Shown here one piece after another: positions 1-64,000 of a stretch of 64,000 bases of DNA. The notes beneath the pieces are model-generated. The model did not search any database, was not told where the DNA came from, and saw only the letters and a list, made by a program, of their open reading frames with translations. The position numbers and the translations under genes were made by a program. Source of the DNA: Panorpa germanica (lineage: Eukaryota; Arthropoda; Insecta; Mecoptera; Panorpidae); assembly GCA_963678705.1 (NCBI GenBank), contig OY783208.1, positions 7,316,001 to 7,380,000 on the forward strand, in the 5' to 3' direction. Numbering within the stretch: position 1 is the first letter of the stretch; every line of letters begins with the position of its first letter.

Positions 1-241
1 AACTATCAAAATATAAAATATTTTTATTTCTTTTTATGTAAGCTACCCAATGTGTTCCTACTGATGTTTTATCATCTAAATTTATTATACCACTTTCATT
101 TATATACATTTTTTTAGGCAAATCATTTCTCATGAATACCCCTCTAAAGTGAGGGATATTAAATTTCTTGGCATATTTTCTTAAATCAACATCAGTAAGG
201 GCTCGTTTAGGTAGCTTCAACGAAAGTTTTTTGGATACGGA
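1..241 (-). CDS. PRO: adenovirus-type cysteine protease (adenain-like PRO), partial
   Basis: The minus strand is open from 241 to the window edge and holds the N-terminal half of an adenain-like protease, the enzyme that matures virion proteins in adenoviruses and Polintons. The visible motif GTHWVAY (about 34-57) supplies the catalytic His in the family's usual context, preceded by FRGVFMRNDLP and GIINLDD. The catalytic Asp/Glu and Cys would lie beyond position 1. There is no ATG upstream in frame before a stop at 242-244; the first Met is at 131-133. The start is therefore missing, lost or made by frameshifting from the overlapping PLA2-domain gene, whose stop is at 217-219. The assignment rests on motif recognition. 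Confidence 0.72.
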
Positions 242-1086
242 TTAATATATAATCCTAACCCTTTTTTATAAGGTTTTAAATAAATTCCTTTGCCAGATTT
301 TCCAATAGCAATTTCCTCCATAGTTTGGTTATGTTTTTGAGTTTCTGCTAACATTTTTTTTGCATCCTTTGCCTCATTTATTGCTTTTGCAACATCTGCA
401 ACACCACCTGCCAATCCACCTAGTGCTGATAATCCCGCAAATAATGGAATTAGAAATGGTAGAAAACCACCTACTTTTGGTATAGGAATTATTCTTAGTT
501 TATTAACTTTAAATTTTGACTTTTTATTAATTGATTGTTTTGCGGCTTGTGATGCAATTTTAATAGCTTTTGACACACTCTTAGGATTATCAGGGTTAAT
601 TAAAGTATTTTTTAGCGCACCACGAGCATTAAGAATAGCTTTCTTTAATGCTGCCATACTATGCTTGACCTTTCCGCTACCCTTTATTTTCTTCTTTTTA
701 ATTTTTTTATTTCGTTTCAACCCCATTCCAAGTTTGGTTTTTATATTCATGATATTAGCAACAAGTAATGATGCTAAACGTTCACTTAACTTTGAATCTT
801 TAGAAAAATATTGCTTCCAAGCTTTCTCAATCAGTATTTTATCAGCTACGTGTCTTTTACTTAAATCTTTATAGCGGTGATATGCAATGTCATGTTCTTT
901 GCAAGCTGAGTCCAATGCATTAACTCCTTGATCTCCTCGGTTTAAACGTTCTATTAAACGTGTTCCCGGACCGCAATAGTTGTATCCAGGCAAGTGCATT
1001 TCAAAAGGTAATTTATTGATTAGTTTATCAATAAGACCATCACCTTTCTTTACTTTTATCATACTGACCAAAGTATGTGCTATCAT
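217..1086 (-). CDS. PLA2-domain virion protein (parvovirus VP1-like), 289 aa
   Basis: The N-terminal third carries a phospholipase A2 fold signature: the calcium-loop motif YNYCGPGT (residues 35-42) and the catalytic pair in CKEHDIAYH (His65-Asp66). In parvoviruses this domain helps virions leave endosomes, and similar domains occur in adintovirus/Polinton proteins. A lysine-rich stretch follows (about 122-140). A hydrophobic glycine-rich segment (about 205-230) could cross or disrupt a membrane, and the C terminus has KGIYLKPY followed by GLGLY. The ATG at 1086 lies inside a duplicated promoter; Met9 at 1063 is an alternative start and may be ancestral. The ORF is intact although integrase and polymerase of the same element are broken. 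It is divergent from the ATPase gene and overlaps the protease frame at its 3' end. Confidence 0.75.
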   Translation of the reverse strand: MIAHTLVSMIKVKKGDGLIDKLINKLPFEMHLPGYNYCGPGTRLIERLNRGDQGVNALDSACKEHDIAYHRYKDLSKRHVADKILIEKAWKQYFSKDSKLSERLASLLVANIMNIKTKLGMGLKRNKKIKKKKIKGSGKVKHSMAALKKAILNARGALKNTLINPDNPKSVSKAIKIASQAAKQSINKKSKFKVNKLRIIPIPKVGGFLPFLIPLFAGLSALGGLAGGVADVAKAINEAKDAKKMLAETQKHNQTMEEIAIGKSGKGIYLKPYKKGLGLYINPYPKNFR

Positions 1087-1258
1087 CCAATTTTATACTT
1101 TATAATATTTTCATATATAAAGATTAAACATTTAAAATGTATTCTATTAGTTTATTACTTTTATTATACTGACCAAAGTAAGTGCTATCATCCAATTTTA
1201 TACTTTATAATATTTTCATATATAAAGATTAAACATTTAAAATGTATTCCATTAGTTT
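1051..1258. repeat. 104-bp tandem duplication spanning a bidirectional promoter
   Basis: Two copies (1051-1154 and 1155-1258) differ at only a few positions. They fill the space between the divergent PLA2-domain gene (minus) and the ATPase gene (plus). The first copy contains the upstream ATG (1084-1086) of the minus-strand gene. Both contain AT-rich TATA-like stretches. Confidence 0.85.
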
Positions 1259-1265
1259 TTAACAC

Positions 1266-1982
1266 ATGCCTGGTTTAACAATGAAGTTTGTAAAGCAAAA
1301 ACAAACTCTTTCTGTAAAGAATGTAGATAATCAAAGTAATAATTACACTAATAATTCAAAACATGGATCACTTTTACCAAACGACATTAGATGCATTATT
1401 TGTGGACCTTCAAACTGTGGAAAAACTAATGTTATGTTTAATCTAATTGAACATCCAAATGGGTTGCGATTTAAAAATATATTCATTTATTCAAAATCTT
1501 TATATCAACCAAAATATAAAATATTACAACAAATTATGAAGAATATTAATGGTATGGGATACTATACATACACTGACAATGAAGAGATTATTAGACCTGA
1601 AGATGCTAGCCCAAATTCTATATTCATATTTGATGATGTTGCTTGCGATAAACAAAATAATATTCGAAATTTTTTTAGCATGGGCCGTCATAATTTGATA
1701 GACTCTTTCTATTTATGTCAGACTTACAGCAACATTCCAAAGCAATTAATACGGGATAATACTAATTTTATTATATTATTCAAGCAAGATGACTTAAATT
1801 TAAAGCATATATATGATGATCATGTTAACTTTGACTTTCCAAGTTTTCTAGAGTTTAAACAAGTTTGTAATTTATGTTGGGATTCAAATAAATATTCCTT
1901 TATGGTAATAGATAAAAATAGTGACTTAAATAAAGGGCGATACAGAAAAGGATTTGATATGTTTTTAGATATAACCAAGTAA
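1266..1982 (+). CDS. ATP: Polinton genome-packaging ATPase (FtsK/HerA type), 238 aa
   Basis: This is an A32-like DNA-packaging ATPase, thought to pump the genome into the capsid using ATP. Walker A is GPSNCGKT (residues 47-54). Walker B is a hydrophobic strand ending in two aspartates, SIFIFDD (118-124). A Gln-Thr-rich SFYLCQTYSNIPK follows, consistent with the sensor region. The length of 238 aa fits the family. The ATG at 1266 is the first in frame; MKFVKQKQ at residue 6 is an alternative start. No stop or frameshift is visible, unlike the downstream integrase. It is the first gene of a plus-strand series followed by the 442-aa ORF. Confidence 0.88.
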   Translation: MPGLTMKFVKQKQTLSVKNVDNQSNNYTNNSKHGSLLPNDIRCIICGPSNCGKTNVMFNLIEHPNGLRFKNIFIYSKSLYQPKYKILQQIMKNINGMGYYTYTDNEEIIRPEDASPNSIFIFDDVACDKQNNIRNFFSMGRHNLIDSFYLCQTYSNIPKQLIRDNTNFIILFKQDDLNLKHIYDDHVNFDFPSFLEFKQVCNLCWDSNKYSFMVIDKNSDLNKGRYRKGFDMFLDITK

Positions 1983-2053
1983 CCTTTACAATAATAATCA
2001 GTGTTGAGGTAACTATCTTCATAATAACATGCATTTATTATCTTAATAAACAT

Positions 2054-2236
2054 TGATTACGTTCAAATTACATTCATTACGTTCCCATTACGTTGAATTT
2101 ACGTTCAAATTACATTGATTACGTTCCCATTACGTTTAATTTACGTTCAAATTACATTGATTACGTTCCCATTACGTTGAATTTACGTTCCCATTACGTT
2201 TAATTTACGTTCAAATTACGTTCCCATTACGTTCAA
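2054..2236. repeat. ACGTTCCCATT / ACGTTCAAATT short tandem array
   Basis: Variants of ACGTTCCCATT, ACGTTGAATTT and ACGTTCAAATT alternate for about 180 bp in the intergenic space before the 2249 ORF. The same half-units make up the centre of the large palindrome (about 21620-22520) and appear briefly near 11680-11715. This looks like a Polinton-internal intergenic repeat. Confidence 0.85.
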
Positions 2237-2248
2237 GTTGCATAAAGT

Positions 2249-3577
2249 TTGCATGTAACCATGTTTAAATCAAAGAAGCGTGCAAAAAATACTGTGGTTA
2301 AAATAAAGACTCCTCCTACCAGATTTAATAAAAGGAATAGTAAACGTAAAATATTAAGCAATATGACTAATGATGAAGATAAAAAATTAACACGCGATAT
2401 TATTAAATCAAGCGATTCTATAAGACAAAAGTATCTCGCATTAAAACTAGGAGAATCTGAGGCACAAAGGTACTTTGACAAACAGCTTGAACCAATAACT
2501 ACACCACTAAATATACTAGCTAATAAAAGTACTTCCAATATTAAATTAGCGCAACCAATCAAACAAGATATTGATACAAATCCGTATGATTTTAAGGTTA
2601 AAACAATTAAATCTAAGTTAAATAACATGTTAAAAGAACCCCTAGACACTACATTTATACCAGAACAGCAAAATGATTTAACATTAGCTAAAGAACCAAC
2701 AATGGAACTTAGTCAGTTAGATGATGAAGTTTTTGAATCAAATGAACCCTTAGAATATAGTAGAGTACATGATCCAAACTTATTTAAGACATCTATAAAA
2801 CTGTCTGAAGTTGAAGAAAATTATAAAAAACAAGTTGATAAATACGCCTTTCAATATTTAATTGATTTTAATAGACGAGAAGGTGATCCAAGTATATTTG
2901 ATCATACATTTGGTATAAATTTAGAAGATGGTAATTTAATATTAGGAAAAACACTGGTTACGTTTGATAAAGAGGGTATTATAATAGGAAATAAAAAATA
3001 TAAGTCATCCCCCGGATTATATGAATTGCTTTTTAAAATAGATCCAAGCGCAAATATTTATAGTGAGGAAGATTTAGAGGATTATAAAACAATTTTAACT
3101 GATACAAATGCACATAGAACATTATATTTACCTAATGGTAAAATTAAATCTAACAAAGGTATAAAATATAAAAAAATTATATCGCTATTATTTCCTCCTC
3201 AAACAAAATTAAGTGCCCCAGCGTCTTCAACACCATATTCTTCAGAAAGATTACAAAACGTTCGATCAAGACTTTTGCAGCGTACGTCCTCAGTTGGTTT
3301 ACAAAATAATACACTTTTAGGAGGTGGCAATTTAATACCAAACTTTATGACTTCAGTTGGTTTACAAAATAATAAACGTTTAGGAGGTGGCAATTTAATA
3401 CCAAACTTTATGACTTTAAACAATAATCAAAAGGATTTCATTTACTGGGATGACCCAAATGAATTAGTTGAAAGATTACAACTACTTATTAGTTCAAAAA
3501 TGGCGGGCAATACATCACATGACAATGAAATTATTTCAATAGTTGAAGAATTAAAAGAAGCTAATATTATTATATAA
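2249..3577 (+). CDS. uncharacterised Polinton-associated protein, 442 aa
   Basis: The product is hydrophilic with a basic N terminus (residues 5-35). A central conserved-looking region (about 195-310) includes FDHTFGINLEDG, an IIIGNKKYKSSPGLYELLF-like stretch and TNAHRTLYLPNGKI. I recall this pattern from uncharacterised proteins recurrent in arthropod genomes beside Polinton genes, possibly the Pfam family DUF8207; I cannot confirm the accession. Near the C terminus a 60-bp in-frame direct repeat (about 3292-3411) encodes two copies of SVGLQNN-x-x-LGGGNLIPNFMT. MHVT at 2249 is the first ATG, and MFKSKK four residues later is an alternative start. The ORF has no visible damage. A virion or DNA-associated role is a guess from position only. 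Confidence 0.6.
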   Translation: MHVTMFKSKKRAKNTVVKIKTPPTRFNKRNSKRKILSNMTNDEDKKLTRDIIKSSDSIRQKYLALKLGESEAQRYFDKQLEPITTPLNILANKSTSNIKLAQPIKQDIDTNPYDFKVKTIKSKLNNMLKEPLDTTFIPEQQNDLTLAKEPTMELSQLDDEVFESNEPLEYSRVHDPNLFKTSIKLSEVEENYKKQVDKYAFQYLIDFNRREGDPSIFDHTFGINLEDGNLILGKTLVTFDKEGIIIGNKKYKSSPGLYELLFKIDPSANIYSEEDLEDYKTILTDTNAHRTLYLPNGKIKSNKGIKYKKIISLLFPPQTKLSAPASSTPYSSERLQNVRSRLLQRTSSVGLQNNTLLGGGNLIPNFMTSVGLQNNKRLGGGNLIPNFMTLNNNQKDFIYWDDPNELVERLQLLISSKMAGNTSHDNEIISIVEELKEANIII

Positions 3578-3627
3578 ATACTTAAACACATTCCCTTCTT
3601 TTTCATTAATAACGAAATGTAAGTAAC

Positions 3628-3855
3628 ATGACTATTAACAAATTTGGAGTACATATACATAAGAAAAAAATTACTCGGCACGAAACAGTATCAAAAAATG
3701 ATTAAATTATTATAGATAGACGTTTAAAAGCTGTAGAGAAAGATATTCATGATGCTTATATTAATAACTTTTGAAACTTTATTGAAGTAAATAAAAAAAT
3801 TGCAACATTAATTACAGAATTAAAAACAAAACATAGTTTAGATATTAGTTCTTGA
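3628..3855 (+). pseudogene. small Polinton protein, 75 codons, two in-frame stops
   Basis: A reading frame begins MTINKFGVHIHKKK and continues to 3855, broken by stops at 3703-3705 and 3772-3774. The start resembles the MSVDKFGRYYYE start at 63887, and I associate M-S/T-I/V-D/N-KFG with a short Polinton-associated protein of unknown or fibre-like role. The C-terminal part (KAVEKDIHDAYINN, then IATLITELK) is predicted helical. It lies between the 442-aa ORF and the integrase on the same strand. Confidence 0.5.
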
Positions 3856-3877
3856 TAAATTTTGTGTAATAATAAGT

Positions 3878-4807
3878 ATGAGCAAAGCAAAAATAGGTAT
3901 AATTAATGAGTTACATAAACCTGCACTTAAAAACTATAAGCGTAGACATGTAATCATAAAAGGTCTAAATGATTCTTGGCAAGCTGATTTAGTAGAAATG
4001 ATTCCGTATGCAAAAGAAAACAAAGGTTACAAGTATTTACTCACAGTAATTGATATATTTTCTAAATATGCATAAGCAGTTCCAGTAAAATCAAAATCTG
4101 CAAAAGACGTTACTGTTGCATTTGAAAATATTTTATTAAAAAATAAGAATAAGGTTCCGAAAAACTTACAAACAGATAACGGAAAGGAATTTTATAACAC
4201 TGAATTTAAAAAAGTTATAGATTCGTATGATATAAACCATTATAGTACATTTAGTAATATGAAAGCATCGATTGTTGAAAGATTTAATAGAACTCTAAAA
4301 AATGCCATGTGGAAAGATTTTAGTATAAAAGGCAACTATAATTGGATTAAAAACATTGATGCACTTGTTAAGAAATATAATAATTCTCATCATTCAATAA
4401 TTAATATGAAGCCATCTCAAGTATCAATAAAAAATGAAAAAAAATTATTAGGAAATGTATACAATAGAATAAAAAGGGTCGGTTTAAGTCGATATAAAGT
4501 TGGAGATTATGTTCGTTTAAGCAAAACCAAATCATTATTTGCAAAAGGGTATACTCCTAACTGGAGTACCGAAATATTTACTATATCAAAAGTACAACTA
4601 ACTAATCCAGTCACATATTTACTTAATATTTCTCTTGGCCAATCAATTGCAGGCGCGTTTTACGAACAAGAACTACAAAAAACAAAATATCCAGATATAT
4701 ATCTAGTTGAGAAAGTTTTACAGAAAAAAGGAAAAAGAGTTTTTGTAAAGTGGTTAGGTTTAGATAAATCTCATAACAGTTGGATAGATGCTAAAAATAT
4801 TGTATAA
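3878..4807 (+). pseudogene. INT: Polinton DDE integrase with C-terminal chromodomain, one nonsense codon
   Basis: This retroviral-type integrase inserts the element and makes 6-bp target duplications. The first catalytic Asp is in WQADLVEM, the second in QTDNGKEF, and the Glu in KASIVERFNR, so the DDE triad is present. A chromodomain-like end follows (YLVEKVLQKKGKRVFVKWLG, then HNSWIDAKNIV). A single TAA at 4073-4075, between the first two catalytic residues, splits the frame; both parts are otherwise in phase. Polymorphism or readthrough cannot be excluded, but the polymerase next to it is also decayed. It is convergent with the polymerase, and truncated copies occur at 19066-19745 and 24388-25067. 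Confidence 0.87.
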
Positions 4808-4942
4808 CATTTTAAGTAAATAAAACTATTGGTTATTATAAATATGTATTTATTTTTACATTAAAAATATACTTATAACAATAAATCGCTCTCACTAAAA
4901 CTATCATAACAGTTGGATAGATGCTAAAAATATTGTATAACA
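4771..4942. repeat. 133-bp tandem duplication of the integrase-polymerase junction, second copy split by a Helitron
   Basis: Copy 1 (4771-4903) covers the last codons of the integrase, the spacer and the last codons of the convergent polymerase. Copy 2 starts at 4904, runs to 4942, is interrupted by the Helitron, and resumes at 7359 to about 7452. The palindrome arms have a single copy here, so the duplication is specific to Polinton 1. Confidence 0.85.
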
Positions 4943-7358
4943 TCTTAATATATAAAAGAAAGACGGGTTTGTTGCAACACTTATAACTCGAGATCTGCTG
5001 AACCAATATTCATGGTTATTGATTCGTTGAATTTGTCTTCGCCCCGAATAGCATAATACATCTTAAAAACAATGAAAATATATAAAACAAAGCCGGGTTT
5101 GTTACAACACTTACAATAGCATAATACATCTTAAAAACAATGAAAATTCGAAATTTAAAAAACTCGACAATGAAAACTCGATACTTAATCATTTCAATAA
5201 ATGCTGATTTGTTTATTTCATGTCAAACATTTGTTGTCATGACAACATGTTGTAACAACTATTCATGTGTTCAGAAATTTATTTTTTGTAAAATGTCTCG
5301 AAAGTTCAGGTACTGTTATATTTGTTTGTTTTAGACATTAATTTGTGTGAATTATTTATTAATTATTTAATTTTTAATTTCAGAAAATAATACCTAAGAT
5401 TTATTGTACAGGTAAACAAAAGTGTAAATGTCTTTTTATAGGTTATCTATAACTATAATTTTTCTTGATAAGCTATTCATATGTAGTGCTTATATACTCT
5501 TTGAGCTATTGTCTATGTCTCGAAAGTGGTTTTTTGTGGTTTTATGCGAGTGCACATTCAGTATTAATATTAATAACTATGCCGCGTCCTAGAAGATCTA
5601 ATCTTTCCCAGCGGAGCCGTAGTGCAATTAGGCAACGGAATATCGCGAGTCAATTATCTGATGAAGAACGAGAAATTGCACGAGAAGAGCACCGCGTTAG
5701 TATGGAGCAAAGAAGGGCCTTAATTCGTGCTTCTCAAACACAAGAGCAAAGAGAGGTAGCCCGTGAAACGGCTAGGTTAGAAACGAGAAATCGTCGAGCT
5801 TATCGTACAGATGAACAAGAAGTGCAAGAAGAAATGGTTCAAGTATTGATTTAAATCGAGCAGCGTTTCTATATGATTGCACCATCGACTACAGCTTGCA
5901 TCGTTTAGTTTGCATTGGTCCAATACACGTTGTTTGCCAGCATTGTGGAGCATTGAGGTTTGCTGGTGAAACGCCTGGTTTGTGCTGCCTTAGTAGTAAA
6001 GTGAAATTGTCATCATTTGTCCCGCCACCAGAGCCATTGTGCTCCCTGCTTTATGGCGAAACACTAGAATCACGACATTTTCTAGCGAACACTCAAAAAT
6101 ACAATGTCTGTTTCCAAATGACTTCATTTGGGGCGGAAATTATCGAAGAACACGGATATAATCCGACATTTAAGGTAATTTACGTTAAAAACTATATTTT
6201 CTATGATTGTAAAAAAAATCTGGAATGTAGTTTGTTAGATTTCTGTATTTGGCATGTTATTATTTGAAAAAAAAAAGTGTTTGTAAATCTAACTATAACT
6301 ATGGCTTTGACTTTACAGATTCAAGGCCAGATTTGCCATCGCATTGGATCATTGCAACCTATAGAAGATGCACAGCATAAATTCTTGCAAATATACTTCA
6401 TGGGCAATATGGAAGAACAACTTGACCGGCGTCAAGGGATCAACACAGCTACGAAAAGAGCAATTCTCCAAGATCTGCAGCAAATGCTTCATGAACATCA
6501 TGCATTGGTCAGGCTGTTCAAGATTGCTTTAGAGCGCATGCCAAGTGATGACTATAAAGTTGTGATCAGAGCAGATAAAAGACCAGCTGGAACACATGAA
6601 CGCACATTTAATGCTCCAACAATCGATGAAGTGGCAATCCTGATTGTTGGTGAAAACTTGGAAACACGTGATATTGTACTTACACGACGCAATACTGGGC
6701 AACTTCAAAGAATATATGAAACACACCGTTCACATGACGCGTTATAATACCCGCTGATGTTTTGGCAAGGAGACGATGGATATCACTTTAATATCAAAAT
6801 GATAAATCTTATTCCAAGGATTCCGATGATCCCAACGGATATGCCATTTGAGTTTAAACGAATTCAATTCCCGATTCGTCTTGCCTTCGCCATGACGATC
6901 AACAAATCACAGGGCCAATCCTTGACTATTTGTGGCCTCAATCTAGAAAATGCATGTTTTTCTCATGGTCAATTGTACGTGGCATTCTCACGTGTCGGCA
7001 AACCATCCGCTTTATTTGTTCTTGCGCCTGACCAAAAAACAAAGAATGTCGTTTACCACAAGGTGCTTGAATGAAAATCACATTAATGAATTAATCCGAG
7101 TGTATTCCAATCTGCACAACATAGTTTTCAATCATTTTTTTCTGACATGAGTTTGAATTACTTAATTATTATTATTTTTTAAATTTTTATTTTCATTCTG
7201 TATGTTTTCATCATCATTCATCATAATAAAATACTTTTATGTTTCTATCTATATTAATAAATATTATTTTGTATCATTGTATTACGTTCATCAAAGCCTA
7301 AAAGGTAACACGATATTCATTGACTGTTAGGCGGTACGAAGTTCGCCGGGTCAGCTAG
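4943..7358 (+). mobile_element. Helitron, deletion derivative, 2416 bp
   Basis: The 5' end is TC (TCTTAATATATAAAAGAAAG) and the 3' end is CTAG, preceded by a short GGCG...CGCC hairpin, which are the defining Helitron features. It lies between A (4942) and T (7359), as Helitrons do, with no target duplication. Joining the flanks gives ...GTATAACA plus TTTTAAATAAATAAAAC, exactly as in uninterrupted copies at about 25062-25086 (plus) and 19047-19071 (complement). Inside are remnants of a Rep-helicase gene with a large deletion. Near the 5' end, parts of the terminus recur (about 5080-5140). Confidence 0.9.
5579..7074 (+). pseudogene. Helitron Rep/helicase gene, internally deleted
   Basis: The N-terminal piece starts MPRPRRSNLSQRSR and is Arg/Glu-rich, as in insect Helitron proteins. 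A second piece (about 5850-6180) has a CQHCGALRF zinc-finger-like motif and a region upstream of the Rep domain. After an intron-like or inserted AT-rich stretch, the frame resumes (6316-6800) with AQHKFLQIYFMGN and EVAILIVGE. It then jumps to the helicase C terminus: FAMTINKSQGQSL and GQLYVAFSRVGKP, the last helicase motifs of Pif1-like proteins. The HUH nuclease and helicase motifs I-IV are missing, and there are several frame changes. It cannot encode an active transposase. Confidence 0.82.
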
Positions 7359-7421
7359 TTTTAAATAAATAAAACTGTTGGTTATTATAAATATGTATTT
7401 ATTTTTACATTAAAAATATAC

Positions 7422-10400
7422 TTATAAGAATAAATCGCTCTCACTAAAACTATCAAAACCCCAAGGCAAAGTATTGGTACTATTTTTTATAATACACCGT
7501 TTATCATCAAAAGGACTTAAAGCAATTTTTGTTTGCTTAATAGAGAACACATTATGCAATTTTGAAACTATTCCTCTTTGAGTACATTTTTTTTCATTTA
7601 AAGTTCTTTAACAATTTTCATAATCTTCAAAAGAAATATGGTTTTTTACTACACTTGTCTTTACTCCTTTTATTTTTTTTATAATATCATTATTATTAAC
7701 TTTTATTGTATACATTTTCGATCTTAGTCCTATAAAGTGAGTCATAATTTTACCGTTATTTTCATCCTTCATTAAACCTAATACCTTTTTATTTACACGG
7801 GGAATATTATATTGATTGTTTTCTTTATAATCACTTGTATCAAACTTACTTATATCGCGTTTTATAGTTTCATAAATATCTGATGTGATAATTTCATATA
7901 TTAACGAGTCAGTATCAATATATAATAACTTTAAATTATTATTAAAAAATTCTTTTTGCATATAATTATAATGAAAATCATACATTACTGTTTTAGATAA
8001 ATCTAATATTGAAAAGCCAACATATATAGGTTTATTAAATGTAATATTAGGTTTTAAAAGTTCAATAGCCACAACATTTTTATTAAAAATTGTTCGGCTA
8101 TGAAAATTAGGTCGTGCTATTAAACTTTTTACTCCATAACGACCACCCCATTTTGTTTTTAATTTTATATCACGATGTTTTCTAACATTTTCCATTGTCT
8201 TACCAAATACACTATTATTCATTAATTTATACAAGTTTTTTTCAAAATCATTGGTAGCCATTTTTCTTTTTTCTGTATTTAAATCGATATAGTTTTTTAG
8301 CCACGGTGATTGACTAAATTTTAAAACTCGATGTATTTTTGACACTTGCATTCCTAAATGTATACATTGCTTTAAATTACTATAATGAATTATATATTTC
8401 TCCTTATCATATAAAGTAGTTAAAAGTTTTTTATGTTTACTTCCCGGTGGAATACAATGCTCAGGACAAAGCGGTAAATCTTTATGGAGATTATGTAAAC
8501 TTTGAGGATAAGTTAAATCTACTTCTAAAATGTAACTAGTATTGCTAGTTTCTGACAAATTGCATATAGTATTACTTATTTCCAATATTTCTTGGTTGTT
8601 TAACCATTTAAAATTTCCATATGGTAGGAATTGAGACATTGCATGACCGTATAAGTTATTAACATCCAAATACATTAGATATTTAGAAGGTAATTCAGGT
8701 TTATACTTTTCATTCATGTATTTGTTATTGGCCTCTGCATATCTGTTTGAACATTGACTTATACCACCTCTGATACCCTTCTCTATAAATAGCCACATAT
8801 TTATATCAGTAAACAATTCAAGTTTAATTTTTGTTATTTTTAACATAGAATCCCAAGATAACTGTGGGGCGGAAACATAATGCACTGGATCTAATTTATA
8901 CGTGTCTAAACAATTATCTCGAAAATTTTCAAATATGTCACAAAGTAATAACACATCGGTTTTTAAGTACAAATCTGAATATTCACCAAGTGTTTTGATA
9001 TGAAATGTATTCCATACATCTTGTGCATGTTTGTAATCTACATCAGATAAGTTACTATCATTTAATAAATTAAAAAAATTATCCTGAGGTGGTAAAGCTG
9101 TCTCATTTAACTTTTCCCAGGAATTTATATAATCATAAGGAAATACACCTTTTTTACTTAACAAAGTAAATTCTTCATTGCTTAAATTGTTAAATTCTGT
9201 TTTTAAATTTTTTGTTTATTATTTGGTAAATAAGATGTCAAATTACTTAAAGAACTAGCCATAAATCGATATGAATCAATAAATCTTAATGAAATATTAG
9301 TTCCATACACATATTTCGTAAATGAAATATATTTTTCTATATTAATTGGTAGCACAGAGGTTCTTCCACTTATTCCGGTAGCTAAATCAATTATTATAAA
9401 ATGTGAATCATAAGATGATAAATTGTGAAGAATTATTGAAATCACATAACTTTCATTATAATTTAAATTACATTCATTATGAGCTGGTCCTCTATAATTT
9501 CCTGTTAAATGACAATGATCTCGAACACGGTTTTGTTGCAACGGTTTTTCACATATATGACAATTTATTGCATTTAAATATTCCATCTTTTGTTGAGCCG
9601 TCAATGTTTTCATTGGTAATACATTTTTTATTATATCCTCAACATTATAAGCAATCTCTTTTAATTCATTTACAAACCACTAAACGCAATCTTCATCACG
9701 ATAACTATTATAATAAGATTTAGAGTCATCATATGAATATTTTACATAATATCCAACGCTATGTGCAATATGTGTTTGATATACCCCCTTGGTTTCAATA
9801 TTTGTCACATTACTATCCAATATACTTTCAAAGTCTGCATAAATAACACATGCATTTCTAATTTTTCTCTTAAAGTTTTTAAACTCAAGTATATTAGAAT
9901 TTTCATCTGGCATTATCGGTTTAACTGGTCTCAGTCCTAATCTAACACAGTCTTGTAAATGTTCCTTAAACTTGCACTCATATCTAAAGAAATGTAAACA
10001 TCGATCACATATAAATTTTTTATGATTTGTTTTTGAAAGTTGATTACTAACAAGTCTTGATAAATTCTTTATCCAACAAAAATGAAATTTTATTTTATTG
10101 TCACCTTCCTCATTATTACTTTCAACAACATCTTCCTCATCCTCTTCATCTTCTTCTTCTTCATCTTCTACTTCATAATCACTTTGAATCATTAATAAAT
10201 GTATATGTTTACTTTCATATATTTTACTTACATATACAGGAATAGTTATAAATGTTTTCTTGTTCTTTTTTAAAATATACACATTTATTGTTATATTATT
10301 TAGTTTTTCAATTTTTGAAGCTTGTGATAACGTCATTGGAAATTTAATACCATTTAAATTAAGACAATTTATATATTTCTTATAAGACGATACTCTCTCG

Positions 10401-11224
10401 CTATGAATTTTTGATGGATAAAGCGCTGATAATACTGCCCATACAAAACATTTGTCATCTTCATTCTGAACATTTATTACAGCCTTTTTTCGTTTTATTT
10501 CAACTGGTAAGTCAATAAATGATGAACCATAAAATGGAACAAATTGATTTATATTTACTATCATATTCACTATTTTATATAGAGCCCATCCACTTTGATT
10601 TTCTTGAAAAGTTTCTAAATCTTTTAACACAACATCAATAACATTTTCCTTATACCAATGTTTTAAATCTGTTGATACAAAAATTTCATTATTTTTAGTA
10701 TTAAAATATTTGTATTCAAATATATGTTCTTCTTCTTTAGCTGATGGTAAAACAAATTCACCACAAAATATTACGTTAACTTTTAAAGCACTATATTTTT
10801 TTAAAGCATTTTTAATTCTAGATGCAAACATATAAAATGCATCGTTTAAAAATTGTAATGGATCAATATGACTTAAATTATTTAACACTCCTGTTCTAAC
10901 ACGTCCTTTAAATGATGAATTTATTTCCTGCCATTTAATCCGATCACTACGTTTTATACTATTTATAGTTCCTCCTCCTCCAACTTTTTGTTTATTTTCT
11001 AACAATGTTTGAAAATATTTTAAGACACTTATATTGCTTTCAATGCTTCGCTTATATCCAATTGAATAGGTATTTTTATTATTTTTTAATAACTTATTTA
11101 ACAACTTTATATTTATTTTATTATAATCAGACCACTTTTTCCACTGAATACTTAAATAATTTGAACTATTCAAATGTTCAATAATTGTTCTCATATGCTT
11201 AATAATCTTACAACCGTTATCCAT
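7422..11224 (-). pseudogene. POLB: Polinton 1 protein-primed DNA polymerase (family B, type 2), broken
   Basis: A polymerase of about 1266 codons is read from 11224 down to 7422. In order it has an N-terminal region with a CDRC...H zinc finger, exonuclease motif YADFES, an endonuclease-VII-like zinc finger CHICEKPL...RDHCHLTG, then polymerase motif [10 protein letters not shown], motif [12 protein letters not shown] and motif C YIDTDSL. Breaks relative to the palindrome copies: a CAG-to-TAG nonsense at 9680-9682, a 1-bp deletion near 9211-9216, and a TCA-to-TAA nonsense at 7608-7610 that removes the last ~60 residues. An acidic tract of GAA/GAT codons lies near 10130-10170. The catalytic residues of motifs A and C are kept. 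It is convergent with the integrase. Confidence 0.9.
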
Positions 11225-12364
11225 TTTAAATTATATATTTCAGTTTGAAAATCAAAATATAAATCACAATTGTTTTTAAAAGTTCATTTATTTATAGAAT
11301 TTTACATAAAAAATATGCATTAATCACTATGTTATACTTTTACAATTTCGTCATCAGAGTCTAACACTTGTACAGTTTCATCGTCCGAATATTTCAGTTT
11401 GAAAATCAAAATATAAATCACAATTGTTTCTAAAAGTTCATTTATTTATAGAATTTTACATAAAAAATATGCATTAATCACTATGTTATACTTTTACAAT
11501 TTCGTCATCAGAGTCTAACACTTGTACAGTTTCATCGTCCGAGTCTAATATTTCAATAACTTCACTATTGCATAAGAATAATTTATATACAAAGTTCTCA
11601 TGAGAACATGTGTTTTATCAGGTTTTTTTTCTGGTGAATTCGTGGTCTTACGCTCACACAGTTTAACAAATGTGCTTCAAGTTACATTCCCATTACGTTC
11701 AAGTTACGTTCGAACTATTTAAAGTTTGTATGTCAAATTCAACGTAACTTATGCGCTTGTAACCAAAAGTTCTCACACATGTGCTGTTTGCAAATTTCTG
11801 GTGAATTCGAAGCGCTATAAATACACTGTTATAAATAATTTAACACTGTTATTGTAATAGTTATTGTTATAATCTATGTTTAACAATCCTTAAGAATATA
11901 TATCACAAATTATACTATAACCTTTCATATTATACCCCACCATGTGTAATATAACGTCATTATAACATATAACTAACACTTTTGCACCTACAACGTCATA
12001 ATCTTATAACCAATAACAAATCAAACATAAGAATTAATATCGGTATCTCACACTTTACCACTATTGCTTTCTCACTCATAACCTTGGGTATTGTAGAGAA
12101 TGTACCAACAGATAAAAGCTGTAATGACGTCATCATCTTCTACTAGGACACGAACATAAACGATTGGTTTCCGGAAATTGACGAAGAATGCAATAATTAC
12201 GCCCAACATTGTCTAGCCACGCCCCCTCACTCCTCGCCCCACTATTACCCCCAACATTGTCTAACCACGCCCCCTTCTTCATACCGTGACCTATATGCAT
12301 CCTCACTCCAATAATTTCCAACTCAATTTCAAATTTAAGCCAGAAACGGCTCTACTACCCTACT
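11225..12364 (-). other. Polinton 1 polymerase-side terminal region
   Basis: This is about 1.1 kb between the polymerase start and the element end. It is homologous in inverted sense to 14277-15200 and directly to 28531-29454. It holds a tandem duplication of period 154 bp (about 11235-11542), one short ACGTTCCCATTACGTTC segment (about 11685-11705), and the conserved acidic mini-ORF described separately. No long ORF is convincing here. The terminus CCTACT ends at 12364, and the next six bases, GTTATG, are the expected target duplication. Confidence 0.75.
11486..11566 (-). other. conserved acidic mini-ORF upstream of polymerase (26 codons)
   Basis: The frame encodes a SEVIEILDSDDE-type segment followed by TVQVLDSDDEIVKV and a stop. 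The same peptide is at 15013-15093 and 28638-28718. It contains two hydrophobic-core-plus-acidic motifs (VIEILDSDDE, VQVLDSDDE) that resemble SUMO-interacting motifs. No in-frame ATG lies upstream, so it could be the last exon of a small spliced gene or simply non-coding. Part of it is also in the 154-bp tandem duplication. Confidence 0.35.
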
Positions 12365-13908
12365 GTTATGTTGTCCATAACTAAACAATTAAACTGTGTA
12401 GTTAAAGAATGTATATTTACATTTATTTTAGAAGTGATACTTGTAGATGCATTGCCAATTCCAGATATAACTACATTCGTATTCGTTAAGTTATTACTTA
12501 ATTTATGAACTAGATGTTTAGTTATAAAACTGGTTTGACTTCCATTATCAAGTAATGCCCTTGCTGTAATCGATTTTCCTTTATCATCAATGATTTTAAC
12601 TAATGCTGTTGAAAGCAAAGTTTGATTAGCATTAAGAGTTTGAGATGTGAAAGTATCACTAGAGGTGGATGGTATAGCTAAATCATTTTGAGTTGGTTCA
12701 GAGGTGGATGGAAATAAGTGCAACAAAGTATGATGCATCTTGCCACATACATAACATGAGTTTTTTGAAGTGCACCTTTTAGTAAAGTGACCTTTTCTCA
12801 TACAGTTCAAACATAAATTATGTTTTCTTGCTTCTTTAATACGTGAACTTACTGTCCAATTAGAAAATGTCTTGCATTGGTGGACGGAATGATCGTCATT
12901 ACAAAAACAACATTTATTATTTTGATAAGCCACTAAAGATCGCTGAAATTTGGATTTTTTACTAACTTTTGTATATTCACGTTGTTCATCAATTTCTTGG
13001 GCGCGTACCGACATAAATGATAAGATTGAATCAATAGTTAGAAAATCACTTTTAGAGCTTTGAGACAAATGCCATTGAGCTTTAGTGAAGGAATCTAATT
13101 TTTTAAATATTAAAGTAGTAATAATTTGATCCCAACGTTTTTCAGATGGAATACTATTTTCCAAAGACCTTATATGTTTTCTAATGAGGGATACTGTGAC
13201 TCTTAAGTTATCACTAGATTCTAAATTTAAATTAGGGATATTTAAAAATGAATTTATGTGATGAGAAATTATTTGTCTTTTATTGTCGTAAGTTTCAAGC
13301 AAAAGTTCCCAACATAATTTGTAGTTTTGGCCATCAATTTCAACGGATGATATTATATCAAGTGCTTCACCCTTTAAACAACTTCTAAGCAAATGAATCT
13401 TTTTGTGATTCGAATAGTTAACTTGACTGTGAATCAAGCTCATATATCTTGATTTAAAGGCACTCCAATTTGCAATATCACCGTAGAAAGTAGGTACCGA
13501 GATACGATGTAAATCAATATCGTTATTAGTATGATTGCATGAATTACTTATATTTAGAGATGATTCCGGTTCAGGATTAGGAAGTATTTCATTTACTACA
13601 GACTTTATTTCTAAATATTTATTGTAAAAATCAGCACGTATATCATCTATTCTTTTTGTTTCAGAAGCGTTATCAATACTTAGTTCCAGTATTGAAGTGC
13701 AAATTTCTTGTAATTCATCAAACAGAGGAGAACATATTTCTTTATAAGATCTTATTTTGTGAATATTATAAGTAGAAGGATCATCTACATTTATTTTATC
13801 AATTAATTTGACATGAATATCTAAAGTAGATTGAATGCAATGCAATTTAGCATTTAGTTTTCTTAATACTGCTATGATGATAATAAATATTATTGAATAT
13901 TTAATCAA
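12365..13908 (-). pseudogene. BEL/Pao gag-protease ORF, truncated by Polinton 1
   Basis: An open frame of 514 codons reads from 13908 to the Polinton junction at 12365 and stops inside the Polinton. Residues ~120-290 match the BEL/Pao gag core (DUF1759-like): PTFYGDIANWSAFKSRY and HLLRSCLKGEALD. Zinc knuckles follow (CFCNDDHSVHQC, CLNCMRKGHFTKRC, CYVCGKMHH). Then comes a retropepsin-like domain with ARALLDNGSQTSFIT, the DUF1758 aspartic protease site. Reverse transcriptase, RNase H and integrase should continue beyond Polinton 1, left of the window. The start at 13908 is the first ATG; the hydrophobic first 15 residues are unusual, so a later start is possible. Confidence 0.85.
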
Positions 13909-14270
13909 AACAGTAAATAAGTTATGTATATACCTAACAACTTTGTGGGGTTGAGGTGTAGATGATTAAAAATATACGTATAAAATCAACTTTGTGGGGT
14001 TGACGTATATTTAAATTAATGTATATACCTATGAAATCAACTTTGTGGGGTTGAGGTATAAATTAAATATAGTATATACCTATAAAATCAACTCTATGAG
14101 GTTGAGGTATAAATGATTAAACATATACGTATGAAATCAACTCTATGAGGTTGACGTAAATTAAAATTTATGTATATACCTATGAAATCAACTCTATGAG
14201 GTTGAGGTATAAATGATTAAACATATACGTATGAAATCAACTCTATGAGGTTGACGTATATTAAAATTTA
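13909..14270 (-). repeat. minisatellite in the BEL/Pao leader, left part
   Basis: Alternating ~50-bp half-units carry TATACCTATGAAATCAACTC / TATGAGGTTGAGGTATAAA and a variant with GTTGACGTATATTAAAATTT, making a ~100-bp higher unit. The array is split at 14276/29455 by the palindromic element and continues in the same orientation at 29461-29895. Units nearest the gag ORF (13925-14060) are more divergent, with TTTGTGGGGTTGA. Confidence 0.9.
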
Positions 14271-14276
14271 TGTATA
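14271..14276. repeat. 6-bp target-site duplication, left copy (TGTATA)
   Basis: TGTATA directly precedes the element end AGTAGG at 14277. The matching copy is at 29455-29460. Removing the element and one copy restores the minisatellite consensus ATTTATGTATATACCTATG. Six-base duplications and AG...CT ends are typical of Polintons. Confidence 0.9.
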
Positions 14277-15200
14277 AGTAGGTTAGTAGAGCCGGTTCTG
14301 GCTTAAATTTGAAATTGAGTTGGAAATTATTGGTGGTGGGGATGCATTTAGGTCACGATATGCAGAGGGGGCGTGGCTAGACTTGGAAGAATGTAAAAGG
14401 GGGTAAGGGTGGGGTAAGGAGTGAGGGGTAAGTGGATAAGCTGTGTTGTGATTGGTTTAGAAGATGATGACATCATTACAGCTTTTATCTGTTGGTACAG
14501 TCTCTTTGATATCCGATATGAGTGAGAAAGCAATAGTGGTAAAGAGTGAGATACCGATATTAATTCTTATGTTTGATTTGTTATTGGTTATAAGATTATG
14601 ACGTTGTAGTAGTTATATGTTATAATGACGTTATATTACACATGGTGGGGTATAATATGAAAGGTTATAGTATAATTTGTGATATATATTCTTAAGGATT
14701 GTTAAACATAGATTATAACAATAACTATTACAATAACAGTGTTAAATTATTTATAACAGTGTATTTATAGCGCATTCCTTCGAATGTAACTTGAAGCACA
14801 CGTGTTAGCCGGCGTCAGCACATGTTCTCATGAAACTTTAGGCACAAGAGCATTACTTCGAATGTAACTTGAAGCACACGTGTTAGCCGGCGTCAGCACA
14901 TTTCTCATGAGAACTTTGTATATAAATTATTCTTATGGGAACGTGTTGAATACAAGCGAATATTTTCCAAACGTAGACAAATTTTTTTGTATATAAATTA
15001 TTCTTATGCAATAGTGAAGTTATTGAAATATTAGACTCGAACGATGAAACTGTACAAGTGTTAGACTCTGATGACGAAATTGTAAAAGTATAACATAGTG
15101 ATTAATGCATATTTTTTATGTAAAACTCTATAAATAAATGAACTTTTAAAAACAATTGTGATTTATATTTTGATTTTCAAACTAAAATATATAATTTACA
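14277..15200 (+). other. left-arm terminal region of the palindromic Polinton
   Basis: The terminus reads AGTAGGTTAGTAGAGCC. A direct repeat of period 78 bp (about 14779-14935) contains CACGTGTTAGCCGGCGTCAG. A second duplication of period ~64 bp (14924-15010) contains a TATATAAAT box. The conserved acidic mini-ORF is at 15013-15093. Otherwise the region is non-coding. Confidence 0.75.
15013..15093 (+). other. conserved acidic mini-ORF, left-arm copy
   Basis: It encodes 26 residues with EVIEILDSNDE and VQVLDSDDEIVKV before a stop. It lies 107 bp upstream of the polymerase ATG. The frame is open back to 14977 but has no ATG. Conservation in three copies is expected from recent common origin, so it is weak evidence for coding. 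Confidence 0.3.
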
Positions 15201-16259
15201 ATGGATACCGGTTGTAAGATTATTAAGCATATGAGAACAATTATTGAACATTTGAATAGTTCAAATTATTCAAGTATTCAGTGGAAAAAGTGGTCTGATT
15301 ATAATAAAATAAATATAAAGTTGTTAAATAAGTTATTAAAAAATAATAAAAATACCTATTCAATTGGATATAAGCGAAGCATTGAAAACAATATAAGTGT
15401 CTTAAAATATTTTCAAACATTGTTAGAAAATAAACAAAAAGTTGGAGGAGGAACTATAAATAGTTTAAAACGTAGTGATCGAATTAAATGGCAGGAAATA
15501 AATTCATCATTTAAAGGACGTGTTAGAACAGGAGTGTTAATTAATTTAAGTCACATTGATCCATTACAATTTTTAAACGATGCATTTTATATGTTTGCAT
15601 CTAGAATTAAAAATGCTTTAAAAAAATATAGTGCTTTAAAAGTAAACGTAATATTTTGTGGTGAATTTGTTTTACCATCAGCTAAAGAAGAAGAACATAT
15701 ATTTGAATACAAATATTTTAATACTAAAAATAATGAAATTTTTGTATCAACAGATTTAAAACATTGGTATAAGGAAAATGTTATTGATGTTGTATTAAAA
15801 GATTTAGAAACTTTTCAAGAAAATCAAAGTGGATGGGCTCTATATAAAATAGTGAATATGATAGTAAATATAAATCAATTTGTTCCATTTTATGGTTCAT
15901 CATTTATTGACTTACCAGTTGAAATAAAACGAAAAAAGGCTGTAATAAATGTTCAGAATGAAGATGACAAATGTTTTGTATGGGCAGTATTATCAGCGCT
16001 TTATCCAGCAAAATATAATGCTGAAAAAGTATCGTCTTATAAGAAATATATAAATTGTCTTAATTTAAATGGTATTAAATTTCCAATGACGTTATCACAA
16101 GTTTCAAAATTTGAAAAACTAAATAATATAACAATAAATGTGTATATTTTAAAAAAGAACAAGAAAACTTTTGTAACTATTCCTGTATATGTAAGTAAAA
16201 TATATGAAAGTAAACATATACATTTATTAATGATTCAAAGTGATTATGAAGTAGAAGAA

Positions 16260-16290
<31 letters not shown>

Positions 16291-19001
16291 ATGTTGTTGA
16301 AAGTAATAATGAGGAATGTGACAATAAAATAAAATTTCATTTTTGTTGGATAAAGAATTTATCAAGACTTGTTAGTAATCAACTTTCAAAAACAGATCAT
16401 AAAAAATTTATATGTGATCGATGTTTACATTTCTTTAGATATGAGTACAAGTTTAAGGAACATTTACAAGACTGTGTTGGATTAGGTCTAAGACCAGTTA
16501 AACCGATAATGCCAGATGAAAATTCTAATATACTTGAGTTTAAAAACTTTAAGAGAAAAATTAGAAATGCATGTGTTATTTATGCAGACTTTGAAAGTAT
16601 ATTGGATAGTAATGTGACAAATATTGAAACCAAGGGGGTATATCAAACACATATTGCACATAGCGTTGGATATTATGTAAAATATTCATATGATGACTCT
16701 AAATCTTATTATAATAGTTATCGTGGCGAAGATTGCGTTCAGTGGTTTGTAAATGAATTAAAAGAGATTGCTTATAATGTTGAGGATATAATAAAAAATG
16801 TATTACCAATGAAAACATTGACGGCTCAACAAAAGATTGAATATTTAAATGCAATAAATTGTCATATATGTGAAAAACCGTTGCAACAAGACCGTGTTCG
16901 AGATCATTGTCATTTAACAGGAAATTATAGAGGACCAGCTCATAATGAATGTAATTTAAATTATAATGAAAGTTATGTGATTCCAATAATTTTTCACAAT
17001 TTATCATCTTATGATTCACATTTTATAATAATTGATTTAGCTAACGGAATAAGTGGAAGAACCTCTGTGCTACCAATTAATAAAGAAAAATATATTTCAT
17101 TTACGAAATATGTGTATGGAACTAATATTTCATTAAGATTTATTGATTCATATCGATTTATGGCTAGTTCTTTAAGTAATTTGACATCTTATTTACCAAA
17201 TAATAAACTAAAAAATTTAAAATCAGAATTTAACAATTTAAGCAATGAAGAATTTACTTTGTTAAGTAAAAAAGGTGTATTTCCTTATGATTATATAAAT
17301 TCCTGGGAAAAGTTAAATGAGACAGCTTTACCACCTCAGGATAATTTTTTTAATTTATTAAATGATAGTAACTTATCTGATGTAGATTACAAACATGCAC
17401 AAGATGTATGGAATACATTTCATATTAAAACACTTGGTGAATATTCCGATTTGTACTTAAAAACCGATGTGTTATTACTTTGCGACATATTTGAAAATTT
17501 TCGAGATAATTGTTTAGAGACGTATAAATTAGATCCAGTGCATTATGTTTCTGCCCCAGGCTTAGCATGGGATTCTATGTTAAAAATTACAAAAATTAAA
17601 CTTGAATTGTTTACTGATATAAATATGTGGCTATTTATAGAGAAGGGTATCAGAGGTGGTATAAGTCAATGTTCAAACAGATATGCAGAGGCCAATAACA
17701 AATACATGAATGAAAAGTATAAACCTGAATTACCTTCTAAATATCTAATGTATTTGAATGTTAATAACTTATACGGTCATGCAATGTCTCAATTCCTACC
17801 ATATGGAAATTTTAAATGGTTAAACAACCAAGAAATATTGGAAATAAGTAATACTATATGCAATTTGTCAGAAACTAGCAATACTGGTTACATTTTAGAA
17901 GTAGATTTAACTTATCCTCAAAGTTTACATAATCTCCATAAAGATTTACCGCTTTGTCCTGAGCATTGTATTCCACCGGGAAGTAAACATAAAAAACTTT
18001 TAACTACTTTATATGATAAGGAGAAATATATAATTCATTATAGTAATTTAAAGCAATGTATACATTTAGGAATGCAAGTGTCAAAAATACATCGAGTTTT
18101 AAAATTTAGTCAATCATCGTGGCTAAAAAACTATATCGATTTAAATACAGAAAAAAGAAAAATGGCTACCAATGATTTTGAAAAAAACTTGTATAAATTA
18201 ATGAATAATAGTGTATTTGGTAAGACAATGGAAAATATTAGAAAACATCGTGATATAAAATTAAAAACAAAATGGGGTGGTCGTTATGGAGTAAAAAGTT
18301 TAATAGCACGACCTAATTTTCATAGCCGAATAATTTTTAATAAAAATGTTGTGGCTATTGAACTTTTAAAACCTAATATTACATTTAATAAACCTATATA
18401 TGTTGGCTTTTCAATATTAGATTTATCTAAAACAGTAATGTATGATTTTCATTATAATTATATGCAAAAAGAATTTTTTAATAATAATTTAAAGTTATTA
18501 TATATTGATACTGACTCGTTAATATATGAAATTATCACATCAGATATTTATGAAACTATAAAACGCGATATAAGTAAGTTTGATACAAGTGATTATAAAG
18601 AAAACAATCAATATAATATTCCCCGTGTAAATAAAAAGGTATTAGGTTTAATGAAGGATGAAAATAACGGTAATATTATGACTCACTTTATAGGACTAAG
18701 ATCGAAAATGTATACAATAAAAGTTAATAATAATGATATTATAAAAAAAATAAAAGGAGTAAAGACAAGTGTAGTAAAAAACCATATTTCTTTTGAAGAT
18801 TATGAAAATTGTTCAAGAACTTTAAATGAAAAAAAATGTACTCAAAGAGGAATAGTTTCAAAATTGCATAATGTGTACTCTATTAAGCAAACAAAAATTG
18901 CTTTAAGTCCTTTTGATGATAAACGGTGTATTATAAAAAATAGTACCGATACTTTGCCTTGGGGTTTTGATAGTTTTAGTGAGAGCGATTTATTGTTATA
19001 A
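15201..19001 (+). pseudogene. POLB: Polinton protein-primed DNA polymerase, left arm (near full length)
   Basis: At 1266 codons this is the most complete polymerase in the window. Visible parts are exonuclease motif I with Asp463 and Glu465 in [21 protein letters not shown], an endonuclease-VII-like zinc finger (about residues 554-584), motif [12 protein letters not shown], and motif C YIDTDSL (Asp1103). Two defects are seen. A TAA at 16260-16262 lies at the start of a GAA-repeat tract. Motif A reads YLNVNNLYG, where the other two copies have YLDVNNLYG: an Asp-to-Asn change at residue 853 (17757-17759), a metal-binding residue. The copy should be catalytically dead even if the stop were read through. 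Its 3' end is 64 bp from the convergent integrase. Confidence 0.9.
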
Positions 19002-19065
19002 GTATATTTTAATGTAAAAATAAATACATATTTATAATAACCAATAGTTTTATTTATTTAAAATG

Positions 19066-19745
19066 TTATACAATATTTTTAGCATCTATCCAACTGTTAT
19101 GAGATTTATCTAAACCTAACCACTTTACAAAAACTCTTTTTCCTTTTCTCTGTAAAACTTTCTCAACTAGATATATATCTGGATATTTTGTTTTTTGTAG
19201 TTCTTGTTCGTAAAACGCGCCTGCAATTGATTGGCCAAGAGAATCATTAAGTAAATATGTGACTGGATTAGTTAGTTGTACTTTTGATATAGTAAATATT
19301 TCGGTACTCCAGTTAGGAGTATACCCTTTTGCAAATAATGATTTGGTTTTGCTTAAACGAACATAATCTCCAACTTTATATTGACTTAAACCGACCCTTT
19401 TTATTCTATTGTATACATTTCCTAATAATTTTTTTTCATTTTTTATTGATACTTGAGATGGCTTCATATTAATTGTTGAATGATGAGAATTATTATATTT
19501 CTTAACAAGTGCATCAATGTTTTTAATCCAATTATAGTTGCCTTTTATACTAAAATCTTTCCACATGGCATTTTTTAGAGTTCTATTAAATCTTTCAACA
19601 ATCGATGCTTTCATATTACTAAATGTACTATAATGGTTTATATCATACGAATCTATAACTTTTTTAAATTCAGTGTTATAAAATTCCTTTCCGTTATCTG
19701 TTTGTAAGTTTTTCGGAACCTTATTCTTATTTTTTAATAAAATAT
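19066..19745 (-). pseudogene. INT: Polinton integrase, 5'-truncated, left arm
   Basis: The open part (19614-19066) encodes the catalytic Glu region KASIVERFNR and the C-terminal chromodomain-like end. Homology extends upstream through QTDNGKEF to about 19745, where it stops at a junction with an unrelated polymerase fragment. The first catalytic Asp and the N terminus are absent, so no functional integrase can be made. The palindrome must therefore have been mobilised in trans. Confidence 0.88.
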
Positions 19746-20913
19746 TTCAATATTTAATGTATTGGGATGCAAATAACTAAAGCTATTGAAGATAACTCAG
19801 ATGTTGGTTATATATTAGAAGTCGATTTAAGATATCCTAATTATTTGCACGATGAACACAATGATCTACCTTTCTGTGCCGAAAATATTAAACCACCTTG
19901 CATTAAAACAAATGACGTTAAATTAATACCAAATCTAAATAACAAGTATAATTATGTGCTTCACAATAGATCGTTAAAGCAATGTCTTAAAAATAATCTG
20001 AAAATAGATAAAATTCATAGAATTTTGGAATTTAAACAGTCTGATTGGTTAAAAAGTTATATTGATCTAAATACATTAAAAAGAAAGAACTCTGCAAATA
20101 CATTTGAGAAAAAACTTTTTTAAATTAATGAATAATTCAGTTTATGGTAAAACAATGGAAAATGTAGATAAACGTGTTGATGTAAAGTTAATAACTCATT
20201 GGGATAATATAGGAAAAACAATGGGTGCTAATACACTTATAAGTAAACCAAACTATCATAGTTGTTCTATATTTCATGAAAACTTAGTTGCTATTCAAAT
20301 GCAAAAACTTAAAGTTTTTTATAATAAACCATTGTATTTAGGATTAAGTGTACTTGATATATCAAAAAACTTTAATATACGATTTTCATTATGATTTCAT
20401 CAAAAAAAAAAAATCTATAAAGGTAATGCTAAATTGTTGTATACAGATACAGATTCATTAATATATCAAATTAAAACAGATGATATATATGACGATATTA
20501 AGTGTAATCTAGATAAATTTGATACATCTAATTATCCATTTAATAATGAATTTTCATTACCTTTAATGAACAAAGCTAAATTAGGCTTAATGAAAGATGA
20601 ATGCGCGAGTAGTATAATTTGGGAGTTTGTTAGGTTAAGGTCAAAAATGTATGCAATTGATATTGAGGGTTCATGCACAGCTAAAGCAAAAGGAATTAAG
20701 AAAAATATTGTAAACAAATTCAATATTAAAGATTATGTAAATTGTTTATCTCAGGATAACATATTATTGATCACAATGAATACCTTTAAATCTATTAAGC
20801 ATACAATTTATACTCAAATGATAAGTAAAGTAGGTCTTAGTGGAAATGATAATAAAAGTTATGTATTAACTGATGGTATAAGTACTTTAGCACATGGACA
20901 TTATAAAATTTAG
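19746..20913 (+). pseudogene. C-terminal fragment of a second, divergent Polinton polymerase, left arm
   Basis: The sequence starts abruptly with a motif-A-like YLMYWDANN. It then has [11 protein letters not shown], motif B FKLMNNSVYGKTMEN and motif C LLYTDTDSLIYQ, ending ISTLAHGHYKI. It is related to the 15201 polymerase but clearly a different lineage. Frameshifts near 20105-20125 and 20390-20435 and a deletion after motif A break it. It is fused at its 5' side to the truncated integrase of the first Polinton, head to head. Confidence 0.85.
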
Positions 20914-21138
20914 TACTAATTTTAAGTTAAGTTTAAGTTTTGTATAAATTTATATCTGTTTTAGTTAAGATAATTAAAATGTATATTTATATAACAATTG
21001 AAAAATAGCATATTTATAAATAAATAATAATATATAAACACAAACCATTGAGTTTTATTATTATAAGATTTAATGTTTTAATACATCCATATAAAATAAG
21101 ATACACATATTTTATTAGTAATGTTTTGTTATATATAA
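20914..21138. other. AT-rich 3' flank of the polymerase fragment, left arm
   Basis: No gene is visible. The sequence is AT-rich and may be the remnant of the spacer between the second Polinton's polymerase and a neighbouring convergent gene. Confidence 0.4.
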
Positions 21139-21492
21139 TCTTAATATATATAAATTACGTGTCACTGTGTTGTCCCCTATGGACTCCTAAACTACTTAAC
21201 CGATTTTAATGAAATTTGTACACCGTGTGCAGTTTGACCCAACTTGAAAGATAGGATAGCTTACATCTCAATTTATTTATCTTATTGCTAATTATTTGTC
21301 TATTAATTATCTGTATATGACATATGACATCGGGCGACGATGATGGCGACATCTGTTGACTAGATTGAGTAAATATTCTGTTGAGTAAATCGAAATCTGT
21401 TGACTAGATTGAGTAAATATTCAATACATGGCGCTATGTAATGTAATATGACAAAAACGTTAGGCACAGCAACGCGTGGCCGGGACAGCTAG
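21139..21492 (+). mobile_element. non-autonomous Helitron, 354 bp, left arm
   Basis: It begins TCTTAATATATATAAATTAC and ends GGGACAGCTAG, between A and T. The interior (GGACTCCTAAACTACTTAAC, CACCGTGTGCAGTTTGA) is a type I recognise as widespread in insect non-autonomous Helitrons. Its mirror copy at 22641-22994 is nearly identical, so it inserted before the inverted duplication formed. Confidence 0.85.
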
Positions 21493-22640
21493 TTCTTATA
21501 TAATTAACACTGGTCATAAGAGCTCTAATATATATATATATATATATGCATAGACATATTAATGTATAAGTATGCGTACATAAAGTGGATAACAATTGTA
21601 TACGTTATATGCAGGAGCAGTACCCAACTTGAACGTAATGGGAACGTAACTTGCATGAACGTACTGGGAACTACGTTCCCATTACGTTTAAGTTACGTTG
21701 AATTTTTATATATATATATATGCATAGACATATTAATGTATGAGTATGCATACATAAAGTGGATGACAATTGTATACGTTATATGCAGGAGCAGTACCCA
21801 ACTTGAACGTACTGGGAACGTAACTTGAACTTACTAGGAACGTAACTTGCATGAACGTACTGGGAACTACGTTCCCATTACGTTTAAGTTACGTTCCCAG
21901 TACGTTCAAAAATGCTTGATGACAATTGTATACGTTATATGCAGGAGCAGTACCCAACTTGAACGTACTGGGAACGTAACTTAAACGTACTGGGAACGTA
22001 ACTTGAACGTAATGGGAACGTAACTTGAACGTAATGGGAACGTAACTTGGAACGTAATTCAACGTAAGCTTACGTTGAATTACGTTCTTACGTTCCCATT
22101 ACGTTCAAGTTACGTTCCCATTACGTTCAAGTTACGTTCCCAGTACGTTCAAGTTACGTTCCCAGTACGTTCAAGTTGGGTACTGCTCCTGCATATAACG
22201 TATACAATTGTCATCAAGCATTTTTGAACGTACTGGGAACGTAACTTAAACGTAATGGGAACGTAGTTCCCAGTACGTTCATGCAAGTTACGTTCCTAGT
22301 AAGTTTAAGTTACGTTCCCAGTACGTTCAAGTTGGGTACTGCTCCTGCATATAACGTATACAATTGTCATCCACTTTATGTATGCATACTCATACATTAA
22401 TATGTCTATGCATATATATATATATAAAAATTCAACGTAACTTAAACGTAATGGGAACGTAGTTCCCAGTACGTTCATGCAAGTTACGTTCCCATTACGT
22501 TCAAGTTGGGTACTGCTCCTGCATATAACGTATACAATTGTTATCCACTTTATGTACGCATACTCATACATTAATATGTCTATGCATATATATATATATA
22601 TATATTAGAGCTCTTATGACCAGTGTTAATTATAAAGGAA
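21493..22640. repeat. palindrome centre: ACGT-rich tandem repeats and TA tracts
   Basis: Short units such as ACTTGAACGTAATGGGAACG and its complement fill about 21615-22530, with larger blocks around a (TA)n tract and GCAGGAGCAGTACCCAACTT. The centre is a spacerless perfect palindrome of 38 bp (22050-22087) around AAGCTT. The arms differ just outside it by 4 bp. Frames open through this repeat are not genes. Confidence 0.9.
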
Positions 22641-22994
22641 CTAGCTGTCCCGGCCACGCGTTGCTGTGCCTAACGTTTTTGTCATATTACATTACATAGC
22701 GCCATGTATTGAATATTTACTCAATCTAGTCAACAGATTTCGATTTACTCAACAGAATATTTACTCAATCTAGTCAACAGATGTCGCCATCATCGCCGCC
22801 CGATGTCATATGTCATATACAGATAATTAATAGACAAATAATTAACAATAAGATAAATAAATTGAGATGTAAGCTATCCTATCTTTCAAGTTGGGTCAAA
22901 CTGCACACGGTGTACAAATTTCATTAAAATCGGTTAAGTAGTTTAGGAGTCCATAGGGGACAACACAGTGACACGTAATTTATATATATTAAGA
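22641..22994 (-). mobile_element. non-autonomous Helitron, 354 bp, right arm
   Basis: This is the mirror copy of 21139-21492. CTAG is read as 22644-22641 and TC as 22994-22993. At least one single-base difference from the left copy is visible (CGGGCGGCG against CGGGCGACG). Confidence 0.85.
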
Positions 22995-23219
22995 TTATAT
23001 ATAACAAAACATTACTAATAAAATATGTGTATCTTATTTTATATGGATGTATTAAAACATTAAATCTTATAATAATAAAACTCAATGGTTTGTGTTTATA
23101 TATTATTATTTATTTATAAATATGCTATTTTTCAATTGTTATATAAATATACATTTTAATTATCTTAACTAAAACAGATATAAATTTATACAAAACTTAA
23201 ACTTAACTTAAAATTAGTA
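22995..23219. other. AT-rich flank, right-arm mirror of 20914-21138
   Basis: Mirror of the left-arm spacer; no gene seen. Confidence 0.4.
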
Positions 23220-24387
23220 CTAAATTTTATAATGTCCATGTGCTAAAGTACTTATACCATCAGTTAATACATAACTTTTATTATCATTTCCACTAAGACC
23301 TACTTTACTTATCATTTGAGTATAAATTGTATGCTTAATAGATTTAAAGGTATTCATTGTGATCAATAATATGTTATCCTGAGATAAACAATTTACATAA
23401 TCTTTAATATTGAATTTGTTTACAATATTTTTCTTAATTCCTTTTGCTTTAGCTGTGCATGAACCCTCAATATCAATTGCATACATTTTTGACCTTAACC
23501 TAACAAACTCCCAAATTATACTACTCGCGCATTCATCTTTCATTAAGCCTAATTTAGCTTTGTTCATTAAAGGTAATGAAAATTCATTATTAAATGGATA
23601 ATTAGATGTATCAAATTTATCTAGATTACACTTAATATCGTCATATATATCATCTGTTTTAATTTGATATATTAATGAATCTGTATCTGTATACAACAAT
23701 TTAGCATTACCTTTATAGATTTTTTTTTTTTGATGAAATCATAATGAAAATCGTATATTAAAGTTTTTTGATATATCAAGTACACTTAATCCTAAATACA
23801 ATGGTTTATTATAAAAAACTTTAAGTTTTTGCATTTGAATAGCAACTAAGTTTTCATGAAATATAGAACAACTATGATAGTTTGGTTTACTTATAAGTGT
23901 ATTAGCACCCATTGTTTTTCCTATATTATCCCAATGAGTTATTAACTTTACATCAACACGTTTATCTACATTTTCCATTGTTTTACCATAAACTGAATTA
24001 TTCATTAATTTAAAAAAGTTTTTTCTCAAATGTATTTGCAGAGTTCTTTCTTTTTAATGTATTTAGATCAATATAACTTTTTAACCAATCAGACTGTTTA
24101 AATTCCAAAATTCTATGAATTTTATCTATTTTCAGATTATTTTTAAGACATTGCTTTAACGATCTATTGTGAAGCACATAATTATACTTGTTATTTAGAT
24201 TTGGTATTAATTTAACGTCATTTGTTTTAATGCAAGGTGGTTTAATATTTTCGGCACAGAAAGGTAGATCATTGTGTTCATCGTGCAAATAATTAGGATA
24301 TCTTAAATCGACTTCTAATATATAACCAACATCTGAGTTATCTTCAATAGCTTTAGTTATTTGCATCCCAATACATTAAATATTGAA
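23220..24387 (-). pseudogene. C-terminal fragment of the second Polinton polymerase, right arm
   Basis: This is the mirror copy of 19746-20913, with the same frameshifts, deletion and motifs (YTDTDSLIYQ, NNSVYGKTMEN). The shared damage shows that decay preceded the inverted duplication. The translated pieces are identical to the left arm over their full lengths. Confidence 0.85.
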
Positions 24388-25067
24388 ATATTTTATTAAA
24401 AAATAAGAATAAGGTTCCGAAAAACTTACAAACAGATAACGGAAAGGAATTTTATAACACTGAATTTAAAAAAGTTATAGATTCGTATGATATAAACCAT
24501 TATAGTACATTTAGTAATATGAAAGCATCGATTGTTGAAAGATTTAATAGAACTCTAAAAAATGCCATGTGGAAAGATTTTAGTATAAAAGGCAACTATA
24601 ATTGGATTAAAAACATTGATGCACTTGTTAAGAAATATAATAATTCTCATCATTCAACAATTAATATGAAGCCATCTCAAGTATCAATAAAAAATGAAAA
24701 AAAATTATTAGGAAATGTATACAATAGAATAAAAAGGGTCGGTTTAAGTCGATATAAAGTTGGAGATTATGTTCGTTTAAGCAAAACCAAATCATTATTT
24801 GCAAAAGGGTATACTCCTAACTGGAGTACCGAAATATTTACTATATCAAAAGTACAACTAACTAATCCAGTCACATATTTACTTAATGATTCTCTTGGCC
24901 AATCAATTGCAGGCGCGTTTTACGAACAAGAACTACAAAAAACAAAATATCCAGATATATATCTAGTTGAGAAAGTTTTACAGAAAAAAGGAAAAAGAGT
25001 TTTTGTAAAGTGGTTAGGTTTAGATAAATCTCATAACAGTTGGATAGATGCTAAAAATATTGTATAA
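24388..25067 (+). pseudogene. INT: Polinton integrase, 5'-truncated, right arm
   Basis: Mirror copy of 19066-19745, truncated at the same junction. The frame is closed by a stop right at the fusion point. It differs from the left copy at two residues seen here: LSRYKVGDY against LSQYKVGDY, and LQKKGKR against LQRKGKR. At both sites it agrees with Polinton 1. Confidence 0.88.
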
Positions 25068-25131
25068 CATTTTAAATAAATAAAACTATTGGTTATTATA
25101 AATATGTATTTATTTTTACATTAAAATATAC

Positions 25132-28100
25132 TTATAACAATAAATCGCTCTCACTAAAACTATCAAAACCCCAAGGCAAAGTATCGGTACTATTTTTTAT
25201 AATACACCGTTTATCATCAAAAGGACTTAAAGCAATTTTTGTTTGCTTAATAGAGTACACATTATGCAATTTTGAAACTATTCCTCTTTGAGTACATTTT
25301 TTTTCATTTAAAGTTCTTGAACAATTTTCATAATCTTCAAAAGAAATATGGTTTTTTACTACACTTGTCTTTACTCCTTTTATTTTTTTTATAATATCAT
25401 TATTATTAACTTTTATTGTATACATTTTCGATCTTAGTCCTATAAAGTGAGTCATAATATTACCGTTATTTTCATCCTTCATTAAACCTAATACCTTTTT
25501 ATTTACACGGGGAATATTATATTGATTGTTTTCTTTATAATCACTTGTATCAAACTTACTTATATCGCGTTTTATAGTTTCATAAATATCTGATGTGATA
25601 ATTTCATATATTAACGAGTCAGTATCAATATATAATAACTTTATATTATTATTAAAAAATTCTTTTTGCATATAATTATAATGAAAATCATACATTACTG
25701 TTTTAGATAAATCTAATATTGAAAAGCCAACATATATAGGTTTATTAAATGTAATATTAGGTTTTAAAAGTTCAATAGCCACAACATTTTTATTAAAAAT
25801 TATTCGGCTATGAAAATTAGGTCGTGCTATTAAACTTTTTACTCCATAACGACCACCCCATTTTGTTTTTAATTTTATATCACGATGTTTTCTAATATTT
25901 TCCATTGTCTTACCAAATACACTATTATTCATTAATTTATACAAGTTTTTTTCAAAATCATTGGTAGCCATTTTTCTTTTTTCTGTATTTAAATCGATAT
26001 AGTTTTTTAGCCACGATAATTGACTAAATTTTAAAACTCGATGTATTTTTGACACTTGCATTCCTAAATGTATACATTGCTTTAAATTACTATAATGAAT
26101 TATATATTTCTCCTTATCATATAAAGTAGTTAAAAGTTTTTTATGTTTACTTCCCGGTGGAATACAATGCTCAGGACAAAGCGGTAAATCTTTATGGAGA
26201 TTATGTAAACTTTGAGGATAAGTTAAATCTACTTCTAAAATGTAACCAGTATTGCTAGTTTCTGACAAATTGCATATAGTATTACTTATTTCCAATATTT
26301 CTTGATTGTTTAACCATTAAAAATTTCCATATGGTAGGAATTGAGACATTGCATGACCGTATAAGTTATTAACATCCAAATACATTAGATATTTAGAAGG
26401 TAATTCAGGTTTATACTTTTCATTCATGTATTTGTTATTGGCCTCTGCATATCTGTTTGAACATTGACTTATACCACCTCTGATACCCTTCTCTATAAAT
26501 AGCCACATATTTATATCAGTAAACAATTCAAGTTTAATTTTTGTAATTTTTAACATAGAATCCCATGCTAAGCCTGGGGCAGAAACATAATGCACTGGAT
26601 CTAATTTATACGTCTCTAAACAATTATCTCGAAAATTTTCAAATATGTCGCAAAGTAATAACACATCGGTTTTTAAGTACAAATCGGAATATTCACCAAG
26701 TGTTTTAATATGAAATGTATTCCATACATCTTGTGCATGTTTGTAATCTACATCAGATAAGTTACTATCATTTAATAAATTAAAAAAATTATCCTGAGGT
26801 GGTAAAGCTGTCTCATTTAACTTTTCCCAGGAATTTATATAATCATAAGGAAATACACCTTTTTTACTTAACAAAGTAAATTCTTCATTGCTTAAATTGT
26901 TAAATTCTGATTTTAAATTTTTTAGTTTATTATTTGGTAAATAAGATGTCAAATTACTTAAAGAACTAGCCATAAATCGATATGAATCAATAAATCTTAA
27001 TGAAATATTAGTTCCATACACATATTTCGTAAATGAAATATATTTTTCTTTATTAATTGGTAGCACAGAGGTTCTTCCACTTATTCCGGTAGCTAAATCA
27101 ATTATTATAAAATGTGAATCATAAGATGATAAATTGTGAAAAATTATTGGAATCACATAACTTTCATTATAATTTAAATTACATTCATTATGAGCTGGTC
27201 CTCTATAATTTCCTGTTAAATGACAATGATCTCGAACACGGTCTTGTTGCAACGGTTTTTCACATATATGACAATTTATTGCATTTAAATATTCAATCTT
27301 TTGTTGAGCCGTCAATGTTTTCATTGGTAATACATTTTTTATTATATCCTCAACATTATAAGCAATCTCTTTTAATTCATTTACAAACCACTGAACGCAA
27401 TCTTCGCCACGATAACTATTATAATAAGATTTAGAGTCATCATATGAATATTTTACATAATATCCAACGCTATGTGCAATATGTGTTTGATATACCCCCT
27501 TGGTTTCAATATTTGTCACATTACTATCCAATATACTTTCAAAGTCTGCATAAATAACACATGCATTTCTAATTTTTCTCTTAAAGTTTTTAAACTCAAG
27601 TATATTAGAATTTTCATCTGGCATTATCGGTTTAACTGGTCTTAGACCTAATCCAACACAGTCTTGTAAATGTTCCTTAAACTTGTACTCATATCTAAAG
27701 AAATGTAAACATCGATCACATATAAATTTTTTATGATCTGTTTTTGAAAGTTTGAAACATTTGTCATCTTCATTCTGAACATTTATTACAGCCTTTTTTC
27801 GTTTTATTTCAACTGGTAAGTCAATAAATGATGAACCATAAAATGGAACAAATTGATTTATATTTACTATCATATTCACTATTTTATATAGAGCCCATCC
27901 ACTTTGATTTTCTTGAAAAGTTTCTAAATCTTTTAATACAACATCAATAACATTTTCCTTATACCAATGTTTTAAATCTGTTGATACAAAAATTTCATTA
28001 TTTTTAGTATTAAAATATTTGTATTCAAATATATGTTCTTCTTCTTTAGCTGATGGTAAAACAAATTCACCACAAAATATTACGTTTACTTTTAAAGCAC

Positions 28101-28530
28101 TATATTTTTTTAAAGCATTTTTAATTCTAGATGCAAACATATAAAATGCATCGTTTAAAAATTGTAATGGATCAATGTGACTTAAATTAATTAACACTCC
28201 TGTTCTAACACGTCCTTTAAATGATGAATTTATTTCCTGCCATTTAATTCGATCACTACGTTTTAAACTATTTATAGTTCCTCCTCCAACTTTTTGTTTA
28301 TTTTCTAACAATGTTTGAAAATATTTTAAGACACTTATATTGCTTTCAATGCTTCGCTTATATCCAATTGAATAGGTATTTTTATTATTTTTTAATAACT
28401 TATTTAACAACTTTATATTTATTTTATTATAATCAGACCACTTTTTCCACTGAATACTTGAATAATTTGAACTATTCAAATGTTCAATAATTGTTCTCAT
28501 ATGCTTAATAATCTTACAACCGTTATCCAT
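25132..28530 (-). pseudogene. POLB: Polinton polymerase, right arm, with 402-bp in-frame deletion and one stop
   Basis: This mirror copy of the 15201-19001 gene keeps the catalytic Asp of motif A (YLDVNNLYG) and motif C (YIDTDSL). It lacks 134 codons after DDKCF, covering the conserved N-terminal block and the acidic tract. One nonsense codon (AAA to TAA) at 26317-26319 follows LPYGNF. The first part (28530-26317) is a 737-aa open frame with the exonuclease and motif A; the rest (26295-25132) has motifs B and C. Confidence 0.9.
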
Positions 28531-29454
28531 TGTAAATTATATATTTCAGTTTGAAAATCAAAATATAAATCACAATTGTTTTTAAAAGTTCATTTATTTA
28601 TAGAGTTTTACATAAAAAATATGCATTAATCACTATGTTATACTTTTACAATTTCGTCATCAGAGTCTAACACTTGTACAGTTTCATCGTCCGAGTCTAA
28701 TATTTCAATAACTTCACTATTGCATAAGAATAATTTATATACAAAAAAATTTGTCTACGTTTGGAAAATATTCGCTTGTATTCAACACGTTCCCATAAGA
28801 ATAATTTATATACAAAGTTCTCATGAGAAATGTGCTGACGCCGGCTAACACGTGTGCTTCAAGTTACATTCGAAGTAATGCTCTTGTGCCTAAAGTTTCA
28901 TGAGAACATGTGCTGACGCCGGCTAACACGTGTGCTTCAAGTTACATTCGAAGGAATGCGCTATAAATACACTGTTATAAATAATTTAACACTGTTATTG
29001 TAATAGTTATTGTTATAATCTATGTTTAACAATCCTTAAGAATATATATCACAAATTATACTATAACCTTTCATATTATACCCCACCATGTGTAATATAA
29101 CGTCATTATAACATATAACTACTACAACGTCATAATCTTATAACCAATAACAAATCAAACATAAGAATTAATATCGGTATCTCACTCTTTACCACTATTG
29201 CTTTCTCACTCATATCGGATATCAAAGAGACTGTACCAACAGATAAAAGCTGTAATGATGTCATCATCTTCTAAACCAATCACAACACAGCTTATCCACT
29301 TACCCCTCACTCCTTACCCCACCCTTACCCCCTTTTACATTCTTCCAAGTCTAGCCACGCCCCCTCTGCATATCGTGACCTAAATGCATCCCCACCACCA
29401 ATAATTTCCAACTCAATTTCAAATTTAAGCCAGAACCGGCTCTACTAACCTACT
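28531..29454 (-). other. right-arm terminal region of the palindromic Polinton
   Basis: Mirror of 14277-15200 with the same 78-bp direct repeat. It ends CTCTACTAACCTACT at 29454. The acidic mini-ORF copy is at 28638-28718. Confidence 0.75.
28638..28718 (-). other. conserved acidic mini-ORF, right-arm copy
   Basis: Third copy of the 26-codon acidic frame, with the LDSDDE-type core. It lies 108 bp upstream of the right-arm polymerase start. Confidence 0.3.
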
Positions 29455-29460
29455 TGTATA
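29455..29460. repeat. 6-bp target-site duplication, right copy (TGTATA)
   Basis: It directly follows CCTACT, the right element end, and is identical to 14271-14276. Confidence 0.9.
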
Positions 29461-29895
29461 TACCTATGAAATCATTTCTATGAGGTTGAGGTATAAATGA
29501 TTAAACATATACGTATGAAATCAACTCTATGAGGTTGACGTATATTAAAATTTATGTATATACCTATGAAATCAACTCTATGAGGTTGAGGTATAAATGA
29601 TTAAACATATACGTATGAAATCAACTCTATGAGGTTGACGTATATTAAAATTTATGTATATACCTATGAAATCAACTCTATGAGGTTGAGGTATAAATGA
29701 TTAAACATATACGTATGAAATCAACTCTATGAGGTTGACGTATATTAAAATTTATGTATATACCTATGAAATCAACTCTATGAGGTTGAGGTATAAATGA
29801 TTAAACATATACGTATGAAATCAACTCTATGAGGTTGACGTATATTAAAATTTATGTATATACCTATGAAATCAACTCTATGAGGTTGAGGTATA
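29461..29895 (-). repeat. minisatellite in the BEL/Pao leader, right part
   Basis: About four and a half ~100-bp units, nearly identical to each other and in the same orientation as 13909-14270. The homogeneity suggests recent expansion. With the palindrome removed, the two parts join in register. Confidence 0.9.
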
Positions 29896-30236
29896 AGTGA
29901 CCATTTCTATGAGAACGAATGTAAAATATAATATTGAAAGCAATTATAAACAAGATGCAAATGGGGTTATTAATTATTTATCGGTTACATCAAAAACTAG
30001 ATCATATATGCAGTATTTTTATGCTCCAGATAATCAATTCCCAGCTATGTTGTAGTGTAATATGCAGAATTTCAATATTTTACCTCATAATCAATTTTCG
30101 AAGATGGTGTGGATTCATTTTGTTCAATTCACAATAGCTGTTCAAAAATGGTTGGTTGACAACATCCGTTGCTCAATGGAACAATGGTTGGTTGAAGACA
30201 TCCGTTTCTATAAGAATCAAATGGTTAATTTACGAT
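29896..30236 (-). other. BEL/Pao leader between minisatellite and primer-binding site
   Basis: No convincing gene on either strand. Contains a short direct repeat (ATGGTTGGTTGA-AGACATCCG, about 30148-30205). Confidence 0.4.
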
Positions 30237-30254
30237 ATCCGGCTCGAAGGACCA
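30237..30254 (-). promoter_or_regulatory. BEL/Pao primer-binding site (tRNA-Tyr type)
   Basis: On the plus strand ATCCGGCTCGAAGGACCA equals the 3' end of animal tRNA-Tyr including CCA. Read on the minus strand it is an 18-nt primer-binding site starting TGGTCC, in the same orientation as the gag ORF and upstream of it. One base separates it from the inferred LTR end, whose minus-strand sequence ends ...ACCCAAACA. Confidence 0.8.
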
Positions 30255-30255
30255 A

Positions 30256-30937
30256 TGTTTGGGTTTGGGTGTCTTTTTCTATGCAATTAAGTAAACACCC
30301 AATTTATAATATTGTATAAGTTTGCTGATGTTTCGTAATTAAAATCATTGGTAATTATATAATAATTTTTATTTGAAATATACTATTGCGATAAAATGAA
30401 CATGCTTTAGTTAGCTATAAAAATGAATGAATGAACAGAAACAAATGAATTCTAGTTAATGATTTTACAAATTTATAAGGTGACTAAGATAATAAGTAAA
30501 TTTAATAATAAAAGAAAATTAATAAATATTTAATTGAGGATAAATATTTGTTTGTTTCTTTAACATATGTTTAATTGGTGAATCAGCGATTATTCTTGAA
30601 CACCTGTAGTTTCTAAATTGTCTGAATATTCTAATTTTTGCAAAGGAACCATGATGGAATAGAATTTTCGTTCCAGTTATAAAGTTGTTTGCAGACGTAA
30701 TTATTTTGCACATTCAAGTAATTGCCGCATTGAAATATTATACTAAGCTCTAGCAAACTGTCTGTATTTTCCAAACCTGTCTTCAAGGGCTGTCATCAGT
30801 TTGAAACTTTCCTTGCAAGATATATTTAAATGTTAACACATTGACACCGGTGCAGAATCTGCTGTTATACTATACATAGAGTATAGATGTATTTTGGTAA
30901 CCCTGCCAATAACCAGGAAGACCATGATGATTATATG
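30256..30937 (-). other. probable BEL/Pao 5' LTR and flank (outer limit not resolved)
   Basis: An LTR should start right next to the primer-binding site; on the plus strand it begins TGTTTGGG at 30256. The outer end cannot be fixed because the 3' LTR is outside the window. The segment is AT-rich with no convincing gene. Some of the last 100 bp before 30938 may be genomic. Confidence 0.45.
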
Positions 30938-31448
30938 TTAGGAGATATTAACAATTAAAAAAGTCATTTGGTCTCTTTAATTATTGAAGAGAATCAACGT
31001 TGTACACATTCAAGTGCATGTGACATCACAACCGCTGCCAACCTTACAGCTCATAAATCTCTGTAATATGTATTTATATATCAAATATTATTTACAGCTA
31101 TTTCAATGAACAATCAAATTCCAATGTTATGTTTGCCGTAACAGGGTTAAATAAAATAAAAACTTATTATTCTTTGACTTGACTTGATTATTTGACTACC
31201 AACAGCTACAAAACATTACCACAGCACTGACCTACTCAACAAATAACTGACGTTAAAATGCATTTCACGTCATACAAACATGGTCGACCATTTCTAGCGT
31301 TAAAACTACAATTCAAACTTTTAATTGCTATATCTCCGTCAACATTTAGATATTTAATAAAATAGACACGCCAATACACATTTATTAACATCAACTTCAA
31401 TCAACAATTGAAAAAACGACCACTAAAAAATGAGGACGTAAGCCCATT
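30938..31448 (+). mobile_element. 640-bp MITE family, copy 1 (5'-truncated)
   Basis: It matches other copies from TAAGAGATATTAACAATTAA-like sequence to the terminus ...CACTAAAAAATGAGGAC...AAGCCCATT. The left ~90 bp are absent. Confidence 0.75.
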
Positions 31449-31770
31449 ATTTTGATTATGATTTTTAAGTCGTGACCCCCATTCAGGGTGCTACTTCTGG
31501 CATTGATTGTTTTCAGGCTAAAAACAATAGGTGTAAATCCAGTCTATTATCTCTTGTTAACAACTGAACATACATTTTGACAGCTCATTAAAAAGGTTGA
31601 GATAAATTCTATACAAATTACTGTATTTGCAACTAATTCAGTTATAATTTTACGAATAACAGCAGCAGCAAATATTTAAAAATACTTTAAATTAATATAT
31701 AAGCTATTTTGACATTCAACATTGAAAAGATTTGTAGAATTTAATTCGTTTTTTTAAATATTTTTTGAGT
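31449..31770. other. upstream region of zinc-finger gene A
   Basis: No ORF. About 31480-31760 is homologous to 43565-43870 upstream of gene D (shared AACAATAGGTGTAAATCCAG and TACATTTTGACAGCTC), so the two genes are duplicates including their 5' DNA. Confidence 0.6.
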
Positions 31771-32186
31771 AATTATTCGATATAGCTACACCTTTTGTTT
31801 TGAATCTTATAAAAAAACTATTGCACTTTCGAATATTTTCTGGCACTTTTACTATAGTAAAAACATGTACAAATAACACGTAATATACCTTATACCATTT
31901 TTTTATTAGCAAATAAACAGAATTTATGCTTAAAGTTGACCAATAAATGTGAAATATGACGCCATTTTCATTTATATATGGAACAATGTCATATTATTCT
32001 AACCTCAAATTTGACATTTCAACTTTAACCAATAATATTGTCTTTTCTTAAATAAAAAATGTTATAATGCATATTACGTAAGATTTGTACATGTTTTTAT
32101 TATACAACAATTGCCATAAAACATACAAAAATGCTGTAGTTTTTTTATAAGATTCAAAATAAAAGGTGTAGCTATATCGAATAATT
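31771..32186. mobile_element. fold-back MITE, 416 bp, ~55-bp terminal inverted repeats
   Basis: The left end AATTATTCGATATAGCTACA is repeated in reverse complement at the right end; the repeat extends through TTTTGAATCTTATAAAAAAA. Inner parts also pair (ACATGTAC near 31864 and 32092). The paralogous site upstream of gene D (around 43893) lacks it. A partial relative is at 45428-45540. Related fold-back sequence is in the blocks upstream of genes B, C and E. Confidence 0.8.
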
Positions 32187-32275
32187 ACCTTTTTTGATAG
32201 AATTAAATTGATTAAATGTCTTAAATATTGTTGTTCCTAGTTAATTAACATAAGCTAACTTATTTATTTGCTTTT

Positions 32276-32277
32276 AG
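32276..32277 (+). promoter_or_regulatory. probable splice acceptor of the coding exon of gene A
   Basis: A TTTGCTTTTAG tract ends here, 25 bp before the ATG. The equivalent TTTGTTTTTAG precedes the ATG of genes B (36215), C (40109), D (43994) and E (50306), implying 5' non-coding exons upstream. Confidence 0.55.
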
Positions 32278-32302
32278 TATAGTTTAACATCCTTGTACTA
32301 TA

Positions 32303-33733
32303 ATGGAGGATTGCAAAACTCAACAAATAAAAGAAGAAATGAATGCAGGGCTTAATGAGCCACTGGAAACAGCAAATGTAAACGTAGGTGTTCAATTAGA
32401 AAACAACCAAGTTATCAACGAAGCACCACTAAGTGATAAAATTAAAGAAGAACCAGACGTTTTGCCACAAGACAATAACTTCATTATTGAGTTCGAAGTT
32501 CGAGTGGAAAATCTCGACGAACCACTGAATAGTGAACAAATACAAACTGAAAAATTGAATCCTTATATCTGTGAAGTATGTAACATATTGTTCGAGAACA
32601 AGACAGAAATTATGAAACATTTGCAAGTTCATTCAACAAAAAAAATACATTTTTGTAATGTATGTAATAAAACGTTTGAAGGCCTATCAATTTTAAGACA
32701 ACATAAAACCACACATTTATTTTTAAAGATATTTTCTTGCAATCAGTGTAACAAAAAGTTTAGTCGATTATCTTATCTGAAACTACACAAGAACACTCAT
32801 TTAGATTTAAAGCCATTTCCTTGTAGTGAATGTAATAAAACGTTTAATTCATTAGCACATTTAAAATTAAATAAAAACACACATTTAAATTTGAAACCAT
32901 TTTCTTGTAGTGAATGTAATAAAACGTTTAGTTATTCACATCATTTAAAAGTACATAAGAACACACATTTAAATTTAAGGCCATATTCTTGCAATGAATG
33001 TAATAAAACGTTTAGCCAATCATCGCATTTAAAACGTCATAAGAACATACATTTAGGTATAAAGCCATTTTCTTGCAATGAATGTAATAAAACGTTCAAC
33101 CAATCATCGAATTTAAAAGAACATAAAAACATACATTTAGGTTTGAAACCATTTGCGTGTAATGAATGTAGTAAAACATTTAGGAGTTCATCTAATTTAA
33201 AAGCACATGAGATAATACATTTAGGTTTAAAACCTTTTTCATGCGACGAATGTAGCAAAACGTTCAGGAGTTACTCGCATTTAAAGGAACATAAAAACAT
33301 ACATTTAGGTTTAAAACCATTTTCTTGCGAGGAATGTGGTAAAACGTTTAATCGCTTATCAGATTTGAAAGATCATAAAAACACACATTTAGCTCTAAAG
33401 CCATTTTCTTGCGATGAATGTAGCAAAACGTTTAGTAGTTCATATTCTTTAAAACAGCATAAAAGTACACATTTAAGTGTGAAGCCATTTGCTTGTAACG
33501 AATGTGACAAGACGTTTAGTCAATCAACTACTTTAAAACTACATAAGAGCACACATTTAGATATTAAACTATTTTCTTGCGGTGAATGCAGTCAAACATT
33601 TAGCCATTTAATTTATTTAAAACGACATAAAAACACACATTTAAGTTTAAAACCGTTTTCTTGCACTTTATGTACTAAATCTTTTTCACGTGCAGATGTT
33701 TTAAAGCGACATCAAAAAACGCATTTAGTTTAA
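32303..33733 (+). CDS. C2H2 zinc-finger protein A, 476 aa, intact
   Basis: The protein has an acidic N-terminal region (residues 1-90) with DKIKEEPDV, then 14 consecutive C2H2 fingers, starting YICEVCNILF and ending FSCTLCTKSF. One finger has LKLNKNTH, with the first zinc-binding His changed to Asn. Linkers are H-L-x-L-K-P-F instead of the canonical TGEKPY. It is probably a nuclear sequence-specific DNA-binding regulator; no effector domain (BTB, KRAB, ZAD) is visible. It is the only full-length open member of the cluster and is most similar to gene D. The start ATGGAGGA is shared by all members and follows a splice-acceptor-like tract. Confidence 0.88.
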   Translation: MEDCKTQQIKEEMNAGLNEPLETANVNVGVQLENNQVINEAPLSDKIKEEPDVLPQDNNFIIEFEVRVENLDEPLNSEQIQTEKLNPYICEVCNILFENKTEIMKHLQVHSTKKIHFCNVCNKTFEGLSILRQHKTTHLFLKIFSCNQCNKKFSRLSYLKLHKNTHLDLKPFPCSECNKTFNSLAHLKLNKNTHLNLKPFSCSECNKTFSYSHHLKVHKNTHLNLRPYSCNECNKTFSQSSHLKRHKNIHLGIKPFSCNECNKTFNQSSNLKEHKNIHLGLKPFACNECSKTFRSSSNLKAHEIIHLGLKPFSCDECSKTFRSYSHLKEHKNIHLGLKPFSCEECGKTFNRLSDLKDHKNTHLALKPFSCDECSKTFSSSYSLKQHKSTHLSVKPFACNECDKTFSQSTTLKLHKSTHLDIKLFSCGECSQTFSHLIYLKRHKNTHLSLKPFSCTLCTKSFSRADVLKRHQKTHLV

Positions 33734-34382
33734 AGTGTCTAGGCGTATCCTCACAATAATAGCATGAATCAGTCTTACATGCTTATACTCAAATACAAGC
33801 AAATTGATATTAATTTTTTTAAATAACAAAATAGTATTTAAATCACACAAAAGAGGGAAACAGGTTTTTCAAGAATTTCTTATTAACTCTTATTTTAAGC
33901 ATAAGTAATTTATTAAGGTATGCTTAAATACAAATTGCATCGAATCTACTATTTTGGAGACGTTGGAGCATCTAAAATAGACATGGAAATGTAAAATAAA
34001 CAGTAAAAAGAAGAAAAATAGTGAATGGCGGAAGTACAGAGAAAGAAAATAGCAGAAAGGGAGAGGAGCAGTAAAGAAATTTAGCATAGCAGTGGAAACA
34101 GCTGCTGGAAGAAGAGAATAAGGAGGAAGAAAGAAAAACACGGAGTTCAAAATGTAGCAAACGTGGCAGTACAGTTTTAGAAAGCTGAAAATAAGTTAAC
34201 CTTAGTTTCACAGTCGTTAAATTTAATAAATGCAATGAACTGGTAGAATTAATGTTAAACAATGTAATGCCTAATGGCAAAAACAATAAATATTATAAAA
34301 TACAAATTGAAACTTAATATTCATTATTAGATATTAACATTTAGTGATTTCGCGTTAATGTACCGACGTTAACATTTGCTGA
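33734..34382. other. 3' flank of gene A, duplicated at 41216-41850
   Basis: No gene. The stretch from the stop codon to about 34382 (TCTAGGCGTATCCTCAC, AAATAGTATTTAAATCACAC, TTAGTTTCACAGTCGTTAAA) recurs after gene C. Purine-rich runs give long spurious frames on the minus strand. Confidence 0.7.
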
Positions 34383-34961
34383 AATGGGTTTGTGTCCTAT
34401 GTCTTAATTTCTATAAAAGTGTACTATATATTGATAAAGTGGGTTACTAGAACCTCAAATGTTCAATTATTTGTTATTAACTCCCTATATGTTAAGAGAT
34501 ATTGACAATTAAAAAAGTCATTTTGTCTCGTTAATTATTAAAGAGATTCAACGTTGTACACATTCCAAATGCATGTGACATCACAACCGGTGCCAACTTT
34601 ACAGCTCATAAATCTCTGCTATATGTATTTATATATCAAAATATCAAATATTATTTACAACTATTTCAAGGAACAATAAAATTTCAATATTATGTCTGCC
34701 GTAACAGGGTTAAATAAAGTAAAAACTTATTATTCTTTGACTTGACTTGATTATTTGAGTACCAACAGCTACAAAACATTACCACAGCACAGACCTACTC
34801 AACAAATAACTGACGTTAAAATGCATTTCATGTCATACAAATATGGGCGACCATTTCTAGCGCTAAAACTACAATTCAAATTTTTAATTGCTATATCTCC
34901 GTCAATATTTAGATATTTAATAAAATAGACACGCCAATACACATTTATTAACATCAATTAC
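34383..34961 (+). mobile_element. 640-bp MITE family, copy 2 (3'-truncated)
   Basis: Starts AATGGGTTTGTGTCCTATG and runs to ...TTTATTAACATCAATT, where unrelated sequence begins. Confidence 0.8.
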
Positions 34962-35076
34962 CGACTTTCTAGACTAGCACCATTTCTTTTGTTAAAAACA
35001 GATCTCTGTACCAGCTTGTGTAATAAATACATTTATATTTTAGTATATAATTATTCTTCCCATATTCTATCTATAT

Positions 35077-36237
35077 TTCTATCATTCCCATTCTTTTAAG
35101 AACGTGTCTCTGGTCGATATAGCTATTTCTGGCACTGATAAAGACGCTGCATGAATGTACGCGTTGAACAAATTCGCTATTTCTTAATACGAAAATATAT
35201 ACAATACTTGTCTAAAATTATTAAATATATTTGGAATATTTATTAAAAGTGCTGCATTCCTAAGAAGTAAAACATATTTCAAGGACACAACTATATCCCT
35301 AGACCCAATGTATTTAAGATGGCGGTACTGAAATACCTACTTTGCTTTTGACCGTTCTATCATAAGTACAAGTAAAACACTACGGCTATTTGTTTATTAC
35401 TGTAATTAATATTTCACGAAAAGAAACTGCAGTGGACATTCGAATAATATAGTGTGTTCAATAATATACAAAGGTATTTTTAATCGTATTTTATTATAGA
35501 TTTATTGATAATTATTTAGTTCAGCTTTATTTTATGTTTTGAAACTTGTAAGAAGACAATTGCACTTTATGTTTTATGGAGCTTGTTCTGTACTCAAAAC
35601 ATGTACAAAACATTACTTAATAGTCATTATACCAATTTCAATTAAAAAATAGACTTTTCGATTTAAAGGTGAAATTTATAATATGAGGTTAGAAATAATA
35701 CGACGTTGTTCCACATAAATGGCATCTATTTTACATTCATTAGTCAACTTTAATTATGAATATTCTCTATTTCTTAATTTATAGTGGTATAATGAGTATT
35801 ACGTTATCATTTGTACGTCTCTTGACTATATTAAAAGGACATTAAACGTACAAAAGGGCAATAGTTCATTTTACAACTTTCAAAACAAAAAATGTAGCCT
35901 AACTAAATAAAGACCGATTTAATTAATTACTTCATTTTTTAATATTTTTAATTATAATGGATACAAACGGCAGTTAATTCCATACAAACTAATTATTAAC
36001 AACATCATTGAAATTGCTAAAATCATGCTATAACATTATCACTAATCACATTTACTTATTTTTGTTATGTTTTACAAAGGAATAATTCCTTATAATACAG
36101 TTTTACATTAAATTAACTTAATCTTACTTAGTTTTCTTAATTATGTCATGCTGTTTCTTTCGCCTTTAAGATTATACTCTTTATGGTGGTAATAAATTGA
36201 TTTCTTTGTTTTTAGAATACTTTAAAATAGTACTACA
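35077..36237 (+). repeat. segmental-duplication block U, copy 1 (upstream of gene B)
   Basis: About 1.16 kb, recurring at 38975-40134 (upstream of gene C) and 49170-50331 (upstream of gene E). It starts in CATTCTTTTAAGAACGTGTC. It holds possible 5' non-coding exon and promoter DNA, a fold-back sequence (about 35497-35905) and the splice acceptor. Short frames such as that near CGTTGAACAAATTCGC are not supported as genes. Confidence 0.75.
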
Positions 36238-37328
36238 ATGGAGGACTACAAATCCAAGCAAATAAAACTAGAAATTGATGTGGGGTTAAATGAACCTATG
36301 AAACAGCAGAAGTAAACGAAAATATCAAAATAGAAATAAACGAAGAACGACGCGTTGTCAAAAAAGCAGAGCAATGTCCTGTAATAAAAACAGAAATTAA
36401 AGAAGAACCTGGCTATAGTTCAGTGGAAACTACTACTGGAAGTTATTTTATCAAATTAGAGTTCATGGATGATTCACCAGTTTTAGTTTGTAATTATTGT
36501 AAGGACGAATTTCCAGACGCTACTAAATTGCAAGACCACCTAAAACTCTCTCCTGGTTGTAAGGAAAATGTGGAGGTCACCTTTGAAAAACCCGACGCTT
36601 CGCTGAATAGTGAACGACTACAGACTGACAAAGTAAAAACAAAACTGAATCCTTACATCTGTGAAGTATGTAGCAAATCGTTTGAGAATAAGGCAGAAAT
36701 TATAAAACATTTGCAAATGCATTCAACAATGAAACTACATTCTTGTAACGAGTGTAATAAAACGTTTAAATGCCCATCTGATTTAAAACGACATAAAAAC
36801 ATACATTTAGGTTTAAAACCTTTTTCTTGTGATGTCTGTAATAAAACGTTTAGTCAGTCATCTACTTTGAAACAACATAAAAACACACATTTAGGTTTAA
36901 AACCATTTTCTTGTGATGTCTGTAATAAAACGTTTAGTCAGTCATCTACTTTGAAACAACATAAAAACACACATTTAGGTTTAAAACCATTTTCTTGTGA
37001 TGTCTGTAATAAAACGTTTAGTCAGTCATCTACTTTGAAACAACATAAAAACATACATTTAGGTTTAAAACTATTTTCTTGTGATGTATGTAATAAAACG
37101 TTTAGTTATTCAAGCAATTTAATAAAACATAAAAACACACATTTAGGTTTAAAGCCATTTTCTTGTGATGTATGTAACAAAACGTTTAGTCAGTCATCTA
37201 CTTTAAAACGACATAAAAACATACATTTAGGTTTAAAACCATTTTCTTGTGATGTATGTAACAAATCGTTTAGTCAAGCATCTAACTTAAAACAACATAA
37301 AAATAAACATAGCAAAGAATATAAATAG
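36238..37328 (+). pseudogene. C2H2 zinc-finger gene B, 1-bp frameshift near the start
   Basis: The frame starts MEDYKSKQIKLEIDVG and is broken near 36300 by loss of one G relative to gene E (CCTATGAAACAG against CCTATGGAAACAG). After the break an open frame runs to 37328 with an atypical C2HC finger (LVCNYCKDEF...LSPGC) and eight C2H2 fingers. Three successive fingers are identical (FSCDVCNKTFSQSS), indicating very recent internal duplication. Linkers are HLGLKPF. A shorter protein could start at Met in MDDSPV (36465), so partial function is not excluded. Confidence 0.8.
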
Positions 37329-38411
37329 ATTTGACATGGTGATGAACTCATAAATTTTGTTTGTAAATTCTTCTATCCTACTAATATGTATATCTATCAA
37401 AATAAGTACTCTTTAAGATTTTAATAATTGGTCATTTAAGAAAAGAAAATAATATAAACTATATTAACAACAAAAAAGATGTTTCTCCTGATCTTTAAGT
37501 TCGGGCGTAGTTGTCTTCAGTTTCTTTAATGTTATTAGATGATATGGACCTGCTCAGTCAAGTAATTAGTATAAAAAAATTTATCGATTTTTTAAGTTCA
37601 ATGTTTAATTTCTAATATAATTTTTATTAATTCGAATTTATTACGTTATAATGAAGAACAAAACAGATGTTCTTCTTCTTAGAAAGTTAAAGCAAAAAGC
37701 AAAAACTGTCTTAAATAATTTACTAAGATCTTAACATGAAATTAAAAAACCGGTTTTCATGCGTCCATTTTAAATATCTAAATGTTGACGGAGATTTAGC
37801 TATTAAAAATTTGAATTGTACTTTTAGCGCTAATTGTACATTTCGCACTATTCAGGAGTAGGTCAGTTATTTGTTATATGGATAACAGTTTTGTGTTAAG
37901 TATGCTATCTCTTTTACGCTCTGTTGTATAAATGAGATGGCAACTTAGTGGATGTACAAAGTTAGATGTGCTTAATAATTAAAGTGAACAAATGATTATA
38001 GTTGAAATTACGAGAGTTCGGCGGTGATATAACTGAAAAGCACTGACTCACTTATTTTTCTATATTTATTATTATTATAAGATGAAATTCATTATCGTAT
38101 TATAGATTTATACCGCTCTTATAACCTCTTTTAAGTATAAGTCGCCGCCAAACTATCGTGATTTGGACTATATTTTAATTTACTATTAGTTAATATCTCC
38201 TTAAATTTTAATATCTAAAAACATTTGCAACATTAACGTATTTAAAACAGCATTATAATATTCACTTAGGTGTCCTGTAATAAAAGTAAAAATTGTATAT
38301 CTTCATATGTTTCGTTTATTTTGACGTGAGTTATAAAATGTTTTGTGAAAGTTGTGTTGTGAATCATTTATTTATGGTTAGATTTTTGCTCCTTTGTTCT
38401 TCTAGTTTCCT
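37329..38411. repeat. segmental-duplication block D, copy 1 (downstream of gene B)
   Basis: No gene. About 1.1 kb that recurs after the gene fragment at 46994-48121, and for its first ~170 bp after gene E (51759-51935). It contains a divergent fragment of the 640-bp MITE (about 37768-37900). Confidence 0.7.
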
Positions 38412-38986
38412 TAATTGAAATTGATGTTAATAAATGTTTAATGGCGTGTCTATTTTATTAAATATCTAAATGTTGACGGAGATATAGCAATTAAAAGTTT
38501 GAATTGTAGTTGTTTATTTGTATGATGTGAAATGCATTTTAACGTAAGTTATTTGTTGAGTAGGTCAGTGCTGTGGTAATATTTTATAACTGTTGGTGGT
38601 CAAATAATCAAGTCAAGTCAAAGAATAATAAGTTTTTATTTCATTTAACACTGTTACGGCAGATATAATATTGGAATTTGAGTATTCCTTGAAATAGCTG
38701 TAAATAATATTTGATATTTTGATATATAAATACATATAGCAGAGATTTATGACCTGTAAAGTTGGTAAGCTTGCACAAGGATTGTGATGTCACATGCACT
38801 TGGAATGTGTACAACGTTGAATCCCTTTAATAATTAAAGAGACAAAATTACTTTTTTAGTTGTTAATATCTCTTAACATATAAGGAGTTATTAACAAATA
38901 ATTGAACATTTGAGGTTCTAGTAACCCACTTTATCAATATATAGTATACTTTTATAGAAATTAAGACATAGGACACAAGCCCATTC
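38412..38986 (-). mobile_element. 640-bp MITE family, copy 3
   Basis: Reverse orientation. Ends ...AGACATAGGACACAAGCCCATT next to the start of block U copy 2, so the MITE marks the boundary between duplication units. Confidence 0.75.
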
Positions 38987-40134
38987 TTTTAAGAACGTGT
39001 CTCTGGTCGATATAGCTCTCACTGGCACTGATAAAGACGCTGCATGAATGTTCGCGTTGAACAAATTCGCTATTTCTTAATACGAAAAATATACAGTACT
39101 TGTCTAAAATTATTAAATATATTTGGAATATTTATTAAAAGTGCTGCATTCCTAAGAAGTAAAACATATTTCAAGGACACAACTATATCCCTAGACCCAA
39201 TGTATTTAAGATGGCGGGTACTGAAATACCTACTTTGCTTTTGACAGTTCTATCATAAGTACAAGTAAAACACTACGGCTATTTGTTTATTACTGTAAGT
39301 AATATTTCACGAAAAGAAACTGCAGTGGACATTCGAATAATATAGTGTGTTAATTAATATACAAAGGTATTTTTAATTGTATTTTATTATAGATTTAATG
39401 ATAATTATTTAGTTCAGCTTTATTAAATGTTTTGAAACTTGTAAAAAGACAATTGCACTTTATGTTTTTTTGTGGTTGTTCTGTACTCAAAACATGTACA
39501 AACCATTACTTTATAGTTATGATACCAATTTCAATTAAAAAATAGACTTTTAGATTTAAAGGTGAAATTTATAATATGAGGTTAGAAATAATACGACGTT
39601 GTTCCACATAAATGACATCTATTTTACATTCATTAGTCAACTTTAATTATGAATATTCTCTATTTCTTAATTTATAGTAGTATAATGAGTATTACGTAAT
39701 CATTTGTACGTCTCTTGACTATATTAAAAGAACATTAAACGTACAAAAGGGCAATAGTTCTTTTTACAACTTTCAAAACAAAAAATGTAGCCTAACTAAA
39801 TAAAGACCGATTAAATTAATTACTTCATTTCTTTAATATTTTTAATTATAATGGATACAAACGTCAGTTAATTCCATACAAACTAATTATTAACAACATC
39901 ATTGAAATTGCTAAAATCATGCTATAACATTATCACTAATCAAATTTACTTATTTTTGTTATGTTTTACAAAGGAATAATTCCTTATAATACAGTTTTAC
40001 ATTAAATTAACTTAATCTTACTTAGTTTTCTTAATTATGTCATGCGGTTTCTTTCGCCTTTAAGATTATACTCTTTATGGTGGTAATAAATTGATTTCTT
40101 TGTTTTTAGTAAACTCTAAAATTGTAGTACTACA
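38975..40134 (+). repeat. segmental-duplication block U, copy 2 (upstream of gene C)
   Basis: Nearly identical to 35077-36237 and 49170-50331, with the same splice-acceptor tract at 40100-40109. Confidence 0.75.
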
Positions 40135-41215
40135 ATGGAGGACTACAAATCCAAGCAAATAAAACTAGAAATTGATGTGGGGTTAAATGAACCTATGGAA
40201 CCAGCAGAAGTAAACGAAGATATCAAAATAGAAATAAACGAAGAACGCCGCGTTGTTAAAGATGCAGAGCAATGTCCTGTGATAAAAACAGAAATTAAAG
40301 AAGGACCTGGAAATAGTTCAGTGGAAACTACTACTGGAAGTTATTTTATCAAATTAGAGCTCATAGATGATTCATCAGTTTTAGTTTGTGATTATTGTAA
40401 GGAGGAATTTCCAGACGCTACTAAATTGCACGGCCACCTAAAACACTCTCTGGTTGTAAGGAAAATGTAGAGGTCACCGTTGAAAAACCCGACGCTTCGC
40501 CAAATTGTGAACGACTACAGACTGACAAAGTAAAAACGAAACTGAATCCTTACATCTGTGAAGTATGTAGCAAATCGTTTGAGAATAAGGCAGAAATTAC
40601 AAAACATTTGCAAATGCATTCAACAATGAAACTACATTCTCGTAACGAGTGTAATAAAACGTTTAGTCATTCGTCTGCTTTAAAACGACACAGAAACATA
40701 CATTTAGTTTTAAAGCCATTTTTTTGTGATGTATGTAATAAAACGTTTAATTATTCAAGCACTTTAAAACGACATAAAAACACACATTTAAATTTGAAAT
40801 AATTTTCTTGTAGTGAATGTGATAAAACGTTTAGTTATTCACATCATTTAAAAGTACATAAGAACATACATTTAAATTTAAGGCCATATTCTTGCAATGA
40901 ATGTAATAAAACGTTTAGTCAGTCATCTACTTTGAAACGACATAAAAACATACATTTAGTTTTGAAGCCATTTTCTTGTCATGTATGTAATAAAACGTTC
41001 AGCTAATCATCGCATTTAAAACGTCATAAGAACATACATTTAAGTGTAAAACTATTTTCTTGCGGTGAATGTAGTCAAACATTTAGCCATTCAATTTATT
41101 TAAAACGACATAAAAACACACATTTAAGTTTAAAACCGTTTTCTTGCACTTTATGTACTAAATCTTTTTCACGTGCAGATAATTTAAAGCGACATCAAAA
41201 AACGCATTCAGTTTA
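40135..41215 (+). pseudogene. C2H2 zinc-finger gene C, chimera of B-type 5' and A-type 3' parts
   Basis: The first ~660 bp follow genes B and E (MEDYKSKQIKLEIDVG, atypical C2HC finger, YICEVCSKSF). From about 40800 onward it follows gene A (FSYSHHLKVHKN, GECSQTFSHSIYLKRHKN, LCTKSFSRADNLKRHQKTH), and the 3' flank is also A-type. Breaks: a 1-bp deletion near 40450, a TAA at about 40799-40801, and a TAA at about 41003. One finger has HSRNECN, losing its first Cys. It is a product of unequal crossing-over or gene conversion and not functional as read. Confidence 0.82.
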
Positions 41216-41850
41216 AAGTGTCTAGGCGTATTCTCACTGTTAAACAATTGTGTTTTCATTTTCTAATCTAACTAATATTATTAGCATTAATCAGTCTTAC
41301 ATGCAAATTGATATTAAATTGTTTTTATTTTTTTAAATAACAAAATAGTATTTAAATCACACAAAAAAGGGAAACAGTGTTTTCAAGAATTTTTTATTAG
41401 CTCTTATTTTAAGCATCAGTAATTTATTAGGGTATTAGCATCTAAAAGAGATATGCGAAAGTAACATAAACAGTAAAAAGAAAGAAAGTGGAAAGCGGAA
41501 AATGAGAGTAGCAGTCTGAAGAGGAGCAGTAAAAAAATTGCTGAGAAGAGATGGAAGGAAGGACAGAGATGGCAGAGGAACAGAGAAAAAGGAGAAAGAA
41601 AGAAAAACACGGAGTCCAAAATGTATCAAACGTGACTGTACAGTTGTAGAAAGCTGAAAATAAGTTAACCTTAGTTTCACAGTCGTTAAATTTAATAAAT
41701 GCAATGAACTGGTAGAATTAATGTAGAAGAATGTGTTGCCTAATGGCAAAAACAATAAATATAATGAAATACAAATTGAAACTTAATATTCATTATTAGA
41801 TATTAACATTTAGTGATTTCGCGTTAATGTACCGACGTTAACATTTGCTA
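41216..41850. other. 3' flank of gene C (copy of the gene A 3' flank)
   Basis: Homologous to 33734-34382. Purine-rich; no gene. Confidence 0.65.
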
Positions 41851-42445
41851 AAATAGGCTTGTGTCCTATGTCTTAATTTCTAACAGTGTACTATATATTG
41901 ATAAAGTGGGTTACTAGAACCTCAAATGTTCAATTATTTGTTAATAACTCCTTATATGTTAAGAGATATTAACAATTAAAAAAGTCATTGTGTCTCTTTA
42001 ATTATTAAAGGCGATCAACGTTGTACACATTCCAAATGCATGTGACATCACAATCCTTGTGTAAGGTTACCAACCTTACAGCTCATAAGTCTCTGCTATA
42101 TGTATTCATATATCAAAATATCAAATATTATTTACAGCTATTTCAAGGAACAACCAAATTTCAATATTATGTCTGCCTTAGCAGGGTTAAATAAAATAAA
42201 AACTTATTATTCTTTGTCTTGACTTGATTATTTGACTATCAACAGCTACAAAACATTACCATAGCACTGATTTACTCAACAAATAACTGACGTTAAAATG
42301 CATTTCACGTCATACAAATATGGCCGACCATTTCTAGCGCTAAAACTACAATTCAAATTTTTAATTGCTATATCTCCGTCAACATTTAGATATTTAATAA
42401 AATAGACACGCCAATACACATTTATTAACATCAAGTTCAATCAAC
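41851..42445 (+). mobile_element. 640-bp MITE family, copy 4
   Basis: Plus orientation, running to ...TTAACATCAAGTTCAATCAAC, where it meets copy 5 in inverted orientation. Confidence 0.8.
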
Positions 42446-43085
42446 AATGGGCTTGTGTCCTCATTTTTTAGTGGTCGATTTTTCAATTGTTGATTGAAAT
42501 TGATGTTAATAAATATGTATTGGCGTGTCTATTTTATTAAATATCTAAATATTGACGGAGATATAGCAATTAAAAATTTGAATTGTTGTTTTAGCGCTAG
42601 AAATGGTCGCCCATATTTGTATGACATGCAATGCATTTTAACGTCAGTTATTTGTTGAGTAGGTCAGTGTTGTGGTAATGTTTTGTAGCTGTTGGTACTC
42701 ATATAATCAAGTCAAGTCAAAGAATAATAAGTTTTTACTTTATTTAACCCTGTTAAGGCAGACATAATATTGAAATTTTATTGTTCCTTGAAATAACTGT
42801 AAATAATATTTGATATTTTGATATATAAATACATATAGCAGAGATTTATGATCTGTAAGGTTGGTAACCTTACACAAGGATTGTGATGTCACATGCACTT
42901 GGAGTTTGTACAACGTTGAATCCCTTTAATAATTAAAGAGACAAAATGACTTTTTTAATTGTTAATATCTCCTAACATATAAGGAGTTATTAAAAAATAA
43001 TTGAACATTTGAGGTTCTAGTAAACCACTTTATCAATATATAGTACACTTTTATAGAAATTAAGACATAGGACACAAGCCCATTG
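42446..43085 (-). mobile_element. 640-bp MITE family, copy 5 (best full-length copy)
   Basis: Both termini are present: AATGGGCTTGTGTCC at the left and GGACACAAGCCCATT at the right. It abuts copy 4 tail to tail, forming a >1-kb fold-back. The imperfect terminal inverted repeat of about 15 bp, AT-rich interior and lack of coding capacity define a MITE; the superfamily is not clear because target duplications cannot be read reliably. Confidence 0.82.
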
Positions 43086-43486
43086 AAAAAATCGACCACT
43101 AAAAAATGAGTACACCAGCCCATTGAACACGTAAATATCTAATATCTGTTGTATAAAAGAGATGGCTACTTAAAGGTCATGACGTTACATGGCTTGGAAT
43201 ATTCTGCCGATGGATCCCTTTAATAATAAAAGGGAAAAAATGGTTATTTTAATTGTTAATATCTCCTTAAATATAGCGAGTTATTAAAGAATAGACATTT
43301 AGACATTTGAGGTCCTGTTGGCCAACTTTATCAATATATTGCACAGTTTTATGGAAATAAAGGATATGCTTCACAAGCACATTAGTTGGAATCTGAGACA
43401 ATCAGACTCGATTCAGGTTTGAATCTGTGATTATAGTTTAATATTTTGTGTTAAGTGTTCAATAAGTCCTTATAATATATATCCTT

Positions 43487-43489
<3 letters not shown>
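43086..43489. repeat. diverged relative of the 640-bp MITE, shared with 46590-46843
   Basis: About 43126-43385 is repeated at about 46588-46832 (CACGTAAATATCTAATATCT, GGAATATTCTGCCGATGGAT). The right half resembles the 640-bp family (TTAATTGTTAATATCTCCTT), so it is an older member or relative. A third, more diverged relative is at about 58795-58980. Confidence 0.65.

Positions 43490-43559
<70 letters not shown>
43490..43559. repeat. (TA)n microsatellite
   Basis: About 70 bp of TA with a single TG interruption. Confidence 0.95.
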
Positions 43560-43560
<1 letters not shown>

Positions 43561-43564
43561 TCCT

Positions 43565-44027
43565 TTATGATTTGTAAGTCGTGACCCCTATTTAGGGCGC
43601 CAAGGTCCTATTATTTGATAAGTACTTTTAGGCTTTAAAACAATAGGTGTAAATCCAGTCTATTAACTCTCGTCAGCAACTGAACATACATTTTGACAGC
43701 TCTCATTAAAAAGGTTGACATAAATTCTACAGAATTAATTTTATTTGCATCTTATTTTGTTAATATTTTACGAATAAAAACAATAACAAATATTTGAGAA
43801 AAGTATAAATTATTACATAAACTATTTTGTATATTATTTTTCATTATGAATACATTTGTAGAATTTAACTTGTTATTTCATGTTCTTTTGAGTAAAAAAC
43901 ATAAATTATTAAATGCTTATGTAATTTAGTAAGTAATTTTATTAAGTAAGTCGCTAGTTAATTAATTTAACCTCATTTATTCGTTTGTTTTTAGTATATT
44001 CTAATATCGTTGTACTACCTATCTATA
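43565..44027 (+). other. upstream region of gene D (copy of the gene A upstream)
   Basis: Homologous to 31480-31770 but lacking the 416-bp fold-back MITE. The acceptor tract TTTGTTTTTAG ends at 43994. Confidence 0.6.
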
Positions 44028-45387
44028 ATGGAGGATTGTAAAACTGAACAAACAAAAGTAGAAATGAATGCAGGGCTCAATGAGCCACTAGAAAAAGCAA
44101 ATGTAAACGTAGGTGTTCAATTAGAAAACAACCAAGTTATCAACGAAGCACCACTAAGTGATAAAATTAAAATAGAAATTAAAGAAGAACCAGACGATAG
44201 TCGAAGCTGAAATTTTACCACAGGACAATAACTTCATTATTGTGTTCGAAGTTCGAGTTGAGAAAATCGCTGAGCCACTGAATAGTGAACAAATACAAAC
44301 TGAAGCTCTGCAGCCTTATATCTGTGAAGTATGTAACAAATCGTTTGAAAATAAGACTGAAATCCTGAAACACTGGCCAGTTCATTCCGTAAAGAAATTA
44401 CATTCTTGTAATGAGTGTAATTAAACGTTTGACAGTCGGTTAAAATTAAAACAGCATAAAAAGGAACACTTACGGTTAACATCATTATCTTGCGAAAAAT
44501 GTAATAAAACATTTGCCACTTCATTTACTTTAAAACAACATAAACACACACATTTAGGTTTAAAACCATTTGCTTGCAACGATTGTAATTAATCATTTAG
44601 TTATTTATCACATTTGAAGCAACATAAAAACATACATATAAGTTTAAAACCTCTTTCTTGCAACGAATGTAGCAAAACGTTTACTTATTTATCACATTTA
44701 AAACAACATCAAAACTCACATTTAACTTTAAAACCATTTTCTTGCGAGGAATGTGGTAAAACGTTTAGCCAATTATCGACTTTAAAACATCATAAAAACA
44801 CACATTTAACTTCCAAACCGTTTTCTTGCGATGAATGTAGTAAAACATTTGGTCGATTATCAGATTTAAAAGACCATAGAAACACTCATTTAGATTTGAA
44901 ACCATTTTCTTGTGACGAATGTAACAAAACATATAGCAGTTCATATTCTTTAAAAAAACATAAAACTACACATTTAAGTGTCAAACCATTTTCTTGCAAC
45001 GAATGTAATAAAACGTTTAGTCAGTCATCTACTTTAAAATTACATAAAAGCACTCATTTAAATTTAAAACCATTTGCTTGCGATGAATGTACTAAAACGT
45101 TTAGTCATCAAATTTATTTAAAACGACATAAAAACACACATTTAGGTTTAAGACCATTTGCTTGCGATGAATGTAATAAAACGTTTAGTCAATCGTCGCA
45201 ATTAAAACAACATAAGACCACACATTTAGGTTTAAAACCGTTTTCTTGTACCGAATGTAATAAATCTTTCGCACAAGCTGGTAATCTCAAGAAACATCAG
45301 AAACCTCATTTACTTACATTTGTGTTTACATTTCGTAACCAAATTTTAATTTACATTTACATTAGTTTTACATCCTTAGCCAAATAG
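44028..45387 (+). pseudogene. C2H2 zinc-finger gene D, several breaks
   Basis: A-type N terminus (MEDCKTEQTKVEMNAGLNEP...IKIEIKEEPD). A stop at 44208-44210 and a frame change follow, then a YICEVCNKSF finger frame with TAA at 44422-44424 and another TAA near 44590. The 3' part (44614-45387) is a 257-aa open frame with nine C2H2 fingers and A-type linkers (HLxLKPF). The last residues after LKKHQKPHL diverge from gene A. Because 250 codons remain open, the inactivation may be recent. Confidence 0.82.
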
Positions 45388-45949
45388 AAACGAAGTCGAT
45401 GTAAAAAGATTAATGATTTTTCTTAGTAACTTATTAATTATTCGATATAGCTACACCTTTTGTTTTGTATCTTATAAAAAAGCTAATGCACGTTTCTGTA
45501 TTTTATTGTGCTTTTAATATAGTCAAAACATGTACAAATCAGTACGGGGATTTTTCAAGGGATTAAGTCGCATTTTAAACGTTTCCATTAACGAAAAGTA
45601 TCTGCCCTTCAGTCACACTGAATAATGTATCCGCACACTGAGTAAAATACCTACCTAGCCAACACCACCTAGATCCAAGGCCTAACAACGAATTTATGAC
45701 GTCACGCATTGTAGTCCGGATATACAACAAAACGTATTGTATGTTTCAATATCCATATAAAAAAATTATACTTTTAATTTAAACAGTCTAATCGTTATGC
45801 ATATAAAGATTTATTTACAAAGTATAATAAAAAATTAATAATATTAAAGTTAAGATATATGATAATGCGTTTGTATTGTATATATAAGTATATTAATATA
45901 TGTATTTTAATAATAACTACGAGAATTTATAAGCTCAATTAGAAATCAT
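45388..45949. other. 3' flank of gene D
   Basis: No gene. 45428-45540 is a partial copy of the 416-bp fold-back MITE. The remainder is unassigned. Confidence 0.5.
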
Positions 45950-46589
45950 AATGGGCTTGTGTCCTTTGTCTTAATTTCTATAAAAGTGTACTACATATTG
46001 ATAAAGTGGGTTACTAGAACCTCAAATGTTCAATTATTTTTTAATAACTCCTTATATGTTAAGAGATATTAACAATTAAAAAAGTCATTTTGTTTCTTTA
46101 ATTATTAAAGGGATTCAACGTTGTACACATTCCAAATGCATGTGACATCACAATCCTTGTCTAAGGTTACCAACCTTACAGCTCATAAATCTTTGCTATA
46201 TGTATTTATATATCAAAATATCAAATATTATTTACAGTTATTTCAAGGAACAATAAAATTTCACTATTATGTCTGCCGTAACAGGGTTAAATAAAGTAAG
46301 AACTTATTATTCTTTGACTTGACTGGATTGTTTGACTACCAACGGCTACAGAACATTACCACAACACTGACCTACTCAACAAATAACTGACGTTAAAATG
46401 CATTTCACGTCATACAAATATGGGTGACCATTTCTAGCGCTAAAACTACAATTCAAACTTTTAATTGCTATATCTCCGTCAATATTTAGATATTTAATAA
46501 AATAGACACGCCAATACACATTTATTAACATCAATTTCAATCAACAATTGAAAAATCGAACACTAAAAAATGAGTACACCAGCCCATTG
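45950..46589 (+). mobile_element. 640-bp MITE family, copy 6 (both termini)
   Basis: Runs from AATGGGCTTGTGTCC to ...CACCAGCCCATTG. Followed by the diverged relative shared with 43126-43385. Confidence 0.8.
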
Positions 46590-46843
46590 AACACGTAAAT
46601 ATCTAATATCTGTTGTATAAAAGAGATGGCTACTTAAAGGTCATGACGTTACATGGCTTGGAATATTCTGCCGATGGATCCCTTTAATATAAAAGGAAAG
46701 AAATGATTATTTTAATTGTTAATATCTCCTTAAATATAGCGAGTTATTAAAGAATAGACATTTAGACATTTGAGGTCCTGTTGGCCAACTTTATCGATAT
46801 ATTGCACAGTTTTATAGAAATAAAGGACATGGTTAATAAAACA

Positions 46844-46993
46844 ATAAAACGTTTAGTTATTCAAGCTCTTTAATAAAACATAAAACATACATTTAGGTTT
46901 GAAACCATTTCTTGTGATGTATGTAATAAAACGTTTAGTACAGCATCTTACTTAAAACAACATAAAAATAAACATAGCAAAGAATATAAATAG
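46844..46993 (+). pseudogene. zinc-finger 3' fragment (B/E type)
   Basis: The last two fingers of a B/E-type gene, ending KQHKNKHSKEYK and a stop, with a 1-bp loss in the linker region. It is followed by block D, so it is the 3' remnant of a duplicated unit. Confidence 0.75.
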
Positions 46994-48121
46994 ATTTGAC
47001 ATGGTGATGAACTCATAAATTTTGTTTGTAAATTCTTCTATCCTGCTAATATGTATATATCTATTAAAATAAGTACTCTTTAAGATTTTAATAATTGGTC
47101 ATTTAAGAAAAGAAAATAATATAAACTATATTAACAACAAAAAAAATGTTCCTCCTGATCTTTAAGTTGGGGCGTAGTTGTCTTCAGTTTCTTTAATGTT
47201 ATTAGATGAGGCAAAAAGTGTTGACATGACACTAGACATATGGACCTGCTCAGTCAAGAAATTAGTACTCGTATAAAAGAATTTATCGATTTTTAAATGC
47301 AATGTTTAATTTCTAATATAATTTTTATTAATTCGAATTTATTGCGTTACAATGAAGAACAAAACAAATGTTCTTCTTCTTAGAAAGTTGAAGCAAAAAG
47401 AATAAAGTGTCTTAAATAATTTACTAAGATCTTAACATGAAATTAAAAATCCGGTTTTCATGCGTCCAGTTTAAATATCTAAATATTGACGGAGATTTAG
47501 CCATTAAAAATTTGAATTGTACTTTTAGCGCTAGAAATGGTCGGCCATATTTATGACGTAACATGTCGCACTATTCAGGAGTAGGTCAGTTATTTGTTAT
47601 ATGGATAACAGTTTTGTCTTAAGTATGCCATCTCTTTTACGCTCTGTTGTATAAATGAGATGGCAACTTAGTGGATGTACAAAGTTAGATGTGCTTAATA
47701 ATTAAAGTGAACAAATGACTATAGTTAAAATTACGAGAGTTCGGCGGTGATATAACTGAAAAGCACTGACTCACTTATTTTTCTATATTTATTATTATTA
47801 TAAGATGAAATTCATTATCGTATTATAGATTTATACCGCTCTTATAACCTCTTTTAAGTATAAGTCGCCGCAAAACTATCGTGATTTGGACTATATTTAA
47901 TTGTTAATATGTCATAAATTTTAATATCTAAAAACATTTGCAACATTAACGTATTTAAAACAGCATTATAATATTCACTTAGGTGTCCTGTAATAAAAGT
48001 AAAAATTGTATATCTTCATATGTTTCGTTTATTTTGACGTGAGTTATGAAATGTTTTGTGAAAGTTGTGTTGTGAATCATTTATTTATGGTTAGATTTTA
48101 GCTTCATTGTTTTTCTAGTTT
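46994..48121. repeat. segmental-duplication block D, copy 2
   Basis: Homologous to 37329-38411, with one extra ~25-bp insert near 47210. No gene. Confidence 0.7.
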
Positions 48122-48860
48122 CCTTAATTGAAATTGATGTTAATAAATGTTTAATGGCGTGTCTATTTTATTAAATATCTAAATGTTGACGGAGATATAG
48201 CAATTAAAATTTTGAATTGTAGTTGTTTATTGGTATGACGTGAAATGCATTTTAACGTCAGTTATTTGTTGAGTAGGTCAGTGCTGTGGTAATATTTTGT
48301 AACTGTTGGTAGTCAAATAATGAAGTCAAGTCAAAGAATAATAAGTTTTTATTTCATTTAACACTGTTACGGCAGATATAATATTGGAATTTGAGTATTC
48401 CTTGAAATAGCTGTAAATAATATTTGATATTTTGATATATAAATACATATAGCAGAGATTTATGATCTGTAAGGTTGGTAACCTTACGCAAGGATTGTGA
48501 TGTCACATACATTTGGAATGTGTACAACGTTGAATCCCTTTAATAATTAAAAAGACAAAAAGACTTTTTTAATTGTTAATATCTCTTAACATATAAGGAG
48601 TTATTAACAAATAATTAAACATTTGAGGTTCTAGTAACCCACTTTATCAATATGTAGTACACTTCTATAGAAATTAAGGGTCATATACTGTATGTTATTT
48701 TCAGCGGTGATAAAATTTCATCAGTAAATAGTGACGTCATATGACACTTATGCATTCCTGTCATAAGAGTCATGTTACGTCATTATTCAGCGATGAAATT
48801 TTATCACCGCTGAAAATAACATACAGAATAAGGCCCTAAGACAAAGGACACAAGCCCATT
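48122..48860 (-). mobile_element. 640-bp MITE family, copy 7, interrupted by a small MITE
   Basis: Reverse orientation, to ...GGACACAAGCCCATT. Its terminal part is split by the 159-bp element at 48678-48836. Confidence 0.8.
48678..48836. mobile_element. PIF/Harbinger-like MITE, 159 bp
   Basis: Inverted repeats pair at 48688-48722 and 48792-48826 (35 bp). Ends are GGGTC... and ...GGCCC, flanked by TAA on both sides (48675-48677, 48837-48839). A 3-bp TWA duplication with G/C-rich ends suits PIF/Harbinger. It has no coding capacity. Confidence 0.72.
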
Positions 48861-49169
48861 GCTAATATCTCCTATCATATATAAGGAGTTATTAACAAAT
48901 ATCACTTTTAAGGCAGGATTGATAGGTGTGAATACAAGGTTTTGGGCTGAGATGAAAAGTCGGTAATGTCATGTCATGAAGCTAAAATAGAAAACATCAT
49001 TTATATTATTCACCCTAGACTCGCACCATTTCTTTTGATGAAAACAGATCTCTGTACCAGCTTTTATTTCTCTCTCTGTTTGCAACTGTCAAAGCTGTAC
49101 ATACTTGCAGCCGTGAATTGTGTAATAAATACATTTATATTTTAGTATATAATTATTCTTCCCATATTC
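48861..49169. other. spacer before block U copy 3
   Basis: Unassigned DNA. About 49018-49170 resembles 34965-35075 (CTAGACTCGCACCATTTCTT-like, CAGATCTCTGTACCAGCTT). Confidence 0.5.
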
Positions 49170-50331
49170 TATCTATATTTCTATCATTCCCATTCTTTTA
49201 AGAACGTGTCTCTGGTCGATATAGCTATTTCTGGCACTGATAAAGACGCTGCATGAATGTACGCGTTGAACAAATTCGCTATTTCTTAATACGAAAATAT
49301 ATACAGTACTTGTCTAAAATTATTAAATATATTTGGAATATTTATTAAAAGTGCTGCATTCCTAAGAAGTAAAACATATTTCAAGAACACAACTATATCC
49401 CTAGACCCAATGTATTTAAGATGGCGGGTACTGAAATACCTACTTTGCTTTTGACAGTTCTATCATAAGTACAAGTAAAACACTACGGCTATTTGTTTAT
49501 TACTGTAAGTAATTATTCACGAAAAGAAACTGCAGTGGACATTCGAATAATATAGTGTGTTAATTAATATACAAAGGTATTTTTAATTGTATTTTATTAT
49601 AGATTTAATGATAATTATTTAGTTCAGCTTTATTAAATGTTTTGAAACTTGTAAAAAGACAATTGCACTTTATGTTTTTTTGTGGTTGTTCTGTACTCAA
49701 AACATGTACAAACCATTACTTTATAGTTATGATACCAATTTCATTTAAGAAATAGACTTTTAGATTTAAAGGTGAAATTTATAATATGAGGTTAGAAATA
49801 ATACGACGTTGTTCCACATAAATGACATCTATTTTACATTCATTAGTAAACTTTAATTATGAATATTCTCTATTTCTTAATTTATAGTGGTATAATGAGT
49901 ATTACGTAATCATTTGTACGTCTCTTGACTATATTAAAAGAACATTAAACGTACAAAAGGGCAATAGTTCATTTTATTACTTTCAAAACAAAAAATGTAG
50001 CCTAACTAAATAAAGACCGATTTAATTAATTACTTCATTTTCTTAATTATAATGGATACAAACGTCAGTTAATAATAACAAACTAATTATTAACATCATT
50101 GAAATTGCTAAAATCATGCTATAACATTATCACTAATCACATTTACTTATTTTTGTTATGTTTTACTAAGGAATAATTCCTTATAATACAGTTTTACATT
50201 AAATTAACTTAATCTTACTTAGTTTTCTTAATTATGTCATGCCGTTTCTTTCGCGTTTAAGATTATACTCTTTATGGTGGTAATAAATTGATTTCTTTGT
50301 TTTTAGTAAACTCTAAAATCATTGTACTACA
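49170..50331 (+). repeat. segmental-duplication block U, copy 3 (upstream of gene E)
   Basis: Near-identical to the other two copies. Acceptor at 50306. Confidence 0.75.
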
Positions 50332-51758
50332 ATGGAGGATTACAAATCCAAGCAAATAAAACTAGAAATTGATGTAGGGTTAAATGGACCTATGGAAACA
50401 GCAGAAGTAAACGAAGATATCAAAATAGAAATAAACGAAGAACGACGCGTTGTTAAAGATGCAGAGCAATGTCCTGTAATAAAAACAGAAAGTAAAGAAG
50501 AACCAGGCAATAGTTCAGTGGAAACTACTACTGGAAGTTATTTTATCAAATTAGAGCCCATGGATGATTCATCAGTTTTCGTTTGTGATTATTGTAAGGA
50601 CGAATTTCCAGACGCTACTAAATTGCAAGACCACCTAAAACACTCTCCTGGTTGTAAGGAAAATGTGGAGGTCACCGTTGAAAAACCCGACGCTTCGCTG
50701 AATAGTAAACGACTACAGATTGACAAAGTAAAAACAAAACTGAATCCTTACATCTGTGAAGTATGTAGCAAATCGTTTAAGAGTAAGGCAGAAATTATAA
50801 AGCATTTGCAAATGCATTCAACAATAAAACTACAATCTTGTAACGAGTGTAATAAAACGTTTAAATGCCCATCTGATTTAAAACAACATAAAAACATACA
50901 TTTAGGTTTAAAACCTTTTTTTTGTCATGTCTGTAATAAAACGTTTAGTCGATCATCTACTTTGAAACAACATAAAAACATACATTTAGGTTTGAAGCCA
51001 TTTTCTTGTGATGTATGTAATATAACATTTAGACAATTATCAAATTTGAAACAACATAAAAACAAACATTTAGGTTTGAAGTTATTTTCTTGTGATGTCT
51101 GTAATAAAACGTTTAGTCAGTCATCTACTTTGAAACAACATAAAAACATACATTTAGGCTTGAAGCAATTTTCTTGTGATGTATGTAATAAAACGTTTAG
51201 TTATTCAAGCACTTTAAAAGAACATAAAAACACACATTTAGGTTGAAGCCATTTTCTTGTGATGTATGTACTAAAACGTTTAGTTATTCAAGCAATTTAA
51301 TAAAACATAAAAACACACATTTAGGTTTAAATCTATTTTCTTGTGATGTTTGTAACAAATCTTTTAGTACAGCATCTAACTTAAAACAACATAAAAACAA
51401 ACATTTAGGTTTGAAGCCATTTTCTTGTGATGTCTGTAATAAAACGTTTAGTCAGTCATCTACTTTGAAACAACATAAAAACATACATTTAGGTTTGAAG
51501 CCATTTTCTTGTGATGTATGTAATAAAACGTTTAGTTATTCAAGCACTTTAAAAGAACATAAAAACACACATTTAGGGTTGAAGCCATTTTCTTGTGATG
51601 TATGTAATAAAACGTTTAGTTATTTAAGCAATTTATTAAAACATAAAAACACACATTTAGGTTTAAAGCCATTTTCTTGTGATGTATGTAACAAATCGTT
51701 TAGTACAGCATCTAACTTAAAACAACATAAAAATAAACATAGCAAAGAATATAAATAG
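50332..51758 (+). pseudogene. C2H2 zinc-finger gene E, single 1-bp frameshift
   Basis: Open for 304 codons from ATGGAGGA, then a 1-bp deletion near 51243 (TTAGGTTGAAG where a neighbouring repeat has TTAGGGTTGAAG), and open again to 51758. The parts together contain the acidic N terminus with IKLE, IKIE and VIKTE motifs, the atypical C2HC finger and twelve C2H2 fingers. Blocks of fingers are repeated (YSST-type, YSSN-type, TASN-type), showing internal duplication. Because only one base separates it from a full ORF, a sequencing or assembly error should be considered before calling it dead. Confidence 0.8.
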
Positions 51759-52326
51759 ATTTGACATGGTGATGAACTCATAAATTTTGTTTGTAAATTC
51801 TTCTATCCTACTAATATGTATATCTATTAAAATAAGTACTCTTTAAGATTTTAATAATTGGTCATTTAAGAAAAGAAAATAATATAAACTATATTAACAA
51901 CAAAAAAGATGTTCCTTTTGATCTTTAAGTTGGGAAATCACAGATAATTTATTCGCATATTATCACAAAAAAATAATTTCATCAAGCAAAAGTAAAAACT
52001 ACAAGAAACTAACTTAATTATTGCATTGACGTCAGACTTTTTGAAATATCACAGGAAAAGAGAATACGCTTTAATGAAAATCTCAATGTGGGCCAACATC
52101 TTAAATGCATCATTACAAATAAATAAATACTCTTTAAAAATCATTTACTGGTGGTTTGTTATAGCTTATTTATGTAGTAATATCTCGTCAATATAATAAT
52201 TAGCATGATGTAAATTTAAAATAGAAATTATTGGTAAGGTGGATAAATGTCGCAGTACACATTTAAACATTCGTAGTATATGCCACGCATTTGTTCGATG
52301 TACCTATATTATTAAGCTAATTAGGT
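51759..52326. other. 3' flank of gene E and spacer
   Basis: The first ~170 bp match block D. The rest shows nothing recognisable. Confidence 0.5.
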
Positions 52327-53640
52327 ATGAAGAAGGTAAATTTGTACACTAACAATTTGTATAGTCAATATTTAAAAATTGTCATAATAAACCTAATGGC
52401 AGAAAATGGACAATTGATGAACGAGGGCCTAGATGCTATCGTATTTTATCAGGGTAACAACCTATGCCTTCCAAATCAACTTATTAGGATTATTAGAAAA
52501 AGTTTCAATGACACTAGGTATAAATAAATTTATATGTGACGCTTTAAAAAAAACAGTTGCTAAATTGGGTAAAAATGATGCGTACTGTGTGTTAATGCAT
52601 GACGAAATACATTAAAAGCAAGGTTTGACGTTTTGTAGACACAGCACAAAACATTTGTGATATTTAGATCTGGGTGATGGGGAACAAACAGTGAAATTAG
52701 CAAATCAAGCTTCAGTTTTCCAAGTCAAAAGTATATTTTCAAAGTGGGAACAACCAGTTTCTTTTTATTTTACAAACGGTTGTGCTCCTGCTGAAGAAAT
52801 GAAAAGAATAACTGTTGAAGAACTTCAAAAAGTTAATTTAAAGGTTATTGCTGTACTTTGTGATCAAGGTCCAACTGCAGGAAGTGCTATGAATGCGTTC
52901 TGCAATATTGAACCAACAGTCCCAGTGAATAATGACCCTCTTTTTTCAACTTGAACCGTCAGACTTTGTTTAGTTTTTTGGTTAAACTGGAACCAGAAGA
53001 TTTTACTGGATTACACAATAAGAATAATTATTTAAAAATGCGTGTAGGAATAGCAGCCAGACAATTGAGCCGTATGGTTTCGGCAACAATAAATTCTTTT
53101 GCAGAGCCGAGCAAGGACTCCGGCGGTCCTACTCTTCTTCTTGAAGAAGCTAGATTTATGGATAATGGACGTGCAGTAAATTTAAATGTAAATGAAGACA
53201 CAAACAGTGAATATATATTATCCCTATTCAATATTGGACACAAATGGTGCAAATTATTGGCAAATGGTATCTTTTATAAGGCTATTAAAATAGTTGCAAA
53301 CCCGCATTGTAATATGGGTTGTGTTTTAACGGTAAAAGGAATGGTAGAAATTTAAAATATAATAAAATGTGAAGAATTTTTAGAATTTGCCTCAAGTACA
53401 TTTAATGAAGATTCTTTAGAGAATCTTTTTTGCAATATGCGTCAATTTGGTTTTGGTAATATAATGCCAAAATGTAATTAATTTATTAGAGCATTAAATG
53501 GTATAATATCACATGTAGTAGGAGTAAGTTATGAAAAGGACGTCTATGGTGTCCTAATTGATTTAAAAGAATTTATTGAGGGAATTAGTATATTAGAATA
53601 TAACTATAAAGGTAAGAAAACGATTAATCTTCTGAATTAG
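52327..53640 (+). pseudogene. P-element/THAP9-type transposase relic
   Basis: Pieces in different frames follow the P-element transposase order: MHDEIH (DDE-region start), FCRHSTKH, LGDGEQ, then SIFSKWEQPVSFYFTNG, VIAVLCDQGPTAGSA, and a later ENLFCNMRQFG-type segment. This matches the RNase H-like catalytic domain and C-terminal region of P-type transposases. There are at least three stops and several frame changes. The THAP DNA-binding domain is not visible and no terminal repeats were found. An old, dead copy. Confidence 0.75.
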
Positions 53641-54629
53641 ATGATAACTTGATATACGTTTAAGAATACGATGAGTTTTAAGGTTTACCATTAGCTTCGT
53701 TACAGGGTTTGTTGCTTAAACATTGAAAAATATCAACTGTTTTGTATGCAGCAACGAACTTAATGGATTCGCAACAAGTAGATCGCAACAAAGGGAGAAA
53801 AACAAAAAAAAATGAATTTACTAACATTGGAGACTAGCGCTACCTAGGTTTCACTAGCTCGCCCTTGTAATTAAACTGCTACTACCTAAATTTTTTAGGG
53901 GGCATAAATTTTTAAGTTACTAAATCCAAGTTTATCAACTTAAGCATGGAGAATAATCTGTTCTGGTTCAAAATAACAATTTATCAAAGAGACATTATTG
54001 AAATTGTTTTTAAGCAATTATGAAAATTAAATAAGAAAAAAGCAACCCTAGTTGCGATTGTAGCAAGATGGAAATATAAAAACAAACTCTTACAAAATTA
54101 ATTTTCAACTTTTATTAAATAAATTCCTCATAAAATAATAATTTTCTTTTAACATTGTCAAAGGAGGATTTCAATTCATCATCATTGGCCAGGTAATTCT
54201 TTTTACTAAAGCTGAACAAGAAAATAAAAAAATCAACTTATAAATATTAAGTTAATATTATTTTATATTTAATTGTAGGTTTACATAATAATTTTTATAG
54301 GTTTTAAATGAAATATTTAATAAAATTTAAAAAATTAATTTCAATATTATAATGTTATGAATTTTGTATGACAGCTCCAAAACGGATCCGCACATTTTCT
54401 TGAAAAATTCCTCGAAATCCATAAATTTGGAAAGAAGCTACTTTTTTATAGAAAGTTATAACTTTGCATGCTAACATATTTCAAAAGTCAAAAATTTATA
54501 AAGGGGGCGTCCAGAATACTAAAGACCCGTTTGAAAACTTTGGATAAAGCACAAATTTTCAAAATATTGAATTTTTATTTGGGTGCACGGGGGTAGTTTT
54601 CTCTGAGAGTAAAAATTGTGTTAGGAAGC
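53641..54629. other. unassigned spacer
   Basis: AT-rich, no gene. Around 54355-54420 a segment resembles the inverted-repeat element at 55517-56507 (ATTTTGTATGACAGCTCC, AAAACGG). Confidence 0.4.
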
Positions 54630-54903
54630 TGAAACGTTTTATTACATACGTCACAAGAAAATGGTTTAACTCCTAAATGAATGTTCGTATGTCGATTTAA
54701 ATTTGATGACACAGTAAATGTTTTATCACAGACATCGCAAGAAAATGGCTTCAGGCCTAAATGAATGTTTTTATGTCGATTTAAATTAGATGAATCATTA
54801 AACGTTTTATTACATACGTCACAAGAAAATGATTTTAAACGTAATTATTGTCTTTTTTATTTTTTTTTAATTTATATGATCGACTAAAGACTTTATTACA
54901 TTC
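54630..54903 (-). pseudogene. zinc-finger fragment, minus strand
   Basis: About four C2H2 finger units read on the minus strand (FSCDVCNKTF, FSCDVCDKTF, linkers HLGLKPF and HLGVKPF), with one degenerate unit near 54841-54903. It is the only member of the cluster in reverse orientation and has no N-terminal part. Confidence 0.75.
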
Positions 54904-54907
54904 ATGA

Positions 54908-55451
54908 CTAAAGTGGGTTACTAGAACCTCAAATGTCCAATTATTTTTTAATAACTCCTTATATGTTAAGAGATATTAACAATTAAAAAAGTCATTTTGT
55001 CTCTTTAATTATTAAAGGGATTCAACGTTGTACACATTCCAAGTGCATGTGACATCACAACCGCTGCCAACCTTACAGCTCATAAATCTCTGCTATATGT
55101 ATTTATATATCAAAATATCAAATATTATTTACTGCAATTTGAAGGAACAATCAAATTTCAATATTATGTCTGCCTTAGCAGGGTTAAATAAAATAAAAAC
55201 TTATTATTCTTTGATTTGACTTGATTATTTCGACTATCAACAGCTACAAAACATTCTCAACAAATAACTGTCATACAAATATGGCCGACCATTTATAGCA
55301 CTAAAGCTACAATTCAAACTTTTAATTGCTATATCTCCGTCAACATTTAGATATTTAATAAAATAGACACGCCAATACACATTTATTAACATCAATTTCA
55401 ATCAACAATTGAAAAATCGACCACTAAAAAATGAGGACACAAGCCCATTGG
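54908..55451 (+). mobile_element. 640-bp MITE family, copy 8 (5'-truncated)
   Basis: Starts within AAAGTGGGTTACTAGAACC and ends GGACACAAGCCCATTG; directly adjoins the zinc-finger fragment. A short deletion is seen around 55260. Confidence 0.78.
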
Positions 55452-55516
55452 AAATATAAGGAGTTGTTAAAAAATATATGGACATTGAGGTCCTGGTAAC
55501 CAACTTTGACTTGTTC

Positions 55517-56507
55517 ATATGTTTGATACTGAATTTTGTATGGTGGCTCGAAAACGGCTTGATTTTGAAAATTTCCTATTTCGTAGAGAAAAAAATTTAA
55601 GACTTTTGGCGCTATGAAAATCGAATTTCTTCGAATTTTTCCTTGAATTTTCTGGAAACTTTCCGAAATTTTTGGAAAACTGGAAAAAACAACGGCACCT
55701 TTTTGCTCTATAACTTGTCGTCAATACTAACATTATTCGATAATTGAAAAAGGGGGCGTTAAGAAAATTAGTAATGAAAAATTATTTAAATAAAGAACGA
55801 GTTAAATATTTCAATTTGAAAATGAAATTACGAATTATTTTGTTGAATTCAAATCATACGCATTAAGAAGAACGCAAGTATCAATATACTAGAATTTACT
55901 GTCCTTTATATGTGAATTAAATTTCATTTCAAATTTTAATTCCATTTTTAAATTGAAATATTAAACTCGTTCTATATAAATTTCACATATAAAAACAAAT
56001 AATAAATATTTGACAAACTTTTTTTAAAATTTTTTTTTTCGATTTGTAAATGAGGTACCAAAATTAAAATACATACAAAATTTCAACTTTCTAGTACATT
56101 TTTTACCCTCGTCAAAAACTGCCGCCGTGACCCCAAATAAATTTTTTTTTAATATGATATTCAATTATTACAAAATTCAAAATTTGAGCTTTATATCAAA
56201 GTTTCCTACCGGACCCTCTAATTTTCACGGTGCCCCTTTTATAAAATTTTGAAATACATTCACATTTAATACCGTAATATACATGCAAAATTTCAACTTT
56301 CTATCTTTTACGAATTAAAGATAATAAACCAAAAAAGGGACCACTTTTTTCAGTTTTTCGAAAATTACGGATTTCCAGGATAATCAGGGAAAATTCCGGA
56401 GACACCAAAAGTCTTAAAAAAAATTTTCTACGAAATAGGAAATTTTCAAAAACTTCCCTGGAGCCGTTTTCGAGCTACCATACAAAATTCAGTACCAAAC
56501 ATATAAG
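55517..56507. mobile_element. inverted-repeat element, ~990 bp
   Basis: The left end (TATGTTTGATACTGAATTTT, GCTCGAAAACGG, TTTCCTATTTCGTAGA) reappears in reverse complement at 56420-56507. Inverted repeats are about 90 bp with differences. The interior is AT-rich and non-coding, with TTCGAATTTTTCC-like runs. The superfamily is not recognised. Confidence 0.65.
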
Positions 56508-57084
56508 AATATAAGATCATAAATATACACCTGGAACTTATTATATAGGATTAAACAGTTTTCATAGCGCACAAGCCTTTTTTATCACAGAATTAATCAC
56601 AGAATGTGCAACAAATTTAAAATTTGTTATTGAATATAGCGACTCTTCACTATAAAAGAAATGCAAACTATGAACATATTTCCAATTGTCTTATTTTTTG
56701 GTCCTCAGCAATGTCATCCTTATTGATATCAGCCTCTTCTGAATATTCATCTGCATTATCTTCCATTTTGATTTCTTATTTAATCTTTACTGGATATAAA
56801 TGTATTTCATCCTGAGTATATGAAGACTGACCTACCAAATCATTTTTGACATCTTCGTCGTCAGAGGGGTCTAAAACAAAGGGCAGTGCTACTATAATTA
56901 GAAGAACTACAGAAATATTAATAGCTAAGATGCTAAAGAAAACCACGGAGTTAAAAATGAAGCAAACTTGACAATATAGTGGTCGACAAGAGAAGAAGAA
57001 TAAATATTTATGGGAAGTAGAAAATAAGTTAAATTTAATTTCATGTTAGTTAAATTTGATAAAGGCAATATAACTGGCACAATT
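56508..57084. other. unassigned spacer
   Basis: No gene recognised. A stretch near 56929-57060 resembles the A/C 3' flank (AAACCACGGAGTTAAAAATG, AAAATAAGTTAAATTTAATT). Confidence 0.35.
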
Positions 57085-57500
57085 GGGTTGTGAACTCATT
57101 TTTACGGATCGATATTTTAATTATTTATTGAAATATTAGTTAATAAACGTATATTGGCGTTTTAATTTGATTAAATATCCAAAAATTGACGGAGATATAT
57201 TTATTTAAAGTTTTACTGCGTAATATTCCTGAGGTAATGTAATTTATTTTTCGTTTTATATCACGACATTATATTGAAACATTATGGGTCGATGAAACAG
57301 CTGCTATAGCTGTGACGTTTAATTCTGCATCTCTTTTGCACTTCTCTTGTTTAAAAGAGATGGTAAATGGTAGTGAGGAAGCAATGATTATTTCAATCGT
57401 TAACAACTTCTATAATATTGCGAATTGAATAAAAATAATTGTATATTTGAGGTTTTGATAGGCAAGTTTATCAACATACAGTGCACTTTTATAGAAATTT
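57085..57500 (-). repeat. diverged 640-bp MITE relative
   Basis: Reverse orientation, with ATTGACGGAGATATA and TTAACAACTTCTATAATAT in family order. Strongly diverged from copy 9 next to it. Confidence 0.55.
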
Positions 57501-58099
57501 AATGGGCTTGTGTCCTATATCTTAATTTCTATAAAATTGTACTATATATTGATAAAGTGGGTTACTAGAACCTCAAATGTTCAATTATTTGTTAATAACT
57601 CCTTATATGTTAAGAGATATTAACAATTAAAAAAGTCATTTTGTCTCTTTAATTATTAAAGGGATTCAACGTTGTACACATTCCAAGTGCATGTGATATC
57701 ACAATCGCTGCCAACCTTACAGCTCATAAATCTCTGGTATATGTATTTAAATATCAAATATTATTTACAGCTATTTCAAGGAATAATAAAGTTCCAACAT
57801 TAGGTCTGCCGTAACGGGGTTAAATAAACTTATTATTCTTTGACTTTACTTGATTATTTCGACTACCAACAGCTTCAAAACATTACCACAGTACTGATAG
57901 AATCAACAAATAATTGATATTAAAATGCATTTCACGTCATACAAATGGCCGACCATCTTTAGCGCTAAAACAAGAATTCAAATTTTTAAATGTTATATCT
58001 CCGTCAACATTTAGATATTTAATAAAATAGACACGCCAATACACATTTATTAACATCAATTTCAATCAATAATTGAAAAATCGACCACTAAAAAATGAG
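57501..58099 (+). mobile_element. 640-bp MITE family, copy 9
   Basis: Starts AATGGGCTTGTGTCCTATA and ends CACTAAAAAATGAGGAC at copy 10. Confidence 0.8.
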
Positions 58100-58102
58100 G
58101 AC

Positions 58103-58526
58103 TATTTTATAATATTAAACCCTGCTAAGGCAGACATAATATTGGAATTTTATTGTTCCTTAATATAGCTATAAATAATATTTGATATTTTGGTATACTA
58201 GTATAAATACATATCGCAGAGATTTATGAGCTGTAAGGTTAGTAACTTGTCAACTTATCAGAGTTCTGTCAAGAATGTATCTCTTTTACGCTCTGTTGAT
58301 AAAAGAGATAGTAACTAGCGGTTGTGATGTTACATGCATTTGGAATGTTGTACAACGTTGATTCCCCTTAATAATTAAGAAGAAAAAACGTCTTTTTTAA
58401 TTGTTAAGATCTCCTAACATATAAGGAGTTATTAAAAAATAATTGAACATTTGAGGTTCTAGTCACCCACTTTATCAATATATAGTACACATTTATAGAA
58501 ATTAAAACATAGGACGCAAGCCCATT
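58103..58526 (-). mobile_element. 640-bp MITE family, copy 10 (internally truncated)
   Basis: Reverse orientation, to ...AGGACGCAAGCCCATT. Together with copy 9 it forms a second tail-to-tail pair, like copies 4 and 5. Confidence 0.75.
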
Positions 58527-60649
58527 ACGTATTTTTACATCTCAGGCAAATTCAAATTTAATTTGGTTTATATTTAATTAACATATTTCTTAATTAAATA
58601 TTTTCGTTAAAATGTCCAGAATACAAAAACACAAGTAAAATACAAATTTTCGTTATTTTTTGGACCACGCCAAAAGCTGTTTGTTTAATAATAATAATAA
58701 ATTATTTTTCAGTTTCTCAAAAAAGTAAGACTGCACCGCTTTATGGAAGTTGCTTTAGTGCCAATAACAAAATGGTGAAAACATCAAACTGACTTCTCAG
58801 CGCCACCACTGGATCCCTTTAACGATGAAAGGACCAAAAACGACTGTTAATTCTAACTACCTCTTATAATAAATCGATTTATTAAGAAATAGTTTGATAT
58901 TTGAGGCTCCTATAGCCAATTTTATCTACTTATAGAATAGTTCTATAGAAATTAAGGCATGGCTCACAAAACCATTAATTATCTCAGAAATAAATTAAAT
59001 AACTAAAGAGTAAGGACATTTTGCGCCTGAATACTCTGCAACCTAAATCACACCACACTTTTAATAAGTAATAATATAAGTATAATAATTTTAACTTTAA
59101 GTAATACAGGGTGTTTGGTAGCTGGTGAGAATGGGTGAGATATCAGCTTTAATGATACCTTAAAAGAAAGGCCAATAACCGAGCATGTTTTTAAAAAGGT
59201 TTGAACGATCGAGGCTATTTTATTTATTTTTTTAAATTCCATAAACTGCGCAGTTTCTTTTTGATTTTAAAAGTTTTTACAACTTCAAAAGCGTCTAGCA
59301 TTTTTTTTAAATAACACAGATGCTTGGAAATTTGTTTTAATAGATTAGGTACACATCTGATAAACCCTAAAAAATTAAGCAATTAACATACCTACTTAAA
59401 TTGGGCCACTGTTGGCATTTAAATGTCAGAAATTGTGTTTTTATAAAAATAGGAGTAAAAAATAAATAAGCAGACTTTGCCTAAGATATGTATGTCTCAA
59501 AATGTTCTAAATAGTGTCAACTATCATCCCCTTAAGGCTTTGCTCCCTTCGTATGTTGACCGAGTTATTTTAGTTCTTAGAGTGATGTTGCCAAAATAAA
59601 TAGTCTGTTTAATAAAAGTTGAATATTACTTGTTTGTGTTTCACATTACACATAAAATCCCTGTCTGTCTTGTTGATCCGAGTTGCGATGTCAAAGAGTA
59701 CTGGTGTTTGACATTAAGTGTACAGTGTAAATATGGATGACGACTCTCTAATTGCACTAGGTTTAGCTTTGATGTTAAATAAGTCAACATGTAAATGGAT
59801 GAAATCATGGTATCTTAAGAGAATCTTTATCACATGTGAATTTAATGAAAGAAATTAGATTAAAACCGTGCGGCTGACTAACTTTCTTAAAATAATTATT
59901 TAGGTTAACTTTTTGTCTTGAAAGTTATAAAGATGCTACTGCTTTTTTATAAGTTTAATGGCGTTTTTTCTATACTCAAAACGTTTTTATGAATAAATGA
60001 GGAGCTGTATCTGGAATTATTAAGACGTGTGACTCCTCCAATACAAAAAGGACACTAACATCAAGGAGGGAATAAATCCTAATGAAAGATTAAGTGCTAC
60101 ATTAAGATTTTCAGCTAGTGGAAGCACTTACATTACATTATTTCATATTAACTAATCATCACCACTAAAATCATCAAATTCACATTAATTTTTACATTAT
60201 TTCATTTAAAGCTATTAGTCTTATCAGTATATTTTGTCTGCCTTATTACAGTCATTATTTCAATTACAATTAAAAATAATGGAGTCTTGTGTTGTAGCAG
60301 TTGTTGTCAAAGATAATGTTTTGGCTGTAATCAGCTGTGACGTCATGTGTATTTTGCATGTGCAGTGACAAACGTATTGACTACGTTGGTCAAATTTTGC
60401 AAGTCAAGTCATAAATCAACAGTCCTAGTTCTGACTAGCGTCGTTGATTTAATTGCGGTAATTTCAAACAGTTCGCACAATATCGAATCGAACAGTATGG
60501 TCTTCCCATACTCCTTTGCGATTACACTGTCAAATTTTTAGTGTTTACACGGACGATAATCGGACTGTTCGTCACAGTGTAACTGGCCACATGTAACACG
60601 TAACACATTTAATGAATGTAAGTAGATAAGTTATAGGGATCCTGGCACA
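58527..60649. other. unassigned intergenic DNA
   Basis: No convincing gene on either strand; open frames are short and compositionally ordinary. About 58795-58980 is a diverged MITE relative. 59105-59230 (ACAGGGTGTTTGGTAGCTGG) could be the end of an unidentified transposon. Confidence 0.4.
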
Positions 60650-61012
60650 ACCGGAAGGATGACACCTTTGTTATCTTGTCATTATCTTGTCATGTAGATA
60701 ACCGTAAGGATGACACCCTCTTATCAGTAGTGGTTATCTTGTCATTATCTTGTCATGTAGGTCAAGGTCACAGGGGTCAAGGTCACCCAGGGGTGGGGTT
60801 AAGGGGTTGTTGTTGAAGGGTTGTTGTCAAGGGGGGTGGTGTTGTCAGGGGGGTGGTCAAGGGGGTTGTTCAGGTGTGTGGGGTAGGTCAGTTATCAGCA
60901 GCAGCAGGTGTGTGTGTGTGTGTCAGGTGTATGGGTGGGGTAGGTGTCTGTCTGTCTGTGTGTGGTAGGTGTCGGTGTGGGGTTGGTCAGAGGGTTGTGT
61001 CGTGGGGGTGTC

Positions 61013-61073
<61 letters not shown>

Positions 61074-61075
61074 TA
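60650..61075. repeat. low-complexity GT-rich block with TTATCTTGTCAT repeats
   Basis: 60650-60761 holds repeated TTATCTTGTCA and GGATGACACC units. 60772-61010 is G/T-rich (GGGGTGGTCAAGGGG-like). 61014-61070 is (GT)n. Two copies of TCAAGGTCA occur at 60762-60770 and 60777-60785. The long plus-strand frames here are simple-sequence artefacts. Confidence 0.85.
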
Positions 61076-61169
61076 AAAAAGTCTGTATTACGAATTGTTT
61101 ACTAACATTTTGACAACTACTGGTTGTTTGGTTGAAATGAAAGAATTTTATTAACATGTAAATATTGTG

Positions 61170-61400
61170 CCACCTAGGATGGCTTAGTTGGTTAAGTTGT
61201 GTTAAAAAAAAAAAAAAATATTCTATAACACCCTATTCGCGCTTCGAGTTCGATTCTCGTGAGAACAACATCAAAGGTAAAATTTCTCGCGAACAACATA
61301 GAACGGTATAAATCACACAGGTAAAAAAAAAATAAAAACAATGCAGAATTGAACAACATAGAACGGAATAAATCATAGGTAAAAATAAAAACATATAATT
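61170..61400 (+). mobile_element. tRNA-derived SINE candidate
   Basis: An A-box-like TGGCTTAGTTGG (61180-61191) and a B-box-like GAGTTCGATTC (61246-61256) are about 55 bp apart, as in a pol III promoter. An A-run lies between them. The downstream body repeats GAACAACATAGAACGG twice (about 61298-61370). It does not fold as an intact tRNA by eye. Tail and target duplication were not found. Confidence 0.45.
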
Positions 61401-61533
61401 TGAAATAAAACACTTTTTTGTTGTTAAAAAAAACTAGGATAATTTTTGTTTTATTGTAAATATTAAAAAAAAAAAAATACATTATATATATATATATGAT
61501 TAGAAAAAAAGGACTATAAAAAAATATTGATTA

Positions 61534-61809
61534 TTACATATATTTCCTTTTTTTTGCCGCATTGGTGGTGGCGGTACCGGTAGTTGTGCTGGTAGTGGCG
61601 CTTGTAGTGGTGGTATCTCTTCCCAATGCTCTGTGTAATCTTGGGCTATATTGACCACCCACAATATACCCCATGTACTGTACCAGGCGATTATCAATAT
61701 ATAGAGGCGGTGGGGGTATATATCTGGGATACCCCCAGTGACTGCACTCGTCCGCCAGTGTTTCTATTATCTCGTCTAATTTATCCTCTGCTGGTCTTAG
61801 ATTTGCCAT
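61534..61809 (-). CDS. unrecognised small protein sharing a domain with 63190-63558
   Basis: From the ATG at 61809 the product is 91 aa: MANLRPAEDKLDEI, then HWGYPRYIPPPPLYID, YSPRLHRALGRD, and a Thr-rich tail ending AAKKRKYM. The frame stays open upstream to an ATG at 61869, which would add 20 residues. The core aligns with the 63280-63558 product: K-L, I-E, W-G, R, IPxPPL, Y, YSP-x-x-H-x-x-LGRD. I do not recognise the family. Conservation of this pattern between two otherwise diverged frames on opposite strands argues that it is real coding sequence. The lysine-rich C terminus could be a nuclear signal. Confidence 0.5.
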   Translation of the reverse strand: MANLRPAEDKLDEIIETLADECSHWGYPRYIPPPPLYIDNRLVQYMGYIVGGQYSPRLHRALGRDTTTTSATTSTTTGTATTNAAKKRKYM

Positions 61810-61869
61810 TTTTTTTTTACTTTTTGTACAATGCTTATAGAGAAACAATTGTGAAGTGTTATAGACCAA

Positions 61870-62704
61870 ACCAGAACCTTATATATATATAGTGTGATGG
61901 TATATATATATATATACATATGTTTATTATGTAAGTTTAATGAAATTTTTTTCCCCCCACTATCCCTTTTAATCATCTACTAATTTGAAAAATAATTAAT
62001 ATAAAGTTCACACGACTGCAGCTGCATATTGTGGTTTTGCATGTAAAAAAAGGAAACCAATTAGTAAAAAAATCAAAAAAATTCCATGACGACGAGGTTG
62101 TGGTTTTTTGTAAACGATACTATTAATAAACAACAAAAATAATTCTCACGATGAAATTATTGTTTTTGGTGATAAACTGATTAAACTGATTGCGGTTTGG
62201 TTTTTTGTAAACGATACTATTAATAAACAACAAAAATAATTCTCACGATGAAATTATTGTTTTTGGTGATAAACTGATTAAACTGATTGCGGTTTGGGAA
62301 ATGTTGAATTGTAAAGGAAACAATTAAGAAACGATTTATGAGAAAAAAATTAGACGACGTTTTGTGGTTTTTTTGTTTCTTTGGGAAATGTATTAATTTA
62401 TAAAAAAATATAATTTTTCTCAAAGGAAGTAGCATTGTGGTTTTCCTATGAACTGATATATATTTGAAGCCCTTCCATAGTGTAAAAAAATTTATTTTTT
62501 AACATCTAATTAAAATTGAAATTATTGTATATTTGTGGTTTAGATAATATGACTTCCTAAAAAAATGTATCTTGCGTAGGAGTAGGTAAGTAATATATAT
62601 TGAATTTGTACATATAATTAATTCATTTCATTTAAAAAACTGCTCGAAGTACTTTGAGTTTTTTTTGTGTAATAAGTGTTTGAAGAAAAAAAATAAATCT
62701 CAAA
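61870..62704. other. AT-rich region with repeated TGTGGTTT motif and a 97-bp tandem duplication
   Basis: TGTGGTTT occurs exactly at 62030, 62099, 62363, 62436 and 62534, with TGCGGTTT at 62191 and 62288. The 97-bp unit occupies 62101-62197 and 62198-62294. No gene is seen. The region separates the divergent 61534 and 62705 genes. Confidence 0.7.
62101..62294. repeat. 97-bp tandem duplication
   Basis: Two identical-looking copies containing AAACGATACTATTAATAAAC and TTCTCACGATGAAATTATTG. Confidence 0.92.
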
Positions 62705-63558
62705 ATGCAAAGGTTGGAGATTAACAACGGTGTGGAACAACCCCATATTGATGACTACAGCCAGGAACCACATAGTGAGGAGGAACAACCCCTTGACTAC
62801 AGCCAGATGGTTATCAAGCAGGAACCACAGAGTGATGTTGATTATGATGATGAAATTAGGACAGTCATTTTAGATCGTGACATCAACTACAACGCCGACG
62901 GCAATGACATTGAGCCAAGAATGTCTCAACAACAACAGCGGCAAAGGCAAGAAGAACTAGATCGTGACAACTACAACGTCGAGGACAATGACATTAGGTC
63001 AAGAATGTCTCAACAACAACGGTGGCAAGAAGAACAACAGCACCGACACCAACTAATGCAACTACTGCAACAACAACAACAACGACAACAACAACAACAA
63101 CAACAACAGCAACAACAACGTCAACAACAACTACAAGAACGCCAACAACGACTACAACAACAACTACAATGGCAATATGAAGGTTCTAATGCACGACAAC
63201 TGCTGTAGCTGCATATACTGCGTCTTCAAGAGCTAGAACTTTCGTTCCAAGAGCAAGGTTTCATATACCCTCTCCAACGTTGATTACAGTTGAGGCACCT
63301 AGAAACATAGTTGGGCACCCGTACATACCCAATATTGCATTGACCGGTACAGACAATAAAATGTCACTTCAGCATGTGACAAAGCTAACGGACGCATTCA
63401 TTGAAAGAATAGCCGATCACACTTCGTATTGGGGTCGTCGTTTCTTTATCCCGGCACCACCATTGTTTCTAGGTGATATGTTTATCACCTATCACCGTTA
63501 TTATAACGGTGAGGGCAAATATTCACCTGAAATTCACAAGCGTCTAGGGCGAGATTGA
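62705..63558 (+). pseudogene. Q-rich N-terminal ORF plus conserved C-terminal domain in a shifted frame
   Basis: The first frame (62705-63208) encodes an acidic N terminus (QEPHSEEEQPLDYSQ, VIKQEPQSDVDYDDE). Two copies of a LDRD...NDI...RMSQQQ segment follow, then a long glutamine/arginine tract. The second frame (open 63190-63558, no ATG; TTG at 63280) encodes the unrecognised domain with ERIADHTSYWGRRFFIPAPP, TYHRYYNGEGKYSP and HKRLGRD. The two overlap by one frame step, so they were probably one gene split by a 1-nt change in or after the CAA repeats, or a frameshift or splice joins them. The Q tract resembles a transcription-factor or disordered linker. Function unknown. Confidence 0.5.
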
Positions 63559-63769
63559 TTAAAAAAAGGTATGCTATATTATAAAAAAAAATTTCCCTTA
63601 CATATTTAACATATATATGAAACTTAAATCTTTTTCTTTTTGTTGCAGGAGGTGTTTTTTTGTCTTATATATTTTATTTTATCTTTTTAATTATGTTTAT
63701 GTTTAATAGTTTTATTTTATCTTTCAATTATGTATATTAGTTTTATTTTATCTTTCAATTATGTTTATG

Positions 63770-63829
<60 letters not shown>

Positions 63830-63886
63830 TTTGTTGTTTTTTTTATATATATACTCATAATTATTAAATTGAAAATCAAAGATACA
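63559..63886. other. AT-rich spacer with (TAA)n microsatellite
   Basis: TTTTATTTTATCTTTCAATT-type short direct repeats (63660-63760), then (TAA)n at 63771-63829. No gene. Confidence 0.8.
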
Positions 63887-64000
63887 ATGTCAGTCGATAA
63901 GTTTGGTCGATATTATTATGAATCTAATAAATATGGTGAAGGGAAAATATGTCATGGTCTGCCTGGCATTGGATTTGTTTTAACGGATGATAATAATTAT
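63887..64000 (+). CDS. start of a Polinton-type small protein, cut by the window edge
   Basis: 38 codons from ATG: MSVDKFGRYYYESNK, then HGLPGIGFVLTDDNNY at the edge. The MSVDKFGR start is like the MTINKFG start of the 3628 pseudogene. I associate M-S-x-D-K-F-G-R followed by D-x-N-Y-D with a recurrent arthropod Polinton/adintovirus protein of possibly fibre-like function. This is recollection, not a search result. If correct, a third Polinton continues to the right. Confidence 0.5.
   Translation, partial: MSVDKFGRYYYESNKYGEGKICHGLPGIGFVLTDDNNY

Follow-up and report, generated by a model that had tools for sequence, protein, structure and literature searches.

The window, a 64,000-nucleotide stretch of the Panorpa germanica genome (contig OY783208.1), contains a palindromic unit that probably belongs to a heritable, gene-poor family of Polinton-derived satellites. 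By a replication mechanism that we infer, members of this family would be copied as protein-primed DNA, re-symmetrised by snap-back or hairpin copying, and inserted by a Polinton integrase. Each family element consists of two inverted Polinton polymerase-side ends that meet at a central inverted-repeat array.

In the window unit (14277-29454), two arms, each a polymerase-side end of a Polinton, form a palindrome around the sequence AAGCTT. An inverted-repeat search and base-by-base alignment placed the left arm, from the polymerase-side terminus to the axis, at 14277-22068 (+ strand, 7792 nt) and the right arm, its inverted copy, at 22069-29454 (- strand, 7386 nt); the axis where the arms meet is at 22066-22071. 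The termini are inverted (AGTAGG...CCTACT), and inspection of the sequence identified TGTATA on either side (14271-14276 and 29455-29460) as the two copies of a 6-bp target-site duplication. The palindromic Polinton with these ends and this duplication, first described in a sequence-only reading, was thus confirmed by the inverted-repeat search and base comparison. The same reading had held that removing the unit and one TGTATA restores a minisatellite, and the flanks (100 bp each), joined with one TGTATA, indeed match another minisatellite copy at 198 of 200 positions. Its assignment of both termini to the polymerase side agrees with the neighbouring ordinary Polinton, which has PolB pieces beside its terminus at 12364.

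The inverted repeat covers the entire unit instead of forming the short terminal inverted repeats of Polintons/Mavericks. It comprises two blocks, 16381-22045/22088-27752 (5665 nt) and 14269-15976/27755-29462 (1708 nt), both reported as 100% complementary, which is a rounded value. Base-by-base comparison of the arms revealed 19 single substitutions and two indels: a 404-nt left-arm stretch (15977-16380, + strand) that faces 2 nt of the right arm (net indel 402 nt), and 4 nt at 22046-22049. Since the arms differ in this way, the unit is not a single folded sequence. A chance origin of the palindrome was rejected because arms of 7 kb are too long. The unequal arm lengths and the sequence inward of about 19747, which is not of the ordinary Polinton type, had been missed in the earlier description.

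Both arms carry remnants of Polinton genes. In the left arm, PolB begins with an open piece of 355 aa, counted stop to stop (15195-16262, + strand), which alone has no Pfam match, and continues in a piece of 912 aa with an Endonuclease_7 match (16263-19001, + strand). In the right arm, the first piece (739 aa; 26317-28536, - strand) is without the 402 nt found in the left arm; a stop codon present in the right arm only divides it from a second piece (394 aa; 25132-26316, - strand) without a Pfam match. A truncated integrase of 226 aa, comprising the end of rve and a chromodomain, lies at 19066-19746 (- strand), with its mirror copy as an open reading frame at 24387-25067 (+ strand); by offset, it corresponds to residues 96-321 of the ordinary 321-aa INT and is therefore incomplete. 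Among open frames of at least 120 aa in the window arms, no match was found to the packaging ATPase, protease or jelly-roll capsid of the autonomous Polinton gene set. This copy was probably inserted with near-identical arms and has decayed since, its PolB being broken differently in each arm.

Sequence comparison indicates that the window unit is a chimera, with outer arms from ordinary Polintons and a centre from a commoner palindromic (P) family. The source type of the outer arms is represented by an ordinary, non-palindromic Polinton recognised by profile matches at 1-12364 (- strand) and cut by the window start; PolB pieces lie at its polymerase-side end (12364), and integrase, A32 ATPase and phospholipase-like matches lie further in. 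The left A/P junction, at which ordinary Polinton INT passes into a P-family PolB-like stretch (19736-19765, + strand), is common to the window unit and two other palindromes, C1a and C7; a junction-pattern search placed the right one at 24368-24397 (- strand). No locus besides these three has the exact junction, and each of them carries it as two copies facing opposite ways; one additional match, with 2 mismatches, was found on C185.

Inward of the junctions, the P-family left half (19748-22068, + strand) contains PolB-like remnants and the central array, and its open reading frames at 19758-20123 and 20395-20913 have no Pfam match; the right half lies at 22069-24386 (- strand). This inner part is 98-100% alike among genome matches and 97-99% in palindromes C8 and C9, and the window unit shares with the P family the inner half, the inverted arms and the array centre. 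Repeat analysis delimited the central array (21800-22333), built of 11/22-bp repeats of the AACTTGAACGTACTGGGAACGT type and its complement. A genome search for further units with the AAGCTT centre, suggested with the original description, located the 22-mer around the axis (up to 1 mismatch) at 116 sites (control, 0), and the palindromes that were fetched have differing 6-bp duplications. Their centres differ: the AAGCTT axis is present in the window unit and C9, the 22-mer occurs twice in C7, and the centre is altered in C1a and C8. Palindrome C1b is asymmetric, the P half being absent from its right arm; treating it as a separate class was abandoned because it is better explained as a palindrome from which a deletion between sites containing AGCTT removed one inner half.

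Six further palindromes, chosen for matches in inverted order, were fetched. All seven, including the window unit, have inverted ends and their own perfect 6-bp duplication (TGTATA, AAAATG, ACTGTA, AGTATC, GCTGTA, ATCCGA and AACGTG, all different), and all seven thus display the AG...CT ends and 6-bp target-site duplication of Polinton/Maverick integration. Together with the two oppositely oriented junction copies per locus, these results support the earlier proposal that a pre-existing palindrome integrated as one unit; that part stood, but a plain inverted dimer of a single Polinton was rejected because the centre belongs to a different palindromic family. The seven different duplications also led us to reject segmental duplication as the source of the fetched copies. 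At C1:11.88-11.97 Mb, three of the listed P pairs are identically spaced and may be segmental copies.

Tail-to-tail order also prevailed among the genome matches listed. A P-arm marker had 507 exact-match sites (control, 0), of which 100 were scored for pairing by exact matches only, giving 92 arms after tandem copies were merged. Among the matches listed, 33 of 36 neighbouring P-arm pairs less than 12 kb apart were tail-to-tail (2 were ++ and 1 --) and 66 of the 92 arms sat in tail-to-tail pairs; random placement of 507 sites would yield 6.6 neighbouring pairs in any order. The remaining 26 of 92 had no partner among the matches listed, and single-armed copies may therefore exist. P-arm PolB-like DNA gave 13 tail-to-tail pairs out of 13 among the best 40 of 72 listed matches (40 scored of 959 candidates, the 32 lower matches being left out of the pair count), and the spacer gave 14 of 16 among 40 of 41 listed matches (40 scored of 2356 candidates, one 31-base match being left out). 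The clustering counts rest on listed subsets of 100 of 507, 100 of 285 and 50 of 116 sites.

The palindromic units span 13.5-15.8 kb and carry PolB and/or INT sequence in their arms. PolB is a single open frame in five of the six arms of C1a, C7 and C1b: it is 1262-1267 aa long in both arms of C1a (1262 and 1267) and of C1b and in the left arm of C7, and 649 aa in the right arm of C7. The C1a frame had 503 homologues among 7998 scored, many of them from insects and some named DNA-directed DNA polymerase; those listed, which include many named insect proteins, are 44-57% identical to it. This homology points to a predicted family B DNA polymerase of the protein-primed type. With the window PolB left out, dN/dS was 0.23-0.46 in all 28 pairs of 8 sequences, and C1a versus C7 gave a weak selection signal (9 of 15 changes nonsynonymous, P = 0.046). 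Palindrome Q has a full-length INT frame in each arm. Among IMG/VR viral contigs, 179 pattern matches were obtained and no relative was confirmed.

Arms were far more alike within elements than between them. In the outer part, they differ at 13/5070 positions in the window unit, 2/5440 in C1a, 7/5500 in C7 and 13/5353 in C1b (0.04-0.26%; the lengths are unequal since the compared sequences stop at slightly different inner points), whereas the same four elements diverge from each other by 1.2-2.4%. Private changes, present in one arm only, account for 33 of the 35 arm differences. In a midpoint-rooted tree, from which the ordinary Polinton beside the window unit was left out, left and right arms are sisters in all four elements with support of at least 100/99. 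C9 and Q arms have 0 mismatches in 7802 and 7766 columns, respectively, and tandem duplications of roughly 0.9 kb, peculiar to each element, recur in mirror image in its two arms; C8 arms differ more than those of the four elements above (32/7157). Over the outermost kilobase, right to the base adjoining the target duplication, copies differ from one another by 8-13%, and each copy is mirror-symmetric. The low within-element divergence, private differences and sister arms suggest that symmetry has been restored in each lineage. The original palindrome claim was amended to this extent: palindromy is not a single accident, arms being alike within elements that have themselves diverged. In the tree, the window unit groups with the two ordinary Polintons included, and C7 pairs with C1b, not with C1a; since this disagrees with the A/P junction common to the window unit, C1a and C7, the outer arms must have recombined.

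Three mirrored acquisitions from ordinary Polintons were found: the junction just mentioned, the C1b integrase end, whose two sides agree within about 15 nt, and a 1132-bp INT segment in Q. The last looks acquired because it is 99.6% like an ordinary Polinton and placed between P-type stretches; this also led us to drop Q, with P arms and INT, as the ancestral state. Ordinary Polinton capsid-gene matches were 98-100% alike in 40 of 40 scored (of 340 candidates). The ordinary element C115 has an ATPase, a double-jelly-roll capsid and a weak protease match, and ordinary related elements have a retroviral-like INT with chromodomain, full-length in one. In two ordinary Polintons, central-type arrays lie between a 443-aa ORF and an ATPase-side gene. 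Terminal homogenisation is not visible in C115, the sole ordinary element with both ends comparable: its terminal repeats are no more than 80-88% alike, and no target duplication could be identified; with another terminus abutting its right end, these repeats are weak evidence. No second end was found within the stretch examined of an ordinary element at C5:18.98 Mb.

We propose that a Polinton PolB copies the element as linear, protein-primed DNA, priming and a terminal protein being assumed from the PolB family. The displaced palindromic strand would fold back, or the nascent strand would snap back at the central repeats, such that one arm templates the other. Such arm-on-arm copying would restore symmetry after mutation or recombination, and an ordinary-Polinton arm captured once would therefore sit on both sides. 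An integrase supplied by ordinary Polintons, or by palindromes carrying one, would then act on the two identical ends, inserting the whole palindrome and duplicating 6 bp. Ordinary Polintons are possible helpers; given the missing genes and the many ordinary Polintons, dependence in trans is likely, and the family is likely a helper-dependent satellite of the defective-interfering type. The chances are about even that it constitutes a heritable class of its own among virus-like mobile DNA, in which a hairpin half-genome is the genetic unit, unfolds to a near-perfect palindrome, integrates, regains its symmetry in every cycle and trades modules for polymerase and integrase with helper Polintons. 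As a speculation, transcripts across the inverted arms could feed RNA silencing of helper polymerase and integrase genes.

Long intrachromosomal palindromes are known gene-conversion substrates, and every copy compared has arms that are 99.5-100% alike, as expected if the palindromes transposed as ordinary double-stranded units and host gene conversion kept their arms alike, as in sex-chromosome palindromes. We consider this unlikely, however: depending on the element, the arms diverge by anything from 0 to about 0.45%, and the one-arm-private differences (33 of 35) are as after insertion without later conversion. Furthermore, the 402-nt difference and the arm-specific PolB stop of the window unit remain unconverted, and the outermost kilobase, to the duplication edge, is mirrored inside each copy even though copies diverge there by 8-13%.

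It is much less probable still that each palindrome arose anew from a monomer folding back at its central array, followed by a single integration. The axis does lie in an inverted-repeat array of a kind also present in ordinary Polintons, and the 26 of 92 P-arms without a partner among the matches listed could be monomers. Conversely, the exact A/P junction occurs at three loci only (besides the 2-mismatch C185 match), always in both orientations, and the monomeric junction carrier that this origin needs was not found by an exact-pattern genome search; since junction-sharing copies differ by 1.2-2.4%, an interval of inheritance or recombination is needed. An artefact of fold-back reads, or of an assembler walking back along one arm, could be imagined for a hifiasm assembly whose HiFi reads may fall short of the unit's 15.2 kb, but merits almost no credence: the assembly is 52-fold HiFi, QV 59.9 and manually curated, and seven loci have seven different duplications. 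A simple fold-back artefact was rejected on these distinct duplications, on the arm differences (19 substitutions and two indels), and on the flanks, which continue one minisatellite in register and are not one flank repeated inverted.

Polintons are thought to be protein-primed, and the portions of the literature examined report no replication intermediate. Palindromes that diverge yet stay symmetric would naturally document the copying of one arm onto its partner, and strand folding during Polinton replication becomes testable in an accessible insect. These elements also indicate that Polinton integration tolerates two identical ends and that satellite lineages of virus-like elements live within a genome, trading genes with full elements. 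For annotation, they warn that one Polinton end may occur twice in an element.

The palindromes are best read as Polinton derivatives that form a heritable mirror-image family without precedent found in the open-licence literature; no paper on a palindromic Polinton class was found there, most subscription journals lying outside this scope. With Polintons/Mavericks (polintoviruses) they share the insect-type PolB, AGTAG...CTACT ends and the 6-bp target duplication; terminal inverted repeats, 6-bp duplications and AGT-type end motifs are described for vertebrate Mavericks (PMC8097293). The window unit departs from Polintons in being inverted repeat throughout, with the PolB end twice and no distinct second end. 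Foldback elements and MITEs with long inverted repeats are non-autonomous, consist mostly of inverted repeat and usually lack replication genes, whereas the Panorpa palindromes span 13.5-15.8 kb with PolB and/or INT in their arms. Ad12 SYREC and other palindromic defective adenoviruses have linear genomes that are protein-primed, with one viral end present twice and foreign DNA in the middle; they are virion or stock variants, whereas the Panorpa palindromes sit in the genome between target duplications and have diversified there into a family. From pGKL1, a protein-primed linear plasmid of yeast, hairpin and inverted-dimer deletion derivatives arise. These are extrachromosomal laboratory products without integration or a family, unlike the Panorpa palindromes, but their hairpin and unfolded palindrome provide the closest model for symmetry maintained through replication.

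The palindromic unit at 14277–29454 of the window (hereafter W), proposed in a sequence-only reading of this DNA, was confirmed as a real, well-supported palindromic Polinton and as one member of a large family. Inverted-repeat and base-by-base comparisons revealed that its unequal arms (7792 and 7386 nt) meet at the AAGCTT axis (22066–22071) and differ at 19 single bases and by two indels, of 402 nt (net) and 4 nt. The AGTAGG and CCTACT termini and the flanking TGTATA were seen on both sides as claimed, and the predicted restoration of the minisatellite was also observed, as the 200-bp joint left after removing W and one TGTATA matched a further minisatellite copy at 198 of 200 positions. Read from the outside inward, each arm carries a Polinton terminus, a PolB (family B DNA polymerase) gene, and, in the opposite direction, an INT (integrase) reduced to its final 226 residues. 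The Panorpa germanica assembly was produced from 52-fold HiFi data using hifiasm and manual curation, with a QV of 59.9 and 254 scaffolds (PMC11464959); the genome that we searched comprised 464,208,970 bases in 249 contigs, with the window on contig 5.

The same reading had proposed a genome search for units sharing the centre of W with other target duplications, and such units were indeed found. A 22-mer from the axis matched 116 genome sites with at most one mismatch (control, 0). We read seven palindromes, picked for the inverted order of their matches: W, C1a (C1:5.33 Mb, contig number before the colon), C7 (C7:1.96 Mb), C1b, C8 (C8:565201–579687), C9 (C9:17201149–17216974), and Q (C1:22180335–22195876). 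All seven had perfect 6-bp duplications, each different from the others, and inverted 12-bp ends, while two more loci that were fetched, C5:18.98 Mb and C115, were ordinary Polintons. A 30-mer from the P arm (the P family being palindromic derivatives that share the inner half of W) matched 507 sites with at most two mismatches (control, 0). Pairing was analyzed using 100 listed sites, all exact, which left 92 once tandem copies were merged. Neighbors within 12 kb among the sites listed comprised 33 +−, two ++, and one −− pairs, with 6.6 neighboring pairs in any order expected for 507 randomly placed sites. At least 66 of the 92 listed arms were in +− pairs (partners with mismatches would not appear in this set), and a listed exact axis lay between the arms in 16 of the 32 listed P pairs on C1–C4. 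An INT marker had 285 sites; among the 100 listed, 26 formed 13 tight (<4 kb) +− pairs. Twelve of these pairs were nested within listed P pairs, and nine enclosed a listed axis. The remaining 74 sites gave two wider +− pairs, one ++ pair, one −− pair, and otherwise single sites, as expected of ordinary Polintons. Two loci had unusual arrangements. C11:1806916–1820795, with three direct-order P spacers 3.2 kb apart and then an inverted one, is a palindromic-family multimer of greater complexity, and C1b (C1:8961781–8975320), an asymmetric palindrome with one inner P half absent and a joint at AGCTT, looks like a central deletion.

The outer arm of W was 97–99% alike to ordinary Polintons until arm position 5471, the match ending within INT. 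This match started at the first base in C5:18.98 Mb, at ~0.46 kb in C115, and at ~0.7 kb in the ordinary Polinton neighboring W; nearer the terminus, the latter two were just 76–81% alike to the W arm. The ordinary INT, as seen in the C5:18.98 Mb element, combines rve and chromodomain in a 321-aa frame; the C115 frame differs from it at four residues. In C115, INT is followed by a 443-aa ORF, an A32 ATPase, a protein resembling phospholipases, a frame with a weak match to proteases, and a capsid protein of the double-jelly-roll type, whose gene had 40 genomic matches at 98–100% (40 scored of 340 candidates). The neighbor, beside W at 1–12364, carries an A32 ATPase, a phospholipase A2-like protein, and a PolB broken into several pieces; its ~2.4-kb segment at 4910–7359 lacks a match to the W arm and is bordered by 101-bp near-duplicates (4810–4910 and 7359–7459, 96%). 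Window positions 19748–21450 were found elsewhere at 98–100% (at least 41 matches; 40 candidates scored of 2356). C8 and C9 are both full palindromes with inner parts 97–99% like that of W and outer arms 66–79% alike in pieces, the one exception being 88 bp of C9 at 97%. Their P-family PolB-like gene, with 66–70% DNA identity to the W PolB, was fragmented in both copies read and is known from DNA identity alone, with no recognition by Pfam. Since the outer arms match ordinary Polintons and the inner part matches P palindromes, W consists of ordinary Polinton outer arms and a P centre connected by a short shared stretch. Genome-wide, the exact 30-mer across this junction, where ordinary INT joins a P-type stretch, occurred only in W, C1a, and C7, twice per locus and inverted; one more match, with two mismatches, was on C185.

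Arm-to-arm differences in the outer part were 13/5070 (W), 2/5440 (C1a), 7/5500 (C7), and 13/5353 (C1b), and outer-part divergence between palindromes was 1.2–2.4%. Separate arm inheritance predicts equal distances within and between elements, which was not so; judging from these distances, one arm must have been copied onto its partner, before or after insertion. Of 35 arm differences, 33 were private to one arm and two were found in both states elsewhere; one in W sits at the edge of the large indel. Left and right arms were sisters in all four elements (support at least 100/99) in a midpoint-rooted tree of 10 rows with the window neighbor omitted. The arms of C9 and of Q had no mismatches over 7.8 kb, each element having its own tandem duplications, and those of C8 had 32 differences in 7157. 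Acquisitions from ordinary Polintons were mirrored as well, namely the W/C1a/C7 junction, the INT segment of Q, and the integrase end of C1b (within ~15 nt). In the arm tree, W grouped with ordinary elements, and the closer partner of C7 was C1b, not C1a; the first kilobase of W differed by 8–13% from C7 and C1b. These observations speak against a simple palindrome tree, so outer arms have also been swapped with ordinary Polintons or other palindromes.

We favor a scenario in which the copying precedes insertion and takes place as the element replicates by protein priming. The nascent strand would snap back at the central array, which is rich in short inverted repeats, any displaced palindromic strand would fold into a hairpin, and the integrase would then join both identical ends. 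Copying after insertion, by host gene conversion between the arms, is possible; in W, a stop codon confined to one arm and the difference of 402 nt show only that no conversion has taken place there since those mutations.

In C1a, C7, and C1b, INT was truncated but PolB was open in one or both arms, and Q had an open 321-aa INT in both arms; in the sequences read, neither enzyme was intact in C8 or C9. The palindromes therefore differ in which enzyme they keep. PolB dN/dS was 0.23–0.46 in all 28 comparisons (8 rows), which hints that PolB was kept functional within or just before the palindromic lineage; for C1a versus C7, it was 0.34 (15 changes, P = 0.046).

Elsewhere in the window, a 536-aa open frame on the minus strand (12358–13965), with a DUF1759 match and weak DUF1758 and aspartyl-protease matches, is presumably a BEL/Pao-type retrotransposon piece. 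Six stretches of 84-bp tandem repeats (~2 to 12 copies; 32653–54831) read like C2H2 zinc-finger arrays, judging by their repeat unit. In the genome, 19 of 20 COX1 matches lay outside mitochondrial contig 249 (C1, C3, C5, C16, C21, and others); all were fragments, most with TGA codons, and are likely nuclear copies of mitochondrial DNA. Contig 249 itself (16,386 bases) yielded a 447-aa COX1 piece with 100% identity to several Panorpidae and 99% to Panorpa communis.

Mavericks have terminal inverted repeats, 6-bp duplications, and a protein-primed PolB (PMC8097293, whose text lacks the word stem palindrom-), and Polintons are described with PolB, integrase, and TIRs in passages of PMC6431247 that make no mention of palindromic elements. 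Polinton, Maverick, and palindrom- are absent from the main text of the P. cognata genome paper (PMC10715201). No description of a palindromic Polinton class was found in the open-licence literature searched, outside which most subscription journals lie. A protein search also returned a PolB of Polinton type whose record names a Rickettsia endosymbiont of the weevil Ceutorhynchus as its source; as a guess, this may be insect DNA inside a bacterial assembly. The palindromic Polintons have analogues in palindromic adenovirus recombinants and in the hairpin plasmid pGKL1.
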